From: Ruminococcus sp.
GTDB taxonomy: Bacteria > Bacillota > Clostridia > Oscillospirales > Ruminococcaceae
Assembly: GCA_017523285.1 (NCBI GenBank)
Contig: JAFWWU010000034.1
Location: 1 to 36,246, forward strand
Direction: 5' to 3'
DNA length: 36,246 nt
How positions within the stretch are numbered: position 1 is the stretch's first letter; each line of letters starts with the position of its first letter. The notes beneath the pieces were generated by a model that was not told the origin of the DNA, ran no database searches, and saw only the letters and a program-made list of their open reading frames with translations. The translations under genes were made by a program, and so were the position numbers. Below are positions 1-36,246 of this stretch, piece by piece.

Positions 1-176
1 GCTATAACACATTCCAGAATACCATATTCGAATGTAGAATCATTTTTCTTGAAAACCGCCTTACAAAGCAACCATTCAATAAACAGCTCGCACAGAAAGC
101 CCATCATGCTTATAATAGCTTGAAAGAGCCTATGAAAAAAAGTCTGTAAAAAATCAGTCAAAATTACAGTATCCAT
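1..176 (-). CDS. Possible partial open frame at window edge, unrecognised
   Basis: An open frame on the minus strand begins at an ATG at 174-176 and stays open to the window edge (58 codons). The inferred peptide is rich in Phe, Leu and Ile and could form a membrane segment, but I recognise no family. There is no clear ribosome-binding site before the ATG, and the frame also continues open upstream to a stop at about 262. It lies downstream of the pectinase gene in the same direction. It may be the start of a small membrane protein, the remnant of a gene, or chance. Low confidence. Confidence 0.2.
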   Translation of the reverse strand, partial: MDTVILTDFLQTFFHRLFQAIISMMGFLCELFIEWLLCKAVFKKNDSTFEYGILECVI

Positions 177-291
177 TGTATACTGTAAAAAAATTGGAGC
201 AGCTTTTTCAAGCCACTCCAAATAAATATTTTCATCACAGTTGATTAATTTACAGAAATTATTTCACAGAGCTCATACGCCCTTTTTACGC

Positions 292-3200
292 TTAGTTGCC
301 AACAGGAAGCATGGATATTCTGTTTATTACATAAGACTGAATAGCTAGTACATCCTGAATATTTATGCCATTACCAACATTATGAACATCAGCATTTTTT
401 ATTCCATTTGAAGAGAGAGTATATTTGTTCGGATTTATTATATATAGTTTGACAATTGCAGCATCTGCTATATCAACGCTACCGTCACAGTTCACATCAC
501 CATAAACGATTTTTTCTTGAGTTGTCAGGGCAGTTGTTGTATTAATCGGAGTTGTAATTGTAGTTGCAGGTGTTGTTGTATTCTGTATGTTTTCAGCTAT
601 AGGCTCAAGAATCCATTTCTGATTATTTCCGCCATTCACTTTCCACTGCTGAACGTTTCCGCCTTTTTCAGTTGATTTGCCTTCAATTTCAATACATGAA
701 GCATCACCTGAGATTTTTGTTAAAATGCTATATGTATTATCAGAGTTTTTTACAAATTTGAACTGCTGGTTATCTCCGCCCTTATATGTGTAAATTTCGA
801 TATTCGTACCGTCTTCTGTTTTCTTGCCTGAAACATCAAGTACAAATGTTTTTCCGTCACCTGATTGAGTGTAAAGATAGTAATAACCATTTCCTGCTGA
901 AACGGCTTTCCAAATACCGCTGTTATTTTCTGTTCCTTGATGTACATTCATGCCATTTGTTGCTGTTGATTCAGACACTTCCATATAAAGTCCGCTGTTT
1001 GCATTTTTCAGCATATACATAGCTCCGTCCTGAAGCATAACAGCATCTGTCTGTGGAGGGGTGACAGGAGTGCCTGGCTCTGAATCTGAAACAGAATTCC
1101 AGTCAATCTGCATTGCAAAAAGCTCAGCAAGCTTAAGAGCACCCTGTCTGTTAGGATGTATATTATCATAGAAAAGGGCATCAGCCTTATCTGTTCCGAT
1201 TGATACACAGTAATTCTGGAAGAGATTGAAAAGGTCAACAACCTTTACATTCTGTTCCTTGCCTATCTTATCAAGCTCAGCGGCAAACCAGCGACTTGTA
1301 AGCAGTGGATTCTTTGTATAATCGCCCTTACGTCCTTGTTGTTTTACAAGAATTACTTCCATTCCCTTTTTCTTTGCACGCTTAACCATATCAGTTACTG
1401 TGTTATAGTATTCAGTTGAGTCGGAATAATTTGTATCATTAATACCAATTGAAATAATGTATACATCACCTTTTTTACCATAATGCTCGATAGCATCAAA
1501 CTGACCTGCATCAACAAATCCTTTTGCATACTGACCGCTTGCTGCCATATTGCGTACATTCCATGAATCATCTATATACTTGTCAAGTACTTGTCCCCAG
1601 CCAGCCTGAGTGCTTGAAGACTTGGGATAATAGTTGCAAACAGTTGAATCTCCACAAAGCCATACTGTATTAGGAAGAGAAGCATTAGTTGAAATTCTGC
1701 TTATTTCAATTGCACTGATTGTATATGCATAGCCTGCTTTTCCTGCTGCTGCACGGATATTAAGCTTGCCATCAGTAACAGGAATAAGTATTTCGTCAAC
1801 AGCGTTATTACCTGTCATATTTACAATCTGAAGCATATTTTCCATATAAATACTTGTACGTGTTGTATTACCGAGTGTAACCTTTACACTATATAGACCA
1901 ACAGGAAGGTCAACATCAAAAGTTGTATTTCCTGTAAATTGTACTGCATCGCTGAGCGCTCCGTTTCCAGCTGCTGCAACGTCTGAAACACCTGAGCCAG
2001 ATGAGAAACCATAACCATTTGAAGAATTATACTTATCAGTTGCACTTACACTTGTATAGCCGTTCTGAGCTTTTGCACCGAGATCAAATTTCAATATCTC
2101 TGACGGAGTAACAGGTGTGGTCGGCTGAGATGGCTGTGAGGGCTGGGATGATATGCTTTTTCCGTTGATTGTTACATTTGGTCTTTCAGGGAGAGCTTCA
2201 TCTGAACCAAGATAAAAACTTGTGTGTGCAGGCTGATTATAGCAATTCTGTTCGCCTGCCGCCTGTGTACGATACTGCACATCATGCATTAGAGCAGTAA
2301 GACGTACATCTGTTGTATATTTAGTATTATAAATTCTGAGATATTTGCTGTCACTTGTTCTTACAACAAGTTCTTCACGCCAGTCACCCATAATATCAGC
2401 AGCAAGCCCTGGATTGTTCTTTGAACCGTTATTTGCTGCACATCCGTCAGCAGTAAGAAGTCTGTTGATTTTGTTTGTGCTTACATATTTATCAATTTTT
2501 GTACCATCAAGGATTTCACGTTCAAGATCGCCATCCCAATAAATCATAAAATTCTGGGCAGGTTTATTTGTAGCGATAGTTTTTCCGTTTGCATCGAAAA
2601 TATCATTTCCTGTAGCGCCCCAAAATTCAGCCCCCGGATTGCTTGCAAGAATATTACCACAGCATGCACGACCTGTATCCTTTGAATGATTCTTATGGAA
2701 GATATTTTTACCTGTCTTAGCATCAATAAGCGAAACACCGTAAGGACTGTTTTCATGGCACATCCACAATTCAAGTCCTTCTCTGTCAGGGAGTAAATCG
2801 CCAAGATGCATAGCGTCACCATGCCCCTGGTTATTGCACCAGAGAAGCTTACCGTTATCATCAATACATGTTGAACCAAGCACCAATTCCTGCTTGCCGT
2901 CATTATCTACATCAGCAGGCATACAGTTATGATTTCCGTTATGATATCCTTTTTTAGGGTCGTTACCTGAATCATATTTCCAACGTACAACAAGTTTTTT
3001 ATCCACAACATCGTAAGCAACAGCTGTCATTCGTGTATAATAGCCTCTTACAGATACAGCAGAAGGCTTAACTCCGTCACAGTAAACGACAGCACCAAGA
3101 AATCTGTCAACTCTATTGCCGTAATTGTCGCCCCAATCACTTACCTTTCCTCTTGGAAATGCATATTCAACTGTATCAAGAGCTTTTCCTGTCGCACCAT

Positions 3201-4008
3201 CGAATAAAGTATAATACTCAGGTCCATCAAGTATATATCCCTTGCTGTTGCGATAGTTCTTATTGTCATCACCGATAACCTTACCTGTTCCGTCAACTGT
3301 ACCATCGGCAGTTTTGCATGTCATTTCAGCTTTGCCGTCACAGTCAAAATCAGCTACGAGGAACTGTGTATAATGTGCGCCCGCACGAATATTTCTTCCG
3401 AGGTCAACTCGCCAAAGTCGTTTACCTGCAATAGTGTAACAATCTATATATACATTGCCTGTATTTCCTTCCTGTGAATTATCTTTCTGATTTGAAGGAT
3501 CCCACTTGACAAAAATTTCATAAGTACCATCACCGTCAACGTCACCGACAGAACAGTCATTTGCGCTATATGTACATCCTGAAGCTGTAGGAACGCTAAG
3601 AGGAATATCAAAATAATCCTTGTTTGAAATAAGATTGCATTTTTCAGAATTTACTACTTTTCCGTCTGATAGATAATCTACTCTGTATGCGGATTTATTG
3701 TTTCCACTTTTATCAAGAAAACATGTAGCCTGATCTTTTTTACTTGTGTAGATAAGTTCATCATTACGATAAAGCTTGTATTCAGCATTATCAGAATCAT
3801 TTGCAAGAAATCTCCAGCTTACAAGCATTCCATTTCCTGTATTGATTGCAGAAATACCTCTGTTAAGATACTCTACAATGTTTTTTCCTGTTCCACCGCT
3901 TCCATATGCCGCGTCTGCTTTTGAATAATTCTGCATTGTACATGGAATAAGTCCCATACTAAGTGCAATAGACGTGACAATCGACGCAATTCTACCCGAT
4001 TTCTTCAT
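292..4008 (-). CDS. Cellulosomal rhamnogalacturonan lyase (PL11) / acetylesterase (CE12-like) / CBM13 / dockerin
   Basis: Secreted pectinase of 1238 aa. Start chosen at the ATG at 4006-4008, which follows GAGAGGG; the longer frame to 4038 lacks a ribosome site. Residues 1-34 are a signal peptide. About 36-616 match PL11 rhamnogalacturonan lyases, with several Asp-rich Ca-binding stretches (DVDGDG, DFDCDG, DVDNDG). About 636-772 form a galactose-binding-like beta domain, and 780-960 an SGNH esterase: GDS at 786-788, GIND at 855-858 and DNIH at 948-951 carry the nucleophile, oxyanion and Asp-His residues. About 993-1135 is a ricin-type lectin (CBM13), then a Thr-rich linker and a dockerin from 1169. 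By family knowledge, the lyase cuts the GalA-Rha backbone of rhamnogalacturonan I and the esterase removes acetyl groups. The dockerin predicts attachment to a cohesin such as those encoded at 28.7-36.2 kb. The neighbouring AraC gene is a likely regulator. Confidence 0.93.
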   Translation of the reverse strand: MKKSGRIASIVTSIALSMGLIPCTMQNYSKADAAYGSGGTGKNIVEYLNRGISAINTGNGMLVSWRFLANDSDNAEYKLYRNDELIYTSKKDQATCFLDKSGNNKSAYRVDYLSDGKVVNSEKCNLISNKDYFDIPLSVPTASGCTYSANDCSVGDVDGDGTYEIFVKWDPSNQKDNSQEGNTGNVYIDCYTIAGKRLWRVDLGRNIRAGAHYTQFLVADFDCDGKAEMTCKTADGTVDGTGKVIGDDNKNYRNSKGYILDGPEYYTLFDGATGKALDTVEYAFPRGKVSDWGDNYGNRVDRFLGAVVYCDGVKPSAVSVRGYYTRMTAVAYDVVDKKLVVRWKYDSGNDPKKGYHNGNHNCMPADVDNDGKQELVLGSTCIDDNGKLLWCNNQGHGDAMHLGDLLPDREGLELWMCHENSPYGVSLIDAKTGKNIFHKNHSKDTGRACCGNILASNPGAEFWGATGNDIFDANGKTIATNKPAQNFMIYWDGDLEREILDGTKIDKYVSTNKINRLLTADGCAANNGSKNNPGLAADIMGDWREELVVRTSDSKYLRIYNTKYTTDVRLTALMHDVQYRTQAAGEQNCYNQPAHTSFYLGSDEALPERPNVTINGKSISSQPSQPSQPTTPVTPSEILKFDLGAKAQNGYTSVSATDKYNSSNGYGFSSGSGVSDVAAAGNGALSDAVQFTGNTTFDVDLPVGLYSVKVTLGNTTRTSIYMENMLQIVNMTGNNAVDEILIPVTDGKLNIRAAAGKAGYAYTISAIEISRISTNASLPNTVWLCGDSTVCNYYPKSSSTQAGWGQVLDKYIDDSWNVRNMAASGQYAKGFVDAGQFDAIEHYGKKGDVYIISIGINDTNYSDSTEYYNTVTDMVKRAKKKGMEVILVKQQGRKGDYTKNPLLTSRWFAAELDKIGKEQNVKVVDLFNLFQNYCVSIGTDKADALFYDNIHPNRQGALKLAELFAMQIDWNSVSDSEPGTPVTPPQTDAVMLQDGAMYMLKNANSGLYMEVSESTATNGMNVHQGTENNSGIWKAVSAGNGYYYLYTQSGDGKTFVLDVSGKKTEDGTNIEIYTYKGGDNQQFKFVKNSDNTYSILTKISGDASCIEIEGKSTEKGGNVQQWKVNGGNNQKWILEPIAENIQNTTTPATTITTPINTTTALTTQEKIVYGDVNCDGSVDIADAAIVKLYIINPNKYTLSSNGIKNADVHNVGNGINIQDVLAIQSYVINRISMLPVGN

Positions 4009-4074
4009 AATAATTACCCTCTCTTTTCGCATTAACATAATTTAATGCATATACAATTAATTAAATTAAACTGA

Positions 4075-4105
4075 AATTTAATCTTCCGTAAACTTCAATT
4101 TAATC
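4075..4105. promoter_or_regulatory. Paired AATTTAATC direct repeats, possible AraC-type operator
   Basis: AATTTAATC occurs at 4075-4083 and 4097-4105, 22 bp apart start to start, which is two helical turns. A partial third copy (AATTTAAT) lies at 4038-4045. The pair sits just downstream of the pectinase -10. AraC proteins bind direct half-sites at about this spacing, so binding by the divergent regulator is a reasonable inference, but the AT-rich background makes chance repeats possible. Confidence 0.35.
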
Positions 4106-4107
4106 AA

Positions 4108-4136
4108 ATTATATCATTCATATAATAAAGTTGCAA
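4108..4136 (-). promoter_or_regulatory. Sigma-A-type promoter of the pectinase gene
   Basis: On the minus strand TTGCAA (4136-4131) and TATAAT (4113-4108) are 17 bp apart. The -10 is consensus and the -35 matches 4 of 6. It reads towards the start at 4008, leaving a leader of about 90 nt that contains two AATTTAATC copies. Confidence 0.7.
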
Positions 4137-4156
4137 TGATAAATCCTATCATTCAC

Positions 4157-4185
4157 TTGACGTTTTACATCAAAAATGATATAAT
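4157..4185 (+). promoter_or_regulatory. Sigma-A-type promoter of the AraC-family gene
   Basis: TTGACG (4157-4162) and TATAAT (4180-4185) with a 17-bp spacer, reading to the ATG at 4241. It lies 21 bp from the pectinase promoter, back to back. Confidence 0.75.
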
Positions 4186-4240
4186 TTGAACAAAGTTCAC
4201 CAACAGCTATGAAGAATATTGTTATTTTTGGAGGGGCGCT

Positions 4241-5029
4241 ATGCATATATATCAGCTTGGCTGGAACTGGATACATCCACATCCATTTACTATAGAGCGT
4301 CCTAATGGACATTTCGGCTCACAATTGATTCTTGTACGCTCAAAAGGTCGTATAGTTGTAAATGACAGAGAATATCATGTTGAAAAAAACACAGCTTTTC
4401 TTCTTGAAGGCGGTGTCCCGCATTGTATATATTCAGATGGCGAGGATTATGCTGATGACTGGATTCGTTTTAATTTCGAACAGGAAGATGTTGAATTCAT
4501 TAACTCGTTGAATCTGACATTCAATGTGCCTATTCTGATTAAAGATGAAGGTATTTCAAAGCTTATTTCAGCATGCGTTGATATATTTGATACAGAAATT
4601 GATAAAAAAAGTGAAACACTTGATTATATCCTTAAAGCTATTTTACGTCATATAAGTGAATACGGAAATATAAGAGATAAAAATACTCCTAATTTTTATA
4701 CGGATATTCTGAATGATATCAAAAAAAGAATTTACAGTAATCCCGCATATAATTGGAGTGTTCCGCAGATTGCTGCAGAAATGAATATTTCTGTTTCTCA
4801 TTTTCAAAGACTATACAAAAAACAGTTCGGGATATCGTGTATAAATGATGTTTTTATAAGCCGTATGCAGTACGCTAAGGATTTACTGCTAAAAACAGAT
4901 TACTCTGCAAAAGAAATCGCTCTTATGTGCGGTTATCAGAATTACGAGCATTTTTCACGTTCATTTACAAAATATGCCTGTGTTTCACCTGTACAATATC
5001 GCAGTAAATATAAAGAACCTGTTGATTGA
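4241..5029 (+). CDS. AraC-family transcriptional regulator with cupin-type sensor
   Basis: 262 aa, start at ATG 4241 after GGAGGGG. The N-terminal half reads as a small cupin-type AraC ligand-binding domain (residues about 20-85, including the HxV-x-KNTAFLLEGGVPH stretch). The C-terminal 100 residues hold the two helix-turn-helix motifs of AraC/XylS proteins, beginning near W172 (WSVPQIAAEMNISVSHFQRL) and near Y221 (KEIALMCGYQNYEHFSRSF). This size and layout are typical of sugar-responsive activators in Clostridia. It is divergent from the rhamnogalacturonan lyase gene and shares its spacer, so control of that gene by a pectin-derived sugar is the natural inference. The ligand cannot be read from the sequence. 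Confidence 0.9.
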   Translation: MHIYQLGWNWIHPHPFTIERPNGHFGSQLILVRSKGRIVVNDREYHVEKNTAFLLEGGVPHCIYSDGEDYADDWIRFNFEQEDVEFINSLNLTFNVPILIKDEGISKLISACVDIFDTEIDKKSETLDYILKAILRHISEYGNIRDKNTPNFYTDILNDIKKRIYSNPAYNWSVPQIAAEMNISVSHFQRLYKKQFGISCINDVFISRMQYAKDLLLKTDYSAKEIALMCGYQNYEHFSRSFTKYACVSPVQYRSKYKEPVD

Positions 5030-5253
5030 ATTACTTTATTGAATTCGGTAGATTGTTAAAGCTTCGAGTGGTGGCAACTGTTCAGAATATCATATAACGA
5101 GTATGATCGATTTATTAAATTTATTTTGACGTTCACTATAATTACAGCACATTGCAATGTTTTTGTAAATCCCCAAGCATTAACCAGAGGATACCCGACA
5201 TTACCGTAAGCCCCATATAAGACCCATGGGCTGTTTTTGCATAAAAAGAAAAA
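5030..5253. other. Intergenic DNA between araC-type gene and integrated element
   Basis: No convincing gene. A weak hairpin of AGCCC and GGGCT arms followed by GTTTTT near 5206-5234 could end the AraC transcript. The right part is the native downstream flank of tRNA-Glu before the element integrated. Confidence 0.3.
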
Positions 5254-5285
5254 CTCTCAAATGGCTGTTTTAAGCCATTTGAGAG
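5254..5285 (-). terminator. Original tRNA-Glu operon terminator, displaced by the element
   Basis: A perfect 12-bp stem (5254-5265 with 5274-5285) and an 8-nt loop, followed on the minus strand by TTTTCTTTTTAT. A near-identical copy lies at 15406-15437 after the present tRNA-Glu gene. The left copy would have ended the tRNA transcript before integration. Confidence 0.75.
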
Positions 5286-5294
5286 CAATGTTGG

Positions 5295-5317
5295 TGGTGA
5301 CCCGTACGGGAATTGAA
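5295..5317. repeat. attL core (copy of tRNA-Glu 3' end)
   Basis: 23 bp identical to 15447-15469, covering CCA, the 3' acceptor strand and part of the T arm. The identity stops at 5318 where the intact tRNA continues, so this is a 3' fragment and not a second gene. Confidence 0.85.
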
Positions 5318-5545
5318 ATGAGGTCTTGACTTAATGCGATTTCAGTCTAATTCAAACAATCCCCTATTTTCCGTGTTTTCTCGTTGTTGGATTTTGCTGA
5401 AATCAAGTAATTTAAAGTCATTTTCAGTAAAAATAAGTACTAAATAAAGACCAAATTGCAAGGCGAAATACCTGTGTTAAGCATTACTGATTATTCATCA
5501 GCAGTGCTTTTACTATCACAAACGGATATTATTTATAGTTATGTA
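5318..5545. other. Left end of the element, non-coding
   Basis: No gene seen. Contains one AAAGACCA (5446-5453), matching four copies at the right end and a candidate integrase arm site, and an imperfect 12-bp hairpin at 5480-5508 that may act as the terminator behind the LRR gene. Confidence 0.5.
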
Positions 5546-7387
5546 TTATAAAGTTGTTATTAGTTTTAAAGCATATTTTAAGATTGCGAGTGAATCCTGT
5601 ATATTAATACCGTTTCCGCTTTCGTTTACATCAGCGTTTATTAATCCCTGTTTTGTGATAGAATAATCTTTACTATTTATAAGATAACATTTTATGATAA
5701 CAACATCGGCAATATCTACTCTTCCATCACAGTTTGCATCACCCAAAAGAATATCTGTTGGTTGTGTGGTGCTTGTAGTTGTTGTAACTGGAACAGTTGT
5801 AGTAGTGGCTGTGGTTACTGTTGAATCTTTTGTAGTGGTCTTGGTTGTAGTTGCAGTTAATGTTGTTGTGGCAGAATGTGTAGTTGTTACGACTGGTGAT
5901 GTAGTGATTATATCGAGTTTAGGAATAAGCGTGAATACTTCTGTTTCTCCATTTCCAAGGTCATAAGTATATGTAACTTTTATTGTTGGATCGGAAACAG
6001 TCAATGTAGTTCCTTTGATTGTTGCGTTTGTCCAGTTGGTAGCTTTTGTGATATCAAAAGCTTTAAGAGATGATAAGTCATATTGATTGTTGGTAAGTTT
6101 AATTTCATGAGTATTATCTTTACAGTATGCATTCAAATTAATATTCTTGCTTAAATCTAAAGCTGTTAGTTGATTCTTGCTACAGTCGATATCTTCTAAT
6201 GCTATATTTTTGCTTAAATCTAAAGCTGTTAATTGATTCTCGCTACAGTCGAGGTATTTTAGCACTGCATTATTGTTGGTATTAAGGGAGAGAAGTTGGT
6301 TGTATTGGCAAACTAAAAGTTCTAATTCAGTGTTTTGGCTTATGTCAAGGTGTGCTAGCTGATTGCTGTAACATTGCAGAGTAATCAGTTTACTATTATT
6401 GCTAGTATCAAGAGTTGTTAATCTGTTATAGCCACAGAGTACTTCTTCTAGTGCTATATTCTTACTTGTATCTAAAGCTGTTAATTTGTTTTCATTACAG
6501 CGGATTCTTTCTAACACTACATTATTGCTGATATCAAGAGATGATAGTTGATTATTACTGCAAAATAAGTCGACTAGTTCAGTGTTTTTGCTTATATCAA
6601 GAGATAATAGTTGATTATAGTCACATTCTAGGCTGATTAGTTCAGTGTTTTTGCTTAAATCAAGAGATGACAGTTGATTATTTTTACATGCTAGGTCGTA
6701 CAGTTTAGTATTATTACTTAAATCAAGAGCTGTAATTTGATTCTTATTGCACCATAAAGCTCCTAAATTTTTACATTTATTTACGTCAAGAGAAGTAAGC
6801 TGGTTTTGTTCACAATATAATTTCCTGAGTTCAGTATTTTTGCTTATATCGAGGTCTGTCAACTTGTTATTGTTACAGTAAAGTGTTTGCAATTCTGTAA
6901 AATGTTCAATTCCTTCAAGACTTGATATTTCTTTATTATTAACAACTAATTCTAAAACTTTTGAAATTTCATCTGATGTAAGTACATCGTCATCATTTGT
7001 GTCAAATTTTTCGTTTACATAATCACGGAAGTTTTTATCAGGAAAATTAATTGTGTTGATTGATACAGATTTATCAAACGGAATTTCTGCAGGCGGTACG
7101 AATGAGGTTGTTGTAGTTGAGACTGTTGTGGTTGTCTTTGCTGTTGTCACAGTTGTTTTTGCGATAGTGGTAGATGTTTTATTGTCAGCAAGAATAATAC
7201 TGCCATCTGTGCTGAGCAGAATGCTTGTGTCATTATGAAATTCTTTTCCCTGTGATAGCGCTTCATTAACTATAACATATTCTGTGGCAGTAGCGGATAT
7301 GTTGTTAGTGATTTCCGGGTAATACAGCATATTGCTACATACAGCCCACGAAGACAGTAATGCTATTGTTTTTTTGAATTTGTTCAT
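5546..7387 (-). CDS. Secreted leucine-rich-repeat protein with C-terminal dockerin
   Basis: 613 aa. Start chosen at the ATG at 7385-7387 behind AAGGAGA; the frame upstream lacks a ribosome site. A signal peptide (residues 1-35) is followed by a Thr-rich linker, then an EF-hand-like cap (FDTNDDDVLTSDE). About twelve tandem 21-residue LRRs follow, of the pattern LxxLxCxxNxLxxLDxS, with a Cys at the same place in nearly every repeat, and then one degenerate repeat. A beta-rich spacer and a second Thr-rich linker lead to a dockerin with GDANCDG and NGINIQD calcium loops. The dockerin predicts attachment to a scaffoldin. LRRs bind proteins or glycans; no catalytic domain is visible, so a binding or inhibitor role is likely. 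It lies inside the mobilizable element. Confidence 0.9.
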   Translation of the reverse strand: MNKFKKTIALLSSWAVCSNMLYYPEITNNISATATEYVIVNEALSQGKEFHNDTSILLSTDGSIILADNKTSTTIAKTTVTTAKTTTTVSTTTTSFVPPAEIPFDKSVSINTINFPDKNFRDYVNEKFDTNDDDVLTSDEISKVLELVVNNKEISSLEGIEHFTELQTLYCNNNKLTDLDISKNTELRKLYCEQNQLTSLDVNKCKNLGALWCNKNQITALDLSNNTKLYDLACKNNQLSSLDLSKNTELISLECDYNQLLSLDISKNTELVDLFCSNNQLSSLDISNNVVLERIRCNENKLTALDTSKNIALEEVLCGYNRLTTLDTSNNSKLITLQCYSNQLAHLDISQNTELELLVCQYNQLLSLNTNNNAVLKYLDCSENQLTALDLSKNIALEDIDCSKNQLTALDLSKNINLNAYCKDNTHEIKLTNNQYDLSSLKAFDITKATNWTNATIKGTTLTVSDPTIKVTYTYDLGNGETEVFTLIPKLDIITTSPVVTTTHSATTTLTATTTKTTTKDSTVTTATTTTVPVTTTTSTTQPTDILLGDANCDGRVDIADVVIIKCYLINSKDYSITKQGLINADVNESGNGINIQDSLAILKYALKLITTL

Positions 7388-7424
7388 TGATTTGAATTCT
7401 CCTTGGTTAAAAATGTTTTTAAGC

Positions 7425-7450
7425 ATATTACAATATCGACATTGTAATAT
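7425..7450. promoter_or_regulatory. Inverted repeat upstream of the LRR-dockerin gene
   Basis: ATATTACAAT (7425-7434) and ATTGTAATAT (7441-7450) form a perfect 10-bp inverted repeat with a 6-bp centre. It sits between the promoter and the start codon, so it could be an operator or a leader hairpin. Confidence 0.45.
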
Positions 7451-7465
7451 ACTTTTACATATAAT

Positions 7466-7494
7466 AGTGTACACTGTAAAAAAAGTTTTGTCAA
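7466..7494 (-). promoter_or_regulatory. Promoter of the LRR-dockerin gene
   Basis: On the minus strand TTGACA (7494-7489) and TACACT (7471-7466) with a 17-bp spacer. The -35 is consensus and the -10 matches 4 of 6. Confidence 0.55.
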
Positions 7495-7569
7495 GTGTTT
7501 TAATATATAATTTATAAAAATAAGAGCGTAATCTTACAGCTATGCTGATTTTTCAATCAAAGATAGCAT

Positions 7570-8667
7570 TTATTTCCTAATCCTCACCCTATACTCCTCA
7601 AACTCAATCTCTCCATTTTCAGCCTTGCTTCTAAGTTCAAGAGCATAATCTGCCCACTCAGCAAATTCAGCCTGAGTCATCTTCTTTTTGAGGTATCGGG
7701 CATAATGCTGCTTGTAAGCCTTATTATAAACATTCCAGTAAGGATTGGTCTTGATTTTATCGGCATATTTCTTTCTGTGCCCCATATCACGGCATACTCT
7801 GCCGTCCATACCCTCTATTTCTCTTGTGCAGTAATCAGAGAATATACCCGCTTCAAGTAGAAAATACTTACCGCAGTAGCCGCATTTCTTCGGCAGATAA
7901 TGCAGTTCCAGTCCCTTGAATAATTCAATATACAGATACCCTCCGAGTGTTGTGAAAGTGTAATACTGACACAATTCGGGGGATTTCTTTTTCCACAGGA
8001 CTTCGTAAGATAACCGCATTACTCCCGACGGTTCTAATCGTTCATAAGGCCGTGCACTGAAATATGGTTTATCCCTGCGGTCATAAACAACTTGTGCAGT
8101 TTCGTTATTATCAAGATAGCGACTTTGACTGTGGATTTTCTCTAAGAACGGCTCGAAGGTACGCTTTACACGGAGAATGTCCTCTATAAAAACTCTCATT
8201 TCCGTTGCAAAGGCTTTTAATCTGTCGTTGAGCTTGTAAATATCCCTGAGAAGCTCTGCGTCCTCCATATCGTTTGAGCCGATACGCACATAGAAGTGGT
8301 AATGTTCTTCCGTATCAGCGTCAATTAGTTCATCTTCTTCAAATGCCCAGTTGTGCAGATTGAGAATGGTGCGTAACGTATCACGCTGTATATCCATAGA
8401 ACTGTATGGCGGAGTGTTGGCTATCATCTGCTCTATTTTGGCATAGAATGCAATCGCACCCTGAAACAACTTTTCACTTTCATCAGCTTCACGCATATCT
8501 TCGGGATAACGCAGTATCGTTTCATATCGTTTGCATTCAGAGTAAAGCTTATCAAGCTCCCTATAACGCTTATCAAGTATCTTTTCAAGAATTTCACCGA
8601 CTACATATTTCTTTGCTCCGTTTATATAAACCGTAGTACCATTAAAATACGCTGAAAAACCTGTCAT
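7570..8667 (-). CDS. DUF6076-like mobile-element protein
   Basis: 365 aa. Start at the ATG at 8665-8667 behind AAGGAGAAG; a longer frame to 8748 has no such site. The N-terminal half is charged and helical. The C-terminal third has a Cys cluster (CGYCGKYF, later DYC and a further Cys in GRVCRDMGHRKKY) that resembles a zinc-binding site, followed by a basic helical tail. I believe this matches the DUF6076 proteins often found on integrated elements of gut Clostridia, from memory of the family and not a search. Function is unknown; DNA binding is plausible from the Cys cluster and basic region. It is divergent from the excisionase-replication genes. Confidence 0.75.
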   Translation of the reverse strand: MTGFSAYFNGTTVYINGAKKYVVGEILEKILDKRYRELDKLYSECKRYETILRYPEDMREADESEKLFQGAIAFYAKIEQMIANTPPYSSMDIQRDTLRTILNLHNWAFEEDELIDADTEEHYHFYVRIGSNDMEDAELLRDIYKLNDRLKAFATEMRVFIEDILRVKRTFEPFLEKIHSQSRYLDNNETAQVVYDRRDKPYFSARPYERLEPSGVMRLSYEVLWKKKSPELCQYYTFTTLGGYLYIELFKGLELHYLPKKCGYCGKYFLLEAGIFSDYCTREIEGMDGRVCRDMGHRKKYADKIKTNPYWNVYNKAYKQHYARYLKKKMTQAEFAEWADYALELRSKAENGEIEFEEYRVRIRK

Positions 8668-9088
8668 TGCAACTTCTCCTTTAGTAGTTATTGCTTTAAT
8701 TGTATCACATCTACTATTTTCAGTCAACTCAGAAAGTCCCATTTTCAAAAATATTTTCTTTCAGTTTTTTCATTGTGGGACTTTTTTAACGTGGTGAATT
8801 TAAAGAAATAAAATTTTAAACAGCGTATTTAAGCCGTTTGAGAAGCACTTTTATAAAAATAGAAGTCACCTCTGAAAAAATAGAGTGTATGCGAAAATAG
8901 ATGTGAAAATAGCTGTAAATAGAGTATGCATATCACATCTATTGACTTTGCGGATTATGTCGGATATAATGAGAATGCAACGTTGCAGAAGCACCTTGAC
9001 AACTGAATATTCCTCTCCGGACACGCCTGTTACATAGCGTAAAGCTGTGTCGGTCAAAGACCGATTTTATCAAAAAGGAGGAGTAGCA
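8668..9088. other. Divergent control region of the element
   Basis: Non-coding spacer between the DUF6076-like gene (minus) and the excisionase-like gene (plus). It holds a partial, decayed copy of the tRNA terminator hairpin near 8816-8845, several AAATAG repeats (8855-8922), an 11-bp inverted repeat (8896-8906, 8933-8943) and a strong plus-strand promoter. Confidence 0.55.
8942..8970 (+). promoter_or_regulatory. Strong promoter for the excisionase-replication operon
   Basis: TTGACT (8942-8947) and TATAAT (8965-8970) with a 17-bp spacer. The inverted repeat AATAGATGTGA / TCACATCTATT (8896-8906 and 8933-8943) runs into the -35, which would let a repressor block it. Confidence 0.75.
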
Positions 9089-9379
9089 ATGACTACTACC
9101 AACAGACGTGTGCTTACCATTAAGGAAGCAGCAAAACTTATTGACGGACTTACAGAATATCGTATCCGTCAGATGTGCATTTCAGGTCAGCTCCCGTGCT
9201 TTATGGCAGGGAAAAAGTATCTGATTGCAGAAGAAAATCTGTATAAGGCTGTGTTCGGGAGAGGGGAGCCCCCGCTGGCAGTTCGTAGCGAAGTTTCTGA
9301 AAATCCACAGAATACAACTCGACCGAAAATGACTGTCGGCACAAATACGAGGGGAGGTGATGTGGCTTGGCCGCAATGA
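9089..9379 (+). CDS. Excisionase-like helix-turn-helix protein
   Basis: 96 aa. The ATG at 9089 follows AAAAAGGAGGAG. The first 60 residues (TIKEAAKLIDGLTEYRIRQMCISGQLPCFMAGKKYLIAEENL) match the MerR-like winged helix of the excisionase/helix_turn_helix_17 proteins carried by conjugative elements. The remaining tail is low in structure. Small proteins of this kind bend DNA at the attachment site and steer the integrase towards excision. Its reading frame overlaps the start of the replication gene, so the two are co-translated. A role as an operon regulator instead of a directionality factor is possible. Confidence 0.8.
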   Translation: MTTTNRRVLTIKEAAKLIDGLTEYRIRQMCISGQLPCFMAGKKYLIAEENLYKAVFGRGEPPLAVRSEVSENPQNTTRPKMTVGTNTRGGDVAWPQ

Positions 9380-10704
9380 GAGAAGAAAAAATTGAAGAAA
9401 TCAATGCTGAACTCCCAGCACCAGCGTGGCTTGTAGATAACAAAATTCACGAGGTTGTGTTTTGCAGGGAGCTTCTCAGCGAACACGAGGTTAAGTGTAT
9501 CAACAATCAGTTCTACGATGTTGACGGATATATTCCCGACAGCGAAATCAAAGCTGAGATTTATGAAAAGCTAAAACCGCATATTACAGCAGGACTTGCA
9601 AACAGAGTAACACAGCTTCTCTCTGCGTTACAGTATGAAGCGTATTCTCCTGAAATTGTACTTGACCCTAATGAAATTCATATTCTGAACGGAACTCTTA
9701 ATATTGACGGAACATTTACGGAAGAAAAGAAATTCTGCTATAACCGTCTAAACGTCAGGTATAATCCAGAAGCGGAAGTGCCGACTGTGTTTCTGAAATT
9801 TCTGGAGGAGCTTCTTGAAACGGAAGATATTGAAACATTACAGGAATGGCTCGGCTACTTACTGACGCCAAGCACAAAGGCTCAGAAAATGTTAATGCTT
9901 GTAGGAAACGGCGGCGAGGGTAAAAGTCGTATAGGCGTACTGCTCAAAGAGATATTCAAGGAAGGTATGGCGACAGGAAATCTGCAATACCTTGAAACAA
10001 ATCCATTTGCCCGTGCTGTGCTGGAGAAAGCGTATCTGTTTCTTGATGACGATATGAAAATGGAAGCTCTAACGCAGACAAATATGCTGAAAACTATTAT
10101 CACAAACGAGGGTCCTATGCTTATTGAAAAGAAACGAGTTCAGTCTTATCCTGCAAGTATCTTTGCAAAGCTTATGGGGTTTGGTAACGGAACACTTAAT
10201 GCGGCGAATGATAAATCAGACGCATTCTTCCGCAGGCAGATTATTATTTCTACCAAGCCAAAGCCTGTGGATAGAGTTGATGACCCGTTCCTTGTGGAGA
10301 AATTCATTGACGGCAAGGAAGGAATATTTCTGTGGATGTTTAAAGGACTACAAAGACTGTATGCCAATGATTTCAAGTTTACCATAAGTCAGAGGACGGC
10401 TGATAATCTTCAGAAAAGCATTGAGGATAGTTGTAATATTATCGGGTTTATGCAGGACGAACAGCTTGTGAAATTCGGCGCAGACCTTGAATGCTCAACA
10501 GCAGATTTGTATTCTGGTTACTGCTATTGGTGTGGTCTTAACAGCGTTACGGCCGTGAAAAAGGAAAGTTTTAATTTGTGGCTGAAACAGAATTATGCCA
10601 AGTACGGAATAGAATACAGCAATAATGTACAGAGCCACTCCAATGGCAAAAAGGCAAGAGGATACCGAAGAATTGACACGACTTACAGAAGCGTGGTGAA
10701 ATAA
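9367..10704 (+). CDS. SF3-helicase / D5-type replication protein
   Basis: 445 aa from a TTG at 9367 that has GGAGGTGA 6 bp upstream; an ATG at 9376 in the same frame overlaps the previous stop as ATGA but is 15 bp from that site. The N-terminal 150 residues resemble the D5_N region of phage and plasmid primase-helicases. A P-loop follows (GNGGEGKS at 180-187), a Walker B (LFLDDD at 224-229) and an SF3-like core with FGNGTLNAANDKSDAFFRRQ. Such proteins open DNA at an element's own origin, allowing replication of the excised circle. No primase catalytic domain is visible in this length. Expressed with the excisionase-like gene; followed by a hairpin-rich spacer that could be the origin. Confidence 0.85.
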   Translation: MAAMREEKIEEINAELPAPAWLVDNKIHEVVFCRELLSEHEVKCINNQFYDVDGYIPDSEIKAEIYEKLKPHITAGLANRVTQLLSALQYEAYSPEIVLDPNEIHILNGTLNIDGTFTEEKKFCYNRLNVRYNPEAEVPTVFLKFLEELLETEDIETLQEWLGYLLTPSTKAQKMLMLVGNGGEGKSRIGVLLKEIFKEGMATGNLQYLETNPFARAVLEKAYLFLDDDMKMEALTQTNMLKTIITNEGPMLIEKKRVQSYPASIFAKLMGFGNGTLNAANDKSDAFFRRQIIISTKPKPVDRVDDPFLVEKFIDGKEGIFLWMFKGLQRLYANDFKFTISQRTADNLQKSIEDSCNIIGFMQDEQLVKFGADLECSTADLYSGYCYWCGLNSVTAVKKESFNLWLKQNYAKYGIEYSNNVQSHSNGKKARGYRRIDTTYRSVVK

Positions 10705-11093
10705 ACTGCAAAAATGATGTATTCGGTGTATTTGATGTATAAAACGGCTTCAAATCAGTGTATTCGGAATACATTGCTGATACACCGAGCCGTATTGAAA
10801 GAAATGCCGTATTCAGCGAAAAAACACACCGAATACGGCAAATACACCGATTTCCGAGTTAAGTTTACACGAGGATTTTTTGAGGCGGTCGGCTGAGTCC
10901 GAGTCAGTATACTGTTTGAGGACGAAGTTGTGCAGCCATAGGATGTGAGGCTGTATTGCCGAATAGGGAGTGCAGTAGGAACGACTGCCGCAATGATACT
11001 TTTGATAGAAGCCTATGCGGATGTCGAAAGTATCTTTGCGTTACTTTCGCAGAAAGTAACAAAGGCAAAAGCAAGCTTATTCAGAAAGGAGAA
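10705..11093. other. Hairpin-rich spacer between replication and relaxase genes
   Basis: 389 bp with no convincing gene. A nested hairpin is built from ACGGCT (10744-10749), ATCAG and GTATTC against GAATAC, CTGAT and AGCCGT (10788-10793). A second has GCCGTATTC (10806-10814) against GAATACGGC (10831-10839). GTATTCGG and ACACCGA words recur in both directions. This may be a replication origin or single-strand origin. The right end holds a candidate oriT (11026-11060). Confidence 0.5.
11026..11060. other. Candidate oriT of the MobV relaxase
   Basis: Overlapping inverted repeats that share an arm: GAAAGTA (11026-11032) with TACTTTC (11042-11048), and GTTACTTTC (11040-11048) with GAAAGTAAC (11052-11060, 3-nt loop). 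Shared-arm alternatives just before the relaxase gene are the arrangement known for the pMV158 oriT of the MobV family. The nick site cannot be assigned by eye. Confidence 0.5.
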
Positions 11094-12239
11094 TTGCTTA
11101 TCGAAAAAAGAAGTATCAGCGGCGTTATCGGTAAGGGCGACCTTTATCATAACAACCGCAGATTTGTTGCAGAAAATGTTGACAGGAGCAGAACTCAGGA
11201 CAACATTACAATTATCAGCGAGGATGTGAAATCAGTATATCACGAGCTGTTTGATAAATCGCTCGCAGAACACAACTCCAAGCAGAAACGCAAGGACAGA
11301 ATCATCAAGGATTACCACGACCACATCAGGCACAGCCGACAGGAAAAGGAGTTTCACGAGGTAATATTTCAGATTGGCAATAAGGATGATACTCCCTGCG
11401 GCTCTGATATATCCCAAAGAGCAACCGAAGCTCTGAAACAATATGCGGAGAGCTTTCAGAAGCGCAATCCACACCTGAGAATGTTCAACGCTGTTATTCA
11501 TCTTGATGAAGCAACACCGCACATTCATATAGACTTGGTTCCGTTTGCAACGGAGCAGAAGCGAGGACTATCAACAAGAGTTTCGCTTTCAAAGGCATTG
11601 GAACAGCAAGGCTTCAAAAGCGAGGGCAAAATGAATACCTGTTCAAAGCTATGGATTGAAAACGAAAAACAGGTGATTGCGGATATTATGAAAACTCTCG
11701 ATATTGAATGGGAGCAGAAAGGAACTCACAACGAGCATTTGTCAGTTCTTGATTACAAGAAAAAAGAGCGAAAAAAGGAAGTTGTGGCACTTGAAAATAA
11801 GCTGTCAAGGCTTTCTGACAAGGAAACGAAAATCAAGGCTATTGATAATATTCCTGTTAAGAAAACGGTGTTCGGTGATAATCTGACAGTCAGCCGTGAG
11901 GACTATGAAAGCCTTGCGGCTACTGCAAAGAAACAGATTGCCTCTGAGAAAAAGGAAAAGAAGCAAAAGGCTGAAATTACTCAGTTACAACAGGAAAACG
12001 CTCAGCTTAAATCAGAACTTACTGCCGAGAAGAAAAAGAATGCAGACTCAAAATCCATAAATCTGCGTATAGAAAATGCAAAGCTGAAAGAACAGAATTC
12101 CAAAATGGAGTCTGTACTGAAAAAAGCTGAGGAGTTTCTGAAAGGCAAAGGACTATATGAGCTGTTTCAGAATTTTGTTCTCGGAATTGGTAGGAATAAG
12201 AATAGAAATAAGGACGGATTGCGTCAAATGCAAAAGTAA
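11094..12239 (+). CDS. mobV: MobV/Pre-type relaxase, last codons replaced by an IS30 insertion
   Basis: About 381 aa from a TTG at 11094 just after AGAAAGGAG; a further in-frame TTG at 10956 would put the oriT hairpins inside the gene, so the later start is preferred although its spacing is short. The N-terminal RSISGVIGKGDLYHNNRRF and the HLDEATPHIHIDLVPF block (histidines for metal binding) mark a plasmid-recombination/mobilisation relaxase, which nicks oriT and pilots the strand into a recipient. Residues from about 220 on form a long charged coiled coil. The natural end was KDGLE-stop, visible beyond the insertion at 14011-14025; the inserted DNA now supplies RQMQK-stop instead. The change is five residues at the tail, so function is probably kept. 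Confidence 0.85.
   Translation: MLIEKRSISGVIGKGDLYHNNRRFVAENVDRSRTQDNITIISEDVKSVYHELFDKSLAEHNSKQKRKDRIIKDYHDHIRHSRQEKEFHEVIFQIGNKDDTPCGSDISQRATEALKQYAESFQKRNPHLRMFNAVIHLDEATPHIHIDLVPFATEQKRGLSTRVSLSKALEQQGFKSEGKMNTCSKLWIENEKQVIADIMKTLDIEWEQKGTHNEHLSVLDYKKKERKKEVVALENKLSRLSDKETKIKAIDNIPVKKTVFGDNLTVSREDYESLAATAKKQIASEKKEKKQKAEITQLQQENAQLKSELTAEKKKNADSKSINLRIENAKLKEQNSKMESVLKKAEEFLKGKGLYELFQNFVLGIGRNKNRNKDGLRQMQK
12209..12221. repeat. Left target-site duplication of the IS30-family element
   Basis: TAAGGACGGATTG, repeated exactly at 14007-14019 on the other side of the element. Confidence 0.8.
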
Positions 12240-12436
12240 AAGCAACACTTAAGAAAAATCTGATATCAAACATTAAAAAAACAGCAATTTTTAAGCGGTA
12301 AAATGATAAAAACATCAGATAAACAGCACAAAAATAGTAAAAATGAGTATAGCAAAGCTGAGCGTTGCATTTTTATGTGCAAAAGTAAATGCAACTCCCT
12401 TTTTGTTAATATGAATAATACTGTGTTTTACTTTGA
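12240..12436. other. Non-coding left part of the IS30-family element
   Basis: No gene. Holds a subterminal copy of the terminal motif (TGTGCAAAAGTAAATGCAAC at 12376-12395), itself preceded by an inverted half (GTTGCATTT near 12364-12372), which could form a hairpin behind the transposase gene. Confidence 0.5.
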
Positions 12437-13663
12437 TTATTTGTCAAGTAGACACGGACGCATCACAACCTGATCCGCTGGAATTTTTCTAAGCCCAAGC
12501 ATATATGGCAATTTCTTTGCAATAAATTCTTTTGCCACATCATATGGACATTTACCATCAAGACTATCTCTTGAAATACTGTTAATATGATTAGTAAGAA
12601 GAGTTATATCATCTTGAGTAAGTTTATCAAACGATCTTCCTTTTGGTAGTACCATACGAATATATTCATGACTTCTTTCTATATGTGGTTTCTGCCATGA
12701 AGCCATTCTATCACAAAAGAATACACGAGTACATGGTGAACCATATTTGCTCTTTTCTAATGCTGCAGGATTTTTGAATTCACTTCCGTTGTCTGTTAAT
12801 ATTACAGGAAACAATCTTCTGATAATATTAAGTCCTAGCATATCCTCAAGCTGTTTGAATACATTCTCCACACATTCCTGTGATGATGTTTCAAGCAGAA
12901 ATATGAGCATAAAATCATATTTTGTAAATATCATTGTAAGTAGACATTTACCTTTTTCACGTGAACCATGTACTGTATCCATTTCAACTACGCAAAGTTC
13001 AGGATGTTGTTCTATAAATCTCTTGAAGTCTTCGTATGTACGCCCTTCTCGATATTTATATGGATAATTTTCTGTTTCTTTTCCTTTGCGCTTTTTGTAA
13101 CGCACTTTTCTTGGTAAATCAATATTACGAGCGTCAAGAATACACTTATCTAAGTAATTATACATTGTTCTTCGTGAGATGCTGATTTCATCACTGTGAT
13201 TGGCATAAATATGATTCAGTGATTGTCCCTTTTTTATTAATGGAGAAACAAATTTATTGAGTTCTTTTATTTCGCTTTTATCAAGATGAATTGATTTTCT
13301 TGATTCTGATTTTACAGTATGACTGCTCTTATCCGCTTTTCTTGCATGATAATATGCATGCTCTCTGGAACAGAAATCTTGATTCGGACAATTATTGCAT
13401 ACAAAAGGCGCCTTATCAAGTTTACGGCATTGCAGAGGAGCAAAATCAGTACAGCTTTGAGTATTGCAAGAGCTTTTCTTTTTGCATTCACCAAAATGTG
13501 CACAACGTGCTGTTTTAGGCTGTATAAATGTTCGATATTTTTTTACTTCCCGAGAAATTGTAGAGGGTTGATAACCAAGCTCATTAGCAATTTCTCGAAA
13601 GCTATAACCGTATGCGATGTATTTTTCTATCATACATCTGCTTGTAAAACTTAAGTGTTTCAT
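12437..13663 (-). CDS. IS30-family transposase
   Basis: 408 aa, start ATG at 13661-13663 behind AGGAGG. The N-terminus has the IS30 helix-turn-helix (FREIANELGYQPSTISREVKKY). A Cys-rich stretch follows (CAHFGECKKKSSC, then CRKL, CNNCPNQDFC), likely a zinc knuckle found in this subgroup. The C-terminal half is the DDE integrase core: D in VVEMDTVHGS, D in ILTDNGSEF and the following E in HIERSHEYIR. It cuts and joins DNA at the element's inverted repeats. Length fits an intact, full-size transposase, so the element may be active. Confidence 0.93.
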   Translation of the reverse strand: MKHLSFTSRCMIEKYIAYGYSFREIANELGYQPSTISREVKKYRTFIQPKTARCAHFGECKKKSSCNTQSCTDFAPLQCRKLDKAPFVCNNCPNQDFCSREHAYYHARKADKSSHTVKSESRKSIHLDKSEIKELNKFVSPLIKKGQSLNHIYANHSDEISISRRTMYNYLDKCILDARNIDLPRKVRYKKRKGKETENYPYKYREGRTYEDFKRFIEQHPELCVVEMDTVHGSREKGKCLLTMIFTKYDFMLIFLLETSSQECVENVFKQLEDMLGLNIIRRLFPVILTDNGSEFKNPAALEKSKYGSPCTRVFFCDRMASWQKPHIERSHEYIRMVLPKGRSFDKLTQDDITLLTNHINSISRDSLDGKCPYDVAKEFIAKKLPYMLGLRKIPADQVVMRPCLLDK

Positions 13664-13763
13664 TTTACCTCCTGTTAATGAAAATTTACTCTTTCATTAT
13701 ACAGGATCACACATAAAAATCAAAACAATCATTTTATGCTTCATTTCGCATTTATTCCACGGT

Positions 13764-13876
13764 CTATTGACAACGAGCCTCTGAGGACGTGGTTTTCAGG
13801 CAGATGCGGCAAGTGTCGCTTGATGCTTTATCTGCCTTGCTGAAAGCCTACCACGCCCTCTTCTCATTGTCAATAG
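13764..13876. repeat. Long imperfect inverted repeat in the non-coding part of the IS
   Basis: CTATTGACAA (13764-13773) pairs with TTGTCAATAG (13867-13876), GAGGACGTGG (13783-13792) with CCACGCCCTC (13851-13860) and CAGGCAGAT (13797-13805) with ATCTGCC(TTG) from 13830. CAAG/CTTG lie in the loop. Almost the whole 113 bp can fold on itself. It lies upstream of the transposase start. Confidence 0.65.
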
Positions 13877-13903
13877 CTTTCGCGGCATAAAAGCTATTTT
13901 TAT
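13872..13903 (+). terminator. Hairpin with U-tract overlapping the long inverted repeat
   Basis: AATAGCTTT (13872-13880) and AAAGCTATT (13890-13898) pair perfectly over 9 bp and are followed by TTTAT, as in a plus-strand intrinsic terminator. Its left arm overlaps the right arm of the 113-bp structure, so the two folds exclude each other in part. Confidence 0.45.
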
Positions 13904-14006
13904 GTGCAGAACTAAACGCAACACTACTCTCTATTTTTTGCTGTTTTGTGCAGAGGTAAATGCAACATTTTTGTTCCTTATGTTGCATTTACTTTTGCAT
14001 TTGACC

Positions 14007-14019
14007 TAAGGACGGATTG
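14007..14019. repeat. Right target-site duplication of the IS30-family element
   Basis: Exact copy of 12209-12221. Joined to the following GAATAA it restores the original relaxase end. Confidence 0.8.
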
Positions 14020-14043
14020 GAATAACGTGTTCGCAGGTTTTAC

Positions 14044-14073
14044 TTGACAGTATTACACTTTAAAGTGTATAAT
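14044..14073 (+). promoter_or_regulatory. Integrase promoter with palindromic operator
   Basis: TTGACA (14044-14049) and TATAAT (14068-14073), spacer 18 bp. Inside the spacer lies a perfect 16-bp palindrome, TACACTTTAAAGTGTA (14054-14069), reaching the -10. A dimeric repressor there would shut off the integrase. Confidence 0.7.
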
Positions 14074-14121
14074 TGAAACACAGGTAAAAGCCTTGCGGTT
14101 TATGACAGGAGGAATAAACCA

Positions 14122-15330
14122 ATGGCAACGGTAACAAAGCGTGGTAACAGTTATAGAATTAAAGTATCTTGCGGATACGATGTGAACGGTAAACAGGTTG
14201 TTCAGACGAAAACGTGGAAACCTGAACCTAATATGACGGCTCGTCAGATTAAGAAAGAGCTTGACAGACAATGCGTTATGTTTGAAGAAGAATGTAAAAT
14301 GGGACAGGTTGTTGCTACAATAAAGTTTGAAAAATTTGCAGAACAGTGGTTTGAGGAATATGCTGTAATTAATCTCAGACATACTTCATATGAGAGAATG
14401 CGACAGCTTACTCAGCGGGTATATCCTGCAATCGGACATCTAAGACTTGATAAGATTACAAGCAGACATATACAGCAGTTTGTGAATGATTTGATTATCA
14501 ATGGTGAAAATCAACGTACAGGTAAACCGCTTTCGCGAAAGACTGTAGTTCATCATCTGAGTTTTATTTCCGACGTTTTCAGTTACGCTATGAAAATGGA
14601 TATGCTCAGCGATAATCCGTGTAGGAGAGTAACCGTTCCAAAATGCGAAGTCAAGGAAAAGGATATTTACACTATTGAGGAGATTTCTCATATTTTTGAG
14701 CTTCTCGATGGTGATGATGTTCCGATAAAGTTCAGAGTGTTCTTTAAGCTTGCTGTATACAGTGGCTACCGCAGAGGAGAACTACTCGGACTGGAATGGA
14801 AAGATGTGGATTTTGAGAATAATATAATAAATGTCCGCAGAACTTCCAACTATACAGCCGACAAGGGAATATATACTGATACCACAAAAACAAAGAAATC
14901 ACAGCGCAGTCAGAAATATCCTCAGCACGTTATGGATATGCTGAAAGAGCTGAAATTGGAACAGAATGCAGAAAGAACACGTCTTGCAGACAAGTGGATT
15001 GAAACAGACCGCTTATTTATAAAGTGGGACGGCAGACCTATGCACAATAACACCCCGTACTTCTGGTTCACGGAATTCTGTGAGAAAAATAATGTGCGTT
15101 TTTGTGATATTCATTCTCTCAGGCATTTGCATGCCAGTCTATTAATTAACGCCGGTGTGGATGTTGTAGCAGTGTCGGGAGATTTAGGACATTCTCAGGT
15201 TTCAACGACAAGTAACATTTATTGCCATATGTTTCAGGAAGCACAGGCGAGGGCAAGCAATGCCATTGCTGAGGCTCTGAGCTTTGACAATAAAAAACAG
15301 GGAACTGAACAAACTCAGCTCCCTGCGTAA
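14122..15330 (+). CDS. int: Tyrosine recombinase, element integrase
   Basis: 402 aa, ATG at 14122 after ACAGGAGGA. The N-terminal beta-rich arm-binding domain (GNSYRIKVSCGYDVNGKQVVQTKTW) is followed by a SAM-like core-binding domain (about 60-165) and the catalytic domain. Catalytic residues visible: R in SGYRRGEL (217-218), H331-S-L-R334, H357 in GDLGHSQ and the nucleophile Y367 in NIYCHMF. This is the layout of Tn916-type integrases. It would recombine the 23-bp core in tRNA-Glu at both ends of the element. Four AAAGACCA copies begin at its stop codon and are candidate arm sites. The gene lies next to the target tRNA and has its own promoter. Confidence 0.95.
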   Translation: MATVTKRGNSYRIKVSCGYDVNGKQVVQTKTWKPEPNMTARQIKKELDRQCVMFEEECKMGQVVATIKFEKFAEQWFEEYAVINLRHTSYERMRQLTQRVYPAIGHLRLDKITSRHIQQFVNDLIINGENQRTGKPLSRKTVVHHLSFISDVFSYAMKMDMLSDNPCRRVTVPKCEVKEKDIYTIEEISHIFELLDGDDVPIKFRVFFKLAVYSGYRRGELLGLEWKDVDFENNIINVRRTSNYTADKGIYTDTTKTKKSQRSQKYPQHVMDMLKELKLEQNAERTRLADKWIETDRLFIKWDGRPMHNNTPYFWFTEFCEKNNVRFCDIHSLRHLHASLLINAGVDVVAVSGDLGHSQVSTTSNIYCHMFQEAQARASNAIAEALSFDNKKQGTEQTQLPA

Positions 15331-15379
15331 AGACCAGTGCAAAGACCATTTTTTCAAAATAAAGACCAAATAAAGACCA
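15329..15379. repeat. Four AAAGACCA repeats, candidate integrase arm-binding sites
   Basis: AAAGACCA at 15329-15336, 15341-15348, 15361-15368 and 15372-15379. A fifth copy at 5446-5453 lies near the other end of the element. Repeats close to both ends fit arm-type sites read by the N-terminal domain of the integrase. Confidence 0.55.
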
Positions 15380-15405
15380 AAACGGATTTCACTGTAAAAA
15401 GAAAA

Positions 15406-15437
15406 CTCTCAAACGGCTGTTTTAAGCCATTTGAGAG
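15406..15437 (-). terminator. Element-borne terminator now serving tRNA-Glu
   Basis: 12-bp stem (15406-15417 with 15426-15437), minus-strand tail TTTTCTTTTTAC. It differs from the displaced copy at 5254-5285 by one stem base, which gives a G-U pair in the minus-strand RNA but a mismatch on the plus strand. Confidence 0.75.
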
Positions 15438-15446
15438 CAACTGTGT

Positions 15447-15469
15447 TGGTGACCCGTACGGGAATTGAA
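15447..15469. repeat. attR core in tRNA-Glu
   Basis: Exact partner of 5295-5317. Confidence 0.85.
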
Positions 15470-15521
15470 CCCATGATTCCGCCGTGAAAGGGCGGTGTCT
15501 TAACCTCTTGACCAACGGGCC
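15447..15521 (-). tRNA. tRNA-Glu (anticodon UUC)
   Basis: 75 nt with CCA encoded. Acceptor GGCCCGT pairs with ACGGGTC, the T loop is TTCAATT and the anticodon loop CTTTCAC. Its 3' 23 bp are the integration core, so the element rebuilds the gene on insertion. Confidence 0.95.
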
Positions 15522-15526
15522 ATATT

Positions 15527-15603
15527 TGGTAGCGGCAGTAGGATTTGAACCAACGACCAATCGGGTATGAACCGAGTACTCTAGCCAGCTGAGCTATGCC
15601 GCC
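15527..15603 (-). tRNA. tRNA-Met (anticodon CAU, elongator type)
   Basis: 77 nt with CCA. Acceptor GGCGGCA pairs with TGCCGCT, anticodon loop TTCATAC. The stem sequence fits elongator Met better than initiator or Ile2. It precedes tRNA-Glu by 5 bp in one transcript. Confidence 0.92.
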
Positions 15604-15645
15604 ATCTTAGCCGCTTGTTTTTTGTTTTCCTCATGCGACTTATTT

Positions 15646-15674
15646 ATTATACACCATATCTATCTGTTTGTCAA
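15646..15674 (-). promoter_or_regulatory. Promoter of the tRNA-Met/tRNA-Glu transcript
   Basis: Minus-strand TTGACA (15674-15669) and TATAAT (15651-15646), spacer 17 bp. Both boxes are consensus. Confidence 0.8.
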
Positions 15675-15757
15675 CAGAAATTTCAAAAAAATTTTTGTTT
15701 CTATCTTTTTCACAATACAATTCAACGTAATTTTGAATAATGTCCTTATAATATACA

Positions 15758-15789
15758 AAAGCACCTCCGTTTTTATTCGAAAGTGCTTT
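15758..15789 (-). terminator. Terminator behind the methionine synthase gene
   Basis: Minus-strand stem of 12 bp including G-U pairs (15778-15789 with 15758-15769), 8-nt loop, followed by TTTTGTATATT. It starts 5 bp after the stop codon. Confidence 0.75.
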
Positions 15790-15793
15790 TATA

Positions 15794-18145
15794 TCAATAT
15801 ATAGTTGAAGCTATATCAACAGTTTCCTTTGCATCCTTTGCATAGAAATCTGCATTAATCTTTTGTGCGAAATCTGCTGTCAGCACAGCCCCGCCAACAA
15901 CGGTTTTGCATTCAGGATATTCCAGATTGAGAAGTGCGATTGTTTCTTCCATTGCACCAAGCGTAGTTGTCATTAGAGCTGAAAGTCCCACAAGCTTAAC
16001 CTTGTGTTTTTTTGCAGCGTCAACTATATCACGCTTATCTACATCCTTGCCAAGATCTATAACCTTATATCCGTAACTTTCAAGAAGCACCTTGACGATG
16101 TTCTTTCCTATATCGTGAATGTCACCTTTTACCGTTGCAAGCACGATTTCTCCCTTTGAAACAGGCTTTTCTCCGCTTGAAGATAACGAGCTTTTTAATG
16201 TTTCAAAGCAAGCCTGTGCAACTCCTGCTGTGAGAATAAGCTGTGGAAGGAAAATCTGTCCCTTTTCAAATTTCTCGCCTGCCTTATCAAGCGCAGGAAT
16301 AAGATAATTGTTTATGATTTCCATAGGCTCAGTTGTCGACAAAAGTGATTCAACAGCCCTTACACCTTCGTCTTTCAGACCATTTTCAAGAGCATAGAAT
16401 ATATCGGGAGCTTTTTTATCGGTAATAGTTGCTGCTGTCTGCGAAGTGTTCTGGCTGTAGCAGTTTATAAATTCAACGGAGTTCTTATCGATAGATGCAA
16501 GAAGCTTATATGCTCTTACTGCGCCGATTATTGATTCGACATTGGGGTTTATTATCGGAAGATCAAGTCCGTTCTGGAGTGCCATAGTTAGAAATGTGCG
16601 TGTAATAAGCTCTCTGTTCGGAAGTCCGAATGAAATATTTGAAACTCCTAAAACTGTTTTCAGTCCGAGTTCTTCCTTTACTCTTTTCAGTGCGCCGAGA
16701 GTTTCCATAACTCCCTCTTGTTCGGCCGAAGCGGTAAGCGTAAGACAATCGATGTATACATCCTCTTTAGGAATACCGATTGCCAATGCTCTTTTGAGGA
16801 TTTTTTCAGCGATTTCAAAACGTCCCTGAGCAGTTTTAGGTATGCCGTTCTTATCAAGGGTAAGTCCGACAACTGCTGCACCGTATTTCTTTACAAGCGG
16901 AAGAATAGCGTCAAGTGATTCATCCTCTCCGTTTACAGAGTTTACTATCGGCTTTCCGTTGTAAATTCTCAGACCTGCCTCAAGCACCTCGGGTATAGTT
17001 GAGTCAAGCTGGAGGGGTGCATCTGTAACCGACTGAACGGCTTTTACAGCGCTTACCATCATTGCTTTTTCATCTATTGACGGTAATCCTACGTTGACAT
17101 CAAGGATGTCTGCACCTGCCTTAACCTGTTCGATAGCCTGATTCAGAATATAATTTATATCATTGTTGAGAAGAGCTTCTTTGAACAGCTTTTTGCCTGT
17201 AGGATTAATTCTTTCACCGATAACTCTCGGCTGAGAAATATCAACATAGCGAGTTCCCGAACATACTGCCGCAACAGGAGTATATTCAGGCTTTTTCCAC
17301 TCAATCTGTGATAGTTTTTCTTTAAGTGCTTTTATATGCGCAGGAGTTGTTCCGCAGCAGCCGCCGAAAATCTTCACGCCGAGTTTAGCAAGCTCTGCCG
17401 CACTTTCCGCAAACTCATCTGCTCCTACATTGAATTTATTTGTAACAGGGTCGGGGAGTCCTGCATTAGGCTTCATAATTACAGGAAGCCCTGTAAGCTT
17501 CACAAGTTTTTCTGCAACAGGATAAAGTGCGTCAGGGCCAAGAGAGCAGTTTACACCAAGAGCGTCAACTCCGAGTCCCTGCAATACAGTTGCCATACAT
17601 TCAACGCTTACGCCTGTAAATGTGCGTCCGCTTTCTTCAAAAGTCATTGTACAGAATATCGGTTTGTCGGAATTTTCTTTAGCCGCAAGAACAGCCGCCT
17701 TGACTTCATATATATCCGTCATTGTTTCAATCACAATCAGATCTGCTTCACTGCCTGCGATAATCATTTCTTTGTAGCAATTATAGGCTTCTTCAAAGGT
17801 AAGAGTTCCTGTAGGCTCAAGAAGCTGACCGATAGGGCCTAAATCAAGAGCAACAAGTGCTTTTCCGTCTGCCGCTTTTTTAGCGTTTGCAACGCCTGCT
17901 TTGATAATTTCATCAACGGAATATCCGCTGTCTTTCAGCTTGTACGAATTTGCTCCGAAAGTATTTGTGCAGAAAATATCAGAGCCGCTTTCAACGTATT
18001 GACGGTGAATATCAATGATAATCTCAGGGTGAGTGATATTAAGAATTTCGGGATTATGGCCTGATTCAATACCCGAAGCCTGAATCATAGTGCCTAAGCC
18101 GCCGTCAAGAATAACAAAGTTTTTTTTAAGTAATTTTTTAAGCAT
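15794..18145 (-). CDS. metH: Cobalamin-dependent methionine synthase, short form
   Basis: 783 aa. Start at ATG 18143-18145 behind AGGAGGAG. Domains in order: homocysteine-binding barrel (about 1-290) with the zinc Cys set C200 (GVNCSLGP) and C263-C264 (GGCCGTTP); pterin-binding barrel (about 320-570) with RINPTGKK; helical cap; and cobalamin-binding Rossmann domain with the D675-I-H677-D-I-G680 signature. It transfers a methyl group from methyltetrahydrofolate to homocysteine. The C-terminal S-adenosylmethionine reactivation domain of E. coli MetH (1227 aa) is absent, as in many Clostridia, and no separate reactivation gene is seen here. It is the last gene of a four-gene run, 13 bp after the psd stop. 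Confidence 0.93.
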   Translation of the reverse strand: MLKKLLKKNFVILDGGLGTMIQASGIESGHNPEILNITHPEIIIDIHRQYVESGSDIFCTNTFGANSYKLKDSGYSVDEIIKAGVANAKKAADGKALVALDLGPIGQLLEPTGTLTFEEAYNCYKEMIIAGSEADLIVIETMTDIYEVKAAVLAAKENSDKPIFCTMTFEESGRTFTGVSVECMATVLQGLGVDALGVNCSLGPDALYPVAEKLVKLTGLPVIMKPNAGLPDPVTNKFNVGADEFAESAAELAKLGVKIFGGCCGTTPAHIKALKEKLSQIEWKKPEYTPVAAVCSGTRYVDISQPRVIGERINPTGKKLFKEALLNNDINYILNQAIEQVKAGADILDVNVGLPSIDEKAMMVSAVKAVQSVTDAPLQLDSTIPEVLEAGLRIYNGKPIVNSVNGEDESLDAILPLVKKYGAAVVGLTLDKNGIPKTAQGRFEIAEKILKRALAIGIPKEDVYIDCLTLTASAEQEGVMETLGALKRVKEELGLKTVLGVSNISFGLPNRELITRTFLTMALQNGLDLPIINPNVESIIGAVRAYKLLASIDKNSVEFINCYSQNTSQTAATITDKKAPDIFYALENGLKDEGVRAVESLLSTTEPMEIINNYLIPALDKAGEKFEKGQIFLPQLILTAGVAQACFETLKSSLSSSGEKPVSKGEIVLATVKGDIHDIGKNIVKVLLESYGYKVIDLGKDVDKRDIVDAAKKHKVKLVGLSALMTTTLGAMEETIALLNLEYPECKTVVGGAVLTADFAQKINADFYAKDAKETVDIASTIY

Positions 18146-18158
18146 AACTCCTCCTGAA

Positions 18159-19028
18159 TTAACGTAAAGAAATACCGATTTTTTCACCCATTTTAACAAT
18201 GGTTTCGCAGTTATCGGCAGTATTTTCAAGAAATTCACTGCAAGGCATAAGCTTGTCCTTTTCAATGAGAAGAACTATCGTAGAGCCTCCGAAAAGAAAC
18301 ATTCCCTTTTCTTCACCTCTGCGGAAGCTGTATTTTTCGTGATGATTTGCGATTTTGCCGACAAACATAGCACCGACTTCAATCTGTGTTACATCTCCGA
18401 AATTTTCTGTATGCAGAACTGAAAATTCTCTGCAATTTCTTTTATATACATTATAATGTTCGAAAGCAATCGGATTTACGGTATGCAGAACGCCTTTTAT
18501 AAAGTTGTTCTTGCTTTTTGTGCCGTTATCAATATAACAATAGCGGTGATAATCGTCGACCTCAAGTCTGAAAATCATACACCAGCCACCGTTATATTTA
18601 TCTGCAAGCTTTTTGCATTTTACAAGGTCTGAAGCTCTGTATAGACTGTTTTTGATTTCAAACACACTGTCGCTATCGAGCTTATATACGGATAATTTCG
18701 CATCGCATGGACTTATAAAGCTTTTGGGATTCATATCAAGCAGTCTTTTTCCGTCTTTTATTTTTCGTGTAAAGAATTTATTGTATGTATCAATATCATC
18801 CATAATATAATCATCGGTATTGATATTGTTTGCTTTGATAAAAGGCTCTATAAGCGGAGATGAATAACGTGAATCCATAAAAGCGCCGACAGCTTTTGAA
18901 ACAATCGGCTGTGTAAAAATTCTGAGTATAAAGCGTCCGACGGCATTGCCGTAGACATGCCTTATGGCTTTGTCCAGACTGCCGTCGCTGTTTTTTATTA
19001 TATTCTTGTTTCTGTCTTTTACTATCAT
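18159..19028 (-). CDS. psd: Phosphatidylserine decarboxylase
   Basis: 289 aa. It makes phosphatidylethanolamine from phosphatidylserine at the membrane. The pyruvoyl-forming site is F246-G-G-S249-T, the family's L/FGGST motif, where self-cleavage before the Ser makes the alpha and beta chains. LEVDDYHRYCY carries the conserved Asp and His. Length is typical for the proenzyme of the Clostridial group. Its ATG overlaps the stop of the upstream HgdB-like gene by 4 bp, so translation is coupled; a ribosome site of its own is weak. Pairing with methionine synthase and the activase genes is odd for its known role and may only reflect operon packing. Confidence 0.93.
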   Translation of the reverse strand: MIVKDRNKNIIKNSDGSLDKAIRHVYGNAVGRFILRIFTQPIVSKAVGAFMDSRYSSPLIEPFIKANNINTDDYIMDDIDTYNKFFTRKIKDGKRLLDMNPKSFISPCDAKLSVYKLDSDSVFEIKNSLYRASDLVKCKKLADKYNGGWCMIFRLEVDDYHRYCYIDNGTKSKNNFIKGVLHTVNPIAFEHYNVYKRNCREFSVLHTENFGDVTQIEVGAMFVGKIANHHEKYSFRRGEEKGMFLFGGSTIVLLIEKDKLMPCSEFLENTADNCETIVKMGEKIGISLR

Positions 19029-20257
19029 TTTTTCTTAGCATTTGCAAGCATAAGCTTGATACGATTTTCCTGATTTACTCGTGTAGCGCCCGGGTCGTAG
19101 TCAATAGCAACTATATTTGCCTGTGGAAAATCATCTTTTATTGCTCTTGACATACCCTTTGCAACAATATGGTTAGGCAGACAGCCGAAAGGCTGTGCAC
19201 ATACGATGTTTTCTGTTCCTGTTTCAACAAGTGCCGCCATTTCAGCAGGGATAAGCCAGCCCTCGCCCATAGATACACCCTGATTGATATATTTATCTGC
19301 AAGATGACGTAAATGCTCGAAATCGTGCGGCGGAGTAAATACACCATGCTTTTTCATAGTCTTGATAAGCTGTTTCTGCTTGCCGTAAATAAGCTTATAT
19401 CCTATGCCGTTTATAAATGTGGTCTTGTTTTTGAAATTATAAAGTCTACCGTCGTTTGTCTTGCTTACGGCACAGTACATAACGAATTCGAGAAGTGAAG
19501 GAACAACAGGCTCACACCCCTCTGAAATGAGGAAATCTTCAAGATGATTGTTTGCAAGGGGAGAATATTTTACATAGATTTCTCCTACGATGCCTACCTG
19601 AACTTTTTTAACCTTGCTTCTTTCGATTTTTGCGAAATCGTCAAGGATTTCCTTGTAGAATTTAGATGTGTTCATATACTTTGTGCCTGAGCTGAAAAGC
19701 TTTGCAAGCTTTTTCTGCCAGATATCAAGCGTTTTCTTTGATGCACCCTTTACAAGCTCATACGGTCTGCACTGGTTATATACAGTCATGAGCAAATCTC
19801 CGTAAAGAACAGCATAAAGAAGCTTCAGGAACATTACAGCGGTTATTTTAAAGCCGCTGTCTTTTTCAAGTCCGCTGAAATTGAGCGAAACAACAGGTAC
19901 CTGTGGAAAATTCTCGTAAGCACATTTGCGGAGCAGGTGGATATAGTTTGATGCACGGCATCCGCCGCCTGTCTGTGTTATAAGCAGAGCTGTTTTGTTC
20001 GGGTCATAGCGGCCGCTTTTGAGAGCCTCCATAAACTGACCGATAACAAGTAGAGCAGGGTAGCAGGTATCGTTATGTACGTTTTTGAGTCCCTCGTCAA
20101 CAACAGCTCTTGAATCTGTCTGTAAAAGCTCCATTTTATAGCCATAGCTTTCAAAAATGCTGATTAGAAGCTTGAAGTGGATCGGGAGCATATCGGGCAC
20201 TAAAATAGTATGTGTTTTTACCATATCTTCGGTAAATTTTGCGTATTTCTCAGCCAT
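19025..20257 (-). CDS. HgdB-like (COG3581-type) partner of the activase
   Basis: 410 aa; start at ATG 20255-20257 after CAGGAG. It matches the C-terminal half of the large activase-type proteins of anaerobes, related to 2-hydroxyacyl-CoA dehydratase subunits. Conserved Cys include NDTCYP, GGGCRASNY, and the CAQPFGC near the C-terminus, which could ligate an iron-sulfur cluster. In many genomes this part is fused to the activase; here the two are separate genes, 4 bp apart and in the order of the fusion (978 + 410 aa). The substrate is unknown. Enzymes of this wider group use ATP-driven electron transfer for very difficult reductions. Confidence 0.85.
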   Translation of the reverse strand: MAEKYAKFTEDMVKTHTILVPDMLPIHFKLLISIFESYGYKMELLQTDSRAVVDEGLKNVHNDTCYPALLVIGQFMEALKSGRYDPNKTALLITQTGGGCRASNYIHLLRKCAYENFPQVPVVSLNFSGLEKDSGFKITAVMFLKLLYAVLYGDLLMTVYNQCRPYELVKGASKKTLDIWQKKLAKLFSSGTKYMNTSKFYKEILDDFAKIERSKVKKVQVGIVGEIYVKYSPLANNHLEDFLISEGCEPVVPSLLEFVMYCAVSKTNDGRLYNFKNKTTFINGIGYKLIYGKQKQLIKTMKKHGVFTPPHDFEHLRHLADKYINQGVSMGEGWLIPAEMAALVETGTENIVCAQPFGCLPNHIVAKGMSRAIKDDFPQANIVAIDYDPGATRVNQENRIKLMLANAKKK

Positions 20258-20261
20258 GTTA

Positions 20262-23198
20262 TTACTCCTGTTCTTTATTTTTGATTGCCGCCGCAAGACT
20301 TCTCAGACGTATTTTAGCAGCGCCGAGGTTATTGATTTCATCTATTTTAAGCTGTGTGTAAAGCTTGCCCTTTGATTCGAGGATTGAACGCACTTCATCT
20401 GTTGTGATAGCGTCAATTCCGCAGCCGAAGGATACAAGCTGAACAAGCTGCATATCAGGCTGTGTTGTGACAAACTGAGCTGCCTTGTAAAGACGTGAAT
20501 GGTATGTCCACTGATTGAGGACTCCGAGCTCAGGGGTATGTGCAAGCGGAGCAACGCTCTGCTCTGTAACAACGGCCATGCCAAGACTTGTTATAAGCTT
20601 ATGTATGCCGTGGTTTATTTCTTTATCCACATGATACGGTCTGCCTGCGAGTACAATGATATTCTTGCCCTCTGTACGAGCCTGACGTATAATTTCGTCA
20701 GCTTTTTTTGCAACATCTGCTATATGCTTATCCAGAGCTTCGTAAGCTTTATCGATTGCTGACGGAATTTTACCCTTTATATTATATTCCTTTAGAGTCT
20801 GTGCCATAACCTTGGCAACATTTTTTCTGCGGTTTAAATCCATATAAGGATAACGGAAATTCTTTGTATTGAGTCTTGAATTGTTTGCAAGGAGAAGCTC
20901 AGGATAATAGGCTACAACAGGGCAGTTGAAGTGGTTATCGTTATCACCCTCGTCTATATTGAAGCTCATACATGGGTAGAAAATGAAGTCTACACCCTTG
21001 TTGAGCAGACATTCGATATGTCCGTGAGCAAGCTTTGCGGGGTAGCATACTGTATCTGATGGAATTGTATGCTGACCGAGATAATACATTTCTCTGTCGC
21101 TTTCATCGGAAATAACAGTTTCAAATCCAAGCTCTGTGAAGAATGTATGCCAGAATGGAAGCTGTTCATAGAAGCTGAGTGCAAGTGGTAGTCCGACCTT
21201 TGCAATAGGATTTTTAGGCTGATTTTCCTTGACTGTATTGAGAATGCTGTTGTATTTGTAATCGTAAAGGCTTGGTGCGGATTTTGTCTTTGTTTTGCCG
21301 CTTCCTTTTTCACAGCGATTGCCTGAAATGAACTTTCCACCGTTTCTGAATGTGATAACATTCAATGCACAGTTTGCTGTACATCCGCCGCAGTTTATTC
21401 CCTTTGATGTATAGTTGAATTCTTCAAGGTCTTTTGCGGAAATTATTGAGGATTTTTCAAGATTCTTTTCCTTTGCGTAAAGAGCACATCCGAGTGCACC
21501 CATAAGTCCCGATACAGCAGGACGTATAACATTTCTGCCGAGTTCCTTTTCAAATGAACGGAGAACTGCGTCGTTAAGGAAGGTACCACCCTGAACAACG
21601 ATATTCTTTCCGAGTTCGTCAACTGATTTTGCACGGATAACCTTGTAAATTGCGTTTTTGATGATTGATGATGAAAGTCCTGCGGAAATATCCTCGACAG
21701 TTGCGCCGTCTTTCTGCGCCTGTTTTACACTGCTGTTCATAAATACTGTACAGCGTGAGCCGAGGTCAACAGGTCTTTCGGCAAATAAGCCAAGCTGTGA
21801 AAATTCAGCAATGTCATATCCGAGTGCCATTGCGAATGTCTGTATAAATGAGCCACAGCCTGATGAGCATGCTTCGTTGAGCATGATGCTGTCGATGTTT
21901 CCGTTTTTAATCTTAAAGCATTTGATATCCTGTCCGCCGATATCAATGATGAAATCAACATCAGGACAGAAATAAGATGCAGCTTTGAAGTGAGCAACAG
22001 TTTCAACTATACCGAAATCTATTGAAAGTCCTGCTTTAATAAGCTCTTCGCCGTATCCTGTAACAGCAGAGCCTTTTATCGTGATATTCGGATTCATTTC
22101 GGCGTAAATCTTTTTGAGCTTCTTTACAATCTTGTCAAGAGGCTGACCTTTATTTGAAGCGTAATGACTGTAAAGTAAGCCACCTTCTTCGGAAATAAGA
22201 ACAAGCTTTGTTGTGGTTGAGCCTGCGTCAATTCCGAGGTAGGCATTGCCTTCGTAAGTGCGTATATCTTCATACTTGAGGTCGTATTTTTTATGGCGGT
22301 TTATGAATTCATCGTACTGCTGCTTGGTTTCGAAAAGAGGTTCGCCTGTTACTATGTTTTCTGTTACTTTTGCATTGAGAATTTTTTCTGTAAGCTGTTC
22401 CATTGAATATGTATCTTCAGAAGAGGAAGCAAAAACAGCACAGCCGTATGCTACGAATACGGGAGCTTCCTCAGGAAATACTGCGTTTTCATCGGTAAGT
22501 CCGAGAGTTTTTACGAATGCACGGCGCAAGCCTTTAAGGAATGAAAGAGGTCCGCCGAGGAATAATACACGTCCTTCGATAGAACGCCCCTGAGCGAGTC
22601 CTGAAACAGTCTGGTCAACGACAGCCTGAAAAATACTTGCAGCTATATCCTCTCTTGCTGCGCCCTGATTAAGAAGCGGCTGTATGTCAGATTTTGCAAA
22701 TACACCACAGCGTGAAGCTATCGGGTATGTTTTTTCAGCTTTGGCAGAAAGCTCATCAAGTTCATCTGCTGAAATGCCGAGAAGGGTAGCCATCTGATCA
22801 ACAAAAGCACCTGTGCCGCCTGCACATGAGCCGTTCATACGCTGTTCAACGCCGCCTGTAAAGAATATAATTTTAGCGTCCTCACCGCCAAGCTCAATAA
22901 CTACATCTGTTTCGGGCTCACGTTCCTTAACAGCGATAAATGCTGCCTGAACCTCCTGAACAAAAGGAATGTCAGCGTTTTCAGCAAGTCCGAGGCCTGC
23001 AGAGCCTGTGATACAGATTTTGAACTCACAGTTTTTATACTCAGCCTGAATAATGCCGAGCTGTTCAAGGACAGTTTCCTTTACTTTAGAAAAGTGTCGC
23101 TGATATTTAGAATAGATTATCTTGTTTTCATTATCAATGATAACAGTTTTTACGGTAGTAGAACCAACGTCAATACCAAGTGAATAGCAGTTTGCCAT
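20262..23198 (-). CDS. Acyl-CoA dehydratase-type activase with two ASKHA domains and DUF2229
   Basis: 978 aa; ATG at 23196-23198 behind AGAGGTG (the longer start is a GTG three codons up). Two tandem BcrAD/BadFG ATPase domains begin with GIDVGSTTVKT and GIDAGSTTTKL. Each has a Cys pair exactly 39 residues apart: C125/C164 and C444/C483, matching the cluster ligands of HgdC (C127/C166 in that enzyme), so a 4Fe-4S cluster is expected. A Cys-rich stretch follows (GINCGGCTANC, later NRCEKG) and then a DUF2229 domain (SDTVCYPAKLAHGH, FYPCMSFN). It should hydrolyse ATP to push electrons at low potential into the HgdB-like partner encoded next. First gene of the four-gene run. Confidence 0.92.
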   Translation of the reverse strand: MANCYSLGIDVGSTTVKTVIIDNENKIIYSKYQRHFSKVKETVLEQLGIIQAEYKNCEFKICITGSAGLGLAENADIPFVQEVQAAFIAVKEREPETDVVIELGGEDAKIIFFTGGVEQRMNGSCAGGTGAFVDQMATLLGISADELDELSAKAEKTYPIASRCGVFAKSDIQPLLNQGAAREDIAASIFQAVVDQTVSGLAQGRSIEGRVLFLGGPLSFLKGLRRAFVKTLGLTDENAVFPEEAPVFVAYGCAVFASSSEDTYSMEQLTEKILNAKVTENIVTGEPLFETKQQYDEFINRHKKYDLKYEDIRTYEGNAYLGIDAGSTTTKLVLISEEGGLLYSHYASNKGQPLDKIVKKLKKIYAEMNPNITIKGSAVTGYGEELIKAGLSIDFGIVETVAHFKAASYFCPDVDFIIDIGGQDIKCFKIKNGNIDSIMLNEACSSGCGSFIQTFAMALGYDIAEFSQLGLFAERPVDLGSRCTVFMNSSVKQAQKDGATVEDISAGLSSSIIKNAIYKVIRAKSVDELGKNIVVQGGTFLNDAVLRSFEKELGRNVIRPAVSGLMGALGCALYAKEKNLEKSSIISAKDLEEFNYTSKGINCGGCTANCALNVITFRNGGKFISGNRCEKGSGKTKTKSAPSLYDYKYNSILNTVKENQPKNPIAKVGLPLALSFYEQLPFWHTFFTELGFETVISDESDREMYYLGQHTIPSDTVCYPAKLAHGHIECLLNKGVDFIFYPCMSFNIDEGDNDNHFNCPVVAYYPELLLANNSRLNTKNFRYPYMDLNRRKNVAKVMAQTLKEYNIKGKIPSAIDKAYEALDKHIADVAKKADEIIRQARTEGKNIIVLAGRPYHVDKEINHGIHKLITSLGMAVVTEQSVAPLAHTPELGVLNQWTYHSRLYKAAQFVTTQPDMQLVQLVSFGCGIDAITTDEVRSILESKGKLYTQLKIDEINNLGAAKIRLRSLAAAIKNKEQE

Positions 23199-23390
23199 AG
23201 ATTGCACCTCTGTTTATTTTCTCATTAACTATTATACACTATTTAAAAAGAAAATAAAAGCATTTTATTGATTTTCTTTATTGTATTAAAGAGAAAAATT
23301 TTTCCTCGATGTCTTTTTTTACATTTTATTGTGCGGTATTTTGCTTCAATTGTGCAAAATGATGTTTTTGGAAATTTTATCAGAAATCTA
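23199..23390. other. Intergenic region upstream of the activase operon
   Basis: AT-rich. A minus-strand TATAAT (23236-23231) could be the operon -10, but no good -35 is seen at the right distance. No gene. Confidence 0.4.
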
Positions 23391-23419
23391 TTGACTTTTA
23401 ATTCGTAGTGTGATAAAAT
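23391..23419 (+). promoter_or_regulatory. Promoter of the three-tRNA cluster
   Basis: TTGACT (23391-23396) and TAAAAT (23414-23419), spacer 17 bp, 27 bp before tRNA-Gly. Confidence 0.7.
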
Positions 23420-23446
23420 ATTTACTGTTGAAACTCTAATGCAAAT

Positions 23447-23520
<74 letters not shown>

Positions 23521-23524
23521 ATAT

Positions 23525-23601
23525 GCGCCTTTAACTCAGCTGGATAGAGTAACTGCCTTCTAAGCAGTAAGCCATTGGTTCGAGTCCAATAAGGCGCGCC
23601 A
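23525..23601 (+). tRNA. tRNA-Arg (anticodon UCU)
   Basis: 77 nt with CCA. Acceptor GCGCCTT pairs with AAGGCGC; anticodon loop CTTCTAA. Confidence 0.94.
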
Positions 23602-23604
23602 TAT

Positions 23605-23646
23605 ACGAACGCTCCTCAATCGGAGCGCTTCGTTATTATTTTATAT
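23605..23646 (+). terminator. Terminator between tRNA-Arg and tRNA-His
   Basis: CGCTCC (23610-23615) and GGAGCG (23622-23627), lengthened by ACGAA/TTCGT with one bulge, then TTATTATTTTAT. Confidence 0.65.
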
Positions 23647-23724
23647 GGTGGGTGTAGCTTAGCTGGTTAAAGCGTCGGATTGTGGTCCCGAAGATCGTGG
23701 GTTCGAATCCCATCTCCCACCCCA
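23647..23724 (+). tRNA. tRNA-His (anticodon GUG)
   Basis: 78 nt including the extra 5' G (G-1) opposite C73 that marks tRNA-His, and encoded CCA. Anticodon loop TTGTGGT. One T-T mismatch in the acceptor stem as I pair it. Confidence 0.93.
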
Positions 23725-23733
23725 GAAGAATAG

Positions 23734-23772
23734 GCACTTTCTCGTTTGAGGAAGTGCTTTTTCTTTTTTCTA
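23734..23772 (+). terminator. Terminator behind tRNA-His
   Basis: GCACTTTCTC and GAGGAAGTGC arms with a short loop, then TTTTTCTTTTTT. Confidence 0.8.
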
Positions 23773-23779
23773 ATACAAT

Positions 23780-23801
23780 AGTCCCCGCAATTGCGGGGAC
23801 T
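23780..23801. terminator. 22-bp palindrome between convergent transcripts
   Basis: A perfect palindrome with CCCCGCAATTGCGGGG at its centre, between the tRNA terminator and the stop of the minus-strand gene at 23816. It likely ends the membrane-protein transcript, though no long T-run follows on either strand. Confidence 0.55.
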
Positions 23802-23815
23802 TCTTAATTAATATA

Positions 23816-25066
23816 TTATTGCTTAACAGCAGGTTCAGTGATTTTAATATTCAGCTTTTCAACCGACTGCTCTCTTACCTTAAGAACGGTAATCTTGAAA
23901 ATGCCATATTCCGCTGTTTCGTTTTCTTCGGGGATGTGTTCGAGAAGCTCTGTAACCCATCCTCCGACAGATGTATATGTACTTTCAATTGCAGTTTCTT
24001 CAAGCCCGATTTCTTCAAGCATATCGCTGATGCTCATATCTCCTGCAATTTCGAATTCTGTATCGCTGATTTTAATGAAATTATGGATGATTTCATCGTT
24101 TTCGTCGTAAATTTCGCCGACAAGCTCTTCGATGATGTCTTCAAGAGTTATAATACCCTTTGTACCGCCGTACTGGTCAAGGACAACAGCAAGGTGAGTT
24201 TTAAGTCTTTGCATATCTCTTAGAGCTTCGCTGATAAGCTTGAGGTCAGAGAAATGTGCGACATCCTGTATGATTTCAGAAATATCATTTCCGCCTTGTG
24301 AGAGCATTTTGAAGAAACGCTTATTTGTAATCATACCGATAATATTATCGAGGGATTTGTCGTATACAGGAAGTCTTGAATACATTTCCTCAATAAAGAG
24401 GTTTTTGATTTCTTCAATAGAAGAACTTTTCTCAATGCCTACAACCTTTATACGAGGGATGAGGATTTCGTTTACTGTGATTTCATCGAATTCAAGAGCA
24501 CTTTTAACGAGGTCACTTTCCTGTTCTTCAAGAACGCCTTGTTCTTCGATTTCATCAATGATGTATTTAAGTTCATCTTCGGTAACAGTTGGCTCTGTTT
24601 TGTCTGATTTAAGAACAGAAGCAAGAAGATTGAAGAAAAGTACGATTGGTTTGAATATGAAAATAAGTGCTGAAAGTGGTCCGGCAAAAATCAGAGCGAG
24701 TTTTTCGGCATTCTGTTTTGCAAAGGATTTTGGAAGTACTTCGCCGAAAATGAGAACCAGAACAGTGATTACAGCGGTTGATATGCCGACGCCTTTACTG
24801 CCGAACAGCGAGGTGAAAAGAATAGTTCCGACAGAAGCCATGGTAATATTTACAATGTTGTTTCCGACGAGAACAGTTGTAAGAGCGTCTTCGAATGAAT
24901 TGGCGATTTTCAGTGCTTTTTCGGCACGTTTATTTCCTTGCGCCGCATAATTCTTGAGTCTGATTTTGTTTACGCTTGAAAAAGCTGTTTCACAGCTTGA
25001 AAAGAGGGCAGAAAAAACTATCGTAATGATAATTATAATTATTCTGCCAATGTTTTGAGTGTCCAT
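23816..25066 (-). CDS. CNNM/CorC (HlyC-type) membrane protein with CBS pair
   Basis: 416 aa. Start at ATG 25064-25066 behind AAAGGA; the frame upstream to 25123 lacks a ribosome site. The DUF21/CNNM membrane domain (about 1-170) has a long first helix of Ile, a SCETAFSSVNKIRLK loop and further helices (VLVLIFGEVLPKSFA). A CBS pair follows (about 190-325; IPRIKVVGI, YSRLPVYD, LAVVLDQYGGTKGIITLEDIIEELVGEI), then a CorC_HlyC domain (about 335-410). Family members such as MpfA and CorC are linked to magnesium export or tolerance; the older hemolysin name is misleading. It stands alone between the tRNA cluster and a divergent operon. Confidence 0.92.
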   Translation of the reverse strand: MDTQNIGRIIIIIITIVFSALFSSCETAFSSVNKIRLKNYAAQGNKRAEKALKIANSFEDALTTVLVGNNIVNITMASVGTILFTSLFGSKGVGISTAVITVLVLIFGEVLPKSFAKQNAEKLALIFAGPLSALIFIFKPIVLFFNLLASVLKSDKTEPTVTEDELKYIIDEIEEQGVLEEQESDLVKSALEFDEITVNEILIPRIKVVGIEKSSSIEEIKNLFIEEMYSRLPVYDKSLDNIIGMITNKRFFKMLSQGGNDISEIIQDVAHFSDLKLISEALRDMQRLKTHLAVVLDQYGGTKGIITLEDIIEELVGEIYDENDEIIHNFIKISDTEFEIAGDMSISDMLEEIGLEETAIESTYTSVGGWVTELLEHIPEENETAEYGIFKITVLKVREQSVEKLNIKITEPAVKQ

Positions 25067-25219
25067 AAATGTCCTTTCATTATAAAATAAATATATTTGT
25101 GTGTATACACATACAATCGTCAAAAAAATGTATACATATCAAGTATAGCATAGAGTTAAACAATAATCAAGGGATAATTTTAAAATAAATCGTAACTTCT
25201 ACGAATTTTCAGGAATTGC

Positions 25220-25248
25220 TTGCAATTTATACTTTAAATTGTTATTAT
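25220..25248 (+). promoter_or_regulatory. Promoter of the gtrA-dus-capA run
   Basis: TTGCAA (25220-25225) and TATTAT (25243-25248), spacer 17 bp, about 50 bp before the first start codon. Confidence 0.6.
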
Positions 25249-25298
25249 AGATAATGGATAAGTATAGTTATATCAAAACTATCGGAGGTAATTATAAA

Positions 25299-25847
25299 AT
25301 GTCAAAAATCAAAGAGCTTTATCGCAAATATGAGCAAGTTATAATGTATATAATAATGGGCGGCTGTACAACGCTTGTTTATTATATTGTAAGAATAGCG
25401 TCAAGACTTCTTCTCGGAGAGATAAACAAAGCTTCACTTATAGCGACAGCGATCGCACAGATTGCGGCAATTACATTCGCATTTATAACAAACAAGAAAT
25501 TTGTTTTCAAGAGCAAAACTTCATCAGGAAAAGAGCTTGCAAGAGAGGCGGTTGCGTTTTATGCTGGAAGAGCCGTAACATTCGTGCTCGATTTGCTTAT
25601 AACTTTTGTATTTGTAGAAACATGTGCTGATTTCTTTGTAGAACTTTTCAGACTTGATAAACTCAATTACGACAGCGGAATACTTGGCAATAAATATGCT
25701 TCAAAGCTTGTAGGAACTCCGCTTCTTCTCAATGAGTTTATCTGGACAATGCTTTCACAGGTGATGATACTTATACTCAATTATATTTTCAGTAAGCTCG
25801 TAGTATTCAAAAAGGGTGCGGCAAATAAGGAACAGGCGGAAAACTGA
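25299..25847 (+). CDS. GtrA-like membrane protein
   Basis: 182 aa. ATG at 25299 after CGGAGG; an upstream ATG at 25254 has no such site. Four hydrophobic segments are visible (about 13-30, 45-62, 85-105, 145-165), with the GtrA-type pattern YIIMGGCTTLVYY near the start and FAFITNKKFVFKSK after helix two. GtrA-type proteins are thought to help move polyprenyl-linked sugars across the membrane in cell-wall or teichoic acid glycosylation. The loop between helices three and four is longer than usual. The stop overlaps the ATG of the next gene by one base, so they are co-translated. Confidence 0.85.
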   Translation: MSKIKELYRKYEQVIMYIIMGGCTTLVYYIVRIASRLLLGEINKASLIATAIAQIAAITFAFITNKKFVFKSKTSSGKELAREAVAFYAGRAVTFVLDLLITFVFVETCADFFVELFRLDKLNYDSGILGNKYASKLVGTPLLLNEFIWTMLSQVMILILNYIFSKLVVFKKGAANKEQAEN

Positions 25848-26830
25848 TGGAATATATTAATATCGGTAATGTTAAAATAGAAAAAACAGCCGCACTTGCA
25901 CCTATGGCAAGTGTTGCTGACAGAGCATATCGTCTTATGTGCAGAGAATACGGTGCGGCTTATGTTGTAAGCGAAATGGTATCGGCAAAGGGCTTGTGCT
26001 ACAGCGACAGAAAAACAAACGAGCTTTGTACAGTTACGGAAGCTGAACGTCCTATGGCGGTTCAGATTTTCGGAAGCGAGCCTGAATTTATGAAAAGGGC
26101 GGTTGAAATTGTAAGTGGATATAATCCTGATATAATTGATATAAATATGGGATGTCCTGTGCCGAAAGTAGTCGGAATAGGCTGTGGATGCTCGCTTATG
26201 AAGGATGTAAAGCTTGCGCAGGAGGTTGCATCGGCAACTGTAAAAGCGTCATCTGTTCCTGTAACTGTAAAATTCCGTAAGGGCTGGGATGACGATAATG
26301 TAAATGCAGTTGAATTTGCAAAGGCTATGGAGGCTTCGGGAGTAGCCGCAATTGCCGTTCATGGCAGAACGAGAGAACAATTCTATACGGGGAAAGCAGA
26401 CTGGGATATTATTTCCGAAGTCAAAAAAAGTGTCAGTATTCCTGTAATAGCAAACGGAGATGTAACTGATTTGCAGTCATGTCTTGAAATGTACAGACAG
26501 ACGGGATGTGACCTCGTTATGATTGGCAGAGGAAGCTATGGGAATCCGTTTGTATTCAAGGAAATATCATCGTATTTCAAGGGTGAAAGCTATATTCCGC
26601 CAACTGTTGAACAGCGGATGGAAACGATGCTTCGTCATATAAGACTTATTCTTGAAACGAGCGAAAAAGCAGCAGAGCTTGCGATAAAAGAAGCGAGAAA
26701 ACATGCCGCATGGTATATGAACGGATTTTATGGCTCGGCAAAATTCAGGGCAAGATGCTACAATCTTTCTTCGTATTCGGAAGCTGAGGGGCTTGCGGAA
26801 GAGTTTATAACACTTCAGAAAAACAGATAA
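25847..26830 (+). CDS. dus: tRNA-dihydrouridine synthase (DusB-like)
   Basis: 327 aa. FMN-dependent reduction of uridine to dihydrouridine in tRNA D loops. The TIM barrel shows LAPMASVADRAYR at the N-terminus, the catalytic Cys in INMGCPVPKVV, then VTVKFRKGWDD, AIAVHGRTREQFYTGKADW (FMN-phosphate side) and PVIANGDV with MIGRGSYGNPF. The small C-terminal helical domain follows (AIKEARKHAAWYMNGF). It is of normal length. The stretch after the catalytic Cys is GIGCGCSLMKD where relatives mostly have NGDGSALMKD, two extra Cys of unknown meaning. Translation is coupled to the gtrA-like gene by a one-base overlap. Confidence 0.95.
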   Translation: MEYINIGNVKIEKTAALAPMASVADRAYRLMCREYGAAYVVSEMVSAKGLCYSDRKTNELCTVTEAERPMAVQIFGSEPEFMKRAVEIVSGYNPDIIDINMGCPVPKVVGIGCGCSLMKDVKLAQEVASATVKASSVPVTVKFRKGWDDDNVNAVEFAKAMEASGVAAIAVHGRTREQFYTGKADWDIISEVKKSVSIPVIANGDVTDLQSCLEMYRQTGCDLVMIGRGSYGNPFVFKEISSYFKGESYIPPTVEQRMETMLRHIRLILETSEKAAELAIKEARKHAAWYMNGFYGSAKFRARCYNLSSYSEAEGLAEEFITLQKNR

Positions 26831-26863
26831 ATATACTATTAATAATATAAAGGAAAATGAAAA

Positions 26864-28141
26864 ATGAAAAAGAAAACAGTAAGATTAAGAAAAGGCAGAG
26901 TAGCCGCAGTTGCATTGATAGCGGCAATTTCGATATGTGCGGTTTATTCATCGTGCAGTGATAAGATTGAGAGAGATGCAAAGCTTGCGAATGCAGGCAG
27001 TCAGGCTGTTGTTACACAACCACCGACAGAACCTCCTACAACACAACCTCCTACAGAGCCTCCTGTTGTGGATAAGAGAATACATATCGTTGCAACAGGT
27101 GACAATCTCGTTCAGACAGCAGTATACAGAAACGCGCAAGAGCACGCAGGCGATGGAGTATCATACAACTTCAAGCCGATGTATGAAAATGTCCGCCATA
27201 TAATTGAGGGCGCTGACATCAGCATCATAAATCAGGAAACACTTATCTGTAACGGTGAATATGAAATTTCGGGAAGCAATTTCAATTTCAATTCTCCCGT
27301 AGAGCTTGGACAGGATATGATTGATATCGGTTTTGATGTTTTCACAATTGCAAATAATCACGTTCTTGATAAGGGGACAGGCGGATTATCCGCAACGCTC
27401 GATTACTGGGATGAAAAGGCTCTCTACAATGATATCGTTGTATGCGGCGCATACAGAAATGAAGCAGACGCAAACAACATCAGAACAATGGAGGTTGACG
27501 GAGTAACAATTGCTTTTCTTGCGTATACTGAGCATATGAATGGTTACAGAATGCCTGCAAGCTCTGAAATGCGTGTAGTTCTTACAAGCGAAGAGGATGT
27601 AATGGAGGCGCAGATAAGAGAGGCAAGTGAAATTGCCGATGTAGTTATTACAGCAATGCACTGGGGCGTTGAAGATACACATACAGTTTCTGAGGACAGA
27701 AAAGAGCTTGCACAGAAGCTTGTTGACTGGGGATGCGATGTTATACTCGGAACTCATCCGCATACTGCCGAAACTATGGAATATATAACAAGGGCAGACG
27801 GCTCAAGAGGCTTTGTGTATTATTCGCTCGGCAATTTTATTTCCGCGCAGACAGATAACTTCAACGTAGTAGGAGAGATAGCTGATTTTACGGTTGTGGT
27901 TGACGGTGAAACAGGCGAAGTAACACTCGAAGATGTATATGCAATACCTGTTATAAATCATTATGATGACGGTAAATTCTCGAACATGAGATTATATCCT
28001 TATAATATGTATACATCAGAGCTTGCTGATGGTCACGGGCTGCCTTATGCACCTCTCGGAACAGCTAAAAGCTTCAATATGGGAGTTATCGACAGGATAA
28101 TAGAAAACAATATTCCTGAAGAATTCAGAAAACTTGATTAA
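26864..28141 (+). CDS. CapA-family exported metallophosphatase-like protein
   Basis: 425 aa; ATG at 26864 behind AAAGGAAA. A basic N-terminus and hydrophobic helix end in VYSSCSD, which could be a lipoprotein site although the -3 Tyr is unusual; otherwise it is a membrane anchor. A Pro/Thr linker (residues 50-70, PPTEPPTTQ pattern) leads to a PGA_cap domain: ATGDNLVQ near 80, INQETLICN, ANNHVLDKG, then TAMHWGVE and LGTHPHTAE with the metal-ligand His residues, and YYSLGNFI. Family members are linked to poly-gamma-glutamate capsule handling; in Clostridia without a capsule operon the role is open. Third gene of the run, 33 bp after dus. Confidence 0.9.
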   Translation: MKKKTVRLRKGRVAAVALIAAISICAVYSSCSDKIERDAKLANAGSQAVVTQPPTEPPTTQPPTEPPVVDKRIHIVATGDNLVQTAVYRNAQEHAGDGVSYNFKPMYENVRHIIEGADISIINQETLICNGEYEISGSNFNFNSPVELGQDMIDIGFDVFTIANNHVLDKGTGGLSATLDYWDEKALYNDIVVCGAYRNEADANNIRTMEVDGVTIAFLAYTEHMNGYRMPASSEMRVVLTSEEDVMEAQIREASEIADVVITAMHWGVEDTHTVSEDRKELAQKLVDWGCDVILGTHPHTAETMEYITRADGSRGFVYYSLGNFISAQTDNFNVVGEIADFTVVVDGETGEVTLEDVYAIPVINHYDDGKFSNMRLYPYNMYTSELADGHGLPYAPLGTAKSFNMGVIDRIIENNIPEEFRKLD

Positions 28142-28271
28142 ATGAATTAATTTGTTAATTTTTATACGGATATGATTGTTTAAAACGGATAATTTAATCA
28201 ACTTTATTTAGTAAATGTCACAAAAAAACAATGCTTTGTTTTATTGAAAACATAAAAGATTTTTATAGCTA

Positions 28272-28300
28272 TTTACTTTTTAAATCAGTTGATATATAAT
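28272..28300 (+). promoter_or_regulatory. Distal promoter upstream of the scaffoldin operon
   Basis: TTTACT (28272-28277) and TATAAT (28295-28300), spacer 17 bp. It would transcribe the structured stretch at 28302-28460. Confidence 0.5.
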
Positions 28301-28301
28301 G

Positions 28302-28460
28302 AAGATGAGAATAAAGTAAGTTAGTGCCATATGTCAAGGAATGTGCCTATATCTCTTTATTTACTTAGGGTTATAAGATATCGGGCGGTCTTCATCCGTG
28401 TGGGCGGTTTGAGGATGGCTTTCTGACGGAGTTTGAAGCGGAGGGTTGAAATTATATACA
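28302..28460 (+). ncRNA. Candidate structured RNA or leader, unassigned
   Basis: It stands out from its AT-rich surroundings by a GC-rich stretch (28381-28447). Visible: direct repeats GTGCCATAT and GTGCCTATAT, GGGCGG twice, a hairpin with CATCC and GGATG arms (28396-28419) and possible outer pairing of AAGTAA with TTACTT. It does not match a riboswitch class I know. Confidence 0.35.
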
Positions 28461-28508
28461 ATTTTCCGTATCATCATTTATAACATTTTACAAAATAAAA
28501 AAAATCTA

Positions 28509-28537
28509 TTGACTTTAAACTACGTCTATTTTATAAT
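28509..28537 (+). promoter_or_regulatory. Proximal promoter of the scaffoldin operon
   Basis: TTGACT (28509-28514) and TATAAT (28532-28537), spacer 17 bp. Leads to a 5' leader of about 145 nt. Confidence 0.75.
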
Positions 28538-28590
28538 ATAATGTGTGGGTTACTATAAGTAAATTTAAGTGAAGTGTGTACATTTCGCAG

Positions 28591-28659
28591 AAAGTCATAT
28601 TAATTTTCTCAAAATATGACTTTAAATCTTGCAGTGTGAAATCGAAAAAATTACACTGC
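28591..28659 (+). promoter_or_regulatory. Two hairpins in the scaC leader
   Basis: AAAGTCATAT (28591-28600) pairs with ATATGACTTT (28614-28623), a perfect 10-bp stem. GCAGTGT (28631-28637) pairs with ACACTGC (28653-28659). Neither has a T-run, so they look like mRNA-stabilising or control elements and not terminators. The ribosome site AAGGAGG follows at 28671-28677. Confidence 0.55.
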
Positions 28660-28687
28660 TTGCATAAGAGAAGGAGGAAAAGAAAAA

Positions 28688-29509
28688 ATGAAAAAAAATA
28701 AGATTATTGCAGGTGCTATGGCATTAATGGTTATGGCTTGTGCTGCTCCGGCAACAGCAGTAGCTGCAGGTGGAACAGTTGTATTCTCTGCAAGTAAGGA
28801 AACTGCACTTCCTGGTGATGAGTTCACTATTGAAGTATCACTTTCCGATATTCCATCAACAGGCATTAATGCTTGCGAATTTGCTGTAGGTTATGACAGC
28901 TCACTTGTAACAATCACAGGCGTAGAAGCAGGTGCTCTCACAAAGACAAACGCTGAAAGTGTAGATGCATCATCTTCATCAATTCCGCTTTTTGATTCTT
29001 ACATCAACAAGTCAAACGGCACAATCAACGTATGCTGGTCAACATCTGCAGAAGATTCAAAGTACTGGATGCAGGGTGAAGGCGTAATGGTTACAATTAC
29101 AGGTACTGTAAATTCTGACGCTAAGAACGGTTCAGTTGCAGACTTCGAAATTGAAGCTATTTCACGTGATACATACCCAGGTTCAGGCACAAAGAACAAC
29201 GCAATCAAGGTTGGTTATTACGACGGCTCAAAGGTTTTATACGACTATGAAGTTAAAAACGGCTCAGTAACAATCGGCAGTGCTGCACCAACAGTTTCTA
29301 TGTACGGCGATGCAAACTGTGATGGTGAAGTTAACATCTCAGACGTTGTTCTTGTTAAATCATGGCTTCTTAACAGCAGCAAATACTCAATAACTGAGCA
29401 GGGCAAGGCAAACTCAGACGTTCAGGGCTCAGCTAACGGTATTAACGGCAATGACGTTGTTGCTATTCAGAAATATGTTCTTAAGTTAGTAACAAGTCTC
29501 CCTATCTGA
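28688..29509 (+). CDS. scaC: ScaC-like adaptor scaffoldin: one cohesin and a dockerin
   Basis: 273 aa; ATG at 28688 with AAGGAGG upstream. Signal peptide 1-27 (MKKNKIIAGAMALMVMACAA...AVAA). Cohesin about 28-198: starts VVFSASKETALPGDEFTIEV, with the INACEFAVGYDSSLVTITGV and GVMVTITGTV strands. Dockerin from 205 with GDANCDGEVNISD and GNGINGND-type calcium loops. In R. flavefaciens ScaC is a one-cohesin adaptor whose dockerin fits ScaA cohesins and whose cohesin binds another set of dockerins, changing what the complex carries. The name is given by this architecture and by being first in the sca gene order. It is followed by the ScaA-like gene after 86 bp. Confidence 0.85.
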   Translation: MKKNKIIAGAMALMVMACAAPATAVAAGGTVVFSASKETALPGDEFTIEVSLSDIPSTGINACEFAVGYDSSLVTITGVEAGALTKTNAESVDASSSSIPLFDSYINKSNGTINVCWSTSAEDSKYWMQGEGVMVTITGTVNSDAKNGSVADFEIEAISRDTYPGSGTKNNAIKVGYYDGSKVLYDYEVKNGSVTIGSAAPTVSMYGDANCDGEVNISDVVLVKSWLLNSSKYSITEQGKANSDVQGSANGINGNDVVAIQKYVLKLVTSLPI

Positions 29510-29595
29510 TTGCAGTAAGCATTTTGCTTGATTTAAGCTAACCCAATAACAAACTAAATATTGGCTTCAAGCCTTAAAGAAAGGAATTAAAACCG

Positions 29596-31842
29596 ATGAA
29601 AAAATTTATTTCAACTCTTACATCGCTTGCTATGAGTGCTTCACTTACAGCAGGTGCGTTAGCAGTTCCTTTTTCAGCTAACGCTTTAACTTACAATGAC
29701 ACAAAGAAATCACTTACAATCAAAGCTGAAAAGTCAACTGTTTCAGCTGCTGATATTGCTGCAGGCGATGTGAAAGTTAAGTGTTATGTATATCTCGATG
29801 ACGTTGACGGAAACGACAACACAAACTGTATTCAGGCATTCATGACATTTGGTGACTGCGCAAGCGACGGCATCAAGATGTCAGGCATCAAGAACCCATT
29901 CTCAGGTACAGGCGAGTACACAACTGCAGATGGTACAGTTATTCAGTGTGAACCTGGTCCATTCTATGTAGGTGTAATCAATAAGAGATACAAGACATTC
30001 GAAGCAGAAGGTGACTATCAGGCAGAACACGTTAGTGATGATGTTGTTTCTATGTCATGGTCAAGAGCTACATCGAATGGTTCATATCTTGGTGAAAAGG
30101 CTTCAGACGTTCCTGTTGCTGAATTTGAAGTAACAATTCCAAAGGGAAGCGCTGCCGGCGATTACGAAATCGAATTCATCAACGAAGATATGACATATGT
30201 TAACCCTGGTTACGAGGGAACAAACAATGCTACAACAGTTGTTTCTATTAACGAAAACTGGACTACATATGATGCTAAGTACTTTGGTGGTCTTGAACTC
30301 ACAGGTACTAAGATTACAGTTGAAGGCAATGGTGCTACAACAACAACTCCACAGGCTACAACAACAGCTCCACAGACTACAACAACAAAGCCTGCTGTAA
30401 CAACAACAGCTCCAACTCAGAACCCAACAACAGATAAGCTCCAGTGGTCACTTGCTACTGTAAATTCATCAGAAGCAGTTGACGGCGTTATCTTCGTTGA
30501 CGCAACAGTTTCAAATGCATGGGGTTCAGATCCTAATACAGAAGGTGTTCGTGGCTTCTCAGCTGGTATCACATATGATAAGACAGCATTCGAACTCGTT
30601 GAAATCGGTAAGTCAGCATACGGTGCAACAACATCAAACCTTGCAGAAGCTCTCGTTTCAGCAACACTTGCATCAGACACAGACGATTCAGGTATCATTC
30701 TTGAGAAGGGTGCTCTTGTAACATACTTCGGTTTCGAAGCTAAGGCTGGTATCGCAGACGGTACATACCCAATCAAGTGGAATAAGTCAGAAACAAAGGC
30801 TATCCTCGATCCAGGCAGCTACGGTGGCGTAAACGACAGACCTGCAACATATGCAGATCTCGACCTCGTAGACGGTGCTATCATCGTTGGCAATGGCAGC
30901 AGCAATGTAACAACAACAGCTCCAGTTGCTACAACAGCTCCTGTAACAACAACAACACCATCTTCATCAACACCTGCAACAGATAAGCTCCAGTGGTCAC
31001 TTGCTACTGTAAATTCATCAGAAGCAGTTGACGGTGTTATCTTCGTTGACGCAACAGTTTCAAATGCATGGGGTTCAGATCCTAATACAGAAGGTGTTCG
31101 TGGCTTCTCAGCTGGTATTACATATGATAAGACAGCATTCGAGCTCGTTGAAATCGGTAAGTCAGCATACGGTGCAACAACATCAAACCTTGCAGAAGCT
31201 CTCGTTTCAGCAACACTTGCATCAGACACAGACGATTCAGGTATCATTCTTGAGAAGGGTGCTCTTGTAACATACTTCGGTTTTGAAGCTAAGGCTGGTA
31301 TCGCAGACGGTACATACCCAATCAAGTGGAATAAGTCAGAAACAAAGGCTATTCTTGATCCAGGCAGCTACGGCGGCGTAAACGACAGACCTGCAACATA
31401 TGCAGAGCTCGACCTCGTAGACGGTGCTATCATCGTTGGCGGTGGTGCAACAACAACAACAACACCAGCTGCTACAACAACACCAGCTGCTACAACTACA
31501 ACAACTCCAGCTCCAACGACAACTCCAGCTCCAACAACAACTCCAGCTCCTACAACAACTCCAGCTCCTACAACAACTCCAGCTCCTACAACAACTCCAG
31601 CTCCAACAACAACAGCTCCATCAGGCGACGTTCTTTACGGTGATACAAACTGCGATGGTAAGGTAAACATTGCTGACGTTGTAATGCTCAACAAGTACCT
31701 CACAAACGCTGAAAAGTACCCTGTAACAGACAATGGTAAGAAGAATGCTGATTGTGATACAAAGGCTGGTCTTACAACTAACGACTCATACTGCATTATC
31801 AGATCAATCGTTAAACTCGTTACACTTCCTTGCGCAGACTAA
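29596..31842 (+). CDS. scaA: ScaA-like scaffoldin: unknown domain, two cohesins, dockerin
   Basis: 748 aa; ATG at 29596 behind AAAGGAA. Signal peptide 1-30. Residues about 31-245 form a domain of unknown function that looks like a divergent cohesin. Thr-rich linkers separate two cohesins (about 280-433 and 463-615), which differ by a single residue over their core (Asp/Glu before LDLVDGAIIVG). A repetitive PAPTTT linker leads to the dockerin (about 676-748) with GDTNCDGKVNIAD; its second loop, KAGLTTNDSYC, differs from the enzyme dockerins. By R. flavefaciens knowledge, the cohesins take enzyme and ScaC dockerins and the dockerin docks on ScaB. Two cohesins fit the FD-1 strain layout. Middle gene of the operon. 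Confidence 0.87.
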   Translation: MKKFISTLTSLAMSASLTAGALAVPFSANALTYNDTKKSLTIKAEKSTVSAADIAAGDVKVKCYVYLDDVDGNDNTNCIQAFMTFGDCASDGIKMSGIKNPFSGTGEYTTADGTVIQCEPGPFYVGVINKRYKTFEAEGDYQAEHVSDDVVSMSWSRATSNGSYLGEKASDVPVAEFEVTIPKGSAAGDYEIEFINEDMTYVNPGYEGTNNATTVVSINENWTTYDAKYFGGLELTGTKITVEGNGATTTTPQATTTAPQTTTTKPAVTTTAPTQNPTTDKLQWSLATVNSSEAVDGVIFVDATVSNAWGSDPNTEGVRGFSAGITYDKTAFELVEIGKSAYGATTSNLAEALVSATLASDTDDSGIILEKGALVTYFGFEAKAGIADGTYPIKWNKSETKAILDPGSYGGVNDRPATYADLDLVDGAIIVGNGSSNVTTTAPVATTAPVTTTTPSSSTPATDKLQWSLATVNSSEAVDGVIFVDATVSNAWGSDPNTEGVRGFSAGITYDKTAFELVEIGKSAYGATTSNLAEALVSATLASDTDDSGIILEKGALVTYFGFEAKAGIADGTYPIKWNKSETKAILDPGSYGGVNDRPATYAELDLVDGAIIVGGGATTTTTPAATTTPAATTTTTPAPTTTPAPTTTPAPTTTPAPTTTPAPTTTPAPTTTAPSGDVLYGDTNCDGKVNIADVVMLNKYLTNAEKYPVTDNGKKNADCDTKAGLTTNDSYCIIRSIVKLVTLPCAD
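30434..31442 (+). repeat. Near-identical tandem cohesin modules in scaA
   Basis: 30434-30893 and 30983-31442 are the same 460 bp apart from roughly ten third-position changes and one coding change. Points to recent duplication or gene conversion. Confidence 0.85.
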
Positions 31843-31907
31843 TTAGCATATAAACTTAATACTAAAACTAAATAAATGGGCTTAACGTCCAGAAAGGAAA
31901 TGCACTG

Positions 31908-34900
31908 ATGAAGAAAATATTATCAGCAGTTACTTCAATGGCAATGGGTGTTTCCGTTCTGTCAAGTGCATTTGTCGGTTCATTTAGTACATATGCTGTC
32001 AGCGAAGCTTCAAGCTTCGCTGAACAGTCTGTTATAAAGGCAAATGAAGCGGTAACTGCAAATAAAAATGCTTCTACCGGCTCATTACAGTGGACACTTT
32101 CTACTGTAAATGCTGCTGACGCAATAGACGGCGTAATTTATGTAGACGCATTGGTAACAGGCGCGTGGGGTTCTGACCCAAGCACAGAAGGTGTTCGTGG
32201 CTTTGCTGCAGGTATTACATACGATAAGAGCGCATTCGAACTCGTAGAAATCGGCAAATCAGCATACGGCGCTACAACATCCAACCTTGCAGAAGGACTT
32301 GTATCTGCAACACTTGCTTCAGATACAGACGATGCAGGTATCATTCTTAAAGAGAATGCAACAGTAACTTACTTTGGCTTCAAGGCTAAATCAGGTATTT
32401 CTGATGGAACATACCCAATCAAGTGGAATAAGTCTGAAACACAGGCTATCCTTGATCCGGGCAGCTACGGCGGCACAAACGACAGACCTGCAACATATGT
32501 AGATCTTGACCTTATTGACGGTGCTATTATCGTCGGTGACGGTTCAGGTGATGTTGTAGATCCGCCTGTAACAACTACAACAAAGCCATCAGGAAATACA
32601 AATCCATCAACAGATAAGCTTCAGTGGACACTTGCTACTGTAAAATCATCTGATGCTGTTGACGGTGTAATATACGTAGATGCTACTGTATCAAATGCGT
32701 GGGGTTCTGACCCAAGCACAGAAGGTGTACGTGGTTTCACAGCAGGTGTTATCTATGATAAGGATGCATTTGAACTTGTAGAAATCGGTAAATCAGGATA
32801 CGGTGCAACAACAACAAACCTTGCAGAAGGACTTGTATCTGCAACACTTGCTTCAGATACAGATGACGCAGGTATTATACTTTCTGAAGGCGGTATAGTA
32901 ACATACTTTGGCTTTGAGCCTAAGGCTGGTATCGCTGACGGAACATACGCTATCAAGTGGAATAAGTCTGAAACAGAGGCTATTCTCGATCCAGGCAGCT
33001 ACGGCGGTACAAATGACAGACCTGCAACATATGCAGATCTTGACCTCGTAGACGGTGCTATCATCGTTGGCGGCGAACCATCAACTGTTGATTGTGACCT
33101 TGAATGGACAATTGACACAGTTACTTACAGTTCTGATATGAATACAGATGAAGTATTCGTTGATGTAAAGGTAAGCAATGCTTGGGGAACTGATGCTGAT
33201 ACAGATGGTATTCGTGGTTTCTCAGCAGCATTTGATTACGATAAGGACGTTTTAGAACTTATCGAAATCGGTAAATCAGGATATGGTTCAACAAATTCAA
33301 GTATTGCAAGTGCAATGCTTACAGTAACACTCGCTTCAGAAAGCGATGATGCAGGTATTATTCTCCCAGAAGGCGGAATTGTAACATATTTTGGTTTCAA
33401 AATTAAGAAAATTACTCCTGGCACATATCCAATCACATGGAAGAAGAATGACACAAAGGTTGTACTTGATCCAGGTAGCTTTGGCGGTACGAACAACAGA
33501 CCTGCTAAGTATGCAGATGTTACACTTGTAGATGGTGCTATTGTTATTAAGGATGCAGCAGTTACAACAACAGCTCCTGTTACAACAACACCGGCTGTAA
33601 CTACTACAACAACACCTTCAGCTGCTACAACAACTACAACTGCACCAATAACCACTACAGCACCAATAACCACTACAGCACCAATTACTACAACAGCTCC
33701 TGTTGTACAGAATGGTACAATTACATGGGATATTGCTGACATAACAGTTAATGCTGGTGAAACAGCTAAGGTTGATGTAATTGTTAATGGTGATTCAATC
33801 GCAGTTGCAGGTTTTGAAGGCGGCGTTTCATTCGAAAATGCAGCTAACAAGATTGCATTCTCAACAGCTGCAAGCGGAAATACATATGGTGCAGAAACAA
33901 TTGCAAATGGTGCAGATAAGCTTGCATTCGCAACACCAAGCGGACTCAACGCAGTTGCTGCTGATGGTTCAAAGGTATTTACTCTTGAATTCAAGGTTGC
34001 AGCAGATTGTGCAGAAGGTAAATATGCAATTAACTGGGCTGATGTATTAATCATTGATGAAGATCAGAACAGTCTTGCAAAGAATATCAAGCTTGAAAAC
34101 GGTTCAATTACAGTTAAGTCTAACGCTTCATCACAGGAAGGCGAAATCGAATGGATTATTCCTGAAGTAACAGCTAAGCCTGGCGAAACAGTTAAGATGA
34201 ACGTAATTGTTAAGGGCGACGGTATTTCAGTATCTGGCTTCGAAGGCGGAATCGGCTACGACAACGCAGGAAGCAAGATTTCATACAAGTCAATCGCAAG
34301 CGGTAACGCTTACGGTGCAGAAACAGTTGCAAACGGCATTGATAAGCTCGCATTTGCAACACCAAGCGGACTCAACGCAATTGCTGCAGATGGTTCAACA
34401 ATCTTTACACTTGAATTCACAGTAGCAGCAGATTGTGCAGCAGGCACATATCCAGTAACATGGGAAAATGCATCTATCATTGACGAAGATTACGCAAGTC
34501 TTTTAGCTAACATTAAGCTTACAGATGGTGCAATCAAGGTTGTTAATGGTGATGTTCAGACTGGCAACATCGAATGGATTATTCCTGAAGTTGAAGCTAT
34601 GCCTGGCGAAAAGGTTACAATGAATGTAATCGTTAAGGGTGACGGACTTGCAGTATCAGGTTTCGAAGGCGGAATCGCTTACGACAACGCTGGCAACAAG
34701 ATCGCATACCAGGCACTTACAAGCGGTGACGCTTACGGTGCAGAAACAGTTGTAAACGGACTTGATAAGCTCGCATTTGCAACACCAAGCGGACTCAACA
34801 GAATTGCTGCTGATGGTTCAACAATCTTTACACTTGAATTTACAGTAGCAGATGATTGTGCAGAAGGCACATACCCAGTAACATGGGGAACATCATCAAT

Positions 34901-36246
34901 TATTGATGAAGATTACAACAGCTTAATGAACAATATTAAGCTTACAGACGGTGCAATCAAGGTTGTAACTAAGAAGACAACTGCAGTTCAGTGGATTATC
35001 CCTGAAATTGAAGTTGCTGCTGGCGATTCAGTTACTATGGACGTAATCGTTAAGGGTGACGGTGCAGCAGTTGCTGGTTACGAAGGCGGAATCGCTTATG
35101 ATAACGCTGGCAACAAGATTGCATACAAGGCAGTAGCAAGCGGCAGTGCATACGGTGCTACAATCGTAGCAAACGGTATTGATAAGCTCGCATTTGCAAC
35201 TCCTGATGGTCTTAATGCAGTTGCAGCTGACGGCTCAACAGTTCTTACACTTCAGTTCACAGTAGCAGCAGACTGTGCAGCAGGCAAGTATCCTGTTACA
35301 TGGAATGAAGCTATGATTATTGACGAAGATGCTAAGAATGCTCTCGTTGAACTCGTTGATGGTGCAATTATCGTTGTAGCTTCGACAACAACTACAACAC
35401 CTGCAGACACAACAACAACACCTGCAGATACAACAACAACTCCTGCGGATGTGACAACAACACCAGTTGCTACAACAACTCCTGCGGATGTAACAACAAC
35501 ACCAGTTGCTACAACAACTCCAGCAGATGTAACAACAACACCAAGTGGTTCAACAACTCCAGCAGATGTAACAACAACACCAGTTGCTACAACAACTCCT
35601 GCAGATGTAACAACAACACCAGTTGTGACAACTACACCAGGTGGTTCAACAACACCAACAATTTCAATTCCTACTGATTCAATTGGTTGGGTAATTCCAA
35701 CACAGGTTGCAAAACCAGGTGAAGAAGTTGTATTGAAGGTATATGTAAGCGGCGATGCATTAGCTGTTGCAGGTATGGACGGTTCATTTGACTGGACAGC
35801 ACCAATCAGCTTCAAGGGCATTTCTGACAGAAGTGACGCTTACGACGCAGCAGTTATCTATAACTCAAGTGAAAACTTAGTTGCTTTCGCTCGTGATAAG
35901 GAAGATTTCAACTACATAGCTAAGGACGGTTCAACAGTATTTGAACTTACATTTACTGTTCCGACTGACTGTGCAGAAGGTACATATCCTGTAACATGGG
36001 ATAAGGCAAACACATTAGTTGTAGATGAATTTGGTAATAAGGTTCCTGTAACTCTTATTGACGGTGCTATCATCGTTATTCCAAATACAGATCCTACAAC
36101 AACAACACCAGCTGCAACAACAACACCAGCTGATGTAACAACAACACCAGCTGATGTAACAACAACACCAAGTGGTTCAACAACACCAGCTGATGTAACA
36201 ACAACACCAAGTGGTTCAACAACACCAGCTGATGTAACAACAACAC
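31908..36246 (+). CDS. scaB: ScaB-like multi-cohesin scaffoldin, truncated by the window end
   Basis: At least 1446 codons, open to the window edge. ATG at 31908 follows GAAAGGAAA, 65 bp after scaA. Signal peptide 1-31. Cohesins 1-3 (about 59-211, 236-389, 394-548) resemble the ScaA cohesins (WGSDPSTEGVRGF, ASDTDDAGII). After a TTAPIT-rich linker, cohesins 4-7 (about 602-738, 746-879, 887-1020, 1026-1157) and 8 (about 1259-1390) are a second class (WIIPEV, VIVKGDG, DKLAFATPSGLN). By R. flavefaciens FD-1 knowledge, the first class takes enzyme-type dockerins and the second the ScaA dockerin. Long TTTPAD repeats make the linkers. The C-terminus, expected to hold an X-module/dockerin for the ScaE anchor, lies outside. 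Confidence 0.88.
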   Translation, partial: MKKILSAVTSMAMGVSVLSSAFVGSFSTYAVSEASSFAEQSVIKANEAVTANKNASTGSLQWTLSTVNAADAIDGVIYVDALVTGAWGSDPSTEGVRGFAAGITYDKSAFELVEIGKSAYGATTSNLAEGLVSATLASDTDDAGIILKENATVTYFGFKAKSGISDGTYPIKWNKSETQAILDPGSYGGTNDRPATYVDLDLIDGAIIVGDGSGDVVDPPVTTTTKPSGNTNPSTDKLQWTLATVKSSDAVDGVIYVDATVSNAWGSDPSTEGVRGFTAGVIYDKDAFELVEIGKSGYGATTTNLAEGLVSATLASDTDDAGIILSEGGIVTYFGFEPKAGIADGTYAIKWNKSETEAILDPGSYGGTNDRPATYADLDLVDGAIIVGGEPSTVDCDLEWTIDTVTYSSDMNTDEVFVDVKVSNAWGTDADTDGIRGFSAAFDYDKDVLELIEIGKSGYGSTNSSIASAMLTVTLASESDDAGIILPEGGIVTYFGFKIKKITPGTYPITWKKNDTKVVLDPGSFGGTNNRPAKYADVTLVDGAIVIKDAAVTTTAPVTTTPAVTTTTTPSAATTTTTAPITTTAPITTTAPITTTAPVVQNGTITWDIADITVNAGETAKVDVIVNGDSIAVAGFEGGVSFENAANKIAFSTAASGNTYGAETIANGADKLAFATPSGLNAVAADGSKVFTLEFKVAADCAEGKYAINWADVLIIDEDQNSLAKNIKLENGSITVKSNASSQEGEIEWIIPEVTAKPGETVKMNVIVKGDGISVSGFEGGIGYDNAGSKISYKSIASGNAYGAETVANGIDKLAFATPSGLNAIAADGSTIFTLEFTVAADCAAGTYPVTWENASIIDEDYASLLANIKLTDGAIKVVNGDVQTGNIEWIIPEVEAMPGEKVTMNVIVKGDGLAVSGFEGGIAYDNAGNKIAYQALTSGDAYGAETVVNGLDKLAFATPSGLNRIAADGSTIFTLEFTVADDCAEGTYPVTWGTSSIIDEDYNSLMNNIKLTDGAIKVVTKKTTAVQWIIPEIEVAAGDSVTMDVIVKGDGAAVAGYEGGIAYDNAGNKIAYKAVASGSAYGATIVANGIDKLAFATPDGLNAVAADGSTVLTLQFTVAADCAAGKYPVTWNEAMIIDEDAKNALVELVDGAIIVVASTTTTTPADTTTTPADTTTTPADVTTTPVATTTPADVTTTPVATTTPADVTTTPSGSTTPADVTTTPVATTTPADVTTTPVVTTTPGGSTTPTISIPTDSIGWVIPTQVAKPGEEVVLKVYVSGDALAVAGMDGSFDWTAPISFKGISDRSDAYDAAVIYNSSENLVAFARDKEDFNYIAKDGSTVFELTFTVPTDCAEGTYPVTWDKANTLVVDEFGNKVPVTLIDGAIIVIPNTDPTTTTPAATTTPADVTTTPADVTTTPSGSTTPADVTTTPSGSTTPADVTTT
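35380..35660 (+). repeat. Thr/Pro linker tandem repeat in scaB
   Basis: Repeats of the TTTPADV and TTTPVA type encoded by ACA/CCA/GCA-rich 21-24 bp units. A similar run begins at 36090 and leaves the window. Length is likely to vary between strains by slippage. Confidence 0.75.

Follow-up and report, generated by a model that had tools for sequence, protein, structure and literature searches.

Known Systems and Their Relation to This Locus

Among the closest described systems is IMESag-rpsI of Streptococcus agalactiae, an IME of approximately 9 kb with a MOBV1 relaxase, for which excision has been demonstrated (PMC5090054). Streptococcal IMEs with tyrosine integrases insert at tRNA and ribosomal protein genes; their integrase families mostly use one target, they accrete in tandem, and one relaxase class is found with different integrases (PMC5357655). 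In Ruminococcus albus 7, plasmids pRUMAL01 and pRUMAL02 encode nine dockerin proteins, and an exchange between rumen bacteria has been proposed (PMC4081043).

Here we analyze a stretch of 36,246 nucleotides (hereafter the window; contig JAFWWU010000034.1) from the draft genome, in 174 contigs, of a Ruminococcus sp., a gut bacterium that digests fiber. We propose that positions 5295/5318–15469 are very probably an IME inserted at tRNA-Glu, whose exchangeable slot holds a host-type LRR-dockerin and which would be mobilizable into matching cellulosomes. Like IMESag-rpsI, it is a small element inserted at the 3' end of a gene, with a MobV-type relaxase, but its target is tRNA-Glu, its replication-type gene encodes a DUF5906 protein, its cargo is a dockerin protein, and it is known from sequence alone (PMC5090054). 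It also shares with the streptococcal IMEs the mostly single target of an integrase family, tandem accretion and the pairing of one relaxase class with different integrases, although hosts and integrases are others and no cellulosome is described in the sections of that work covered here (PMC5357655). The likeness to R. albus 7 lies in dockerin genes on mobile DNA; however, those are replicating plasmids in an organism with no genuine cellulosome, whereas this is an integrated chromosomal element in a host with scaffoldins (PMC4081043). The LRR-dockerins of R. flavefaciens FD-1 have the same architecture of signal peptide, LRRs and dockerin, but the covered text of that paper does not assign them to an element, and the words “mobile” and “horizontal” are absent from it (PMC2930009).

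The earlier note on this DNA knew of no described case of such cargo. Given the dockerins on the R. albus plasmids and the exchange proposed in print (PMC4081043), this novelty holds at most for integrative elements. For these, we found no publication on a dockerin gene among the matches listed in a search with the subscription literature largely outside its scope.

Ends of the Element

The 23-mer TGGTGACCCGTACGGGAATTGAA has two exact copies in the window, at 5295–5317 and 15447–15469 (0 expected by chance), which bound an element of 10.15 kb. No third site was found in the window, nor within 5318–15446, with up to 3 mismatches allowed. Because a similar terminator hairpin precedes both copies, the repeat extends to 74 bp (91%). 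The features of the ends are:

5295–5317: left att copy, 23 bp, the tRNA-Glu 3' end; left element boundary
5442–5456, plus strand: integrase arm-type site AAATAAAGACCAAAT, left end, 124 bp inside the att core
5453–5512: conserved left-end module with hairpin; its counterpart in the related SIG539 element lies outboard of a different cargo
15357–15381, plus strand: paired integrase arm-type sites, right end
15406–15437: terminator hairpin, right end of the element
15447–15469: right att copy, within the intact tRNA-Glu gene
15447–15521, minus strand: tRNA-Glu (TTC; ARAGORN), integration target

In the window, the 12-base arm site of the integrase occurs only at 5444, 15359 and 15370, always beside an att copy (0.02 expected). 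Seven of nine complete core-bounded elements, this one counted, have their own arm type 113–128 bp inside the far att core; the left arm repeat is missing in the other two (L114 and L122). The arm site at 124 bp was matched in none of 79 control windows, and control windows also matched the arm repeat in elements L120 (3/54) and L222 (3/118). Since arm types vary between elements, the left end belongs with the integrase of this element. The match of the left-end module to SIG539 was equalled in none of 1000 shuffles, and the module is the best-matching place in the window. A left end at 5317, marked by the att core, the matching arm site and the conserved module, is well supported, and the LRR-dockerin gene appears to lie inside the element, as the earlier note had held. 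Of the two outcomes that the note gave as contradicting it, one, a left end in the range 7.4–9.0 kb, was looked for and not found.

Insertion Site and Left Flank

5207–5294: left flank; arm-like repeats and a hairpin are arranged as at the right end of another element, and no integrase accompanies them

Because this flank has the appearance of a different, decayed element's right end, the insertion site was probably not virgin. A search for a residual integrase in the flank gave chance-level matches only (E 0.5 and 7.2). Comparison with related genomes for an empty tRNA-Glu site joined to 5294, as the earlier note had suggested, returned no such site in DNA searches of both flanks covering 100 of 125 genus genomes, none conspecific, and the sequence up to 5294 is itself the apparently decayed end just described. 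The metH-tRNA side is found in G057, the best-matching relative at the locus, whose contig stops at the tRNA-Glu 3' end; G034 has the AraC/rhamnogalacturonan-lyase side, and the 16 kb examined there contain no tRNA. Several loci at tRNA-Glu are tandem, with two cores and two integrases, and at a second tRNA-Glu locus of the source genome a related integrase is interrupted by two stops.

Backbone Genes and the Cargo Slot

Pfam scanning of the genes between the att copies finds the LRR-dockerin, DUF6076, an HTH_17 protein, a DUF5906 protein, Mob_Pre, an IS-type transposase and a tyrosine integrase:

7570–8667, minus strand: DUF6076 gene, at which the shared backbone has its left edge; homology gives 365 aa, and the mechanical ORF runs to 8748
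9047–9379, plus strand: excisionase-like HTH_17 protein (Pfam, below cut-off)
9367–10704, plus strand: DUF5906 primase/helicase-type replication protein (Pfam)
10852–10878: candidate oriT, a stretch of 27 bp that precedes mob and hardly varies among four related elements
10956–12239, plus strand: MobV-type relaxase (Mob_Pre, Pfam), whose C terminus the insertion sequence has changed
12222–14006: presumed IS30-like insertion, 13-bp repeats at 12209–12221 and 14007–14019; not in relative L131
12437–13663, minus strand: transposase of this insertion
14122–15330, plus strand: tyrosine integrase, tRNA-Glu family

We take the insertion to be IS30-like from its HTH_38 match and layout. Mob_Pre scores 53.3 bits against a cut-off of 25.5, and the integrase, relaxase and primase frames contain no stops. 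No T4SS genes were found among the seven Pfam-scanned ORFs of the element (at least 110 aa, main frames); a VirD4-type coupling protein is encoded elsewhere in the genome. No relatives of the primase were found in viral contigs. The earlier claim that the att copies bound a segment with integrase, excisionase, replication and relaxase genes agrees with the exact 23-mer pair, the ARAGORN tRNA-Glu and the Pfam matches (that of the excisionase being below cut-off). As judged by sequence, the element has the defining traits of an IME: an integrase with att repeats at both ends, its own relaxase and no conjugation machinery.

Three relatives share the backbone proteins at 85–97% identity. Their similarity ends at 12221 and at 7570/7571, where DUF6076 ends next to the LRR-dockerin gene. 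Unrelated other cargo is visible in that slot in two of the three, and in L132 the cargo left of DUF6076 extends as far as another att copy and its arm sites. The third, L131, has a serine recombinase followed by the contig end, with no clear cargo slot; its integrase end adjoins a gene that we identified, by eye from its protein, as that of ribosomal protein S9, a target of the kind used by IMESag-rpsI (PMC5090054). These comparisons reveal an exchangeable cargo slot, with the conserved left end on one side and DUF6076 on the other.

The LRR-Dockerin Cargo and Its Host

5546–7387, minus strand: cargo gene for a 613-aa protein of 21-residue LRRs that ends in a type I dockerin
5546–5781, minus strand: dockerin module and linker end, identical at 90.3% of nucleotides to the corresponding part of an LRR-dockerin gene of contig C24, the match ending at the stop codon
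28688–36246, plus strand: host scaffoldin cluster, 13 kb away from the element, with 11 cohesin matches; cut off by the end of the contig

The likely start is the ATG at 7387 (613 aa), not the GTG at 7474 of the mechanical ORF. A ribosome-binding site, a lysine-rich start and a hydrophobic stretch were read by eye, and the protein is secreted-looking by this apparent signal peptide. The type I dockerin (PF00404) scores 24.1 bits against a cut-off of 22.9, and its closest solved chains are 5m2s (Doc8) and 5m2o (“Group I Dockerin”). Group 1 dockerins of R. flavefaciens have a 13-residue second calcium loop (groups 1a–1c) and the motifs VxIMQxxxNP and ALxIQKxxL (PMC2930009); the second loop of the cargo dockerin, DVNESGNGINIQD, has 13 residues, with the two motifs not strictly matched. 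The LRR part, with a computed repeat spacing of 63 bp and a 21-residue sequence read by eye, fits the IRREKO class, whose 21-residue consensus is LxxLxCxxNxLxxLDL (PMC2946307). LRR-part identity in other genomes is 34–60%. The dockerin is 93.5% identical to that of the C24 protein of the same genome, and upstream of the approximately 90% nucleotide match the two LRR parts belong to different classes. The GC content of the gene (32.5%, versus 40–41% in the backbone) is compatible with a separate origin, and no proof of one. The host genome has 14 cohesin matches, 11 of them in the window, and two more LRR-dockerins elsewhere.

Dockerin genes occur in four of 11 att-bounded segments: this element and three in other genomes of the genus, with a transglutaminase-dockerin, a cluster of GH5 and rhamnogalacturonan-lyase dockerins, and an LRR-dockerin as cargo. 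The last lies in G050 at a tRNA-Glu; the earlier note had proposed to look for the LRR-dockerin gene in other elements of this type. Are dockerin genes overrepresented in such elements? The source genome has one dockerin match per approximately 31 kb, and densities are 30–43 matches per Mb in 10 of 11 genomes searched and approximately 27 in G034 (its element outside the estimate), possible underestimates where 150 candidates were scored. Nine elements of 7.8–14.9 kb have two matches against approximately 3.9 expected; with the 29- and 35-kb segments added, 6–8 are seen, depending on the profile, against approximately 6.4, the seen counts coming from a home-made profile. Dockerin_1 is not among the 25 of 93 Pfam families listed for 61 ORFs of at least 120 aa in the other seven elements, where one or two further matches are possible. 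We therefore reject an enrichment, the counts not being above background density.

Alternative Explanations

Could the true left end lie near 7.5 kb, with the LRR-dockerin an ordinary chromosomal neighbor? The backbone similarity does stop at 7570/7571, and at one dockerin match per approximately 31 kb such a gene next to an element would be unremarkable. However, the interior holds no att copy at up to 3 mismatches, the integrase's own arm site and the left-end module (5442–5512) lie outboard of the LRR-dockerin, and L132 likewise has att-bounded cargo left of DUF6076, so that this reading is most improbable. Hardly more credible is a fusion of two elements within 5318–15446, the LRR-dockerin coming from an older accreted one whose middle att copy was lost. 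The tandem loci at this tRNA and the decayed look of the left flank are in its favor, but the same arm type stands at both ends, although arm types vary between elements, and a backbone sister has a matching left-end module.

The bounds may be right and the cargo inside, with the ability to excise and transfer lost. The end of mob carries an insertion sequence, the left neighbor is decayed, and the interrupted integrase at the second tRNA-Glu locus indicates that decay occurs in this genome; nevertheless, the open integrase, relaxase and primase frames and the intact att cores and arm sites make such a fossil unlikely. It is also conceivable, though improbable, that the LRR-dockerin mainly serves the element, a scaffoldin-displayed LRR aiding cell contact or adhesion in mating. 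The G050 segment would fit this, but the genome encodes two LRR-dockerins outside the element, the cargo of sister elements is unrelated, and in R. flavefaciens FD-1 such proteins are common (PMC2930009).

Proposed Mechanism and Implications

For the IME that we favor, the circular form would be inserted by the tyrosine integrase into the tRNA-Glu 3' end, rebuilding the tRNA. An oriT located ahead of mob would serve as the nicking site of the MobV-type relaxase, and the mating channel might be borrowed from a resident conjugative element. The gene in the slot here encodes a putatively secreted LRR protein whose dockerin is of the type found on the host's own LRR-dockerins; if the scaffoldins of a recipient match, the protein could become part of its cellulosome and expose an LRR surface for binding. 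The observation of the earlier note is confirmed and its interpretation supported; the sequence shows the boundaries, the backbone, the variable slot and the dockerin match, whereas docking in a recipient, excision, transfer, secretion and the function of the LRRs we infer.

More speculatively, and with considerable doubt, the tRNA-Glu elements might together act as a pool from which cellulosome parts move among Ruminococcus species, the cargo adapting by swapping only its dockerin with a resident gene and so re-plugging a foreign LRR surface into local scaffoldins. The sharp 90% match ending at the stop codon, with two LRR classes upstream, is the trace expected of such a swap.

To our knowledge, the way in which cellulosome parts move between related ruminococci has not been settled. 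The LRR-dockerin gene on this element suggests that they may pass between bacteria as mobile cargo. Since the gene of a host-matched cellulosome subunit lies on a bounded element whose class of mechanism is known, and dockerin cargo occurs in three other genomes, cellulosome exchange by mobilization is open to experiment.

Ends of the element

The features on which the argument rests are as follows.

5295-5317, left copy of the 23-bp att core (the far core)
5546-7387 (-), gene for the leucine-rich repeat (LRR)-dockerin protein, the cargo
7570-8667 (-), DUF6076 gene
9047-9379 (+), excisionase-like HTH_17 protein (Xis)
12209-14019, IS30-like insertion
15447-15469, right copy of the att core
15447-15521 (-), tRNA-Glu gene

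The earlier note had placed copies of the tRNA-Glu 3' end at both ends of the element. A search of the window bears this out: it holds two exact 23-bp copies and no third at up to 3 mismatches, none being expected by chance. A similar terminator hairpin precedes each copy, which extends the repeat to 74 bp at 91% identity. The weak point had been the left end, which was claimed to lie outboard of the LRR-dockerin gene. Three lines of evidence now bear on it. An arm-type 12-mer (a short integrase repeat near att), ATAAAGACCAAA, has three copies in the window (5444, 15359 and 15370; expected 0.02).

The second line comes from 64 loci, the window and 63 others (two on the same G034 contig), which were scanned for related integrases and att cores; a tblastn recheck places the integrase in 58. 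Nine elements are bounded by the tRNA-Glu core at either end (the window, L113, L114, L120, L121, L122, L125, L222 and L231), the remaining loci being broken by contig ends or 20-kb locus limits, or located elsewhere. In seven of the nine, the window included, a repeat of the element's own arm type lies 113-128 bp inward of the far core. That of the window is 15 nt long and 124 bp inward, and none of 79 interior control windows has one of equal length. Control counts are likewise zero for L113, L121, L125 and L231, and 3/54 and 3/118 for L120 and L222. No own-type repeat was found near the far core of L114, where a run of N adjoins the core, or of L122. Arm types vary from element to element, so the left end belongs with the window's own integrase. 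Third, 60 columns just inward of the left end (5453-5512) align with the corresponding end of the Ruminococcus sp. SIG539 element at a local score of 31, which none of 1000 shuffles reached and which is the best place in the entire window. A left end at the left att copy is thus well supported by the sequence.

The left flank (5207-5294) is laid out, with arms and a hairpin, in the manner of element right ends. Several such ends match it at 73-76% over approximately 110 bp, core included; by eye, the arms closest to its own belong to a G097 element. No integrase was found beside it. The element therefore seems to stand in tandem with a second, decayed tRNA-Glu element. The AraC and rhamnogalacturonan-lyase-esterase-dockerin genes adjoining the flank (292-5029; the contig ends beyond) could be remnant cargo of the latter. 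Elsewhere in the host genome, a second tRNA-Met/tRNA-Glu pair (L111, G000:C92) has a related integrase bearing two stop codons, with an adjoining PDDEXK_4 nuclease gene.

Backbone and cargo slot

By Pfam, the element encodes LRR_4 plus Dockerin_1, DUF6076, HTH_17 (a weak match, under the cut-off), DUF5906, Mob_Pre, an HTH_38 transposase and a phage integrase. No stop codon interrupts the reading frame of the integrase, the relaxase or the primase. The insertion sequence lies at the end of mob, flanked by 13-bp direct repeats, which are unusually long; an 18-bp repeat recurs several times within it and at its termini.

The integrase family is present in 70 of 125 genus genomes (E up to 1e-60), and a genome scan using the primase gives 71 loci. 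Three have a primase 85-93% identical to that of the window: Ruminiclostridium sp. RGIG8806 (L131), Ruminococcus sp. SIG546 (L132) and SIG539 (L133, on the same contig as L127). The order DUF6076, Xis, primase, MobV is preserved in every one of them, with proteins 85-97% identical. In each, backbone similarity breaks off at 12221 and at 7570 or 7571 of the window, the latter point lying 183 bp 5' of the start codon of the LRR-dockerin gene; L131 has a single extra 30-bp match (14044-14073) 5' of the integrase. A 27-bp stretch 5' of mob, almost invariant across four elements, is a candidate oriT. L131 and L132 have a 195-aa gene between Xis and primase (a CHC2 zinc finger by Pfam in L131) that is missing from the window (9258-9408) and L127.

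What lies around this core differs. The recombinase is a serine recombinase at tRNA-Glu in L127, an integrase of 38% identity at tRNA-Thr in L132, and one of 30% next to a gene identified by eye as ribosomal protein S9 in L131. The slot left of DUF6076 holds a histidine kinase, ABC and response-regulator operon in L127. In L132 it holds an AAA/McrBC pair and two genes whose products, judged by eye, resemble secreted proteins or lipoproteins, and this stretch runs up to a second att copy with arm sites. In L131 a serine recombinase is followed by the contig end. Recombinase and cargo are thus exchangeable around a single mobilization core. In SIG539 the approximately 85-90% identical backbone (L127:1360-11744) has its serine recombinase (L127:10241-11740) at the same tRNA-Glu 3' end; therefore unrelated recombinase classes converge on one site.

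Dockerins in related elements

We tallied cargo in the nine two-core elements and in two longer segments, likewise bounded by att copies, that came up as neighbouring loci. Dockerin genes occur in four of these 11: the window, G048, G097 and G050. In the G048 element the dockerin (23.7 bits) is at the N-terminus of a transglutaminase. The G097 segment (L322 and L119; G097:C89:14003-43368) spans 29 kb between two tRNA-Glu cores and holds an integrase and a cellulosomal cluster: by Pfam, GH5-dockerin, RGL11-dockerin and GH5-CBM-dockerin, plus an RGL11-CE12-type protein whose dockerin is detected by our home-made profile only. Two AraC-like regulators lie in this cluster. The 35-kb G050 segment (L115 and L116; G050:C15:29428-64521) encodes a 1523-aa BspA-LRR-dockerin that passes the cut-off and a GDSL-dockerin that falls short of it; restriction-modification-like genes (named by eye) are also present. 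Both long segments have arm-like repeats 127-129 bp inward of the far core, with repeats of the same length in 17/259 and 9/322 control windows.

Are dockerins carried preferentially? At 30-43 dockerins per Mb in these genomes, approximately 3.9 matches are predicted for the nine shorter elements versus 2 seen, and approximately 6.4 for all eleven segments versus 6-8 seen. Preferential carriage is rejected; dockerins are thus carried at about the background rate. D12 methylases, FokI- and AlwI-type restriction enzymes and a SIR2-like protein are among the cargo of the other seven elements. The tRNA-Glu element L125 has both a FokI-type enzyme and a SIR2-like NTPase protein (L125:9198-10922 and L125:11017-13680); defence genes are thus often encountered in this cargo slot.

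The closest known elements are IMESag-rpsI (PMC5090054) and streptococcal integrative and mobilizable elements (IMEs; PMC5357655). The sections on IME cargo in one review name resistance, restriction, toxin-antitoxin, protease, transporter and bacteriocin genes and no cellulosome part (PMC5704250). R. albus plasmids carry dockerin genes, and exchange by way of plasmids was proposed in 2014 (PMC4081043). A word search of a 2024 survey of cellulosome bacteria gave no hit for "mobile" or "horizontal" (PMC11557425).

The cargo protein and its host

The window is one complete contig out of the 174 that make up a 2.84-Mb draft genome. That genome has 92 dockerin matches and 14 cohesin matches, 11 of the latter at 28.8-36.1 kb of the window. 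A VirD4-type coupling protein is encoded outside the window and could belong to a helper element.

The cargo gene most likely starts at 7387, giving 613 aa. Its Dockerin_1 match scores 24.1 bits (Pfam cut-off 22.9), and its 21-residue LRR repeat (63-bp spacing) agrees with the IRREKO consensus as described in PMC2946307. The closest solved chains to the dockerin are 5m2s (Doc8) and 5m2o ("Group I Dockerin"). With the home-made profile we recovered 85 dockerin domains from the same genome (56 regions, the window and three further loci; contigs C61 and C163 left out). The cargo dockerin is 93.5% identical to that of a protein on contig C24 and 85.5% to one on C131, the next best aligned being at 71%. 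Both proteins belong to the BspA class (LRR_5) of LRR-dockerins; for the C131 protein the whole-length dockerin score, 21.1, falls just under the cut-off. At the nucleotide level the match to C24 covers 236 nt at 90.3% and ends at the stop codon. Among the matches listed from other genomes, identity is at most 61% for the dockerin region and 34-60% for the LRR region.

We propose from the sequence that the element excises and transfers; the cargo dockerin is predicted to bind cohesin and the LRR surface to have a ligand. With 93.5% and 85.5% identity to the C24 and C131 dockerins and at most 61% among the matches listed from other genomes, the cargo is matched to the host's LRR-dockerin type.
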